Assembly: GCA_027451445.1 (NCBI GenBank)
Contig: DAIDJG010000582.1
Coordinates: 1 to 45,320 of the forward strand
Length of the DNA stretch: 45,320 bases
Direction: 5' to 3'
DNA from: Singulisphaera sp.
GTDB lineage: Bacteria; Planctomycetota; Planctomycetia; Isosphaerales; Isosphaeraceae
Shown here: positions 1 to 45,320 of the stretch, piece after piece
How positions within the stretch are numbered: the stretch's first letter is position 1
How the letters are laid out: each line of letters opens with the position of its first letter
The notes under the pieces: model-generated
What the model saw: only the letters and a program-made list of their open reading frames with translations
Database searches by the model: none
Told to the model about the DNA's origin: nothing
Translations under genes and position numbers: made by a program

Positions 1-186
1 ATCGAGACACCTGCTGGGCGAAAACTCCTTGCCAAGCAACTGAGGGACTCTCATCCGAAGGAATACCGCGCGGCGATTTGATCAGCCGACCCGTCAAAAC
101 GCGCAACTTCAAAATTCCCAAGGGGGGGAGTTATATGTCGCTCCCGCGTAAACGGAAAAATGACGGTAGGCCATACCGTGTGCCAT

Positions 187-546
187 TCAAACGTTAATCG
201 CTCTAACCTCTCCAAATCCCCATCTCGCTGGTCCGAAAGAATTCCGGCGATCGATGAAACATTTCGCGCCGGCTTGTGGATTACCCCCACAGAGATGACG
301 TGTCCCGATCAAGTCGTGGACGAAGACCCGTCGCAACTCCACCAGGGGAGGGCCGCTCTTGTACCAGTGCGCGGTTCCGGTCACGGCCTCGACCTTGCGT
401 TGACCTCCACCGTACCAGGCGACCTTCAACTGGTAGCCGTTCACCAGGGCTGCGTATGCTCGCTGCGGGGCGTAGGATAGCAACGACATCGTCACTGCCT
501 GGGATGGCTTGAATACGATTACATCGGGCGGCGATGTTGATATCAT
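187..546 (-). pseudogene. Degraded DDE transposase fragment (IS701/IS4-like)
   Basis: The minus-strand reading contains a stretch recognisable from DDE transposases: V-A-W-Y-G-G-G, then V-T-G-T-A-H-W-Y-K-S-G, then V-F-V-H-D. Farther on, an R-R...F-G-E-V-R-A segment resembles the region around the catalytic glutamate. The similarity covers only about 100 residues, against the 350 to 450 usual for such enzymes. It has no convincing N-terminus with the first catalytic aspartates, and the frame closes after the E-V-R-A segment. I see no terminal inverted repeats around it. I take it as the fossil of an insertion sequence and not as a working gene. The family is judged from remembered motif patterns only, so IS701 versus IS4 is not settled. 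Confidence 0.5.
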
Positions 547-782
547 CGACGGCGCTATGACGTTGACCAGGCAAGGTGACAGCCTGCTCGGAGCTTCCTT
601 GGCGAGTGGGCGTCGCGGTTGCCGATCCGCTCACTAGCGCGACAATCCTCGCCGGCGCCGAGTCACGCCGGATGGTGACGTTCAACACTAGCGCCGCCAG
701 GCCGTGAGCCTGGTGTCGGTTTGCGACATGCCATCAATGCGATTCCGATGCCTGAGCGCTCCCTTGAACCGTGCGCAGTCCT

Positions 783-1538
783 TCATTCCCGGTTGACTTC
801 GGAAAGTGACCGAGCGTGGACAGATTCGGCCCGATACTGAAAACCCGATGCGCGCCACCGGACCAGTGTCATGATGGCTTCCACGCCATCCCACCAGCGG
901 ATTTTCTTGCCCTCGTCTTGACCACGAGGGCGATACTGAATCGGCACTTCGTGAATCGTCAAACCGGCCAAACATGACTTGGCTGTGACTTCCGGGCAGA
1001 ACTCGAAGCGCTCGCAGGTCAGGTCCAGGTTTTGAAGCACCTCGGTGCGAAAGGCCTTGTAGCACGTGGCCTCATCCGTCAGCCGTTGCTTGAACAGTAT
1101 GCGCACGAGCAAGTTGAGGAGGACGACGCATACGCGGTTGAGGGTCCACGGCAGCGATTGTTGGGGCTGGAGATATCGGGAACCGTAGACAACTTGCGCC
1201 TGACCACTGAGGATGGGCTCAACGAGTTTTTCGTATTCCGAAGGGTCGTACTCGAGGTCAGCATCCTGTACCAGGACGACTTGCCCGGTCGCTAGACCAA
1301 GTCCGGTGCGGATCGCGGATCCCTTGCCGCGATTGACCGGATGCCGGAGTACCTCCAGAGTTTCCGCAAACTCCTCCCGGTAACGCAACATGACCTCATA
1401 AGTCCCATCCCGACTGCCATCGTCAACGGCGATGACTTGTTTGTTAATCGGCGACGCCATGACCGACTTGAGGAGCTCACCGATCGTTGCAGCCTCGTTG
1501 TAGGCTGGGACGATCACAGTGAGCGTGGGCCGGTTCAT
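783..1538 (-). CDS. GT2 family glycosyltransferase (polyprenyl-phosphate sugar transferase-like)
   Basis: This is a 251-residue GT-A fold glycosyltransferase of family 2, close in layout to dolichyl- or polyprenyl-phosphate mannose synthases. It starts with a nucleotide-binding strand (T-V-I-V-P-A-Y-N-E). It then has D-D-G-S-R-D-G-T near residue 35 and the metal-binding D-A-D-L-E-Y-D-P near residue 85. The C-terminal part carries a basic K-K-I-R-W-W-D-G segment common in this subfamily. The expected role is transfer of a sugar from a nucleotide donor to a lipid carrier on the cytoplasmic side, which would feed the GT-C enzymes found farther along the window. The ATG at 1538 was chosen because an AGGGA ribosome site lies six bases upstream and the homology begins there; the frame stays open to 1814 without family signal. 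It is the last gene of the cluster after the MauE-like gene, about 195 bases away. Confidence 0.85.
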   Translation of the reverse strand: MNRPTLTVIVPAYNEAATIGELLKSVMASPINKQVIAVDDGSRDGTYEVMLRYREEFAETLEVLRHPVNRGKGSAIRTGLGLATGQVVLVQDADLEYDPSEYEKLVEPILSGQAQVVYGSRYLQPQQSLPWTLNRVCVVLLNLLVRILFKQRLTDEATCYKAFRTEVLQNLDLTCERFEFCPEVTAKSCLAGLTIHEVPIQYRPRGQDEGKKIRWWDGVEAIMTLVRWRASGFQYRAESVHARSLSEVNRE

Positions 1539-1732
1539 AGGTTGTCCCTGGGGATGCGCACGCAGGAATCTTTCGCCGATCAATCGATCCGTCATCAAGA
1601 GTGGGAAGCAACCGAGGCTCTTCGTTGGAGATACGAACCATGCCGTAGCATGCGCCAGCGAGCAATCGGATCCATCATCACCTGGCTCTGGTGCCTCGTC
1701 CAGCGAAAAGCCATAACCTGCCCGTGCTCCGC

Positions 1733-2689
1733 TCAAAGAGCGGTCGGCTCGGACACGACGGCGACGACAGTTCCGTCGTCGATCCGGATCAAAAGCGGTG
1801 TCGTCACGAACCAATCCTCATCGTCATCCAAGCGACCGCGAAGGATGGGTGACGACGGGTCGCTCTTCCCGTAGCCAGCTTTGCCATAAGGAGGCACCTC
1901 GATCAAGGCAATGGGCCATTGTGCTGCGTCGGCCGAAGGGAGTTGGCGAATCTCATAGGCACGGATGATTGCTTGACATTTTGGACAGTCGTGATGGTAC
2001 AGGAGCACCGTCCATCGGCCGCGGCGTAATGTTTCACCGATATCGATATTGGAAAGTAAGGGGAACGCGCGTCCCTCCCACAATTCGGGTTCGAGGACAA
2101 CGACTTTCCGACTCCCGATCAGACGGTTCGCGGCCTTGAAGAGTTCGGGCGAGACGAACGCACCGAGCGACACGCCGAGAATCATCAGAAGAAGGGAGGT
2201 GATCCGTAAACTGCGCAGTGTCGGAGGCCTTGACGGTGAGTCCGGGGGATGTTCGTGACCGCGTGGGGGCAAAGGCACCCAGATGGTCAGAGCCACGAGC
2301 GCCGCGACATCGATGGCGACCGTCCACCAGGGGCTCACGGCGACCCGACCAAAACAGCCGCAAGAGGTTGATCCTCGCAATCCGCTTCCCAGCGCGATGG
2401 GGGCGAAGACGGAAAAGCACACGGTCGTAGCGAGCCAAAGCGAGACTCGCTGCCACCCCGTAAGGAGCCATGATCCGAGGACAAATTCGAAGACGATGAG
2501 CGCTGACGATAAGGAGTGGGACGGAAGTCCAAGGATCCCCTGGTGGGACGTCGTGGATGGGTACAGTGCCTTGAGAGCGGCCGCGATAAACAGGAGCAAG
2601 GCGAGAAGACGCCGCACAATGTCGAAGCCTCTGACACTCCCTGAGGAACGAACGAGGGACTGCCTGATTCTGCGCGCGAACGGTATCAC
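1733..2689 (-). CDS. MauE/DoxX-like redox membrane protein with thioredoxin-like C-terminal domain
   Basis: This 318-residue protein has two parts. The first about 190 residues hold four to five membrane segments and the C-G-C-F-G motif (near residue 110) typical of MauE/DoxX-type proteins, which are thought to pass electrons for disulfide chemistry. The last about 110 residues are predicted to lie outside the membrane and hold H-H-D-C-P-K-C, a thioredoxin-like C-x-x-C site. A fusion of a redox membrane core with its thioredoxin partner would act like MauE plus MauD in methylamine dehydrogenase maturation. The start is a GTG whose GTGA overlaps the stop of the DUF1573 gene, so the two are probably translationally coupled. 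Likely targets are the Cys-rich exported proteins upstream in the cluster (3400-3606 and 7219-8088); that link is inference. The reading as a redox protein is strong, the substrate unknown. Confidence 0.8.
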   Translation of the reverse strand: MIPFARRIRQSLVRSSGSVRGFDIVRRLLALLLFIAAALKALYPSTTSHQGILGLPSHSLSSALIVFEFVLGSWLLTGWQRVSLWLATTVCFSVFAPIALGSGLRGSTSCGCFGRVAVSPWWTVAIDVAALVALTIWVPLPPRGHEHPPDSPSRPPTLRSLRITSLLLMILGVSLGAFVSPELFKAANRLIGSRKVVVLEPELWEGRAFPLLSNIDIGETLRRGRWTVLLYHHDCPKCQAIIRAYEIRQLPSADAAQWPIALIEVPPYGKAGYGKSDPSSPILRGRLDDDEDWFVTTPLLIRIDDGTVVAVVSEPTAL

Positions 2690-3156
2690 TGTGCTACCGC
2701 AGATGTTGTATGTGCCGCCGTTTTCGTGTCCACGGGACGATCCTCAACAACGGCTTTGAGCGAGAAAATCACGTTCTTGTCCGTTGGATCGTTTGAAACG
2801 ATTCGAAACTGCTTTACCACCGGACCAACGAGATTCGATGTGTTCAACTTGACCTGAATCCGCCCGCGGCCATGGGGTGGTATCGGGTCTCTGGAGTAGT
2901 CGATAACCTCGATGCAGGCAGCGCAGCCCGGTTTTACGGATGTGAGTATCAGCGGCTTCCGACCCGAATTCCGAACGGTCACTTCGCAAGAGACCTTCTG
3001 GCCTTCAGAGACCTTGCCAAGGTCCTTGACAAGCGAATCGAACGCGATCCGAGGACGGTTCGACGCGGGGCCGAAATGCTCGTTCGCGGCGTCGATGAGC
3101 GAACCGATGAAAAAACAAAAAGCGAGGACGACAACGATCAGTTTCACCGTACGCAA
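2686..3156 (-). CDS. DUF1573 domain protein, membrane-anchored
   Basis: The protein is 156 residues with an N-terminal hydrophobic segment (about residues 4-24) that anchors or exports it, followed by one DUF1573 Ig-like beta domain. The family signature is visible as a D-L-G-K-V-S-E-G-Q turn, then V-R-N-S-G, then a two-cysteine motif (G-C-A-A-C) where most relatives have S-C-G-C. The function of DUF1573 is not established; it is common in exported proteins of Planctomycetota and Bacteroidota. The frame opens at a TTG at 3204, but a second TTG at 3156 has GAGGAG six bases upstream and directly precedes the basic-plus-hydrophobic leader, so I chose it. Its stop overlaps the GTG of the MauE-like gene. 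This pairing and the free cysteine pair suggest work in the same redox unit, which is inference. Confidence 0.8.
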   Translation of the reverse strand: MRTVKLIVVVLAFCFFIGSLIDAANEHFGPASNRPRIAFDSLVKDLGKVSEGQKVSCEVTVRNSGRKPLILTSVKPGCAACIEVIDYSRDPIPPHGRGRIQVKLNTSNLVGPVVKQFRIVSNDPTDKNVIFSLKAVVEDRPVDTKTAAHTTSAVAQ

Positions 3157-3399
3157 TGAGAACTCCTCGCGCTCAGCTCTTCGTATGACGGATTGAACCC
3201 ACAACGCGGTTGTCGGCCAAGCGGACGGTCTGTTCCAAAAGAGCGGTCACTGCTCAACTGCGGCGTACGTGAACTAAGCTCGATCGGCCAAGGCATGACC
3301 GGCAGTCGGAATCTGCCGTCGGTCGTGCTGCTGGGGGTACGAGGTTTGACACTCAAGAACGCGCGAGTCCTGCAGTGACCGCCCAAGGAACGGTGTGGC

Positions 3400-3606
3400 T
3401 CATTCGGAAAGGCAGCACGTTCCCGTATCTGGGCAGCAGACGTAGGGAGACGGGCATGGATTCTCCTGGTCGCAGGATTGTCCTTGTGCCTGCACGGTCA
3501 CTTCCGGGATGGTCCCGGAGATCAACAACCCGGCGCCGATGTAGGTCAGCGCGCTCAGCCAAAACCGGCCGCGAAAGGAGACGTAATACAGGATGCGGTC
3601 AATCAT
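3400..3606 (-). CDS. Small exported Cys-rich peptide, granulin-like cysteine spacing
   Basis: A 68-residue protein preceded by an excellent ribosome site (GGAGGAATT) at proper distance from the ATG at 3606. Residues 15-32 form a hydrophobic signal or anchor segment. The last 24 residues are cysteine-rich with the order C-x5-C-x5-CC-x5-CC (cysteines 45, 51, 57, 58, 64, 65). That spacing resembles the start of a granulin or knottin-type disulfide fold, although such a short form is only half a granulin. Six cysteines suggest three disulfides formed outside the cytoplasm, which fits the MauE/thioredoxin-like gene two genes downstream. I know of no named family for it. It could be a peptide bacteriocin, a matrix component or an adhesin tip; nothing in the sequence decides. 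The gap to the DUF1573 gene is about 240 bases. Confidence 0.7.
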   Translation of the reverse strand: MIDRILYYVSFRGRFWLSALTYIGAGLLISGTIPEVTVQAQGQSCDQENPCPSPYVCCPDTGTCCLSE

Positions 3607-3796
3607 GGGAATTCCTCCTTCGTGCTCGAGAAATCAACCACTTCACCCGCGACGAAACCGAGTATTCGCGACATATTTGAGGAGACGGGTGAGCCTCCTC
3701 ATATCCACGTCGCTAGAAAGCCTTCCCAAACTCTCGCCGCAAAATTCGGGGGGCTTGAACAGACCAATCCCAATCTAGCAGTTTGCTGTGTGCTCC

Positions 3797-4963
3797 TCAC
3801 TTAGGCTTGACCCTCGACCGGATCACCCCGACGGCAGCCAGGATCACGATGCCGGCAACGACGAAGACCAGACGCATCGAGAGACGGGCGGGCGGCGCTT
3901 GGGCCGACGGACTCGGCTCCCATTCGGGAGGTGTACCCCCTTCCTTGGGAGGCTGCATCACTGCACCGTTCGCGTAGCTGAGGCCGGTGTTCTTCAACAA
4001 CTCCTGAACTTCTCTCTCATGTTCGTTGCGCTGCATCTGCTCGGTAGCCCGCTTATTCGCGGCCTTGTACAGTCCCTCCGACAGACGCTTATCGGCCTCG
4101 CCCATCTTCTGGTCGTAAGGAATGTAGCCTTCACGCGAATAGACACGCTCGACATCGAAGAGGCTCTGAACGACTCCCGACATCCCATGTCGTAACATGC
4201 CCGACTCGCTCATCACGAAGGCGTCGATTCGGGACTCGGCGGCGCCTGGCGGCAGTTCCTTGTTGGCCACAAACGCCGCGATCGGAGCGTAGGCCATTGC
4301 TTTGTCGGCCAGTAACGGATTTTGTCCCAGTACTGTGTCGACCTCGTTTTGGTTCAAACGCTTTCCGTTAAAATACAAATACTGAGGGAAGAAGTAGTTC
4401 CCAATCTGCCCTGATATCTCCTCAAGGTAGGCCTTGGCCGCACTTTCCGCGATCCGTTTGCGCACTTCCGGAGGGGTATCGGTGTACCTCGCATCGACGA
4501 AAGCGGCAAGGTATTGCGGGAGGCGCTCGGCTTCTATTTTCGCGGCTTTCCGATTCGCATCGGTGGTCGGGGGAAGGATGGCGTAGTTGTTGAGATCGAC
4601 GCGATAATGAGCCTGGAGGGTCTCGAAAAGGTCATCTGAGAGGAGGGGTGATGAGTTAAAGAGAGAAGTCAAATACAGGCCAACGTGTTCCTTGGCGTGT
4701 TTGAGGCGATCGTCGCTCACGTCGGGCAAGTTGGAGAGGGTTTTCACGGTGAGGTTGACGACTCGGTCCTGCCGCTCGCGCGTGAAATAGGAGCTGGCCC
4801 GGATGGCATCGGTCAGCACACCGATGACCGCACGGTTCTTGTTTCCTGCCTCCAGCGTTGCGCCGGTGACCGGCTGGACACTGTTATCGGCCGCGCGCGA
4901 TTCGAGATGTCCGACGAGGACCACGAGCAAGACCAGTGAAAGCACGAAGTATCGTCCACCCAT
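3797..4963 (-). CDS. Exported protein of unknown function with C-terminal membrane anchor
   Basis: I do not recognise a family. The 388-residue product begins with a clear signal peptide (residues 1-25, ending near S-R-A-A). It continues as a mostly helical domain of about 320 residues rich in charged residues, then has a Pro-rich linker, and ends with one membrane segment (about residues 360-380) and a basic tail. It should therefore sit outside the cytoplasmic membrane, anchored at its C-terminus. The ATG at 4963 was chosen because GAGGAG lies seven bases upstream and the signal peptide starts there; the frame stays open to 5119 without leader character. The start lies one base past the stop of the 4965-6887 gene, so the two are cotranscribed and probably coupled. 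The gene at 8085-9122 has the same leader-helical-anchor layout and may play a parallel part. Confidence 0.7.
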   Translation of the reverse strand: MGGRYFVLSLVLLVVLVGHLESRAADNSVQPVTGATLEAGNKNRAVIGVLTDAIRASSYFTRERQDRVVNLTVKTLSNLPDVSDDRLKHAKEHVGLYLTSLFNSSPLLSDDLFETLQAHYRVDLNNYAILPPTTDANRKAAKIEAERLPQYLAAFVDARYTDTPPEVRKRIAESAAKAYLEEISGQIGNYFFPQYLYFNGKRLNQNEVDTVLGQNPLLADKAMAYAPIAAFVANKELPPGAAESRIDAFVMSESGMLRHGMSGVVQSLFDVERVYSREGYIPYDQKMGEADKRLSEGLYKAANKRATEQMQRNEHEREVQELLKNTGLSYANGAVMQPPKEGGTPPEWEPSPSAQAPPARLSMRLVFVVAGIVILAAVGVIRSRVKPK

Positions 4964-4964
4964 C

Positions 4965-6887
4965 TCATTTCTCCTCGTGGGACATTTTGCCGGCGTCGAG
5001 GTCTTTGAGGATTGATCGCGTGACATAGTTGATCCTATCGGCGTAGCAGTAATTTGGTTCCGGGAAGCGGTTCTCGTTGGAGGAGAACCGCTGTCTGAGC
5101 AGTGGTTCGAGGATTGCAAGCTTGCGGCCGAGCGTTACGTCGAGGTCGCTCCGTGCCGACGCGGCTCGCAGGGCGAGTAAGGCGAATCCAATCCGGTTCT
5201 GATCGATCAACCGTCCAATGTGAGCTCGAAGCTCACCCGGCCCGCAGGCCGTATAGGCCGGCGCCAGGCAATCAGAGGCCACCCTCCATCCGTCGTTCTC
5301 GCCGCAGAACTCATAACACGTTTGCGTTAGCCCCTCGATGCTGTAAACATACATGTCGTCGCCGATGGCATCGCGAGAGACTAACTCCCGGTAACGTTTT
5401 AGTCCATCCCGAAGTCGACTCCAGTCGCGCGCCACCAAAGCCGCAAAAATGTTGTACTTCAGGCGGCTCCTCTGAACGGCCAAATTGACCGGAGGTGCGA
5501 GATCCCCAACGGCATAGTACGTTGGTTCGAACCGGACACGATGTTCATCGAGCGCCTGGTACACGGCCTGAATCCGGTCACTGGCTTCCAGCACGCTTGG
5601 GTCTCGAGGATCAAGCTTGAGCGACCGTGACGGTCCGTATTGCACGTTCTTGTACCGCAGCGAGAACAAGCATTGACCGTTGCACTCGATCGTCAGCCGG
5701 ACGGGCACATTTTGTCCATCGCTTCCCCCGTCGAAAACGACATCGATCCGTCGTCCGCCCGCCAGATACTGGCGACGGCTCGTGGGTTGGAACAACCCTT
5801 CGTTCGTGACCTTTCCCACCACCTCCCGGGTCATCGAGTACACGATGTCGCTGTGATGGAGTAGTGGAGTCGCCTCTTGCTGGCAGGTGATGCGGGCCAG
5901 CCTTCCGTGGGCGAATCTGAGTTCCGCACGCTGAACTCGCGCTTGGTCTCTCCACAGCTCATACACAAAAGCGCCTGGAACCGCGGATTGAGCAGAGTCG
6001 AACGAGAAAGTGACTTCGCTTTGAGGACCGTAAAGCCACTTCCAGAGACGGACACTGTCGAGAAGCGAAAAAAGCTGCGGAGGATTGTTAAATACTGGAG
6101 TCTTCTCGCCCACTTGTTCGGTCGCGGCGACCACTCTGCCGTGATTCTCGAAAAGCTGGAGCTTTTGCGGTCCCCAGGTCACTTCGAACCGATTCGGCTC
6201 GATCGGGAAATCCAACCCTCGGTTCACGAGAAGCGGTTCAGACCAGTGACCCGCCATGCGCCCTTCGCTCGTAGACAGCGATGCCTCAAACATCATCACC
6301 ACCGGGTAGTCCATCCGGCAGTACGGGTACCGGCGTCCAGTCGCCTTGAATCGCACGGAGCGGCCAGGCGGCAACGCGAAGTTCGATGCCTCGCGCCGAA
6401 TCGCCTCGCGCAACGGTGGGTTCTCCACCACGGTCTCGGCGAGAGGTTTGTTCGTATAGTCGTGGTGGAACAACCGGAAAGGCCGGAATCGCTCGAGTTC
6501 CGCCATTTCTTGGAAGAGGAACACCGAAGCGAGAAACGAATCGACACTCTCCTTCCGGAGCAGGACAGCGTCCCAGTCATGAGAATCGAACTCGCTCTGA
6601 AGCTCAGAGCGCATCTCCTTCAGCTTCTTATCGATCTCTCCAGCAACATCTTCCGTCAACTTTCGCGCAATATCATTGTCGGGGGGAGCGCCCAAAGCCC
6701 ATCCACCAAGGGGCATTGAGCCGACGAGCCATCCCATTGTCCACAAGCCGATGAGGAAGCTGCGGACGTTGCGCCAACTCCCCAGGAGAATAGGACGCCA
6801 CCCCTCGCACGCGCGGCAATGAGTCGTCGCCCACGTCTGCATCACGGCTTCGGCATCGTTTTCAGGAGGTGATTTCCAATTCGTCAT
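4965..6887 (-). CDS. Large exported or membrane-anchored protein of unknown function
   Basis: A 640-residue protein that I cannot place in a family. An N-terminal hydrophobic segment (about residues 44-66) after a basic stretch works as a late signal or anchor, so nearly all of the protein is expected outside the cytoplasm. A helical acidic/basic stretch follows (about 75-100), then a beta-rich middle (about 150-430), then an alpha-helical C-terminal third containing several cysteines. No catalytic motif is visible. The ATG at 6887 has a GAGAAG box upstream; an ATG 15 codons later is possible. It is coupled to the next gene, whose start lies just after its stop. With genes at 3797-4963, 7219-8088 and 8085-9122 it forms a cluster of surface proteins of unknown purpose. 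Confidence 0.7.
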   Translation of the reverse strand: MTNWKSPPENDAEAVMQTWATTHCRACEGWRPILLGSWRNVRSFLIGLWTMGWLVGSMPLGGWALGAPPDNDIARKLTEDVAGEIDKKLKEMRSELQSEFDSHDWDAVLLRKESVDSFLASVFLFQEMAELERFRPFRLFHHDYTNKPLAETVVENPPLREAIRREASNFALPPGRSVRFKATGRRYPYCRMDYPVVMMFEASLSTSEGRMAGHWSEPLLVNRGLDFPIEPNRFEVTWGPQKLQLFENHGRVVAATEQVGEKTPVFNNPPQLFSLLDSVRLWKWLYGPQSEVTFSFDSAQSAVPGAFVYELWRDQARVQRAELRFAHGRLARITCQQEATPLLHHSDIVYSMTREVVGKVTNEGLFQPTSRRQYLAGGRRIDVVFDGGSDGQNVPVRLTIECNGQCLFSLRYKNVQYGPSRSLKLDPRDPSVLEASDRIQAVYQALDEHRVRFEPTYYAVGDLAPPVNLAVQRSRLKYNIFAALVARDWSRLRDGLKRYRELVSRDAIGDDMYVYSIEGLTQTCYEFCGENDGWRVASDCLAPAYTACGPGELRAHIGRLIDQNRIGFALLALRAASARSDLDVTLGRKLAILEPLLRQRFSSNENRFPEPNYCYADRINYVTRSILKDLDAGKMSHEEK

Positions 6888-7043
6888 AGACTTCTCAGAC
6901 TTTTGTGCGATTCACATGCTGAACCCGTTGCTAGCCGGATCGGCGTACAATGGCGAAATCAGGCGGCCCGCAATGGTAGGTATCGAGTGGCCGAGTTGAA
7001 AATTCAACGCAACGGACCGATGGGGGCTGCGTGGCGTTCGCTA

Positions 7044-7088
7044 CGCTCCGGACAGACCGGCCCGATCTTAGGAGGCTTGTCCGGAGCG
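7044..7088. repeat. 11-bp inverted repeat in the 7.0 kb intergenic gap
   Basis: Perfect arms CGCTCCGGACA (7044-7054) and TGTCCGGAGCG (7078-7088) are separated by 23 bases in the roughly 330-base gap between the gene ending at 7219 and the gene starting at 6887. No T-run follows on either strand, so it is not a textbook terminator. It could be a dispersed palindromic repeat or an mRNA processing hairpin. Nothing else in the gap is recognisable. Confidence 0.45.
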
Positions 7089-7218
7089 CGCGTGCCTTCC
7101 AACGAGAGTTTGGTCCGTCGAGGCCTTGATCCGCCGGATCGCAGGGACGGTGGGTAACACCGCCCCCCCTGCGGTCTCAAACCAGTTCGAGGCCTGAGGG
7201 CCTGGCCCGCTGGTTGAT

Positions 7219-8088
7219 TCAATTCACTGTGCAGTTTGCATTGGCACTCGAACTGAAGCTAGCCGACCCAGTCGTCGCCGCCCAACCAGCACCACCCGTG
7301 GCGTTAGCACTTCCCGACATGGACCTCGTGAAGGCGAAGTTGGTGCAATTGTTCGTGTACGTACAGCCAGCCGCCACCTGGTAGCTCGCCGATCCCGACA
7401 CATTGAGTTGGCCGGTGACGGACTGGGTTCCCGAGCTGCTGTAAGAACCGCTCACATTAGCACCGCCAGATTGGTTGACTTGGCCGCCGAGATTACCCGA
7501 GGCGGTGTTGGTGTTAGTCGAACTCGAGAATGATGTGCTCAAGCTGATCGTCTGATTGTTCAAGGTCGCAGTGGCGGGCGCGGGTCCGTTGCACGCACCG
7601 CTGAAACTCGCACTCGCCGAAGCGCTGGAACCAACCTGCGCGGCAGAGACCACGGTGATGGACGCATTTCCGCCCCCGGATGCCGTGAAGGTGACGGGCC
7701 GCGCGCAAGCGGGACCCGCTCCAGTCCAGACGTTGACTTTGAATGTGTTATAACTCGCGTTGGCGGTCGCGGTGACGCTCCACGCACCGGGCCCGCCCCA
7801 AAAGGGAGCGCTGATGTTGCCGCTCCCGACTGCCTGAGCGCTGCAACTCGATTGCCCCACGGTCGGCGTCGCGCTGCAACTCCCCGACCCGACCTGTCTT
7901 TGAAGAACACCAAACAGGATTGTGAAGCTCTGAGGTCTTGTCGCCGTGGAGTTTGGATTGGTCGTAACGTTGTCCGACCAATTGCCCGGCCCACAGCACT
8001 TTCCAGCGCAATCAATAGCCCCCCGAGTGGTGGCACTTCCGACGACGACAAGCGTCAGGACTGCGAGCGCGGCAAAAGCCTTCATCAT
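7219..8088 (-). CDS. Secreted Ser/Thr/Asn/Gly-rich protein with ten cysteines
   Basis: The 289-residue product has a clean signal peptide (residues 1-23, ending near T-R-G-A) and then a low-complexity beta-type sequence dominated by Ser, Thr, Asn, Gly and Ala. This composition is common in secreted filament, adhesin and matrix proteins. Ten cysteines are present, including a C-A-G-K-C-C cluster right after the leader; the even number suggests five disulfides. There is no anchor at the C-terminus, so it is released or held by partners. The ATG at 8088 lies within an ATGATGA context overlapping the stop of the 8085-9122 gene and has GGAG seven bases upstream. It is a plausible substrate of the MauE/thioredoxin-like protein downstream in the cluster (inference). 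I cannot name a family. Confidence 0.7.
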   Translation of the reverse strand: MMKAFAALAVLTLVVVGSATTRGAIDCAGKCCGPGNWSDNVTTNPNSTATRPQSFTILFGVLQRQVGSGSCSATPTVGQSSCSAQAVGSGNISAPFWGGPGAWSVTATANASYNTFKVNVWTGAGPACARPVTFTASGGGNASITVVSAAQVGSSASASASFSGACNGPAPATATLNNQTISLSTSFSSSTNTNTASGNLGGQVNQSGGANVSGSYSSSGTQSVTGQLNVSGSASYQVAAGCTYTNNCTNFAFTRSMSGSANATGGAGWAATTGSASFSSSANANCTVN

Positions 8089-9122
8089 GAGAGGTCTCCT
8101 TCCGAGGTGCTTGGGTGACTGATACCGAACGTTCTGACCATCCGCCTTCGGGCATACCAGCCCAAAAGCCCGAGAACAGCAGCCAGATTGAGGCCCACCA
8201 AAGCGACGCGCCCTCCACTCAGTCCGCGAACGTTGCTTCGAGCGGCGCGTCCATAAAAAACATCGGGGTCGTCCCCGAATTGGCGACGCAACTGAGCGAT
8301 CTCCTCGCTGCCGCGGCTGGTGTGGCTCGCATCCGCAACGAGGCTCTTTTTCAAGGCATACTCCGACTTCGCGATCGTGTCGAGCACGTCAACGACGCGC
8401 TTCGAGAACTCGAACTCGGTCTCGCCGTCCCCCGGCCGCAGAACTTCCGCGGCCAGTTTGCTCTCATCACGCTGGAGGTCGAGAAGTCGTTCCAGATGGG
8501 CCTTAAGCTTGGCGTACGTCTCATCCGGAGTGGCCGAGAGACGGGTCAACCGCTCGGCGGCCAAGAGCTTCCACGACGTCAAAGGCCCCGGGGCGGAGAG
8601 GATTTTCTGGTACAAGCCTTCGGGGCTCGTCGCCGCAGTCTTTTCGCTGTCATGCAATCGCTTCTGAGGTATGGAAGCTTGGTAGAGCGCCTCTTGACCA
8701 GCGGTTCGATCCTTGTATCGGTTTGCCAGCTCCAACCAGGCGTCGCGCACGTCCGATAAGGTTGCGTTCCTCGCGGCGTAGCGAGCCTCGGCCTGCTCTG
8801 CTGGAACGCGCCATCCGTCCGCCGCTACGTTCGAATTGGCTGGTCGACTTCCCTGTGAAGCCAGATCCGCCCAGTGACGGTGCACCGCCTCGCTGAAGGC
8901 GACGATCGCTTCGGCGTATTTCACTCTCGCCTCAGTCACAACGGCCGTGGGGTGCGTCGCGAAGACCGACTGCACGTGTGCGACCGTCGAAGCCCTCGCT
9001 AGGACGTCCGCCGCTTCCTTGCTCAAGGCCTGGGGACCAGCGCCGGCAGAGTCCCGCTCCGCCCTGGCGCTCCCCGTCATCACCAGGAGCAAGTAGAACG
9101 CAATGAAGTGCCGACAACCCAT
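8085..9122 (-). CDS. Exported helical protein with C-terminal membrane anchor, unknown function
   Basis: The 345-residue product has a signal peptide (residues 1-22, ending S-A-R-A). A long helical region rich in Ala, Glu, Lys and Leu, including likely coiled-coil segments, follows. One membrane segment sits near residues 307-325, followed by a basic Y-A-R-R-R tail. Its topology matches that of the product of 3797-4963, so the two may be related or work together on the outer face of the membrane. The ATG at 9122 was preferred over an upstream start at 9176 because AGGAAGG lies five bases before it and the leader begins there. The gene is first in the cluster; the AT-rich sequence at 9190-9260 upstream is the likely promoter zone. 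Its stop overlaps the start of the next gene by four bases. Confidence 0.7.
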   Translation of the reverse strand: MGCRHFIAFYLLLVMTGSARAERDSAGAGPQALSKEAADVLARASTVAHVQSVFATHPTAVVTEARVKYAEAIVAFSEAVHRHWADLASQGSRPANSNVAADGWRVPAEQAEARYAARNATLSDVRDAWLELANRYKDRTAGQEALYQASIPQKRLHDSEKTAATSPEGLYQKILSAPGPLTSWKLLAAERLTRLSATPDETYAKLKAHLERLLDLQRDESKLAAEVLRPGDGETEFEFSKRVVDVLDTIAKSEYALKKSLVADASHTSRGSEEIAQLRRQFGDDPDVFYGRAARSNVRGLSGGRVALVGLNLAAVLGLLGWYARRRMVRTFGISHPSTSEGDLS

Positions 9123-10638
9123 GGGAGCCTTCCTGAATGGCACAGACTCATTGTCTGCCGAGGATGACAAAGACACGACGAAGAAGAGTCAACCGATATC
9201 GCGAAAACGTAAACACGCATAATACTATCAAAACGTCACTAATATGTCATTGAGAGATAATGCGCGTACTCAGCTCGCATTCTCCGCACGCGGAGATTAC
9301 ATCCAGCCTTAGCCTTCACCAGTTCGCACAAACACTCAAAAGATCAACGTGAGACCTTGCAGTTTTCTTCTCCAGGAGTGTCGGCAGCAGGGAATGCGCT
9401 ACTCCTCCCCAAGATCAAAGTGTCTCCATCCACCAAGGGGGGGGCAGCACTGAACCAAGCGCCTTCCCAGCCAGCAAACACTCAAGCCCGTCAGAGGCAT
9501 CAATCGCTTACTTCGCGCGTACGCCACATCGGCTTCAAACTTTGAGAAACGACATTCCTAAACTCATTCTGGACATCTCGATGGCCCGTGGACCCATGGA
9601 CCCATGAATCAGACGATCATCGTCGACACCAGGGGTCGCTAAGTTAGGAATTACCCTCAAGAAGGAGAATCTGCGATCGTTTAAGATCAATGCGAGAAGT
9701 GAGGCACAAAAGCTACCCAGGCGTTTGAACTGGACGCGATACACCATGCATGCGACGAGTCCAGTTGAGCAACTTCGTCAAGGGTTTCCTTGATCTTGAG
9801 GGGGATTAAAGCATGCCCAACGCCAGAACGCAAGTGGCTATTTTTTTTTTGGGAAAGCCGGGTCCAGTTCTCCCGATTGCGGCTTCAAGTGTGGTGAGGG
9901 CGGGTTCTCCGGCCTTTCTGATACGCTTGAGTTGAGCCCCGTCTCTATGTTTCCTTCCGCAATGAAATCCACCCGATGGCGTGCCCCGCAGTTTTTATGG
10001 ACGAGCGCAGACGAATTAAACCGGCCTTTACCGCGTCTTCTGCCTAGTGCGGCCAGTGAAGCGGATCAAAGACGAGACACGGGTGAGAGCGCGAAAGGAC
10101 ATCACTTCGCTCGTCTCGCCCCAACCTCCTTGGCACGCTGCGCAAGCCGGCCCGCCAGGATCATCGCGCCACATCACCAAAATCAAGCTGTAGACCTACC
10201 ATCCTGCCATTATAAGACCTCGCGGCGCTCGCCGGCGGAGTCTGCCGCAGGATTTTGCTGCGAAGCGGTGAGCTCTTTTCCTGGCGGAGTGCGCAACCAT
10301 CAGCGAGTCGAGTATCTGATTGTCAGTGATCGGTTTGAGCCAGTTGGTCCTCTCCTACAGCTCACGCCATGTCCGGCCGGCATGGCGCTTGGTGGGAATG
10401 TGCGACTCCCACCAGCGGTGGCACGTCATCGCGACGATCTCCGTTCATTGCCAGTGATCAGAGATGGCGAAACATTTGGCCAGGGCAGGGTCGTATTCTT
10501 TGAGCGGGCGTACGGACGCTTTCTCGGTATTCTGTGCTCGTCGATATACCTCCTTGGTGAAACGTAGCGACCGAGTCGCATTTCAGGTAACTTAGGAGTC
10601 AATAAGTGGAATATATAATAAATCCATTATTTATAAAA
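9123..10638. other. 1.5 kb without a supportable gene
   Basis: Only short or unconvincing frames occur here. The longest plus-strand frame (9932-10567) has scattered composition, no leader, no motif and no ribosome site that I trust. The part next to 9122 (about 9190-9260) is AT-rich with a TATTAT hexamer on the minus strand and probably holds the promoter of the minus-strand cluster. A homopolymer T run lies at 9841-9850. The last 40 bases before 10639 are very AT-rich and mark the end of the glycosyltransferase locus. The rest looks like decayed sequence. Confidence 0.5.
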
Positions 10639-12513
10639 TTAGTCATTTAGTTGAAGACCGTGGTGGGCGTCGTCTTTGGTGACGTGATAAATCAAGATTG
10701 AGTAACCCGCTCTCGCCACCGGTCGAAACGTCTGGAGCCAGGTGTAACTTTTTCCCTCGGGTCCATTGAGGCGATAGCCATAGATCCCATTCACACTCAC
10801 TGCGTGCCACCCTGCTGAGGAATCGGGCTCACCCGACGCGCTCGATCGAGACGATGTCGGCGCAAACGCGCGCGGCACCGGCGCGAACTCGATGGCGGCC
10901 GTCCGAGGATCGATGGGCCCGAAGTAGGCAAGGTGGAACGGACGTGCTTCGGAATGCTCGTCATACCAGCGCTTCAGTTCCAACAGATCCTGGCCCCAGT
11001 CGATATTCGAATCAAGAAGGTGTCTCGGGCCATTTTCCGGTCCGCCCGAGAGCTCGTTGAAGTAAGACAGGCAGTGGGGGTAGACACAGAGCGCACTCGC
11101 TGAAGACCACACCAAGAGCAAGGCCGATACCCTGGACACAACGCACCGCGTGCGTCGGATTACTGCTCCGGCCGGATCACATCCGAAGGTCGGCGATTTA
11201 TGCCCGCAATCGGCGCCGTCAGTCCCAGTGCGAAGCAAACGGCTCAGCCAGACGTACAAAAAAGGGAAGGCTGGCAGCACGTAGCGCACGCCCGTGTTGA
11301 TCCCTGTCTTCGAGCTGACGAGAGTGAGCACGACCAGGGCCGGAGCGAGCACGACGAACTCGTCGAAGGAATCCGCAGACGTGTTGCCGACTCGATTCTG
11401 TGGCTCCCGGCGCTTTTGAGACCCTCGGTGCCCGGACAGACGTGCAATGGCGCGACGAGTTACCGACGCAACCACCCCCGCGCACGCCAGAGCGCCGAGA
11501 CATAGCGTTCCTGTGGGCACTTTCACTGACAAGGCGTAAAGGTAGTAGTACCACCACCCTCCGTACTTCAACTCGCCGGCCAGATAGCACAACTGCGGCT
11601 TCTCGAATTCATGCCATTGCTGATCGATGCCGAGCAGAAAATCGGCCGGTACCGGCACCGGAAGCAGGGCCAACCAGGAGTCAGCGAATCGATTCGCTGG
11701 GTGACGTGAGCCTTCCGCCCCGCGAAGCATCGAGCTCGTGAACCGATAATCGCCGACCTTCCGGAACGATCCTCCGAAGCCGTAACCCAGGTTCACCACG
11801 TAGATTCCCAAAACGAGAATGAGCGGTAGTTGCACGATCCGGTCATCCCGAAACAGCGCGCGCGCGGGCGTGCGGCCTGGATCGTGATGTCCTTGACGAA
11901 GCCGGTCGCGTACCAAAGAGAGCAGCGCCAGGAGCGGCCAAAGTCCAAACAAGACGATCCATGTGGTTTTCGCAAGATCGGCGAGCCCCAGGGCGAATCC
12001 GGCCAGAGCGGCACGCCGCCACGAAGGCCCTTGAAGCCAGCGCCAAAACACGTAACTCGCGCCGACACCGAAAGCCGCTGCGCCCGAGTCCGAAGTGATC
12101 AGCGTGGAGTTACCGAGAATGTTCGGGCAAAAGCACCAGAGGGCCAGAGCGAATAGACCGGGGCGCGGTCCGTAGAGCTCGAGGGCCCATCGGTAACAGA
12201 TCAGCCCACCCAACACTGTGATGGGGAGGCACGCCCAGCGAGCCAGAGTGACATACCAGAAGATCTTCGAGCCCGACTCCCAGCAAAACGCAGTGCCGGA
12301 AGCGAACTCAGGCCGTGAATCCGCGCCGTTTTGAGGGCTTACCCAGGACCAGTGCCATCCCCCAAGAAACAATGGTGCGCTCGCCAGCATGCGGATAAGC
12401 GGCGGATTCACGCGGTAAAGCGTAAAATCACCGGTCGTCCAATGCGCGAGTCCCGCCGCGAGATGTGCCGGCTCGTCGATCGTCGGACTGTATCGCCACC
12501 CCTGATAACCCAC
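10639..12513 (-). CDS. GT-C membrane glycosyltransferase, GT39/PMT_2-like
   Basis: A polytopic enzyme of 624 residues or more. Near the N-terminus it has T-I-D-E-P-A-H-L, the acidic pair that GT-C enzymes place in the first outside loop. Ten or so membrane segments follow, and a C-terminal domain opens with Y-F-N-E-L-S-G-G-P and D-S-N-I-D-W-G-Q-D, a motif I associate with bacterial PMT_2 proteins. It should move a sugar from a polyprenyl-phosphate donor to a glycan or protein outside the membrane. The only usual start is the GTG at 12513, but that cuts off the first membrane segment. The frame is open for 36 more codons that encode a basic stretch and a clean transmembrane helix, reaching an ATT at 12621 that overlaps the stop of the DUF1583 gene and has GGAG eight bases upstream. 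The true protein is probably about 660 residues. Confidence 0.8.
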   Translation of the reverse strand: MGYQGWRYSPTIDEPAHLAAGLAHWTTGDFTLYRVNPPLIRMLASAPLFLGGWHWSWVSPQNGADSRPEFASGTAFCWESGSKIFWYVTLARWACLPITVLGGLICYRWALELYGPRPGLFALALWCFCPNILGNSTLITSDSGAAAFGVGASYVFWRWLQGPSWRRAALAGFALGLADLAKTTWIVLFGLWPLLALLSLVRDRLRQGHHDPGRTPARALFRDDRIVQLPLILVLGIYVVNLGYGFGGSFRKVGDYRFTSSMLRGAEGSRHPANRFADSWLALLPVPVPADFLLGIDQQWHEFEKPQLCYLAGELKYGGWWYYYLYALSVKVPTGTLCLGALACAGVVASVTRRAIARLSGHRGSQKRREPQNRVGNTSADSFDEFVVLAPALVVLTLVSSKTGINTGVRYVLPAFPFLYVWLSRLLRTGTDGADCGHKSPTFGCDPAGAVIRRTRCVVSRVSALLLVWSSASALCVYPHCLSYFNELSGGPENGPRHLLDSNIDWGQDLLELKRWYDEHSEARPFHLAYFGPIDPRTAAIEFAPVPRAFAPTSSRSSASGEPDSSAGWHAVSVNGIYGYRLNGPEGKSYTWLQTFRPVARAGYSILIYHVTKDDAHHGLQLND

Positions 12514-12616
12514 GAGCGCTGCGTGCGTTATCAGAAGAACGACGACGGCGATCCGCGAATTCCGGACTCGAGGCCGCGAAATCGAACCGTCCGTGGCTGT
12601 CTCAGGTACGACCGGC

Positions 12617-13438
12617 TTAATGTACGGATCTCCGTTGAACCGAAAATCGATCTCGTCCGAGTATGAAGATGACGATAATCGTGAACTGAATGAGCAGCAC
12701 GATCGCCACCCGGCTCCATGCCGCCGGGCGCATCCCTGCGATCAGATGACGAGGCCCTCGCGGAATCAGGGTATTGGCGCGGACCGTCACGCTCTTGGTC
12801 ACAACACCCGGCTTTTTCGGCGACCGCTCGGCGCCGAAGGTCAAACGGACCTGGCGCACGTCGTCGGGTCCGAGATTCACCTCGCCCAGAGTCCGGAAAC
12901 GTCCGTCCCCTTCGTGGAACGACGCCTGCACAGTGTCACCGTTCCTTGCCAGTCGAAACTGCCCTGATCCCAAACGTGCCGGTGCCCGTTTTACGCGATG
13001 TCGGAGCTCGCCCGTCGCATCGGGACGGATCCAATCGGAGGCGAACTCGTGTTTCCCGTCAAGCAGGACGTGCCGCTCGATGGTGACAATGTCCCCGTTC
13101 GGCGAGTCGACATCGATCCGCAAATGCGACCCCGGCGGGGGTCCCTGGGGCGAAGGGCGGGTCGAACCCTGCTCATACGAGACCGTGATCTCGAAATCGC
13201 CCCGAATGCGCGGCCTGAGCATGATTTCGATGGGTCGCTTCTCCCGATCCGACTTGCCTGCCTTGCCCCCACCCTTCGAAGGCCCATCGCCGCCCTGGCC
13301 TTTGGGCTCGCTGACCACGTTCCACTGATCGCCGTCGATTGGCCCCGCATCGAGAACCTGATGAATCTCGTCACCGACCGACCCTCGCGAAGCGGCAACG
13401 AGAAGGCACGACATCACAAAAAACGCTGGAGTTTTCAT
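12617..13438 (-). CDS. DUF1583-like lectin-fold domain protein, exported and membrane-anchored
   Basis: The 273-residue product has a signal peptide (residues 1-22), a beta-sandwich-type domain (about 25-230) and one C-terminal membrane segment (about 243-262). The domain shares its landmarks with two other products in this window: a D-x-x-Q-W-N strand near the start, R-G-D-F-E-I-T-V in the middle, and an E-V-x-L/F...D-D-V-R-Q-V-R-L-x-F block near the end. I identify it as DUF1583-like, a Planctomycetota family of unknown function that probably adopts a concanavalin or LamG-type fold. This copy is the most divergent: it has a Gly/Lys-rich insertion near residues 47-67 and lacks the G-H-G-S-G-V-G-L block of the other two. 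No good ribosome site precedes the ATG. It sits between two GT-C genes, and its stop overlaps the proposed ATT start of the next one. Confidence 0.65.
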   Translation of the reverse strand: MKTPAFFVMSCLLVAASRGSVGDEIHQVLDAGPIDGDQWNVVSEPKGQGGDGPSKGGGKAGKSDREKRPIEIMLRPRIRGDFEITVSYEQGSTRPSPQGPPPGSHLRIDVDSPNGDIVTIERHVLLDGKHEFASDWIRPDATGELRHRVKRAPARLGSGQFRLARNGDTVQASFHEGDGRFRTLGEVNLGPDDVRQVRLTFGAERSPKKPGVVTKSVTVRANTLIPRGPRHLIAGMRPAAWSRVAIVLLIQFTIIVIFILGRDRFSVQRRSVH

Positions 13439-13482
13439 ATGTTAATGTGCAGAAAATCGTTTGAATACCAATACATTGAATT

Positions 13483-14817
13483 TCATACCGGTGTGACCGC
13501 CCCGCGCTTCCTGAACGCGAGACGCTCGCACGCCGCGTTCCAGCCCCAGTAACAAAAGAGGCACTTCATCCCCAGGAGCGGAAATCCATAACGCTCGTAA
13601 TACGCGACCAGAACGTAGGGGACCAGATAGCTCGTGTAGATGATGATCGCCAACAGCTTCTGCCGATCAAGTCGTTGGCCTTCGAGGTAAAGCAACAATA
13701 TAAGCCCATAGAAGGGGAACGGATGAACGATGTAACTGATAAAGAGCGTGATTCCTCGTTCCAAATCGCTGTGCGGGTAGTAGATGAGTGTTGCGGCCAG
13801 GAAACGATTACCCACCTTGGAGAGATAGTCGACGGGCTGATGCCGCAAGTAGTCGAGAAAGCGAGTTCTGTATCCGTCCAGGTAGAGCATTTCTCCTTTT
13901 TCCTGGTACGCGCGACGTTCCGGACCATTGATCTTGTATGGATGTTTCGAACGGAACGTGACATCGCGGAGAATGCCATCCGGTTCGAGGACATTCGACT
14001 GATAGAGTTCGAAATACAGGTTTGACTTGATCGGAATGAAGCGGTGGAACGTGACGGCGTTGCGGGCGATCCATGGCGAGACGATGAGCGCGGCGATCAG
14101 AAAAGCGCGGGCGAGCGCTCTCGTCCTCCAGGTTGGAGCACAGGCCAGTGTGACGACGCCCCAGACAAACGCCAGCACCGGTCCAGTCAGCGCCGCGAAT
14201 CCGCCGAACGCCCCCCACAGAAGCGATTCGCTGAACGACAGTGCACGACCCCAGAGGCGGCAGACGGCAAAAAACATCATGCTGAGACTGAGCAGTATCA
14301 ACCAGGAATCGTGTGTCCTCTGGAAGCAACTGTGGAAATGATAGATCATTCCCGCGACGTAGATCCCTAAAGCGACGGCCGGTCCGTTCGCGCGCGTGGT
14401 GGTGCGCCGGGCCGCGTCCATGACGACCCACCCGGTCACGATCAGCGCGAGATTCTGGAGCAGGACGACGCACACGGCGGCCGCCTTGATCGCGCCGAGC
14501 GCGGAGATCAGCGCGGCCTGGAGGAGAGGAAGGATGGGGGGCATCCACGCGGTCGGGCCCGTGTGCTCGCCAAACGGGTCGGCATAACCTCTGCCGGAGG
14601 CGAGCGACACGGCGATATGGCGGTATTCCCCGCCCAGGTGATCGACCATGTTGCCGTCGTAGTTCGCTCGAAAAGGGGGGAGCCACGCATTGAGCGCGGG
14701 GACCCCGAGGAGCCTCGGCAAATTGGAGGCGAGCGACGCGGCGCAGACCACGACAACGAGAACCACCGACTCTCGTGTCAGGCTCTGACGCGAAGTGCGA
14801 GCGGCATCCGCTTTCAT
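13483..14817 (-). CDS. GT-C-like polytopic membrane protein, paralogue of 24386-25729
   Basis: The 444-residue protein has about ten membrane segments. After the first helix come P-P-F-R-A-N-Y-D and H-L-G-G-E-Y-R-H-I-A, then G-P-T-A-W-M-P-P, then a long run of helices with R-F-I-P-I-K-S-N and Y-E-L-Y-Q-S-N-type motifs in a loop, ending in V-L-V-A-Y-Y-E-R-Y. These blocks recur almost unchanged in the product of 24386-25729, so the two genes are paralogues. The arrangement fits a GT-C glycosyltransferase acting outside the membrane; the acceptor is unknown. The ATG at 14817 overlaps the stop of the preceding gene in an ATGA; the frame is open to 14928 but without leader character. It is the third of three genes joined by 4-bp overlaps, which implies translational coupling. 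Confidence 0.75.
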   Translation of the reverse strand: MKADAARTSRQSLTRESVVLVVVVCAASLASNLPRLLGVPALNAWLPPFRANYDGNMVDHLGGEYRHIAVSLASGRGYADPFGEHTGPTAWMPPILPLLQAALISALGAIKAAAVCVVLLQNLALIVTGWVVMDAARRTTTRANGPAVALGIYVAGMIYHFHSCFQRTHDSWLILLSLSMMFFAVCRLWGRALSFSESLLWGAFGGFAALTGPVLAFVWGVVTLACAPTWRTRALARAFLIAALIVSPWIARNAVTFHRFIPIKSNLYFELYQSNVLEPDGILRDVTFRSKHPYKINGPERRAYQEKGEMLYLDGYRTRFLDYLRHQPVDYLSKVGNRFLAATLIYYPHSDLERGITLFISYIVHPFPFYGLILLLYLEGQRLDRQKLLAIIIYTSYLVPYVLVAYYERYGFPLLGMKCLFCYWGWNAACERLAFRKRGAVTPV

Positions 14818-16397
14818 CGCACTTCCTCCCGGTTGGGAAGCAGCTTTTCGAGGTCCACTACCGCAAAACGCTGGTTGCGATAAAGAATCGCCTCGTCGCT
14901 CAGATAGGGGGGTACGGCGCCCTGCCACAGGAGGTGGGTGACCTTCATCCTTCTGAGTTCGTCACCAGCTTGGGGACTAATCTGTCCGCTGTGCCGAAGC
15001 TCGCGGTAGAGCGAATCGCAAAATGCGACTCTGCGTGACCATTCGAGAACTTCGGAGTCCTTGTACGGATGCGACTTGAAATCCACGTAGACGGGGACTC
15101 GAGTCCTCGTCCGGAAGTTCTCGATCTCTCCATGACCACGCTCGATCGGTACGACGAACGTCTGAATGGTCGAGCGTTGGCTGCAAACGTAGCGCGTCAG
15201 TTCTCGAAATTCGACCGACGAGTCGTTCTGAAACCGCTTGTAGATCAAGTCCGCGCCATAGAACGTCACGAGAACGAGCAGCAATCCCCGAACCACGTGG
15301 GCCAGCAGCAGCCAGGCCGTGCCAGGTCCGCGGCTCACTTCGGACAAGGTCAAGATGAGTCGACTGAGGATGATGGCCGTCGCTACCGGGACGAGGAGCG
15401 TCGAGGCGCGCCAGGGAAACAGGAGGGCCAACGAGTCGCTTCCCGAGACGATTTGCACCGTCGACAGCGAGGCGGATACAAGGAGACTGACTGTAAGGAC
15501 CGTGAACAGTCGAGTTCCCCAAACAAAGCCGAGGGCAAGGAGGACCCACGCCAGCCGGAACAGGGCCACTTCATCGAACCAGCGCGACGCGACGCAGTGG
15601 TGGGGGATCCGTTCCACCGCGAGAATGTGCTGGGCACGCTGAAACATGTCCGGCGATGACGGACCGAATGTCCGGAGGGTATACAGCAACGTGGGTGCGA
15701 TCGCCAGCCCATACAACAGGGACAGAGCGACGACGCGCCGGGAGACTCTCCGGTCGTCCTTGATGAGGAGGACCAGATAAGTCGAAGCCAGCACGGACGC
15801 CATGATGAAGTAAGTAAAGTGAACGGCTGGCGGAATGGCCGCGAAGGCCATGGCCTGCCACGGCTTGTTCTGTGCGAAACGCGCTACCGAGAGAACCAGA
15901 AAGACTCCGAAGAGGCTCGGTTGGAGGTAGTGGTCGAGGATGGATTGGTAGGCTAAACCGTCCGTGAGCGCGTCGCGAAGGTCGAAACGGAAAAAGGCGG
16001 ACGTGAGGTCGCCAAGCAGGGCGGAGTGAACGACGATTACGGCGGTCACGAACGTCCATCGAGCGTTTGCGCCCGCGCGATCGCCGCCCACGACCTCGAA
16101 CAGCGCAAGGAGACCGGCGAGGTACGGGATCATCAGCAACAGGAATTCGAGGTAGAACGGCCATTCGCCCAGCGCGCGATACGTGGTCTCAACGAGGAAA
16201 CTGAACGCAGGTATCGGGTCGGCTGTGCCGATCAGCCAGTCACGATCGATCGAACCGAACCCCACCTTCGCCAGCCCTATCAGGAACTTGTGGTTCTGGT
16301 TCGACGCATAGAGCGGTCGGAAGGTGTAAGCGATCCCCAACGCGGCCGATGCGGTGACGAGCAGCATCTTTTGTGGCCAGCGACGTAAGCCAATCAT
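14814..16397 (-). CDS. Polytopic membrane protein, GT-C-like, function unknown
   Basis: This 527-residue protein has about ten to twelve membrane segments and a soluble C-terminal domain of about 120 residues. The first outside loop carries F-G-S-I-D-R-D-W-L, an acidic position in the place where GT-C enzymes keep a catalytic carboxylate, and later D-L-T-S-A-F-F-R-F-D-L-R-D-A-L. I do not recognise a precise family; relatives in Planctomycetota are generally annotated only as membrane proteins. The C-terminal domain, with a W-Q-G-A-V-P-P-Y motif, looks like the soluble tail found on other sugar transferases here. It overlaps its neighbours by four bases on both sides, so it is translated together with the GT-C-like genes flanking it. 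Unlike those two, it has no obvious second copy in the window. Confidence 0.7.
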   Translation of the reverse strand: MIGLRRWPQKMLLVTASAALGIAYTFRPLYASNQNHKFLIGLAKVGFGSIDRDWLIGTADPIPAFSFLVETTYRALGEWPFYLEFLLLMIPYLAGLLALFEVVGGDRAGANARWTFVTAVIVVHSALLGDLTSAFFRFDLRDALTDGLAYQSILDHYLQPSLFGVFLVLSVARFAQNKPWQAMAFAAIPPAVHFTYFIMASVLASTYLVLLIKDDRRVSRRVVALSLLYGLAIAPTLLYTLRTFGPSSPDMFQRAQHILAVERIPHHCVASRWFDEVALFRLAWVLLALGFVWGTRLFTVLTVSLLVSASLSTVQIVSGSDSLALLFPWRASTLLVPVATAIILSRLILTLSEVSRGPGTAWLLLAHVVRGLLLVLVTFYGADLIYKRFQNDSSVEFRELTRYVCSQRSTIQTFVVPIERGHGEIENFRTRTRVPVYVDFKSHPYKDSEVLEWSRRVAFCDSLYRELRHSGQISPQAGDELRRMKVTHLLWQGAVPPYLSDEAILYRNQRFAVVDLEKLLPNREEVR

Positions 16398-18040
16398 TCC
16401 GGCTTCCCCCGGATCATTTGATCATCGGGAGTGTTTGCGGCAGACCGGCGCATGACTCGTAGACGTCCCTGGTGAAAGACCTCCTGATAGTTGCCCTTAA
16501 GACTCGTTGACGGATCGTTCGTACTGCCCCAAGTGAGGATGACGTCGGCCGCGCGCCAGTGGTCTTCCGTCAGGCCGTTCAACGACCGTGTAAATTCGGG
16601 GCGGTAGATCACTGGGAAGTGTTTGGTGCCGGCTTCGTAATTCTGCAAGCTGATGTTTCCACCGCGGATGCAGTAGAACTCTAACGCGTGATGAAGATAA
16701 TCGACTGGGATCTTGGGGTCGCGACCCCGGGCCGAAGCCATCGTGAGGTTTCCTTCGAGCTCGGGCGAATTCAACGCACCGGTGAATTCCACGAGGTCGC
16801 GGCCCGCGGCATCAAAGAAGAGGCAGACGGACACCAGGTTGATCGCGAGCAGCGCGGACATACCGACTTTGATGCTCGCGAGGCCGAATCGGGACGATGG
16901 AAGCCGGACGCAGGGGGCAAAGGCCATGATCACGAAGGGTACCAGCCTCGTTCGCAAATAGCCGCCATGCTCTCCCAGGTGTTCCGGCGCAACGAGGTAC
17001 ACTGCGGCGAAGGCGAGCGCGATCGCCAGAGCCGCCCGGCGCAAGGGCCGGTACTCGACGTCGCCTGGATTTGGTTTTGCAAGCCAGCTCGCCACGAGTA
17101 CAACCTCGATGAAAAAAGCGGACAGGATTCCGATCGGTAGCCAGGATATCTCATAAGCGCCGAATAAGTTCTCGTTCAAGGCAGTCAGTTCCCAAAGTAT
17201 TAACTCGACGATGTTGTTCCAGTCGTTGAGCAGAGGCCGCGCGGAGTTCACCCAAAGCGCACCCTTGGGACCAAAAAAGCCCGAGGAAAGGAGGTAATAC
17301 GCGGTGAGACAGAGGCTGGGAAGAGCTGCCAGAGTCAGCCAACCGAGCTTGCGCGCGCGGCCCTTCCCCGGCGCCCAGAGCAGAAACCACGCGGCCGCGG
17401 GGACTGAGAGGAGGAGGCCGACCAGATGAGAGAAATATTGGATTAAGAATAGACCACAGAGGCACAGGCATTCCCGGCGACCGATCGCGTCCCGGCGGCG
17501 GATCGTGTAACCGAGGATGATCCAGAAAAGCGCCGTCGCCAGGTAGAAGTTGTAAAAACCCATCAGCAGGGAACGGTTGTAGACCAGCAACAACCCAAGC
17601 GGCCAGAGGCGCCGAACTCCCGGGCCAAACGCTCCCAGGTAATAGCGGAAGCCAGCCACAAACGCGACGACGAGCGCCGACACCAGTAACCGTTCAGCAA
17701 TCAGAGGCGGCACGACGAGCAAAAGTCCGGCCAGCACAATATGCGATGTCCAGTTCGGAATGGGCTCGCGCCGGAGTTCGTAAAACTCGGCGTACCGGCT
17801 TCCAGGCCGCCCGTAGTTGAGCAAAATGGCGGCATTGGCCACGTGCGATGGGCCGTCCTGCGTCGGCAAAAAGGGGAAGACCCAGATGGGCTCCAGATAG
17901 ACGACGAGCAGCGCGATCAACCAGACCAGATCGCCGCGCCCGCTCCCCGACGGCGCCGTAGCGAGCCGATCCGCCGGCGCGTCGACACCCGAAGCGCCTT
18001 CATGTCCTTGCCGCTTATTCTCGTCTATGTCCCTGTTCAT
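16394..18040 (-). CDS. GT-C-like polytopic membrane protein, paralogue of 25726-27351
   Basis: The 548-residue protein has a polar N-terminal stretch of about 45 residues, ten or more membrane segments and a soluble C-terminal domain. Landmarks are T-Q-D-G-P-S-H-V in the first outside loop, P-I-P-N-W shortly after, M-G-F-Y-N-F between two helices, and a Q-N-Y-E-A-G...F-P-V block in the tail. Each recurs in order in the product of 25726-27351, so the two are paralogues. The T-Q-D-G-P-S-H loop with its Asp and His is a good candidate active site for a GT-C-type transfer, but this is inference. The ATG at 18040 was chosen for its AGGACGG box eight bases upstream; the frame is open to 18184. It is the first gene of a tightly coupled trio and has the AT-rich gap 18041-18313 as its likely promoter region. 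Confidence 0.75.
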   Translation of the reverse strand: MNRDIDENKRQGHEGASGVDAPADRLATAPSGSGRGDLVWLIALLVVYLEPIWVFPFLPTQDGPSHVANAAILLNYGRPGSRYAEFYELRREPIPNWTSHIVLAGLLLVVPPLIAERLLVSALVVAFVAGFRYYLGAFGPGVRRLWPLGLLLVYNRSLLMGFYNFYLATALFWIILGYTIRRRDAIGRRECLCLCGLFLIQYFSHLVGLLLSVPAAAWFLLWAPGKGRARKLGWLTLAALPSLCLTAYYLLSSGFFGPKGALWVNSARPLLNDWNNIVELILWELTALNENLFGAYEISWLPIGILSAFFIEVVLVASWLAKPNPGDVEYRPLRRAALAIALAFAAVYLVAPEHLGEHGGYLRTRLVPFVIMAFAPCVRLPSSRFGLASIKVGMSALLAINLVSVCLFFDAAGRDLVEFTGALNSPELEGNLTMASARGRDPKIPVDYLHHALEFYCIRGGNISLQNYEAGTKHFPVIYRPEFTRSLNGLTEDHWRAADVILTWGSTNDPSTSLKGNYQEVFHQGRLRVMRRSAANTPDDQMIRGKPE

Positions 18041-18210
18041 CGCGACGCCGTCCTGAATGCGAATGGTGTGCTTCTCGTCCCGTCGTCGATCACGTTTCTC
18101 GCGGCGTTCGGTGCGATCTTCACTTTGGCGAAGCACCCGGCCTTTCGGGTCGTCTATACGCCGGGAGAGACACGCCGACCGCAAGTGTACGGCGCCCTCT
18201 CTTAAATGAT

Positions 18211-18221
18211 TTTATTGTAAT
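18211..18221 (-). promoter_or_regulatory. AT-rich regulatory motif upstream of the 18040 gene
   Basis: The 273-base gap 18041-18313 has an AT-rich core. It contains TTTATTGTAAT (plus strand), which reads ATTACAATAAA on the strand of the genes, so it includes a TACAAT hexamer close to a -10 consensus at 18214-18219. I see no good -35 at the right distance. The same 11 bases occur inside the palindrome at 31584-31601, upstream of the other end of the locus, which suggests a common regulator. The rest of the gap holds nothing that I recognise. Confidence 0.3.
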
Positions 18222-18313
18222 CTAATAGCTTCTAATCATGCTCGTCCCATTCAGGATTTCGAATCGCGTTCGACTCTTTTGCTAAACCCGATGACGGCGC
18301 CCGCTCTCGATCA

Positions 18314-21300
18314 TCACGCCACAACCGGGCAAGTCCCCGGTTCGCCGGACGGGACGTGTTTGATCGTCACAACCACAATCGCCACCATCCAGATCGTGAA
18401 CGCTTGCGAGTCACCCAACGTCCATCCGCCTACCTGGAGGCAGACGAGCGGCCCCAGGAACCCAAGGAGGAGCAAGGCGCCAAGAGTCGGTGATGCTCGG
18501 CCAATTGCGACGAGGTGAATGCCCGGCGCCAAAAGAACCGCGGCCATCGCCAGGTCACCTCGACTTGCCGCGAGCACCGCAATGCTCGCCGTTGCCAGGA
18601 GCCGCGTGGAGAACCAATCCGTCGACGGGCGCCAGGGACCGCGCCAAACCAGGGCGATAGCGCCAACACCGATCGCCGGTACCAGGTACCATGAAACCGA
18701 CTCCCAGCGCGCGACGATTGATTCGGGCAACCACCGTCGCACAAAGGCATGAGCATTAACGAGTGTTTCCCGATCCGCGTCCGTGGAGAGGGCTCCCGAT
18801 CCGCAAAACGGTCGCAAGCTCGACAGGAAAGCGCGCGATCCAGACGTTCCGGCCGTCGCTAGGCTGGCCAGGCCGATCAAGAGACAAGCGATCGCCATTC
18901 CGAACGCGGCTCGCCAGCGCCTTCGCCAGAGGAACACCAGGCTGAGTGCAGCCCCAAATTCTGGCCTGACCCAGAGCAGTCCGGCCCAGAGGCCCGCCCA
19001 CCCTTCAGCGCCGCGCGCGAAACTGCGCTGGGTGAAATAGAAACCCACGATGGCGAGGACGGTGATCGACCCGACCCCAAGCATCACGCCGAGCGGCAAG
19101 AAGAGGAGAGACAGACCCGCAATCGGCCAGGCGGCTTCTCCGATTGGGCGCATCGGCCGTTGTGCGAGTGCCAGGACAACGGCAACGCAGGCCGCGACCC
19201 AGGTCAAGAAGCCGATGCTTGGTTCGAGCGCTGCGAACGGTGCAACGGTGAGTAGGAATGCGGGAGGACAGGGTGGAGGCGTCAGCCGATAGGCGCGCGC
19301 GTGCTGATGCTCCCGTCCTCGAGTCGCGCGGTCAAAAGCCGCTAATGTGGCCGGGTCGTACGACGACCCTCCCCACCCGGCCGCGATGGCCCTGATCCCA
19401 GCCTGGAGTGCGGCGAAATCCTTTCCCAGGCCGATCGACCTATGGAACGACCTTTCGATTGGGTCGACAGCCAGCAAGGCAACGGGGACGGCGACGGCAA
19501 TCGCCAACCAGCAAGCTTTTTTGGCTGGGGATCCGGCAGCGAAGTCCGACGTGCGCTCCCAGGCCTTACGCGCGCCTACCCAGAGAACCCACCCGCCGAC
19601 GCCGACGAATAAACTCCAGCATGGCAAGAAGGGTAAGTAATAGCGCTCCCACCTCAGCGGAAGCGATGGTGCGAGGGTGCCCATCAGGACGGCGGACCAG
19701 ATCAACAGGGCCGCGTATCTCCGGTCAAGACGTTTACCAAGCGGAGAGCCCAGCGCTTGCGCGGCGACTGCGGCCACTCCAGCGCAGGCCAGGCCCGTGA
19801 TCGGCCAGGAAATTGGCCGATGGGTGCCTGCCCCCGAGAGAAACTCGTAGACCGTAAAAAGCCGGGTCTCGAGGCCGTTGATTTGGTACTGCGTGAGACG
19901 TGATGCTTGGCTCTCGGCGACGGCGGATCGCTGCCTGATCATCGCGAGGAACTCTCCGACAGGGTCCGTATACAGCGTCGGATTCACCGCGACCGACCAG
20001 AATAGGGCGAGCGAAACAAAAATCAGAAAACAAGTCCACTTTCTCTGGAGCAGCGCGAGAATAAGAACGACGACCAAACCCGTGAAGAGGCCCGTCAACT
20101 TCGCGCCGAGAGCGAGACCCGCGAATAGAGCCGCGAAGACGATCGCGGCCCAGGGTTGGCGCGAAATCGTTTCGCCGTCGGTTGTTGTAGAACCCGGGAC
20201 CGCGAGGATCGCCATAAGGATCGATAATGTGCTGAAGAACATGAGTGGAGCGTCGGACATTGCCATGGGCTGGCAGTCGAGGGCAAGCGGGTGGCACGCA
20301 TAGACGAGCCCGGCAACAAGGCCGACGACGACCCGGTTCGTCACGATCGTCCCGATAGCGAAAATGACGACTGCGACGAGCGACCCCAGAATCGTGCCGG
20401 GAATGCGCACGATCTTGAGGAGCTCGGCCGAAGGAACCGGGTCGTGACTCCAGGGAGTCGTATGGCTCGGAACGGGAGGGACCGGCTTTCCGCAGATGTG
20501 CAAGACTGCGCCGACCAGGAAATCGGTCACGTGAGGTTGGTCTCTGCCGTCGAAGTCCGTCCAGAGGGTGTGGGACAGGTCATGGTTGATGAACGCCAGC
20601 CGGTAGAAGTAAGCCCGAGCTGACCAGTCCCGTTCGTCAATGTGAGGCTCATTGCTGCGCGCGGCGAAAGTATGATTGAACACCGAGACGATCAAGACGC
20701 ATAGCGCGGCGGCAAGTATGGTGGATCGAACACCGGGCACCGCTCGGAGCCTCTCGAGCGACACCGCGTCGGCTTGTCCGCGTTCCGGCCGGGTCATCGG
20801 TGAGCGCTTGCGCGAGAGAGCAATTGCGACCACGGCGAGGCTAATTCCTCCGTACACCAACGCGGCGACCGCCCATAGTCGTCCGGATGGTACCTGGGGA
20901 GCAACACCGGGGCGCTCCAGAAACGAGTCGGCCTGAACGGAGATCTGCTTCAGGAGCACCTGGAGGGCAGCGTCCGAACGTCCGGAATCGGCCGCAAACC
21001 GGATCTCCCAAAGATCGTCCGTTGTGAAGTTCACGTCGCGGAGGGTGCGTAACGGGCCGGATCCGTCGGAATACTGTGCGGATACATGCCCTCCGTGCCG
21101 GACCAATTTGACCCGTCCCGAGCGATCGAGGGAGGCGTTCTCTTCGACGCGATACCGTCGCTGCCCATCCGGCAGCGTGGTAATCAGTGTCGAGTGAAAC
21201 TTCTCGCCTCCTTTCGGCAGGCGAAAACGCTCCATGGTGATTGTCTCGCGAGCGGAGCGTGATCCGCGCGCCAGCAAGCCGACGCCCGAACCGTGGCCCT

Positions 21301-21631
21301 CGAGTGGTTGGTCGCCCCCCAGGATCTCGTAGTCGGCCGTGACCTCGAAATCGCCGTGAAGACCAAAGCCCAGGATGAACCCCATCGGATCGGGGTGGCC
21401 CAGGCCCTTCGGTATCGTGACCACCAACCCTCGCGATGATCGCTCAATGTGGCCTTCGACGCCACCGACCGGCTCCAGGAAACGCGCGGCGGCCTGGCCG
21501 TCCTCAAAGTTCCAGTGGAAGTTCGCCGCGTCAACCTCGCGCGCGCACGCCGTGCCTACCCACAGGGCGAACAGCCACTGCGAGCAAACAACAACGCGCG
21601 CGTGCCACCGTTGCCCCTTGGTCGCTCTCAT
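18314..21631 (-). CDS. Triple-domain fusion: DUF1583-like, GT39/PMT-like, GT87-like
   Basis: An 1105-residue protein with three parts. Residues 1-35 form a signal peptide and about 36-240 a DUF1583-like beta-sandwich, with H-G-D-F-E-V-T-A-D-Y-E-I-L, G-H-G-S-G-V-G-L and L-x-E-I-R-F-A-A-D. A membrane segment follows near 250-270. About 300-720 is a GT-C module like GT39/PMT_2, with the acidic pair in P-H-I-D-E-R-D-W in its first outside loop. About 730-1090 is a second GT-C module like GT87, with Y-D-P-A-T-L near the start and a P-P-x-P-P-A-F loop before a helix. Members of both families use polyprenyl-phosphate sugars, so the chain may add two sugars one after the other while the first domain holds or senses the glycan; that is inference. 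The ATG at 21631 overlaps the stop of a stand-alone DUF1583-like gene in an ATGA. Each part is usually a separate protein. Confidence 0.8.
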   Translation of the reverse strand: MRATKGQRWHARVVVCSQWLFALWVGTACAREVDAANFHWNFEDGQAAARFLEPVGGVEGHIERSSRGLVVTIPKGLGHPDPMGFILGFGLHGDFEVTADYEILGGDQPLEGHGSGVGLLARGSRSARETITMERFRLPKGGEKFHSTLITTLPDGQRRYRVEENASLDRSGRVKLVRHGGHVSAQYSDGSGPLRTLRDVNFTTDDLWEIRFAADSGRSDAALQVLLKQISVQADSFLERPGVAPQVPSGRLWAVAALVYGGISLAVVAIALSRKRSPMTRPERGQADAVSLERLRAVPGVRSTILAAALCVLIVSVFNHTFAARSNEPHIDERDWSARAYFYRLAFINHDLSHTLWTDFDGRDQPHVTDFLVGAVLHICGKPVPPVPSHTTPWSHDPVPSAELLKIVRIPGTILGSLVAVVIFAIGTIVTNRVVVGLVAGLVYACHPLALDCQPMAMSDAPLMFFSTLSILMAILAVPGSTTTDGETISRQPWAAIVFAALFAGLALGAKLTGLFTGLVVVLILALLQRKWTCFLIFVSLALFWSVAVNPTLYTDPVGEFLAMIRQRSAVAESQASRLTQYQINGLETRLFTVYEFLSGAGTHRPISWPITGLACAGVAAVAAQALGSPLGKRLDRRYAALLIWSAVLMGTLAPSLPLRWERYYLPFLPCWSLFVGVGGWVLWVGARKAWERTSDFAAGSPAKKACWLAIAVAVPVALLAVDPIERSFHRSIGLGKDFAALQAGIRAIAAGWGGSSYDPATLAAFDRATRGREHQHARAYRLTPPPCPPAFLLTVAPFAALEPSIGFLTWVAACVAVVLALAQRPMRPIGEAAWPIAGLSLLFLPLGVMLGVGSITVLAIVGFYFTQRSFARGAEGWAGLWAGLLWVRPEFGAALSLVFLWRRRWRAAFGMAIACLLIGLASLATAGTSGSRAFLSSLRPFCGSGALSTDADRETLVNAHAFVRRWLPESIVARWESVSWYLVPAIGVGAIALVWRGPWRPSTDWFSTRLLATASIAVLAASRGDLAMAAVLLAPGIHLVAIGRASPTLGALLLLGFLGPLVCLQVGGWTLGDSQAFTIWMVAIVVVTIKHVPSGEPGTCPVVA

Positions 21632-22455
21632 GCGGGTTTGTCCACGGGCGCTGGCGACGCCCCGGGTTTGCTTCCTCGGCGTACCAGAACGAAGAGGACC
21701 GTAGGAATGACGATCACAACGACGATCAGCAGAATGCGACGCAATCCGGACCCGAAAGAGCCTGACGCGGCCGCGCTCGGAAAGTCGTCCGCATTGACGG
21801 TGAGATTCTTCAACAGGACTTTCAACGGATAGTTCGTGCGGCCGTTATCGGCGACGAAGCGAACCTGCGTCAAATCCCCGTCGCCGAAATCAACCTCCCT
21901 CAACTCCTGAAAGTCGCCCTTGCCGTCAGTAAAGTACGCACGCACCTTCGTCCCTTCGCGCTTGATACGGAGCTTGCCGGACGTCGCATCCGTTTTGACA
22001 CGCTTGGGATTGAACTGGCGCTTGCCATCGTCGGATGTCGTGATCCTCGTCGACGTGAACGTGGGACCAACGTCCGGGATGTCAAATCGCTGGAGCGTCA
22101 GCCCGATCTTCCGGGGGTACTCCGACTCGATCGTGAGCCCGACTCCGCTGCCATGCCCGTCCGAGGGGGGAGTGAGTCCGAGGATCTCGTATTCGGCAAG
22201 GACTTCGAAATTGCCGCGCACGGCGGAACGAAGGGAGATCCCTGTCGCTTCCGGCTCTTGATCCTCTTCAGTGAACTCGACCACCAGCCCCTCGGGCACT
22301 CCCTTCGTCAGCTTCGCATAATCCCGGCCGACATGGTTCCACTGCCCATCGTCGACGTTGCCCCCCTTCAATTCCGCTTGAATCTCGGCCCCGAACGCCG
22401 TGGACAGCGACAGCCCAACATTCACAATGAGGGCCCATTTCCATCTGCCGTTCAT
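21628..22455 (-). CDS. DUF1583-like lectin-fold domain protein, exported and membrane-anchored
   Basis: The 275-residue product has a signal peptide (residues 1-22, ending near A-F-G-A), a DUF1583-like beta domain (about 25-225) and one membrane segment near 240-258, followed by a basic, Pro-rich tail. It carries the same blocks as the N-terminal part of the next protein in the same order: R-G-N-F-E-V-L-A-E-Y-E-I-L, G-H-G-S-G-V-G-L, a T-T-S-D-D-G-K-R strand, and L-T-Q-V-R-F-V-A-D-N-G-R. The domain probably folds as a jelly roll and may bind sugar; no function is established for the family. The ATG has GGGAG six bases upstream. Its stop overlaps the start of the triple-fusion gene, so the free and fused copies are made together, which suggests that they may pair. 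Confidence 0.75.
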   Translation of the reverse strand: MNGRWKWALIVNVGLSLSTAFGAEIQAELKGGNVDDGQWNHVGRDYAKLTKGVPEGLVVEFTEEDQEPEATGISLRSAVRGNFEVLAEYEILGLTPPSDGHGSGVGLTIESEYPRKIGLTLQRFDIPDVGPTFTSTRITTSDDGKRQFNPKRVKTDATSGKLRIKREGTKVRAYFTDGKGDFQELREVDFGDGDLTQVRFVADNGRTNYPLKVLLKNLTVNADDFPSAAASGSFGSGLRRILLIVVVIVIPTVLFVLVRRGSKPGASPAPVDKPA

Positions 22456-22496
22456 ATAAATCTCCCATGAGACGAATGCCCACCGCGCGTCTCACG

Positions 22497-24062
22497 TCAT
22501 CGTTGTTCCGCGCGCGATGATGCAGCGTGCTGATCCTCATAACGTCTGACAGTGATCGTGTGATGAAGTGGGTGATAGAAATGAAATTCCCACGAGTCGG
22601 TGATCACAGCCGAGCTCGGGAGGCGTGGCGGAACGGCTGGCGTGTCGTGGTCGCCGATGATCCAGACTCCGCGCGCCAGTTCTTTCACGATCTCGTCGCG
22701 CGTGGTTTGGTCGGCGGGTCGGACGAGATGCCCACCCCAGAAGGGATTGGGTCTGGGGTCAAGGAGCCGCACTTTCGCGGTACGACCAGCGTAGTATTTT
22801 GCCGGGAAATACTGAACCAGGTCAAGAGACACGATCATCTCGTCGTTGCGCCGCTTGGCGAGGATTTGGTTCATGGCCTGGCGCATGCCACCTCCGTTGC
22901 CAAGATCGAGCGATCGCCAGAAGAAGTAGTTCGCGCCGAGCAGGGTCGCAAACACAACCCCGAGTACAAGCGCACGCCCCCGAGGCAAGCGCCAGGCGGC
23001 GAGTGCGACCGTGGCGACGACGAACGGCTGGACGAAACGGAAATAGCGCGGCACCCAGATTGGGGTGAGAAGTGAAGCCAGCGCAGCGAACACCATGGGA
23101 AGGCCGGCAGATGCAACGACAAAGACGTCGCCCCGCCGCTCGCCGAGCAATACGAACGTCGCCGACGTGAGCACGAGGCTCGCGACCCATATCCCGTTCG
23201 GAACGTACTCGTCATCGATTCCGGGCACGACGAAGTTCGCGAACGTGCTCTCGACCGTATCCCATGTCAGCGACTGGATCCAGTAGTCCTGGCGTACCCG
23301 CCCGACCTGGGTCCGAAGGATGACCGCCCCAGGGAGGTAGACTGCCGCCAGAACGGCCGCGACCGCGCAGGCGGGCAACACCAGGGATTTCAACTCGTCT
23401 CGTCTCTTCCGAATCAGGAGCACGACAAAATAAATACCCAAGAACATAAACTGCGCTGCGATCGTGAAGAGTGCATAATGATGGGAATAGATCAGTACGA
23501 GGCAGGCTGCCCCGTAGGCCCACCACAGGCGCCGTTCGTCCCACCGGCGAAGGGCTCGGAGCAGTAGCCAGGCACTCGAGACAGCCGCAACGGTTCCAAG
23601 CGCATACATTCGGGCCTCGATGGAGGCGTACACCTGGTAGGCGCTCACCGCAAGCAGGGCGGCAGTTACGAGCCCGAAAGCCCTTGCGTTATGTTCCAAC
23701 GACTGATCGTCCGGAGACCATGTTTTCGCAACTGCCGACGCGAGATAGAGTTCACGACCGAATAGCGCCGTCACGTGAACGGTCAGCACTCCCAGCGTGA
23801 CAGAGAATCCGCGAATTGCCGCAACGGATTCGCCACAGACCGCCATCCACGCCTTCAGCAAGATGTAGTAGAGGGGGAGATGGACGTTCAAGCGAACACT
23901 GGTGATGAAGTCACGAAGGTCGAATCTGGCCGTCTGCCACGAAGACGCCTCGTCATACCACAGGCTGCGGCCCGTGAGATGCGGGAGCCTGAGAACGAGC
24001 GCCAGAAGGTCTATTGCCACGAGGACTATCAAGAAATTCTGCTGCTTTGCAAGCCACTTCAT
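22497..24062 (-). CDS. GT-C membrane glycosyltransferase, GT39/GT83-like (PMT_2)
   Basis: A 521-residue polytopic protein with the classic GT-C opening: a first helix and then L-W-Y-D-E-A-S-S-W, where the Asp-Glu pair is the expected catalytic and metal site in the first outside loop. H-L-P-L-Y-Y follows before the next helix, a typical PMT_2 feature. About nine more membrane segments follow, and a soluble tail of about 130 residues ends the protein. The enzyme should transfer a sugar from a polyprenyl-phosphate donor on the outer face of the membrane, as ArnT does. The ATG at 24062 has AGGA ten bases upstream, a slightly long spacing. It is the first gene after the 323-base gap and lies 41 bases before the stand-alone DUF1583-like gene, so these two and the triple fusion form one transcription unit. 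Confidence 0.85.
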   Translation of the reverse strand: MKWLAKQQNFLIVLVAIDLLALVLRLPHLTGRSLWYDEASSWQTARFDLRDFITSVRLNVHLPLYYILLKAWMAVCGESVAAIRGFSVTLGVLTVHVTALFGRELYLASAVAKTWSPDDQSLEHNARAFGLVTAALLAVSAYQVYASIEARMYALGTVAAVSSAWLLLRALRRWDERRLWWAYGAACLVLIYSHHYALFTIAAQFMFLGIYFVVLLIRKRRDELKSLVLPACAVAAVLAAVYLPGAVILRTQVGRVRQDYWIQSLTWDTVESTFANFVVPGIDDEYVPNGIWVASLVLTSATFVLLGERRGDVFVVASAGLPMVFAALASLLTPIWVPRYFRFVQPFVVATVALAAWRLPRGRALVLGVVFATLLGANYFFWRSLDLGNGGGMRQAMNQILAKRRNDEMIVSLDLVQYFPAKYYAGRTAKVRLLDPRPNPFWGGHLVRPADQTTRDEIVKELARGVWIIGDHDTPAVPPRLPSSAVITDSWEFHFYHPLHHTITVRRYEDQHAASSRAEQR

Positions 24063-24385
24063 CGGGCGATGTCCTACAGCGGAGCGGTCACTGGGCGAAA
24101 CTCATATTATCTTTATATGAAGATTCTTTCGGAAAATTCCGGTGGCTTGCTGCGATCGGCAGGCAACGCGTGAGTGCGGAGAGCGCCACACCTGCTCTTA
24201 GCGACGCTGTCGTAAGGGCGTTTGAATGCAGCAACGATACCGTCCCACATGCAGGTGTCGCCCGTGGGATCCGTCGACGCTCGTTGCCGGCGCCCTCCCC
24301 ATGACTTATCTGAGGCATTACATGTTTCGCAAAGTTTACCGACCTCCAAACGCGGGTTCAACTTTCCAACCGCAGGCATGGCGAA
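24063..24385. other. Intergenic gap between two glycan transcription units
   Basis: No gene is supportable in these 323 bases. The part next to 24062 has an AT-rich patch (about 24100-24140) that could hold a promoter for the downstream minus-strand unit. I found no strong hairpin that would end the preceding unit and no copy of the ATTACAATAAA motif seen at 18211 and 31589. Confidence 0.4.
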
Positions 24386-25729
24386 CTATTTCAGTTGTGT
24401 TTCCACTCCAGGAGAAAGCTCCGCATCGGTTCCAGCCGGCTCTGTGAAGAACGCGCGAACCGTTTGCCAGCCCCAGTAGCAAAACAGCACCCTGACGGGC
24501 AACAAGGGAAATTGATAGCGCTCGTAATATGCGACGAGCACATAAGGCAGCATGTACGAGACGTAAACGATCATGCTAATACGCTGGCAGGAGTGCCGCC
24601 GAAATCCACCTCTGAGAAGTAGCAGCAAGAAACCGTAAAAGGGAAGGGGGTGCAACAAACATCCGGCCCAATAGCTGACGTCCCGCTCATTCGGATTGTA
24701 CGGGTGATAGAGCACCGTCGCGGCGAGCAGACGGTTCCCCACCTTCGTCACGTACGCGAGAGGATCACGGCGCAACGAGCGCAGGAATTTCTCTCGGAAC
24801 TCGTCGAGAAACCGGACTTCGCCGATCTCCTGGTAACGCTTCCGCGCTTCGTTCTCGCCTGCGAACGGATGCGTCGTCGCGGTCTTCCGCTGAAGAAGGC
24901 CGTCCGCCTCCATATCGTTCGACTGGTAGAGCTCGTAAAACGCGTTTGACTTGATCGGGATGAACCGGTCGAGCATCCAGTAGTTGCGCGCGACCCATGG
25001 CGCGACGATGAGCACCGCCAATAGCACCGAAAGTCCAAATGGTCGGATCTTCCGGAAGGAAGCGAACTGATTGATCGTAAGGATTGCCCACACGAATCCG
25101 AGGACCGGACTCGTCAACGCCGAAAGTGCACCGAAGACTCCCCAGCCGATGGACGCCGCACTTCCGGGCGCCCGAAGACTCATGCGATCGGCCAGAACGA
25201 CCATGGCGCTTAAGACCAGCGTCACAATCCAGTGATCGTGTGTAAATTGGAAGCATAAATTAAACTCATAACAAAGCGCCAGTAAGTAGAGCACCAGAGC
25301 GGCCATCACGTCGCCCGGGCGCGTCGCAGTCCGGCGACTGAACCGCAGGACGACCCAACCGCCAAACACCAAGGCCAGGTTCTGAAGGACGACAACACAG
25401 TAGACGACGGGCTGCACCTCGCCGAACACTTTGAGCAGGGCGGCGAGAAGCACAGGGTAGACCGGCGGCATCCACGCCGTGGGGCCTGTCTCTACCCCGA
25501 ACGGGTCGGAAAAACCGCGTCCCGACGCGATCGCCCGGGCGATGCAGAGGTATTCACCACCGAGGTGCTGGACCAGGTTGGAGTCCCAGCCGGCTCGGAA
25601 CGGCGGAACGTAACCGAGCAGGCGTTTATTGTCCAGCAAGCGAGGAGCGTTGGCGTACCCGGAGAGGCTGAATACTGTGACGAAGAGCAAAACAAGAGGA
25701 ACGAAAGCACGCCAACCACGTCTGGTCAT
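24386..25729 (-). CDS. GT-C-like polytopic membrane protein, paralogue of 13483-14817
   Basis: The 447-residue protein has about ten membrane segments. Its landmarks repeat those of the product of 13483-14817 in order: P-P-F-R-A-G-W-D, H-L-G-G-E-Y, G-P-T-A-W-M-P-P, a C-F-Q-F-T-H-D-H-W loop, R-F-I-P-I-K-S-N, Y-E-L-Y-Q-S-N and V-L-V-A-Y-Y-E-R-Y. The strict conservation of loop motifs while helices drift points to a shared catalytic job, probably sugar transfer outside the membrane (inference). The ATG at 25729 overlaps the stop of the preceding gene in an ATGA and begins with a basic M-T-R-R-G-W before the first helix; the frame stays open to 25900 without leader character. It ends a five-gene unit that starts with the GT2 gene near 31 kb. 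Confidence 0.75.
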   Translation of the reverse strand: MTRRGWRAFVPLVLLFVTVFSLSGYANAPRLLDNKRLLGYVPPFRAGWDSNLVQHLGGEYLCIARAIASGRGFSDPFGVETGPTAWMPPVYPVLLAALLKVFGEVQPVVYCVVVLQNLALVFGGWVVLRFSRRTATRPGDVMAALVLYLLALCYEFNLCFQFTHDHWIVTLVLSAMVVLADRMSLRAPGSAASIGWGVFGALSALTSPVLGFVWAILTINQFASFRKIRPFGLSVLLAVLIVAPWVARNYWMLDRFIPIKSNAFYELYQSNDMEADGLLQRKTATTHPFAGENEARKRYQEIGEVRFLDEFREKFLRSLRRDPLAYVTKVGNRLLAATVLYHPYNPNERDVSYWAGCLLHPLPFYGFLLLLLRGGFRRHSCQRISMIVYVSYMLPYVLVAYYERYQFPLLPVRVLFCYWGWQTVRAFFTEPAGTDAELSPGVETQLK

Positions 25730-27351
25730 CGGCGCGCCTCCTTCGGATGCACTTCGGTCGGTCGGCTCGTCGGCGAGGCTGATATCTTCGTGGATCCTTT
25801 GCTCGTCGTCGCCGTCTTGCGCGAGTAGACGGTGATGTCTCCGGAACTTTGGACGCGCGGAAATTCTTCGGTGATAAGACTCAAGAGCTCCGGAGGACAA
25901 TAGGGACCCAGGTAGAGCAAATCCACGAGTTTCATGTCGTCACGGAACTGGGAATAGTCTCTCCTCCGGATGCGGTCGAGGTCCGGGACGGGTTGATGGG
26001 GCCTGAACCTTACGGGAAAACAAAAACCGTGGGCCTCATAGTTATCCCAGTTGACCACGGCGGACTGGAGGCAGAGACGGTCGACGAGGTGCTCACGAAG
26101 CAGGATCCGATCCTGTGGCGGAGAACTCAAAAAGAGCGGCAAGATGCGCGCTCCATTCGGTGGCTCGCGCAAGCTGGATAGCAAGTGGTTCACCTGCTGG
26201 TCTCCCTTGCCGAACGTATTGGCCACGGCGGCCAGTCCGACGAGCGCGAGTCCGGCTGATAGGAACAGCGCGCAGTTGACCGTCTGGCGGGTACGGGGCG
26301 TGGGCAGGCATGCGAGGACGAGGAGCCCGGTGGCAACCGCCAGCCGTTCGGTGAACCAACCTCCGTGGTGCCCCCAATTCTGGGGAAAGAGCACCGCCAG
26401 GGACAGAAGTTCCGCGGCCGCCACCAGGAATGGGCCCTTCGCTTGTCGGAACGCGACGATGCTCGCTCTCCCCTCGGATCGAATGGTGACGGCTGCAAGG
26501 ACGAACGCGGCCAACCCCAGGATCGACACGGCGGCGACCGCAACATCCGAGTCGTACTGCGGTGTCGGCGCGAAGATCGAGGCGGCAACGCGGCTGAGCA
26601 GTTTCAACGGCCCGTCGTCCGAATCGGCAACCAGGCGCCACATCGACGACTTCCCGGAATACTGACGGTCGGATGCCACGACGTACCAGCACGTCAAAGC
26701 GAGCGACGGCGCGAGGACCAACCCAACTTTAACGACCGCCGCCAGACGCCTGCGCGAACCGAGGATCAGCACCACCGTGAGAACAACCGCCGCGATTCCA
26801 AAGGCCACGAGATGGGCGAGGTACGTTGCTACGTAGAGGACAGAAAGCACCAAACCCCGTGTTAGCGTCATGCGGTCCCGGTTTCTCCAGGCGTAGCCCG
26901 TGTCGAAGAGAATCAATGGCACGCCCACTAAGAAATTATAAAAACCCATGTAGAGCGTGAAGTTGAATGCCAGCGGTACCGAGAGCGCCGACCACGCTTC
27001 CTGGCCCGGTGCTACGCCCTTGAGGAGGTAGCGACAGCCGACGGCGACCGCGACAAGGTAAAGTGACAGCAGGGCCTTTTCTGCGGTCGCCGGCATGGTC
27101 CCCGCCGCGATCATGGTCGCCAGGACAGCGTGCCCGGCCCAGTTGGGCACGGGCTGTAGGCGGACGGCGAACACACGCGCAACGGGCGACGACTTGTGGG
27201 ATAGCTCGGTCAACAGGAGTGCGTTATAAACATGACTGGGACCGTCCTGCGTGGCCAAATGGTGGGCGGACCAAACGGGCCAAAGGTAGGCCGCAACGAC
27301 CGCCGCGAGGACGACGTCCGAGGGATTGACGCGGCGGAACAACGAGAGCAT
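25726..27351 (-). CDS. GT-C-like polytopic membrane protein, paralogue of 16394-18040
   Basis: A 541-residue membrane protein with ten or more helices and a soluble C-terminal domain of about 150 residues. T-Q-D-G-P-S-H-V lies in the first outside loop, P-V-P-N-W follows, G-F-Y-N-F sits between helices, and N-W-D-N-Y-E-A-H lies in the tail. All of these recur in the product of 16394-18040. The last about 30 residues are a basic Thr/Ser-rich tail without counterpart there. The ATG at 27351 has AGAGGA seven bases upstream. It begins 12 bases after the J-like/PD40 gene and overlaps the next GT-C-like gene by four bases. Compared with the first copy of this pair, the middle gene (14814-16397) is absent here. 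Confidence 0.75.
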   Translation of the reverse strand: MLSLFRRVNPSDVVLAAVVAAYLWPVWSAHHLATQDGPSHVYNALLLTELSHKSSPVARVFAVRLQPVPNWAGHAVLATMIAAGTMPATAEKALLSLYLVAVAVGCRYLLKGVAPGQEAWSALSVPLAFNFTLYMGFYNFLVGVPLILFDTGYAWRNRDRMTLTRGLVLSVLYVATYLAHLVAFGIAAVVLTVVLILGSRRRLAAVVKVGLVLAPSLALTCWYVVASDRQYSGKSSMWRLVADSDDGPLKLLSRVAASIFAPTPQYDSDVAVAAVSILGLAAFVLAAVTIRSEGRASIVAFRQAKGPFLVAAAELLSLAVLFPQNWGHHGGWFTERLAVATGLLVLACLPTPRTRQTVNCALFLSAGLALVGLAAVANTFGKGDQQVNHLLSSLREPPNGARILPLFLSSPPQDRILLREHLVDRLCLQSAVVNWDNYEAHGFCFPVRFRPHQPVPDLDRIRRRDYSQFRDDMKLVDLLYLGPYCPPELLSLITEEFPRVQSSGDITVYSRKTATTSKGSTKISASPTSRPTEVHPKEARR

Positions 27352-27363
27352 GACCCGGTCCTC

Positions 27364-28767
27364 TTAGCGAAAGCGAATCATCCAGAGATGTCGAGGGGCG
27401 GCCGGATTCGTGCTTTTGTCAGGAGCCTGGGCCTTGGTATTCCTCTTCTTCGGATCGGCAGGTTCCGGGCCAACGCTGGAGTAGTAAAGGACGTCCTCCT
27501 TGGGTGCGACCCAGAACGGACCGTCGATCGCACCGGTCTTGTCGGGCATGAGCGTTTGAATCAGGCCGGGCATGCCGAACTTGTTAGTGCGCCCTCGGCG
27601 GCTGGCCAGCATGACGCCTTCGCTTGTCGCAGCGTAGTTCCGGAGAATGTCGGCCGAGAAAGCGTTGAAGGCCCAGGGTCGCCAGAGAGTCAGTTCGTCG
27701 GCTCTCTCCAGCGGTGAACTTCGGGCGCTTCGGCCACCGACCACGTAGCGCTGGTTCTGCCGGCTTTCGGTCGTGCGCCGAAAGACTCGCAGCGCCACGG
27801 ACGTGTCGTCCGCAAAGATTTGGATGGAATCCATTCCGTCCCCCTCGCCGGGTTCGACACCCGGGACCGGGACACGGACTGGATCCTTGAATGGCTCTCC
27901 CGTCTTGTTGCGAGTTGTGACGAAGGGCAGCTTGTCGCGCACGAAAAACAACTCGTTGCCATCGCGGGAGAGTGACGGTGCCTGTTCGTCTGCGGACGTG
28001 TTGCAGACCGTCAACGCCTCCGGCTTCCGGAACGGCCGCCGAATATCGTCCCGAGTCGTGATGTAAAGTTCGTCGTCGCCCCCGCGCTCCCCCTTAGCCA
28101 CAAAAACCATCGTCTTGAGATCCGCCGAGAGTGTCGGCGATGACGCTTTCTCGATCTTTTCCAGACCCGGAACCCGTACGGGCACGCCAATCTCCAAACC
28201 CGGGACGGATGGCTCTTTAGGGGCCTTGGCCATGCGAGGGGAAGTGAGATCGGCCCCCGTAACGACGGGAGGGGCAGTCAGGGGTTTTGGGAACTTAGGT
28301 GGTCCCACCAAAAAGGGACGAATGACGAGAATTGCCGTCACGATGATGCCGGCGCAGGCGATCAGGAGTTTCCCGCGGTCGACGGGCGAGAGCTCCCCCA
28401 ATGTCCGGCGCAAGAGGCCCGGCGTCGGCTCGTCGTCTGCTTCAGTCTCCGCTGACTCGGCCTCCACGTCCGGTTCGAGATCAGGCTCGGGCTCAGAACG
28501 ACCGGCGTTCAGCTTCTGGTCGAAAGCACGCTTCAAGCTGGCGTCGGTAAGGATCTTTTCGGCCTGCTCGAGATCCAGGAGGAGTTTGCGGGAATCCGCA
28601 CCGCTGGAATACCAGGCATCCTCCTCCAACCGGCGCCGGGTTTGATAGATCGCCTGCCGGATCTTCGTGGAGTCGGACTCACCAGCCTTCAGTCCGAGCA
28701 GGCCGTAGGGGTCGAGTACATAGGCGTCGCCCTTAGACTTTGTTGTGCGTTGCCGGTTGTCACCCAT
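27364..28767 (-). CDS. J-like domain protein with membrane segment and PD40 beta-propeller
   Basis: The 467-residue protein has three parts. Residues about 18-90 resemble the J-like domain common in Planctomycetota, opening with D-P-Y-G-L-L-G-L and ending L-K-R-A-F-D-Q-K-L; the H-P-D tripeptide needed to stimulate DnaK is not seen. After an acidic linker comes one membrane segment (about 133-152). Residues about 200-467 look like a PD40/TolB-type propeller, with strands such as S-P-T-L-S-A-D-L-K-T-M-V-F-V and A-P-S-L-S-R-D-G-N-E-L-F-F-V. This places the J-like part inside the cell and the propeller outside. It may scaffold or sense the glycan machinery, but no role is known. It lies in the same unit as the pseudopilin (five bases away) and the GT-C-like pair. 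Confidence 0.75.
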   Translation of the reverse strand: MGDNRQRTTKSKGDAYVLDPYGLLGLKAGESDSTKIRQAIYQTRRRLEEDAWYSSGADSRKLLLDLEQAEKILTDASLKRAFDQKLNAGRSEPEPDLEPDVEAESAETEADDEPTPGLLRRTLGELSPVDRGKLLIACAGIIVTAILVIRPFLVGPPKFPKPLTAPPVVTGADLTSPRMAKAPKEPSVPGLEIGVPVRVPGLEKIEKASSPTLSADLKTMVFVAKGERGGDDELYITTRDDIRRPFRKPEALTVCNTSADEQAPSLSRDGNELFFVRDKLPFVTTRNKTGEPFKDPVRVPVPGVEPGEGDGMDSIQIFADDTSVALRVFRRTTESRQNQRYVVGGRSARSSPLERADELTLWRPWAFNAFSADILRNYAATSEGVMLASRRGRTNKFGMPGLIQTLMPDKTGAIDGPFWVAPKEDVLYYSSVGPEPADPKKRNTKAQAPDKSTNPAAPRHLWMIRFR

Positions 28768-28772
28768 TGGAG

Positions 28773-29864
28773 TTAGAAGTCCCCCCCGGGGTTCGGCTGT
28801 ACCAACGCGCTCGAACTAAGCTTTGCCCCCTGGGGACTGATCAGTGCGGCATAGACGGGGCCGGCAATCGTTTGCTTGACGAATTGAGCATGGCCATCGC
28901 AAAAAAACATATTGACGCCGCCGTTGTGATACGACGAGGGCCAGGGCGCTTCCCCTTCCGGTTGGTCGAGGGAGGCGTTGATCGATTCGAAGGACTGGGG
29001 CTGATTCGAGTGGTCGTTGGCCTTGGAATAATCAACGTTACCGGGGGAGCAGGTTGAGTTCTTGCAGACATAACCGGTGAGCATAAAGCTCTGCCGAGGG
29101 GGCCACGGATCGGACCAGCCTGTCTGCCAAATGGGGTCGTATCCGACGCGCACGTTCTCGGTCACCAGAATCGTCGAGGAGGTACCGTCCGTCACACCTG
29201 CCAGGGTGTGATGCCGCGCGGTACCCGTCCCGTAGGGCCAGTTCTCCACGAAGAAAAGGCCAGTCCACATGTACATAGCCTTGTCCGGTGCCAGGATCGC
29301 CGGATCACTGGTGTTGCCACAGGTCTTGCCGTCCCCATTGAAGTCGAATGGGGTCTTGGTCGGTTTGCCGGGAGCGACCCAGTGCGGGCTGATCGGGCAG
29401 TCGACGGGATGGGTCCAACCGAAGCCGCCGTTGACCACGAAGCTGAGGTTTCCCTTTCCGGGCACGACCGAAATGTCGCTCGGACAAACGAGCACGCCGA
29501 TCGAGGTTTGCGACAGAGCGCCGTTTTGCGACGATGCCGTATCATTGTACGGCTGGTCGAGGGTCCACGCGTTTCCGATGTCGTTCCGGTCGATGTCGCT
29601 CAGGATGGATACGACCCAGTTCCGGTAGATTTCGGTCGTGGAGGAGCTAAAGTACCCGCTGGCGGGAAATCGGCCCTCGCGATCGGTGTCCTGAAGTAGA
29701 CCTATACCGACCTGTTTCATGTTGCTCAAGCATTGCGCCCGGCGTGCCGCTTCGCGCGCCTGTGACACGGCGGGGAGTTGAAGGCCGATGAGAATACCGA
29801 TAATCGCAATGACCACCAGCAAATCGATCAGCGAGAAAGCTCTGCGCACGTGCTTGACCGTCAT
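28773..29864 (-). CDS. DUF1559 pseudopilin-like protein with H-x9-DG motif
   Basis: A 363-residue member of the DUF1559 family, expanded in Planctomycetota. The N-terminus is a type IV pilin-like leader: a short basic stretch, A-F-S-L-I-D-L-L, a long hydrophobic helix and then A-R-E-A-A-R-R. The rest is a beta-rich outside domain that ends with the family motif H-N-G-G-V-N-M-F-F-C-D-G. Two features differ from the usual leader: Ala replaces Gly before the processing site, and Asp replaces the Glu at position 5 of the mature protein, so handling by prepilin peptidase may be altered. The ATG at 29864 was chosen over a GTG at 29879 because GGAGG lies five bases upstream. It starts 18 bases after the GT2 gene and may present or bind the glycan made by this locus. 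Confidence 0.9.
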   Translation of the reverse strand: MTVKHVRRAFSLIDLLVVIAIIGILIGLQLPAVSQAREAARRAQCLSNMKQVGIGLLQDTDREGRFPASGYFSSSTTEIYRNWVVSILSDIDRNDIGNAWTLDQPYNDTASSQNGALSQTSIGVLVCPSDISVVPGKGNLSFVVNGGFGWTHPVDCPISPHWVAPGKPTKTPFDFNGDGKTCGNTSDPAILAPDKAMYMWTGLFFVENWPYGTGTARHHTLAGVTDGTSSTILVTENVRVGYDPIWQTGWSDPWPPRQSFMLTGYVCKNSTCSPGNVDYSKANDHSNQPQSFESINASLDQPEGEAPWPSSYHNGGVNMFFCDGHAQFVKQTIAGPVYAALISPQGAKLSSSALVQPNPGGDF

Positions 29865-29882
29865 GTGAACCTCCGCCACTGT

Positions 29883-30941
29883 TCACGTCGTCTGGGCCAA
29901 TTGCCGGGCACTCATCCCGTAACGGTCGAACAGATCCACGATCTCCTTCGCCGATCCCGTACGGGCATGAGCTAACTCACGACGCTTGCGAAGCATCGTA
30001 GGCAGGCCCCGAGCGGCGTCGATGTATGCTCGCATCATTGTCCAGGCGAGCACCCAGGGACCGTAGCGCTTGTAGAAACAGGCCGAAGCGCCTTCGCCGC
30101 GGCCGACGGCCCAAGCCTGATGGGCGTAGCGCACCAAGGTGTAATAGGGGCACTTCCAGAGATGTCGTAACGGGAAGTTCTTGATCGCGACCCAAATTCG
30201 ATTCCGCTCGACGTAATAGGCCTTCATCATCGAGTACGGGCCGATCGTCGTAGAATAACGATGACGCACGACTGCGGTGGGCACGCAAAAACACCGCCAA
30301 CCGGCCATGCGAACCCGCCAACCCAGGTCGGCGTCCTCGAGCAGTAAGTAGAAATCCTCGTCAAAGAGACCGACGTCTTCCAACACCTCACGTCGGCACA
30401 GGCATGCACAACCGCTTGGGAACAGGATCTCGATCGCTCCACGATGAAGCGCTGCGGATTCACCACGCCCTAGTCCTCGGGGCATTCCGTCCCGGTACGT
30501 CGCCAGTCCGAGACTATCGACTTGCGACGGCTCGTCATATTTGACGACCTTGGGACAGACCATGCCCACATCGGGGTGTTCCTCCATGAATCTGATCAGC
30601 TCATCGATCACTTCGGAGGAGACTTCCGCATCATTATTAAGTATGAAAACAAACTCTCCAGTTGCGTGTTTGATGCCGATATTGTTTCCCCGCGCAAACC
30701 CCGTGTTCTCGGCGAGGCGGATGAACTGGACCGCAGGGAAGCTACTCGTGACGAAGTCTGCGGTGCCGTCGTCGGACCCGTTGTCAACGACAACCACATC
30801 GGCTCGGGGATACGTCAGCGCGCGGAGCGATTCCAAACACGGTCGAAGTACTTCTAAACCGTTATAGCTGACGATTACGATCGAAACGAGGGGCTTCGCC
30901 GTCGGCACGGCCGAGCAGGCGACGTCCTGCTGAATCGACAT
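29883..30941 (-). CDS. GT2 family glycosyltransferase (rhamnosyltransferase-like)
   Basis: The 352-residue enzyme has a GT-A domain of family 2: V-S-I-V-I-V-S-Y-N-G near residue 20, V-V-D-N-G-S-D-D-G-T, then N-T-G-F-A-R-G-N-N-I-G and the metal-binding I-L-N-N-D-A-E-V. After it come L-L-L-E-D-A-D-L-G-W-R-V, which holds the likely catalytic base, and R-H-x-Y-S-T-T. This pattern is typical of WcaA/RfbN-type transferases that build polysaccharide repeat units in the cytoplasm. The frame is open far upstream. I take the ATG at 30941 (GGGAG ten bases before); an ATG at 31148 with AGGA close by would add 69 low-complexity residues and cannot be ruled out. It is the first gene of the unit running to 24386 and probably makes the lipid-linked substrate used by the GT-C proteins. 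Confidence 0.85.
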   Translation of the reverse strand: MSIQQDVACSAVPTAKPLVSIVIVSYNGLEVLRPCLESLRALTYPRADVVVVDNGSDDGTADFVTSSFPAVQFIRLAENTGFARGNNIGIKHATGEFVFILNNDAEVSSEVIDELIRFMEEHPDVGMVCPKVVKYDEPSQVDSLGLATYRDGMPRGLGRGESAALHRGAIEILFPSGCACLCRREVLEDVGLFDEDFYLLLEDADLGWRVRMAGWRCFCVPTAVVRHRYSTTIGPYSMMKAYYVERNRIWVAIKNFPLRHLWKCPYYTLVRYAHQAWAVGRGEGASACFYKRYGPWVLAWTMMRAYIDAARGLPTMLRKRRELAHARTGSAKEIVDLFDRYGMSARQLAQTT

Positions 30942-31565
30942 CGTCGACGCACTCCCGTGCTCATCGAGCCCCGGCGCAGAGACCGCCCCCGCAGAGGCGC
31001 CGAGGTGACATGAAACCTGCGCGCCTTCTGGGCAAGCGCGAGCAGACAAAGGAACGAGACCGGGCCGTAAAACGACTGGACGTTGGTCGGTATCCCGCGA
31101 CGGTTCGGCCGCATCTACGAGTGGCCTGACCGGAGAATCGGCTCGCATGGGTTCCTCGCTGCTGCGATATGCGCAAATTAACCGGTCGGGACCCACCAAT
31201 CGAGGGCGTTGGTCGAGACTGTAGCAACTGGCGGACGTCTGTGCAAGCAAAACTGTCCCGATATGGCGGTTTTGGCGCGGCCCTAGCCAGGCCATGTGTA
31301 TTCAATCGACAGGACTTCCACAGCGCTCACCGTTGTTCGCACCATGGAATTTTAAGACCCTTTCGCCACAGCTTCGGACTCCGCCTCGCGTCCACTTATA
31401 CTTGGCACGCCCTGGATCCGGACGGCATGAATCAGGTCCCCCCTCCATGCTGCTTCAGAAAACGCTTTTCATAAGCTGGCCGAAAGATCAACCCGGCCCC
31501 GATCCGAGGACACGCGGCTCGAGCTCAAGTTGACGGCAAACCGCGTTGGCCTCGATCAGCATGAT

Positions 31566-31595
31566 GTTATAATCAGAAGTCATCCTTTATTACAA
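31566..31595 (-). promoter_or_regulatory. Candidate promoter of the 30-24 kb glycan unit
   Basis: On the minus strand TTGTAA (31595-31590) and TATAAC (31571-31566) are 18 bases apart, a fair match to a sigma-70-type -35 and -10. They lie in an AT-rich island about 420 bases before the nearer possible start of the GT2 gene (31148). The -35 box lies inside a perfect palindrome (31584-31601), which would suit an operator. The reading is by eye only. Confidence 0.35.
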
Positions 31596-31601
31596 TAAAG
31601 G
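31584..31601. repeat. 8-bp palindrome, candidate operator
   Basis: CCTTTATT and AATAAAGG are separated by two bases and form a perfect inverted repeat. It covers the -35 box of the candidate promoter, and 11 of its bases (ATTACAATAAA) are repeated upstream of the gene at 18040. The surrounding 31149-31900 holds no supportable gene. Confidence 0.45.
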
Positions 31602-31900
31602 AACATATTAAGATATTTAACTAATTTTCGGTCGCCGCGACCATCGGGAGCGTTGAGGCTCACGCCTCGGAGGCGGGTTACACCGACGGCGTGGTAGCCA
31701 GCTTGGGATGATGATTCTCGGCGGCGGACTTTGTCTTGCTGGGGTCAGGCGCAGGGAGACGAGAAGGAACGCCGGGCAAGAGCCCAGAATCGATCGAGTT
31801 GGAAGCCTCTTTGTAATTCGTCTCGGTGCGGGCGACGGAGGATTCTATGGAATCCTGGAACGAGCGCTGTATCACGTGAGCGCCGGGTGTCCCGTGACGG

Positions 31901-32670
31901 TCAAGAATACGGCCGCGTCCTCGCTCCGGGCGGGACCAGTGGGGAAACGGTATCATAGCGGAGCCCGTTCGAGGTGCGAACCACGCGCTCGATGACGAAG
32001 AGAGGCCGGCCTTTGACTTGCTCGTACATGCGTCCGAGATATTCGCCCATCACTCCCAACACGACGAGTTGAACGCTTCCAAGGAGCAAGATCGTCGCCA
32101 TCAGGCTCGTCCAACCCAGGACGACTTCGCCTCGAAACCACGAAACCAAGGTGTAGCCCAAAAGCAAGCATGACATCAACGCCATGCCGATTCCGGCCCA
32201 GCTCGCCACGGCCAGGGGTTTGGTGGAGAACGCCGTGATCGCGTCCAGGGCAAATTGCACCATCTTTCGCAGCGGGTACTTCGTTTCACCAGCGAATCTC
32301 TGGCGACGGTCATAGTAGAGCGGGATCTGACGGAAACCCAGCCAGCTTATCATGCCTCGAACAAAGCGGTGGCGCTCGGGCATCGCCAGAAGAATGTCGA
32401 GGGCCCTTCGGCTCATCAGGCGGAAGTCCCCAGCGTCTCGGGGAATCGGTATGTCCGTGAGCCGTTCGATGAGTCGATAGAACAGCGCAGCGGTCACGAC
32501 CTTGAGCCCGGTTTCACCCTCGCGACATCGGCACCAGAATCCATGGCGCTTATCATCTCAGGCAGAAGCTCCGGAGGATCTTGCATGTCTATCGCGGCGG
32601 ACGCGCGTGCGAAGGGAGCGTGGTACCGCCGCGAATTCAACAAGTGCGTCCTCGCAGCTCACTCGACTAA
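31901..32670 (-). pseudogene. GtrB/bactoprenol glucosyltransferase-like GT2 pseudogene
   Basis: The 3' half keeps an intact frame of about 200 residues typical of GtrB-type enzymes: T-A-A-L-F-Y-R-L-I, R-D-A-G-D-F-R-L-M-S-R-R, P-E-R-H-R-F-V-R-G, F-A-G-E-T-K-Y-P-L-R-K-M and two C-terminal membrane helices. The preceding part, with I-D-M-Q-D-P-P-E-L-L-P-E-M (metal-binding region), lies in another frame. The two join badly near 32521-32526, where G-A-D-V and R-E-G-E-T meet with several expected residues missing, so a small deletion with a frame change has occurred. Upstream of about 32670 the frame meets a stop, and the N-terminal nucleotide-binding region is gone. Intact relatives charge undecaprenyl phosphate with glucose. 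The gene is broken twice and should be inactive. Confidence 0.8.
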
Positions 32671-32884
32671 CATTACGGATCGACCGAATTCCGGGGAGCA
32701 GGCCGGCCTGGACGCTGGCACGATCTACGTCCGATAACGAAAGTTATGTTCGTGAGTTGGAGAATGGATGGATTGTAGCGATTGTATCCCGCTTTCCCGA
32801 GAACGGTCAAATCGGCGATAACGGAAGGGCATGCACCGTGATCGACGTTACCGGTATTCGCCCGAAGCCGTACGCTACCCGGCT

Positions 32885-33316
32885 TCATTCCTGCGGTGGC
32901 AGCACATCAGGCTCGACCTGGTAGCCGTCGGCGAGGGTGTTCGTGGAATTGAACAGGGAGACGATGGCCAGCACTTCGCCGAGTGCCTCGACGTCGAGCC
33001 CCAGCTTGCGCACCGCGGCGGTGTGCGAGTTGACGCAGTAGGCGCAGCCGTTGGTCGCCGAGACGGCCAGGGCGATGATCTCGCGCGTCAAAGGGTCGAG
33101 CCGGCTGGGACGGCCGCAGGCCTCCGGATGCATCAAGGCCTTGAGGTGCGACCAGACGCGCTCCAGTTGATCGGGCTGGGTCGCCAGCACGCGCCAGAAG
33201 TTGGGGACGAAGTCGATCGCTTTCGTCGTCTTGATATCCTGGAAAACGGCGGCAACGCGCGCTGGCGCGGAGGCTTCGTCAACGAGGCGGACGGTCGCTG
33301 GAGATCGCGTGGCCAT
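32885..33316 (-). CDS. Carboxymuconolactone decarboxylase/AhpD-like protein
   Basis: The 143-residue all-helical protein carries the AhpD-type active-site pattern. A-V-S-A-T-N-G-C-A-Y-C-V-N-S-H gives the C-x-x-C pair and the following His, preceded by L-D-P-L-T-R-E-I-I-A-L, whose Glu belongs to the proton relay. Such proteins (peroxidase-related) reduce hydroperoxides through the cysteine pair or act as partners of peroxiredoxins in the cytoplasm. The ATG at 33316 was preferred because GGAG lies seven bases upstream; the frame begins at 33349 with 11 further codons. It is transcribed away from the plus-strand glycosyltransferase genes and has no visible operon partner. The sequence is more GC-rich than the locus to its left, so it may be older chromosomal backbone. 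Confidence 0.85.
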   Translation of the reverse strand: MATRSPATVRLVDEASAPARVAAVFQDIKTTKAIDFVPNFWRVLATQPDQLERVWSHLKALMHPEACGRPSRLDPLTREIIALAVSATNGCAYCVNSHTAAVRKLGLDVEALGEVLAIVSLFNSTNTLADGYQVEPDVLPPQE

Positions 33317-33573
33317 GGCTGGGCTCCGTTGGGGTTTCTCTAGCATCATTTGGGACGAACGGGTAATTTTCTGAGCTTAACACCCGCTCCCAAAGCCGGT
33401 CTATCCGCGCGATGGGCTGGCGAGAGCGCCGCACATCCTCCGTAAAGCCTGAAATCGCTGAACGTTAGCTAAACCCGGAATCGAGGAAGATCCGAGTTTT
33501 TCCAACCAGCGCGATCCACCTGGAAGGACTTGCGCGCCAACGCCCGTCGCCGGCGGACAGGAAGTCGAGAGCG

Positions 33574-35277
33574 ATGCGACGATTACGAATCTCCCCGAAA
33601 CGGCAAGTCCCGGGCGCTGCGCCCGCGCGGAAGGTCTTACGCGCAGCCGGACGCCGCCTTTTTGTCGACCTGGTCTCGTTACCTCGAACGATCGCCTGGC
33701 CCTCATCGCAGCAAGCCACGCTGGTTCTCCTGGCCCTGGGCCTGGTTTGGCGTACCATCCGTTATCTCCAGGCGTTTCCGCTCTGGAACGATGAAGCGTT
33801 CCTGGCGGTGAACTTCCTGACGCGCTCCCTCGCCGGCCTCTCGAAACCTCCGGAATTCAATCAGGTTGCGCCGCCCGGATTCCTCTGGATCGAATGGCTC
33901 AGCGCCCACTGGCTGGGGGGCGGCGAGCGCGCCCTGCGGCTGGTGCCCTATCTGGCGAGCGTGGGCTCGCTGGTGCTGTTTTGGCGGTTCTGCCGCAAGG
34001 TGGCCGACCCCAGCGTCGTGCTCGTGGCGGTGGGGCTGCTCGCGGCCTCGTTCTATCCGGTGCGGCACGGGAATGAGGTCAAGCCTTACATCGTGGACCT
34101 GTTCGTGGCACTCGCATTGATGTCGCTCGTGTGGCGAGTCCGCTCTGAACCCCGAGCCCCCGGGCGCTGGCTCGCGCTGATCGCCGCGGCGGTTGTGGGC
34201 GTATGGCTGTCGTATCCGGCGGTCTTCCCGGCGGCGAGCGTGGGTGTGTTGCTGCTGAATCATGCCTGGCGCGATCGTGCTGTGAAGCTGTTGGGCGGAA
34301 CGCTGGCGTACGGTCTGTTGTTCGGGGCAAGCTGGGCGGCCATGACGGTCCTGTTCACGTTGCCGCAAGCGACGGCCTCGTTGTGGCTCCCCGAACTCTC
34401 CACCTGGCGCGATGCCTTTCCCCCACTGGCCCGGCCCTGGAAGCTGCCGGGCTGGCTGCTCGACGTGCATGCGGGAAACATGCTCGCCTATCCGCACGGC
34501 GGGCACCACTTCGGCAGTACGCCGACGTTCCTGCTGGTCGTCACCGGAGCCTGGACAATGGCCCGAACGCCCGGACGCCGGGAGTTGCTCTGGCTCTTGC
34601 TCGGTCCACTGCCGTTCGCCCTGATCGCAGCCGCCTTGCACAAGTATCCCTACGGCACGAGCGCACGGGTCATGCTGTACATGGCACCCGCGTTTTGCCT
34701 GCTGGCGGCGGAAGGGCTGATTGTCGCGTTCGGAAAGTGGGGGCGGACAGCCCTCGAACGGGGCCCTATCGTGGTCGTTGGTTTGCTGGCCGTGATGATC
34801 TCGGTCTACACCGTGCGCGACCTGGCGATGCCCTACGTCCGCTGGGACGACCTCGAGAAGCGGCGCATCGTCCGCGAATGGGCTCGCGCGTCGGGACCTC
34901 GCGACCAATGGGTCGTCTTCGATGGAGCGACTCCCCTGCCCCAGTACCACGAGGTGATGCTCTCGCGCTGGATTCAGCGCGTGGCCGAGTTCCGGTACGA
35001 CGTCCTCAGCTCGGCCCCCGGCCGCGTGCGCTGGGAGCCCGACCCGTCGACCGTGAATCTCCCCGAAGGGGGTCGGCTCTGGCTCATCGTGCACGACCAC
35101 GGCTGTGCGCCTATCTATCCCCGCGCACGGCTGATTGCGTACGAAAAAGCCCTCAGCGACCGCCTCGGCCCGCCGAGGACGTCGAGTCCCCAGACCGTCG
35201 ATTTCTCGACATTCACGGTTCACGTGTATTCCCCCTCGGAAGTCGCTGGTTCGTTCAGAGGAGTTGCAACGCCATGA
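33574..35277 (+). CDS. GT-C membrane glycosyltransferase, GT39/PMT_2-like
   Basis: The 567-residue protein has a basic N-terminal stretch of about 45 residues. A first helix is followed by F-P-L-W-N-D-E-A-F-L, the acidic pair of GT-C enzymes, in the first outside loop. About ten further helices and a soluble tail of about 150 residues follow. V-A-P-P-G-F-L-W before the second helix is a usual PMT_2 feature. It probably uses a polyprenyl-phosphate sugar donor; the acceptor is unknown. The start at 33574 has GAGAG close by and AGGA about 12 bases upstream, so it is only fairly secure. Its stop overlaps the ATG of the next GT-C gene in an ATGA. Codon third positions are strongly G/C, unlike the minus-strand locus. 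Confidence 0.8.
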   Translation: MRRLRISPKRQVPGAAPARKVLRAAGRRLFVDLVSLPRTIAWPSSQQATLVLLALGLVWRTIRYLQAFPLWNDEAFLAVNFLTRSLAGLSKPPEFNQVAPPGFLWIEWLSAHWLGGGERALRLVPYLASVGSLVLFWRFCRKVADPSVVLVAVGLLAASFYPVRHGNEVKPYIVDLFVALALMSLVWRVRSEPRAPGRWLALIAAAVVGVWLSYPAVFPAASVGVLLLNHAWRDRAVKLLGGTLAYGLLFGASWAAMTVLFTLPQATASLWLPELSTWRDAFPPLARPWKLPGWLLDVHAGNMLAYPHGGHHFGSTPTFLLVVTGAWTMARTPGRRELLWLLLGPLPFALIAAALHKYPYGTSARVMLYMAPAFCLLAAEGLIVAFGKWGRTALERGPIVVVGLLAVMISVYTVRDLAMPYVRWDDLEKRRIVREWARASGPRDQWVVFDGATPLPQYHEVMLSRWIQRVAEFRYDVLSSAPGRVRWEPDPSTVNLPEGGRLWLIVHDHGCAPIYPRARLIAYEKALSDRLGPPRTSSPQTVDFSTFTVHVYSPSEVAGSFRGVATP

Positions 35278-37196
35278 CGGTATCCAGCCTGCGCACGCGG
35301 CTGCGCCGATTGCCGATGCGGACCGAGCCGATTACGCCGGCCCCCTGGAATTCCCGAGCCGCGCTGGGCTTCATCCTGCTCGTGATGGCCGCTCAGCTCG
35401 TCTTCCTGCTGGTGGGTTGCGACTGGGACCTCTGTGGCGACGAGGCCGAATACTGGGCCTGGTCGAGGCGCCTGGACTGGAGCTATTACGCCAAAGGGCC
35501 GTTGATCGCGTATTTGATCCGCGCGGCGACCGCACTGGCGGGCGATGCAAGCCTGGCGCTCACGGGCTCTTTGATGCCAGCGGTCCGGCTGCCGGCCGTT
35601 TTGCTCGGAGGCTTGACCGCCTGGGGTATCTACCGATTGGCGACCGAGACGTGCCGGAATCCACGGGCCGGACTGGTCGCCGTGCTGATCCTGCCGGCCA
35701 TCCCTCTGTTCCGGGTCGGCGGCCTGATCATGACGGTCGACACGCCGCTCGTCTGCTGCTGGACGTGGGCGGCAGTCTGGTCGTACCGAGCCATCACGCG
35801 CGATGAATGGCGAGGCTGGCCGATCTCGGCGCTGCTCGTGGCGCTCGGGATCATGGCCAAATACACGATGCTGGCCTTTCCCGCGTCGGTGGGCTTGTAT
35901 CTGCTGATCGATCGCTCGCAGCGACGGTGGCTCATCCAGCCGGGATTCTGGCTGCTGGCGCTCGGCTGCGCCCTGGGGATGGCACCGATCCTCTACTGGA
36001 ACGCAACCCACGGCTGGGTCGCGGCCGACCAGATGTCCGACCGACTCGGCCTGAGCTCGTCGCGAAACTGGGGCCAGGTGCAGACCCTCGTAAGCTTCCT
36101 CGGCGGCGAGGCCGCAGCGCTGGGCTTTTGGGGCCTGGTCGCGGTCTTGGCCCTTGGGGAGTCGGCAAAACAGGTCGTCCGCCCCGGCGAGGAGGCGATT
36201 CCCGTCGAGCGCTCGGGCCGGCTCTACCTGCTCTGTCTCTGGGCCGTGGTCTGGTCCGCCTGCATCGGGGCGAGCCTGCTCGGAGAGACCGAGGCCAACT
36301 GGTCGGCACCCGCGCAGGTCGCCGCGCTGGCGCTGATCGGCGCGTGGCTGGCACCCCGCTGCATCCAAAGCTTGACCGTGGGCCGACCCACGAAAGCCCT
36401 CCTGTTCTGCGGCACAATCTGGGTCGTGGGGCTGATCGGCCTGAGCCTGCTGCAACATACCGAGTGGTTCTATCCCCTGCTGGCACGCGTCGTCCCCGCC
36501 CCCTCGCCCGAGCAGCCCGCCCCCTTGCGCAACTACGACCCGACGTGCCGGATGCGCGCGTACCGTGAACTCGCCCCCGTCGTTGAAGCGCGGGTCGCCG
36601 CGCTTCGGGCGCAGGGACAGGACCCGTTCGTGTTGGCGCCGACGTCCATTCTGGCGTCGACGCTCTCCTTCTCCATGCAAGACCATCCCGACGTCTACTG
36701 CCTCGCGTGGTCCCCCGGCATGGCGGCCATGGCCCTGAACCAGCACGACGTCTGGCGTCCCAACCCCCGGCACGACGTCGACGTCTTCCGAGGCCGGCCG
36801 GTGGTGATCGTCGAGGACGCCACTCAGTCCAAGAGCTACACCCAAGGCGCCGTCGACCAGGGTGTGGTCGGCCGCGCCGAGCCTTCGGAACGCGTGGTCG
36901 TGAAGCGCGGGGAAGTGGTCGTCGGGGTCTGGCTCGTCACGGTTTGCCACGATTATCGAGGCCCTCAAAACGTCGAGGAGTATCGTGCACTACTGCGGAC
37001 TTACGGCAGCTCCGCCTATTATTCGGCCCAGGGAAGCACGCCCCAGGGGTTCGTCCTGGGCTTGTTTCGGGACATGCTCGGCCGCGCCCCGGCGCCAGAG
37101 GAGCTGAAACTCTGGACCCACGTCATGAGCATTCAGCCGAGGAGCCTCGTGATCACCGCCCTCGCCGGGAGGGATCTCCTCCCCCGAAAACGGTAG
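35274..37196 (+). CDS. GT39-like membrane glycosyltransferase with DUF4214-like C-terminal segment
   Basis: The 640-residue protein has a GT-C core (about residues 28-400) with C-G-D-E-A-E-Y-W-A-W in the first outside loop. Y-A-K-G-P-L-I-A-Y-L follows, a strong signature of ArnT-like PMT_2 enzymes. A soluble domain follows with several Asp/His-rich strands. The last 50 residues (F-V-L-G-L-F-R-D-M-L-G-R-A-P-A-P-E) match the pattern of a DUF4214 repeat, a module common in exported adhesins and not usual on a glycosyltransferase. The ATG at 35274 overlaps the previous stop and has GAGGAG ten bases upstream. A longer open frame from 34203 is only the shadow of the previous gene. The enzyme should act on the outer face of the membrane, and the tail may bind its acceptor (inference). 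Confidence 0.85.
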   Translation: MTVSSLRTRLRRLPMRTEPITPAPWNSRAALGFILLVMAAQLVFLLVGCDWDLCGDEAEYWAWSRRLDWSYYAKGPLIAYLIRAATALAGDASLALTGSLMPAVRLPAVLLGGLTAWGIYRLATETCRNPRAGLVAVLILPAIPLFRVGGLIMTVDTPLVCCWTWAAVWSYRAITRDEWRGWPISALLVALGIMAKYTMLAFPASVGLYLLIDRSQRRWLIQPGFWLLALGCALGMAPILYWNATHGWVAADQMSDRLGLSSSRNWGQVQTLVSFLGGEAAALGFWGLVAVLALGESAKQVVRPGEEAIPVERSGRLYLLCLWAVVWSACIGASLLGETEANWSAPAQVAALALIGAWLAPRCIQSLTVGRPTKALLFCGTIWVVGLIGLSLLQHTEWFYPLLARVVPAPSPEQPAPLRNYDPTCRMRAYRELAPVVEARVAALRAQGQDPFVLAPTSILASTLSFSMQDHPDVYCLAWSPGMAAMALNQHDVWRPNPRHDVDVFRGRPVVIVEDATQSKSYTQGAVDQGVVGRAEPSERVVVKRGEVVVGVWLVTVCHDYRGPQNVEEYRALLRTYGSSAYYSAQGSTPQGFVLGLFRDMLGRAPAPEELKLWTHVMSIQPRSLVITALAGRDLLPRKR

Positions 37197-37431
37197 CCGC
37201 CCTCGAGGACCGTGAAGCCGAACCGATTTAGATGCTTCGCATATGCATTGTCTTCGCACAGGAGCTTCGGCCATAATCGTTAGAGAATGCGCAACGCCGA
37301 GCCTGCCCCGGAACACGCGGCGGCGCCAAAACGCCTTTCCGTGAGCCTCTCCCTGGTCGACCGCCCGGCCAGAGACTTATGATGGTAAGCGGCTCGGGCA
37401 ACGAAGGATGAGGCGGTGAGGCAAGACAGGA

Positions 37432-37638
37432 ATGCTGAGCGGTCTTGAAGTGTTGTTCTCGACAAGTGTCACCTACCTTTGCGTTGTTTCGGTTCTGCTT
37501 CTTGCGGGTTCTGTTGGGCTCCGGTCCTTGTTCTCGATACTCCGGTTCTTGCCCGTGGTCGTGCTGTCTGAGCGCGCCTTAAGGGCGAGGTACCGGGCAA
37601 TGTATCGCGGGGCGATCCGGGGGGGCGGCTGGCGATGA
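37432..37638 (+). CDS. Possible small membrane protein upstream of the deacetylase-like gene
   Basis: A 68-residue frame with one hydrophobic segment (about residues 13-32) and a basic second half. Its stop overlaps the ATG of the next gene in an ATGA, the arrangement used by many true gene pairs in this window. Against it, the ribosome site is poor (AGG almost touching the ATG), codon use is less G/C-biased than in its neighbours, and I recognise no family. It may be a real leader gene or an accident of the 435-base gap 37197-37634, which otherwise holds nothing that I can name. Confidence 0.3.
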   Translation: MLSGLEVLFSTSVTYLCVVSVLLLAGSVGLRSLFSILRFLPVVVLSERALRARYRAMYRGAIRGGGWR

Positions 37639-38822
37639 TTCTGCAGACGCTCGCGCTCGCCTTGGGCGTCGTGGGGCTCGTCGGGATACTTGCCGTCGGC
37701 TGGCAGATCCGCAAGCGGCACATGGACCGTTGGCTCGGGCCTTACCTGGTCCAGCGACTCACCCAGCGCGCGCAGCCTGTGCGCGAGGTGCACGTTCTGC
37801 TCTGCATCGCCGATCACTTCGAGCCCCAGGCCGGTGGGGCGTCGGCCGAGCAGGCCGAGGCGCGCGTCGCGCGCTGGGTCAAGGAATACCCTCGCCTGTT
37901 CGGCGACTTCCGCGATAGCGACGGACGCACGCCCCGGCACACGTTCTTCTATCCGATCGAGATGTACGAAGCCTCGCATCTCGACGCGTTGGCCCAGCTT
38001 TGCCGGCAAGGGTTTGGCGAGGTCGAGGTGCACCTGCACCACGAGCAGGACACGGCCGAGAACCTGCGAGAGCGTCTGCGCACCGCCACGCGCCAGTTCG
38101 CCGACCGGCACGGTCTGCTGCCCCACACTCGAGAGAACGGCGAGATTCGTTTCGGCTTCATCCACGGCAACTGGGCCCTCGACAACGCGCACCCCGAAGG
38201 CCGCTTCTGCGGGATCAACAACGAGCTGGACATCCTGCGCGAGGCCGGCTGTTACGCCGATTTCACACTTCCCTCGGCCCCCAGCCCCACGCAAACGCGC
38301 ACGATCAACAGCATCTACTACGCGACCGACGACCCCGCCCGGCCGAAGTCGCATGATCGCGGACTCGCCGTCGGTGCGGGGCCTGCACCCGAGCGCGCCT
38401 TGATGCTGATCCAGGGGCCCTTGGTGCTCGACTGGCGAGGCGCCAAACCGCGGATCGAGAACGGCTGTCTTCAGGCGAGCCAGCCCCCCTCGATCGACCG
38501 CCTCGACGCCTGGCTGCGGGCGCTCGTGCAGGTCGCGAACCGACCTGACTGGTTCTTCGTCAAGCTCCACGCCCACGGCGCCCCCGAGCATGACTGCGAC
38601 ACCCTCCTCGGCCCGCCGACGGTCGCCTTCCATCAAGCCCTGGCCCGCCGCGCCGAGGCGGACCCCTCGTTCTTCTATCACTACGTCACCGCCCGCGAGC
38701 TCTACAACCTTGCCAAGGCTGCCGAGTCCGGATGGCGCGGCAGCGTCGCCGAAGCCCGCGACTTCGCCCTGGTCTGGGACGGCGTCCCGCAACCCCCCGC
38801 GCCTTCTCTGACCAGCCACTAA
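37635..38822 (+). CDS. Polysaccharide deacetylase-like (NodB-fold) protein of exopolysaccharide clusters
   Basis: The 395-residue protein starts with one membrane helix (residues 3-24), then a globular domain that I recognise from exopolysaccharide gene clusters. Motifs in order are C-I-A-D-H-F-E-P near residue 57, H-T-F-F-Y-P-I-E-M-Y, E-V-E-V-H-L-H-H, G-F-I-H-G-N-W-A-L-D-N, I-N-N-E-L-D-I-L, F-T-L-P-S-A-P-S-P-T-Q and H-A-H-G-A-P-E. The many conserved His and Asp residues agree with a metal-dependent deacetylase fold, although the substrate is not established. It may remove acyl groups from a glycan, or bind it without cleavage. The ATG at 37635 lies just after a G-rich stretch that could serve as ribosome site. 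It follows two GT-C genes on the same strand and likely works on their product. Confidence 0.8.
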   Translation: MILQTLALALGVVGLVGILAVGWQIRKRHMDRWLGPYLVQRLTQRAQPVREVHVLLCIADHFEPQAGGASAEQAEARVARWVKEYPRLFGDFRDSDGRTPRHTFFYPIEMYEASHLDALAQLCRQGFGEVEVHLHHEQDTAENLRERLRTATRQFADRHGLLPHTRENGEIRFGFIHGNWALDNAHPEGRFCGINNELDILREAGCYADFTLPSAPSPTQTRTINSIYYATDDPARPKSHDRGLAVGAGPAPERALMLIQGPLVLDWRGAKPRIENGCLQASQPPSIDRLDAWLRALVQVANRPDWFFVKLHAHGAPEHDCDTLLGPPTVAFHQALARRAEADPSFFYHYVTARELYNLAKAAESGWRGSVAEARDFALVWDGVPQPPAPSLTSH

Positions 38823-39704
38823 GCCGTCGAGCCACCCGGCGCAACCCCATCGAGCCGTTCCCGTTCGCGACGCGCGCGGCCTGTCGCTGTCGCGACGCTC
38901 TGCACCGATTTCCGCCTTCTCGAGTGGCTCAGGTTCCGTTCGAAAGTCGAGTCGGAAGTCCATAACTCCCTGCGGGCTCGACTCCATCCACCCGCCTTTT
39001 TGAACCACCCGCACCGTGCGTACGTCCGTATAGGTGTACGAAAACGACTCCGAAGAATCCGAACAATCCGAGAAATGCTCCCCGTGCCGATCGTTCCGCG
39101 GGGCGTCTCCGCCATTTTGAGCCACCAGCACCGGCTGCACGTCAACGATCAGACTGTGCCTCTGTTCGCAGAAAATAGGTGATTTGGGCGTTCTGGTGGA
39201 TTCCACTACCGTCCGGAAGCTCATGATTCGGAATCGAAGACCGTGAATTCCCAACGGGTTCCGAAATACCGAATGGCCGAAACCAACTTCGACGACAGTT
39301 GTAGACAGCGTAAAAAGTGGGCTTGCGGTCGCGCGCAAGCCCGTCATCCGAGTGGCGATCCTCAGCGTGTTCGGCTTCATCAGGCAACGGGCTCTCCGAA
39401 GCGCGCGAATCGTGGTTTCCCCCGCACACGTTGGCCAATCTCACCAATACGTCATATGCTGGACCGAAGCGGACGAACCGGCCGTGATGAAAATTGCTCG
39501 CCACAAGATGCAGCGACCCTCCCCTGCCGTTTTCCGACCGACCGTGGAGCGCGTTGAACGCGCTATGGCCGTGGGAAATACGCGATTCTGGACGTCCGTC
39601 ACTTAGTATACGTTAGTCACTCAAATTTGTTCGAAAGAAAAACCCGCGCGCCCACGAAATTCTTCCGGCCGCCCAAGAGATTGTACGTGAATGTGGGAGA
39701 CCTG

Positions 39705-39806
39705 GGGTGGCCGGGGCAGAGGAGGCCGGAAGGCCGACGTGCCCCGGAAGCGTCGCGCGGCCCACTGGGGCACGTGGAACTGCGCTCCCCTTTGCCCCGG
39801 CCACCC
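39705..39806. repeat. Concentric double palindrome (hairpin-forming repeat)
   Basis: Two perfect inverted repeats share one centre near 39756. The outer arms are GGGTGGCCGGGGCA (39705-39718) and its complement (39793-39806), 14 bases each. The inner arms are ACGTGCCCC (39737-39745) and GGGGCACGT (39767-39775). The sequence between is partly complementary. This is the shape of a REP-like or MITE-like repeat or of a stable RNA hairpin. No T-run follows. Confidence 0.65.
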
Positions 39807-40013
39807 ATCCCGCTCGTTGGGGCGCACGCACTGTTGGGCGCCCGGAGTTTTTGCCAGTGCGCGTCCCGACGCTGGGCGGGTTCGACCATACGGATGAGTT
39901 GAGGGAGATTCAAAGGGAAGGGATACTCCTGCGATTATGCAAATGTCGTAGTTAACCCAAGTTCAGCGCGCGTCCGGTTTGTCTGGATCTGCCAGCCGGG
40001 ACAGAGATCCTAG

Positions 40014-40042
40014 TTGACCGTGGTATCACTTTGCGATACTAT
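40014..40042 (+). promoter_or_regulatory. Candidate promoter and operator of the hicAB pair
   Basis: TTGACC (40014-40019) and TACTAT (40037-40042) are 17 bases apart, a good sigma-70-type pair 63 bases before the first gene. The inverted repeat GTATC (40023-40027) / GATAC (40035-40039) lies between and over the -10, where a HicB-type antitoxin would be expected to bind and repress. The binding is inference from the family. Confidence 0.5.
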
Positions 40043-40104
40043 TCAAGTAACAGGGGCGTGGGAGGGAACAACGCGTAAACCCGTGGAGGGAGCCCCAGGG
40101 TCAG

Positions 40105-40359
40105 ATGAGCAAAAAGCATGAAGGGACCCTTGCGGCTCTCTTCGAAGACCCGGTTCGAGCCAACATTGCTTGGCGCGACGTAGAGTCCTTACTGAAAGCG
40201 TTGGGCGCGGAAATCAGCGAGGGAAGAGGATCTAGGGTGCGCGTTGCTCTGAACGGTGTGCGTGCCGTTTTTCATGAACCTCATCCCGAGAAGGAAATCT
40301 GCAAAGCAGCGGTTCGAGACGTTCGCGCTTTCCTCGAAAACGCTGGGATCGAGCATTAA
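40105..40359 (+). CDS. hicA: HicA-type toxin (mRNA interferase family)
   Basis: The 84-residue protein has the size and order of a HicA toxin: an N-terminal helix with W-R-D-V-E-S-L-L-K-A-L-G-A, then the Gly-rich strand G-R-G-S-R-V-R-V, and F-H-E-P-H-P-E-K-E before the last helix A-V-R-D-V-R-A-F-L. HicA proteins fold like double-stranded RNA-binding domains and cleave mRNA. In the best-known members a catalytic His follows the glycine (G-S-H); here Arg stands in that place, and the remaining His residues lie in the F-H-x-P-H-P motif, so this belongs to a variant subfamily or has reduced activity. AGGG lies four bases before the ATG. It is followed after four bases by the hicB-type gene, the usual toxin-first order. 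Confidence 0.85.
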   Translation: MSKKHEGTLAALFEDPVRANIAWRDVESLLKALGAEISEGRGSRVRVALNGVRAVFHEPHPEKEICKAAVRDVRAFLENAGIEH

Positions 40360-40363
40360 GACG

Positions 40364-40768
40364 ATGATGGAATACATGGGCTATTCCGCAATTGTTGAGA
40401 TCGACGAAGAGGCGGGCATCCTTCACGGAAGGGTGCTTGGCCTGCGCGATGTCATCACCTTCCAGGGTGAGTCCGTGCGCGAAGCGCGGAAGGCATTCGA
40501 GGAGTCGGTCGACGACTACCTCGAGTTTTGCAAGGCGCGCGGCGAGGTGCCGGATAAGCCCTATTCAGGGAAGTTCCTCGTGCGCGTCGATCCGGCGCTC
40601 CACCGGATTGCTGCGTCGCGCGCCGAGGCGACCGGAATGAGCTTGAATGCGTTTGTCGAGAAGGCATTGACCGAACTTGTCTCCGAACGTAGCGAACATG
40701 CGTCTCAGTCTGTCGTGCACTCGGGCGCGACTCATCACGTGCGTGAGCAGTCACCTAAGGTGAGCTGA
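40364..40768 (+). CDS. hicB: HicB-type antitoxin with ribbon-helix-helix C-terminus
   Basis: The 134-residue protein has the degenerate RNase H-like HicB domain at the N-terminus (M-G-Y-S-A-I-V-E-I-D-E-E-A-G-I-L-H-G-R-V, then T-F-Q-G-E-S-V-R-E-A). A ribbon-helix-helix DNA-binding motif follows (F-L-V-R-V-D-P-A-L-H-R, then A-x-x-x-G-M-S-L-N-A-F-V). The first part is expected to hold the toxin, the second to bind the operator before hicA. The frame is open from 40256, but the ATG at 40364, four bases after the hicA stop, is where the homology begins; a second ATG follows directly. A polar tail of about 25 residues lies beyond the DNA-binding part. Such pairs stabilise accessory DNA or answer stress, and this one lies at the edge of the repeat-rich accessory part of the window. 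Confidence 0.85.
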   Translation: MMEYMGYSAIVEIDEEAGILHGRVLGLRDVITFQGESVREARKAFEESVDDYLEFCKARGEVPDKPYSGKFLVRVDPALHRIAASRAEATGMSLNAFVEKALTELVSERSEHASQSVVHSGATHHVREQSPKVS

Positions 40769-40912
40769 CATACGTACGTCAGGACCCACACGAACACGAA
40801 AGCCCGCGCAACAAGGGGTTCGGTCCCTCGAACCTCGGGCTCGCGGTTGCAATCGGATTGCCAAAGAGCCGGTTGGGGGATTCGGGGCAGGTACTCAGGT
40901 ACTGGCTACTCA

Positions 40913-41051
40913 GGTACTGGCCAGGCATAAAATCCGGGTAGCTTGCGACCTCTGCGTCACTCCCTGATCTCGCTAGTCCGCTGCACCAAGCACCATTAGA
41001 TTTTGCCAATCCGCTCAAACACCCTGCATTTGGTGCGTGACCACGACTGCC
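40913..41051 (+). repeat. Left copy of a 139-bp direct repeat
   Basis: This copy begins GGTACTGGCCAGG and ends GACCACGACTGCC. It aligns over its full length with 42851-42989, with scattered substitutions and one small gap compensated elsewhere. Just before it, a GGTACT-CA unit recurs several times (40888-40923). The two copies bracket the YXWGXW gene. The rest of 40769-41243 shows no gene. Confidence 0.75.
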
Positions 41052-41243
41052 CGTGACTACGGCCCGTTTTCGAAAGCCTTCGCATGGAAGTTGCAGGCGG
41101 AAGCGTGCTTGTCAAGGAGCGCGCTTCGCGTGCCTCGACCGGAGGCATTTTGGGTACCGAAGGGGGGCCAGGAGCGACTCACAAGCCGCGAGGTGTCATG
41201 CGAGTGCGCAGTGCCCCCTTTGTCACGAGTCAGGAGAGAAGTA

Positions 41244-42842
41244 ATGAAAGGGATTCGCGGGATTCTGGCCACCGCAATCGCGATCGGCGGGATCGTGGCG
41301 GTCTTTGCCGGCAGGGCAAGTGCCTGGCAGCAGACGGAACCAAACGACGTGGAGGGGATGCAGGTGCTGACGCAGGGGCCGATCCACGAGGCGTTCGCCG
41401 AGCCCGTGGTTTTCGACCCGAAGCCTGGCCCGGTCGTGCCCAAGGCGCCGCCGGCGCCGATTACGGAACGACCACCCGATGAGAGGCCCGAAGGCGCCAA
41501 CGTCCAGTGGATTCCCGGCTATTGGGCCTGGGACGACGCGCGGAGTTCCTTTATCTGGGTCAGTGGTATCTGGCGCGATGTTCCGCCCGGGGAGCAGTAC
41601 GTCCCCGGCTACTGGCACGAGGTCAAAGGCGGGTACCAGTGGGTCCCTGGCTACTGGAGCACCTCCGGCGCAGCGCAGGTCCAGTATCTGCCGGAGCCGC
41701 CGGCGAGCCTGGAAAACGGACCGACCTCTCCTCAACCCTCGTCAAACGCGAGCTGGGTCCCGGGTATGTGGATCTGGCAGAACGACCAATACCAATGGCG
41801 CCCCGGCTTCTGGGTCAACAATCCAGCCGGCTGGATGTGGGTTCCGTCGTCGTATGCGTGGACGCCCAACGGCTACGTCTCCAACCCGGGCTACTGGGAC
41901 TACCCCTTGGCCAACCGAGGCTTGCCGTTTGCCCCGGTGGCGTTCACGCAGCCGATCTATAACCAACAGAACTTTCAGTATGCGCCCGGAGTGGCCCTGA
42001 TGCCCGCGGCGCTCTTCTCCAGCCTGTTCGTCCGGCCCGCCTACAGCTCCTACTACTTCGGCGACTATTACGCCGCCAACAACTACCAGTCGGGCATCTA
42101 TCCGGCATATGCCTTCCACGGCAGCCGATATGGATATGATCCGTTGTACGCCTACGCCGCGGCGCAGAACTACGGCACCAACCCTCGCTGGGCGGATGAG
42201 CTGCACGAAACGTACCGCTACCGGCGCGAGCACCCCGAAGCCCGCCCGCCGCACACATTCGCCGAGACGCGGCGCGTCGCCGCGCGTCCGGTGGCAGGCT
42301 CGAACAAGGTCCAGGGCGCATCCAACCTCGAGCTCGCCCGTCCCCTGAATCAGCTCGCTGGCACAAGCTCGAGCGGAGCCGGGGCTACGAAGGGAATGCG
42401 TCTGGAGAAGATCGACGACACCCGTCGCCAGGAGTTTTCCCGGCAGGCGGCCCAATTGCACAAGTATCGCGAAGAACGCATCCGCAGCGAGGGGAAGGCC
42501 GGTGCCGCGACACCGTCGGCGAAGCCAACCGCGCCACGACACCAGGAACTCCCTCGATCGCCGATCAGCGCCGCGGCTCGGACTGACGGCCGAAACGCCC
42601 CGCCCGCCGCACCCGAACATCCCCAGTTTGACCGCGCCGCCCGTCCGGCGAACCGCGAGGCCGCCCCGCTGCGTCACGAACCTCAACCCGAAAGCCGCCC
42701 ACCCGCACCGAACGCAGCGCCGAGGGAACGCGGTGCTACTCCTCAGCCCCCGCAACGCGTGACGCCACCCCAGCCGCCGCAGCGCGAAGCGCCGGCGCCG
42801 AAGCAACCGCCAGCTCCAGAGAAGAAGCCTGAGCGGAAGTGA
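41244..42842 (+). CDS. Secreted YXWGXW-repeat protein
   Basis: The 532-residue protein has a signal peptide (residues 1-27, ending A-S-A). A domain (about 85-225) follows, built from repeats of the form W-x-P-G-Y-W: W-I-P-G-Y-W-A-W, Y-V-P-G-Y-W-H, W-V-P-G-Y-W-S, W-V-P-G-M-W-I-W and W-R-P-G-F-W. A Tyr/Ala-rich middle with many aromatic residues comes next, then a long Pro/Ala/Arg-rich tail that is likely disordered. YXWGXW-type proteins are exported and expanded in Planctomycetota; no activity is known, though the aromatic repeats suggest binding to glycan or other surface polymers. The ATG at 41244 was chosen over earlier codons because AGGAGA lies eight bases upstream and the leader begins there. 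The gene stands alone between two 139-bp direct repeats. Confidence 0.85.
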   Translation: MKGIRGILATAIAIGGIVAVFAGRASAWQQTEPNDVEGMQVLTQGPIHEAFAEPVVFDPKPGPVVPKAPPAPITERPPDERPEGANVQWIPGYWAWDDARSSFIWVSGIWRDVPPGEQYVPGYWHEVKGGYQWVPGYWSTSGAAQVQYLPEPPASLENGPTSPQPSSNASWVPGMWIWQNDQYQWRPGFWVNNPAGWMWVPSSYAWTPNGYVSNPGYWDYPLANRGLPFAPVAFTQPIYNQQNFQYAPGVALMPAALFSSLFVRPAYSSYYFGDYYAANNYQSGIYPAYAFHGSRYGYDPLYAYAAAQNYGTNPRWADELHETYRYRREHPEARPPHTFAETRRVAARPVAGSNKVQGASNLELARPLNQLAGTSSSGAGATKGMRLEKIDDTRRQEFSRQAAQLHKYREERIRSEGKAGAATPSAKPTAPRHQELPRSPISAAARTDGRNAPPAAPEHPQFDRAARPANREAAPLRHEPQPESRPPAPNAAPRERGATPQPPQRVTPPQPPQREAPAPKQPPAPEKKPERK

Positions 42843-42850
42843 GTATCGCG

Positions 42851-42989
42851 GGTACTGGCCAGGTATGAAATTCGCGTAGCTTGCGACGCCAGCGTCGCTC
42901 CCTGATCGCTTTAGTCCACTCCAGCAAGCACCACCAAGTTTTCTTAATCCGCCCAAACACCCTGCTCTTGATGCGTGGCCACTACTGCC
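42851..42989 (+). repeat. Right copy of a 139-bp direct repeat
   Basis: It matches 40913-41051 in the same orientation from GGTACTGGCCAGG to the final CTGCC. It starts nine bases after the stop of the YXWGXW gene. The following 42990-43126 holds no gene that I can support. Confidence 0.75.
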
Positions 42990-43126
42990 GGATCGCCGGA
43001 TTCCGCCTGGATCATCACGGCATTCGGGAGATTTCCCTTCGAAACCGGGATTGCGAGAGGCGTTTTCAACTCGCTTTGGAGCAGTTTAAAGCACCTACTA
43101 TCCCGAAATCTCAATTCGTTGAAGAA

Positions 43127-43177
43127 TAATTGGTGTTAGCCTTGTTTCTGTTGTGGAAACAAGACTAACATCAATTA
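43127..43177. terminator. Strong hairpin between convergent units
   Basis: Arms of 22 bases (43127-43148 and 43156-43177) match at 20 positions around a 7-base loop. One of the two differences would be a G-U pair in RNA. It lies between the plus-strand YXWGXW gene and the end of the minus-strand HEPN cassette, where a two-way terminator is expected. The arms contain T- and A-rich ends. It could also be a small mobile repeat. Confidence 0.5.
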
Positions 43178-43234
43178 CTTCCCAGGCTTGATCATGCGGC
43201 GCGAACTCAGAAACGATGGGGCGCCTGTAGGACA

Positions 43235-43969
43235 TTAGGAAATGCGAAGCCGGTCTTTTGCGGCCTGTCGCTCCGCAGCAGTATAGACGTCAAGCACGGC
43301 GTCAAAATACGCTTTTTCGACACCTACAAGCCATTTAGGGTCGACCGAGAAGCAGCAACCAACAATGACCTTGCCCGCTTCGCGAAGCCGATGGAGAAGT
43401 TCCGCAAAGCGGGCCTCTTCGAACTCCAAGACAGATTTGAGATCACCCACGACGCTCAGTTGCGATACGGTGTGTAGATCGCAATGCACGAACTTGCAAA
43501 GCTCCGTCCAGAGAGTCTCAAGAATGTCTTTCGCGACAAACGGAAGGTCGCCCAAATCGGGAACACTATATAGGAACTCCCGGTATTGATTGCCATGAAG
43601 GTTGTGCGCCCCCGCCTGATGCAGTCGCCATTCGATCGGGTGGTTCTCGTAATAGACGAGTTTGATCGCCGCCTCGAGTCCCGCGCGAAGTAAAACCATC
43701 CCTGCGTTATAGAACCCAAGAATAAACAAACATTCGCATTCTATAGAATGAGAGACGACCATATCGAAATAGTTGGTATCAAGCCTAATTCGATCCGGCT
43801 TATAGTGCGACAGGATATGGATTGGGAGAAACCGCTCGTGTAGGCGCCCGGCTTTTGCGGACAGTGCACCGCTCTTCAGCAGTCGCGCTGCGCTTGGAAG
43901 CCTGGTGAACAACTCGTCCACAAATGCATCCTTCTCGTCTCGGATTTTGTTGGAATGCAGAGCCTTCAA
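43235..43969 (-). CDS. Helical partner protein of the ParA/HEPN cassette, possibly HEPN-like
   Basis: The 244-residue protein is mostly helical. I do not recognise a named family. The centre has A-G-L-E-A-A-I-K-L-V-Y-Y-E-N-H-P followed by W-R-L-H, and later L-W-T-E-L-C-K-F-V-H-C, features that recall HEPN-type domains in which a late helix carries a conserved His; the Arg of the R-x4-6-H site is not evident. The frame opens at a GTG at 44002 without a ribosome site. I prefer the TTG at 43969, which has GGAGG nine bases upstream and forms a TTGA overlap with the stop of the preceding gene. It is the last gene of the cassette. Fewer G/C third positions than in the neighbouring chromosome suggest transfer. 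Confidence 0.65.
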   Translation of the reverse strand: MKALHSNKIRDEKDAFVDELFTRLPSAARLLKSGALSAKAGRLHERFLPIHILSHYKPDRIRLDTNYFDMVVSHSIECECLFILGFYNAGMVLLRAGLEAAIKLVYYENHPIEWRLHQAGAHNLHGNQYREFLYSVPDLGDLPFVAKDILETLWTELCKFVHCDLHTVSQLSVVGDLKSVLEFEEARFAELLHRLREAGKVIVGCCFSVDPKWLVGVEKAYFDAVLDVYTAAERQAAKDRLRIS

Positions 43970-44526
43970 CTCCGATCGCCTCCGTAAAAGATTTCCTTCC
44001 ACTCACGATAGTTGGATCGCGGCTTGGCAAAAATATATTTAGCAATTTTCAGATAGAGCTCGTTACGATCTGTATCGGGAAGCGAGTTGATGAATCTAAA
44101 ATACCACTCGACAACTCTATCTCGACCAGTGCTTTTTGTCGTGTGCGCCGTGGCCGTCATGTTCGACAGGAAGTTATCCAGTTCGCGAACCGAGTCAAAA
44201 AGAAGCGGTGAAGTGAGAATAATCTTCAAAAGCCAGTCGATTTCCGCAGCGTTCCCGCTACCGTTGGCGTGCATCACGGCATTCCTCAGCCGGTGCATCA
44301 CTTTGTCGAATTTGAACTCATCGAAGCCTTCTTCGGTCGGTCGCTTGTCGCGACGTGATCCGGCGTCCGGCCGCAACAGACGACGTAGGCCCTCTACCGA
44401 TTTGGGCAGTTCCTCGTCGGACGCAGAGGCGAGGGCATCAATCTCGTGTTTAGAAAGACGCTTGAGGGCACCGATCAACTCATTCAAGTGATATGCCGCA
44501 GCGAGCGTTTTTAGGTTGTATTCCAT
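43966..44526 (-). CDS. HEPN-motif helical protein (candidate RNase), in ParA cassette
   Basis: The 186-residue protein is predicted helical. Near residue 83 it has H-R-L-R-N-A-V-M-H-A-N-G, whose R-N-A-V-M-H fits the R-N-x3-H active site of HEPN ribonucleases found in toxin-antitoxin, abortive infection and CRISPR-linked systems. The rest of the sequence gives no further family name. The start ATG at 44526 lies three bases after the stop of the ParA-like gene, and its own stop overlaps the likely start of the next gene, so the three are one operon. By analogy with other HEPN modules it may cut RNA when released from its partner; this is inference from one motif and the context. What else it could be: a structural helical protein with a chance R-N-x3-H. 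Confidence 0.65.
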   Translation of the reverse strand: MEYNLKTLAAAYHLNELIGALKRLSKHEIDALASASDEELPKSVEGLRRLLRPDAGSRRDKRPTEEGFDEFKFDKVMHRLRNAVMHANGSGNAAEIDWLLKIILTSPLLFDSVRELDNFLSNMTATAHTTKSTGRDRVVEWYFRFINSLPDTDRNELYLKIAKYIFAKPRSNYREWKEIFYGGDRS

Positions 44527-44529
44527 ATC

Positions 44530-45181
44530 CTACTCTACGCCAAGGCGCCTCCGGAATTCGGCGACAAAGGCTGAAAAATTCTTTGTGAATTGGGATTGAG
44601 CCCTTGTTTCAAAGATCGCTCTTCGTTGGATCAATCCTCTTGGATAGTGCTCGGTATAGCGAATTTGTGTCTGGAACACGTCTCTGTGCTCCCTGATAAT
44701 CTCCGCGATAACCCCTTCCTCATGGCGAGTGTGATCGTCGACCATGTTAAACACGATTCCAAGGACCTTCACTTTATCTTCGCCGTCATGGGCGAGGTTG
44801 TGTGCCTGGATTTTGCTGAGCAGCAACGGGATTCCGCGCGCGGAAAATGGGTCGGGTTTCACGGGAATCAATACGTAATCGCTGGCTTTGAGTGCGTTGT
44901 TTGTGAGCACTGAATACGTTGGGCCGCAGTCAATCAGTATGAAATCATAATGCTACTTTTTGCCTTTAAGCACAAGCGTGAGGCGGTCTTCAAAAGATGA
45001 ACCCCCTGAACGTTCGAGAACGTGCGACAATTCAAGTTCCGAAGGAACAAGGTCGATGTACCCGGACGAACCGCATGTCTTTGCCCGCATCTTCATCTCA
45101 TTCAACGTCAGCAGTTTGGCGTTCTTTTTTGACACCGGGCCAACGATCTTTTCGAGATCGGTGAATATATCGGAAATGACT
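44530..45181 (-). pseudogene. ParA/MinD-like ATPase, N-terminus cut by IS and interrupted by TAG
   Basis: One reading frame runs from 45181 to 44530 and follows the pattern of a ParA-type (AAA_31) ATPase: F-T-D-L-E-K-I-V-G-P-V-S, then S-S-G-Y-I-D-L-V-P-S-E-L-E-L, R-S-G-G-S-S-F-E-D-R-L. After an in-frame TAG at 44953-44955 come H-Y-D-F-I-L-I-D-C-G-P-T-Y-S (the Walker B region), N-A-L-K-A-S-D-Y-V-L-I-P-V-K-P-D-P-F-S and a helical end. The Walker A region (K-G-G-x-G-K-T) is absent because the frame meets the end of an insertion sequence at 45182. A shorter frame beginning after the TAG (from 44910) and one before it (from 45135, GTG) could each be called as small genes. Both lesions should abolish ATPase function unless the TAG is read through and the missing start lies beyond the window. 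Intact relatives position DNA or protein complexes, or act as switches. Confidence 0.75.
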
Positions 45182-45320
45182 TGTCGATCGCGGCCAGAAA
45201 CTGAGCCATTATCGCGGCCAGAACTGAGCCACCCGATTTCGCACTTGTGTCTCGCCCCAAGTGCCCTTCACTTTAGGCTGAGGGCACTTGGGGCGAGACA
45301 CAAGTGCGCAACCCCTCGGA
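45182..45320. mobile_element. End of an IS21-family-like insertion sequence (runs off the window)
   Basis: From 45182 the sequence begins TGTCGATCGCGGCCAG and contains two copies of ATCGCGGCCAGAA(A)CTGAGCCA (45187-45208 and 45211-45231), 24 bases apart. Repeated short units at the ends and a 5'-TG terminus are typical of IS21-family elements. The ParA-like coding frame stops making sense exactly at this point, as expected of an insertion site. No transposase gene is inside the window, so the family is inferred from the end alone. Confidence 0.6.
45240..45308. repeat. 28-bp perfect inverted repeat (hairpin) inside the IS end
   Basis: Bases 45240-45267 and 45281-45308 are perfect reverse complements separated by 13 bases (TCACTTTAGGCTG). 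The arms include CTTGTGTCTCGCCCCAAGTG. A transcript in either direction would form a very stable stem. It may block read-through from the target gene into the element, or be a separate palindromic repeat. Confidence 0.75.

Follow-up and report, generated by a model that had tools for sequence, protein, structure and literature searches.

The window analyzed here is the whole of a 45,320-nt contig from Singulisphaera sp., an uncultured planctomycete (DAIDJG010000582.1), part of a genome assembly of 10.9 Mb in 622 contigs that is 96.4% complete with about 4.8% contamination. Positions 18314 to 21631 of the minus strand form a single uninterrupted ATG-to-stop frame of 1105 aa, and its parts, together with the gene just upstream, are as follows (basis in parentheses).

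18314..21631, minus: whole gene, 1105 aa, with signal peptide, DUF1583, transmembrane (TM) helix, PMT-type GT-C module and GT87-type GT-C module (Pfam and coding signal)
21542..21631, minus: signal peptide, residues 1 to 30, ending in TACA (sequence reading; hydrophobic at 11 to 29)
20918..21541, minus: DUF1583 domain, residues 31 to 238, predicted ConA-like jelly roll (Pfam; AlphaFold2; Foldseek, VIA-align)
20810..20887, minus: TM helix C-terminal of DUF1583, residues 249 to 274 (hydropathy, AlphaFold2 model)
19532..20764, minus: PMT-type GT-C module, residues 290 to 700 (Pfam PMT; full-length alignment with stand-alone homologues)
20633..20638, minus: predicted EL1 catalytic Asp-Glu pair, D332-E333 (invariant in 15 sequences)
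18317..19531, minus: GT87-type GT-C module, residues 701 to 1105 (Pfam GT87; model closest to PimE 9dm5)
21628..22455, minus: upstream gene, 275 aa, with signal peptide, DUF1583 and TM helix (Pfam)

A preliminary description made from the letters alone had read this product as one protein with a signal peptide, a DUF1583-like lectin fold, and two different GT-C modules, and this reading holds; the strand, on which the description was silent, is minus. The Pfam searches that it proposed give matches above the curated cut-offs for all three families (22.7 bits for PMT, 25 bits for GT87, and 22.9 bits for DUF1583), and the motifs that it quoted can all be located (PHIDERDW near residue 329, YDPATL starting at 758, and PPPCPPAF at about 785 to 792). 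The PMT-type and GT87-type modules are distinct, and each matches complete stand-alone proteins in other genomes. Comparing the profiles of the two modules yields only a brief and weak match, which puts PMT K511 near GT87 R889.

Hydropathy shows the signal peptide, a TM segment at about 254 to 272, and then the TM segments of two polytopic modules. By sequence reading, there are positively charged stretches at residues 273 to 285 and 687 to 706; one, SRKRSPMTRPERG, comes right after the first TM helix, and the other, ARKAWERTSDFAAGSPAKK, sits between the PMT-type and GT87-type modules. Both stretches fit the cytoplasmic side of the membrane, which would place DUF1583, D332-E333, and D738 outside. 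The sequence thus fits a topology in which DUF1583 and the first external loops of both GT-C modules face outside.

The preliminary description had allowed that the fusion might be an assembly error joining separate genes, but neither a frameshift nor a join is visible in the coding signal. When the gene is divided into 17 successive windows of 65 codons, its own frame has positive codon log-odds in every one, and the two alternative forward frames have negative values. GC3 is even along the gene, and GC is even across the module junctions. Because the coding signal is continuous and the frame has no break, it is unlikely that positions 18314 to 21631 are a misassembled gene join. The search for other genomes with the same architecture, also proposed in the preliminary description, had a divided outcome: the three-part layout of DUF1583, PMT, and GT87 is in no other genome among 45 Isosphaeraceae and 398 of the class, while tandem GT-C chains occur in five genomes. 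Each third of the fused protein is a separate gene or protein elsewhere in the genomes searched. Used whole as a query against the genome collection, the 1105-aa protein found no relative; a plasmid search and a single-sequence search of the PDB were likewise without a match. We conclude that the three-module architecture is real and that, in its present form, it has been seen once. As the preliminary description had supposed, no described enzyme with this layout was found in the literature searched.

The outer domain is marginal by sequence and clear by fold. Pfam PF07622 matches residues 37 to 183 with 24.2 bits against a cut-off of 22.9. When the whole chain was aligned globally with partial homologues, the modules were misplaced; that alignment was left out of folding, and the structure models cover two parts, DUF1583 and GT87. 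The AlphaFold2 model of the DUF1583 part (pLDDT 88.5) consists of an all-beta domain and, after it, a single helix. It resembles the beta-sandwich domain of the GH43 xylosidase 5z5d (Z of 19.7) and GH16 laminarinases, including the planctomycete PtLam (Z of about 17), and Foldseek also matched legume-type lectins. The modeled fold is thus of the lectin/laminarinase (ConA-like) type, in agreement with the lectin fold of the preliminary description. The near-invariant DUF1583 positions (P45, G64, D65, F66, G143, and R149 in domain numbering) include no acidic catalytic pair, and the modeled fold suggests that the domain may bind sugar. The 275-aa upstream gene, which overlaps the start of the fused gene by 4 nt, is a paralogue of the N-terminal third of the fused gene (35%). 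DUF1583 is also fused to Ser/Thr protein kinases and to a heparinase/alginate-lyase-like protein (loci L036, L037, L038, L040, L043, and L034; the match in L038 is below the Pfam cut-off). In those fusions, as here, the domain rides on membrane or secreted proteins of Isosphaeraceae, although the partner domains are different. Its presence on kinases and a lyase in relatives suggests that DUF1583 is a movable outer module.

In the PMT-type module, Pfam PF02366 matches residues 409 to 536 with 30.6 bits against 22.7, covering only profile positions 86 to 209 of 245. The family profile of this module also matches the archaeal oligosaccharyltransferase AglB (E of 2e-5). The module retains D332-E333, R409, P411, D460, K511, N550-P551, R568, and R663-Y664. 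Among these, D332-E333, R409, K511, N550-P551, and R663-Y664 are conserved in 14 relatives, some stand-alone and some fused, in which position 460 is Asp or Glu. Work on MtPMT assigns the working role to two Asp residues, one of them in EL1, and to a paired Arg and Tyr (PMC12331936); the present module is mapped onto these by motif only. At the start of TM2, Asp370 replaces the Lys of the P-P-L-P-K motif, which is Lys in 14 of 14 relatives, and an Arg pair at 455-456 has been lost. Of 81 conserved columns, 36 are kept, and the branch length of the module is 2.84 versus 0.72. Since the branch is long and both the Lys at 370 and the Arg pair are gone, PMT activity is not assured. Judged by these residues, the PMT module resembles an enzyme more closely than GT87 does, though it is itself unusual.

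For the GT87-type module, Pfam GT87 (PF09594) matches residues 789 to 1021 with 60.4 bits against 25, covering profile positions 4 to 235 of 237. The model (pLDDT 72.9, pTM 0.76) has a GT-C fold whose nearest relative is PimE 9dm5 (Z of 19.9, 4.5 A over 334 residues), followed by PIG-U (Z of 14 to 15.6), ALG3, and ALG6. The GT87 profile aligns with PimE residues 77 to 357 (E of 6e-23), and PimE Y92, Q163, K195, W319, H321, and H322 were mapped through this alignment; D58 and Y62 lie outside it and were placed by motif (Asp, with Tyr four residues on). In PimE, D58, Y62, Y92, Q163, K195, and W319 are each essential, Ala mutants at Y62, Y92, Q163, K195, and W319 abolish activity, and H321/H322 help but are not strictly essential (PMC12041525). 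The corresponding positions here are as follows.

19418..19420, minus: D738, counterpart of the PimE catalytic base D58, retained (alignment/motif)
19406..19408, minus: L742 at the PimE Y62 position, Tyr lost (motif placement)
19268..19270, minus: C788 at the PimE Y92 position, Tyr lost (profile alignment)
19067..19069, minus: S855 at the PimE Q163 position, Gln lost (profile alignment)
18965..18967, minus: R889 at the PimE K195 position, a conservative change (profile alignment)
18548..18565, minus: SRGDLA, residues 1023 to 1028, in place of the relatives' Tyr/Phe-His-x-His (aligned with PimE W319-H321-H322)

All but one of 18 aligned GT87 proteins have Gln at the position of PimE Q163, and the module as a whole keeps 32 of the 60 columns conserved among relatives. 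Its sister (support 0.988) is the C-terminal GT87 of locus L033, which keeps DFGIY, AYP, GQ, KPQ, and YHNHAH and so retains the PimE set except Trp, having Tyr-His-Asn-His there as is usual in its clade. The branch of the present module is 1.80, versus 0.74 for this sister. PimE and the GT87 module are thus alike in their GT-C fold and in having the catalytic Asp at the same place; they differ at every other position listed above, and PimE is a single-module protein. Based on this comparison, the predicted donor site of the GT87 module is eroded, most of the residues that its family needs for holding the donor having been lost.

Tandem GT-C chains are found elsewhere in the family. In most Isosphaeraceae genomes, the relatives of the PMT-type module sit next to a gene for a second GT-C, and in four of these genomes (G013, 993 aa; G021, 999 aa; G020; and G022) the pair is one chain, those of G020 and G022 being cut by locus ends. 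In G000 (C438), G008, G037, and G038, matches span both genes of the pair through a lone in-frame TAA, and the two gene calls are 0 to 3 nt apart. The PMT plus GT-C chains can be explained by simple loss of a stop codon. The fused loci are L108:6714-9695, L109:1-2362, L116, and L119, and the TAA-interrupted ones are L114, L115, L117, and L120. A fifth genome, G016, has an 887-aa GT87-GT87 chain (L033:1762-4425, minus) with the key GT87 motifs kept in both modules, and the two genes corresponding to it are neighbors in other genomes. The long GT87 frames in G006 and G042 were rejected as tandem chains because they have N-terminal extensions without membrane modules, and those in G003 and G013:C530 were rejected because each has a single GT87 match. 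The recurrence of tandem chains points to fusion of neighboring GT-C genes as a habit of Isosphaeraceae. The four fused PMT plus GT-C loci and L033 are like the present protein in having two GT-C modules per chain derived from adjacent genes; unlike it, they are without DUF1583, join other pairs of modules, and have kept their key motifs. No description of tandem GT-C enzymes was found in the literature searched.

Between 10.6 and 27.4 kb on the minus strand, the gene has neighbors that mostly code for large membrane proteins, a number of which are GT-C-like. It is flanked by two pairs of membrane-protein paralogues on that strand, 13483-14928 with 24386-25900 (E of about 1e-132) and 16394-18184 with 25726-27351 (E of about 1e-41), suggesting a duplicated block of GT-C-like genes. 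A GT2 at 783-1814 (minus) resembles the polyprenyl-phosphate-sugar synthases AglJ and PpgS, the latter a polyprenyl-phospho-GalNAc synthase, and is a plausible donor maker. It overlaps a MauE-like membrane gene (1733-2689). The presence of many GT-C genes and a candidate donor-making GT2 favors a surface-glycan role, and the neighborhood suggests cell-surface glycan assembly.

The reading that we put forward, at about an even chance of being right, is that the protein combines one active GT-C, a GT-C partner with an eroded donor site, and an outer domain of glycan-binding type. It would be an inner-membrane GT-C glycosyltransferase that arose by gene fusion, in which the PMT-type module is the working enzyme because catalytic-type residues are kept there while the donor-site residues of GT87 are changed. 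At the outer face, this module would move a sugar carried on polyprenyl phosphate to an extracytoplasmic acceptor, with D332-E333 in its first external loop possibly acting as base. The GT87-type module would no longer bind a donor in GT87 fashion and may be a structural or acceptor-holding partner, comparable to the GT-C-fold subunit PIG-U of the GPI transamidase, and DUF1583 may hold the growing glycan or glycosylated surface near the active site.

The preliminary description had instead proposed a built-in two-step sugar addition, which the analysis did not bear out here. If both modules were active, they would add two sugars successively to the same glycan, GT87 doing so through an altered donor site or with another donor. 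D738 remains, with Arg at the Lys position; the reading frame of the GT87 module is still open and its coding bias persists, so that the module is not in free decay; and both L033 and the PMT plus second GT-C chain at L108 keep key motifs in both halves. Since Arg is a conservative replacement at K195, and PimE does not strictly require H321/H322, a changed but still active donor site is possible. However, with the counterparts of PimE Y62, Y92, Q163, K195, and W319/H321/H322 all changed and only the catalytic Asp left, we find two active modules improbable, if worth serious consideration, and two-step addition suits the tandem relatives better than it does the 1105-aa protein. The fullest form of this idea, a single polypeptide whose two unlike GT-C sites place two sugars in turn on a glycan that its ConA-like domain holds, as one case of a wider Isosphaeraceae tandem GT-C class, we likewise judge improbable, and a little more so.

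It is quite unlikely that neither module transfers sugar and that both GT-C folds have been reused in a membrane scaffold or carrier within a surface-glycan cluster. Consistent with such a role, both modules are on long branches and the PMT module has changed at positions where its relatives never vary, but its Asp-Glu pair, Arg409, Lys511, and Arg663-Tyr664 are unchanged. An active GT87 module beside a reused PMT module would fit the longer PMT branch and the loss of the Lys at 370; the residue pattern points the opposite way, and we regard this arrangement as very unlikely. The chance that two or three genes were misjoined is smaller still. The fragmented assembly, its 4.77% contamination, and the single occurrence of the layout would agree with an artefact, but the frame and the coding bias and GC across the junctions speak against it, as do a topology that fits at both junctions and the tandem GT-C chains of five other Isosphaeraceae genomes.

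The preferred arrangement of one working PMT-type module and an altered GT-C partner can be set beside two known systems. In eukaryotic PMTs, too, two GT-C chains come together, with a beta-rich MIR domain on the outside. The present protein is like the GT39 PMTs (Pmt1-Pmt2 and MtPMT) in its Pfam PMT match, its EL1 Asp-Glu, its second Asp, and its Arg-Tyr near the C-terminal end, and it differs in having two unlike GT-C modules in one chain and an N-terminal ConA-like outer domain. The proposed likeness to PIG-U is that a GT-C fold has a partner's role within a bigger assembly, except that PIG-U is a separate subunit and the GT87 module is part of a fused chain. GT-C enzymes have so far been known as single-module chains, sometimes paired as separate subunits, whereas Isosphaeraceae repeatedly fuse two per chain, once with a lectin-like outer domain and a second module whose donor site appears eroded. 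These tandem chains are natural test cases for cooperation between GT-Cs and for a GT-C fold turned into a noncatalytic partner. DUF1583, for which no functional work was found in the literature searched, gains a predicted fold and a usage pattern.

Elsewhere in the window, a second stand-alone DUF1583-TM gene (12617-13438, minus) is directly followed by a PMT_2 gene (10639-12513, minus), which is the order inside the fused protein. Two further PMT_2 genes are on the plus strand, at 33574-35277 and about 35256-37196; the long minus-strand frames opposite them (33703-35223 and 35220-36968) match no family and are likely to be antisense. In the same gene run as the fused gene, 14814-16397 (minus) encodes a membrane protein with a DUF6798 match, and near the head of the run 28773-29879 (minus) encodes a DUF1559 protein whose N-terminal methylation (pilin-like) motif is weak.
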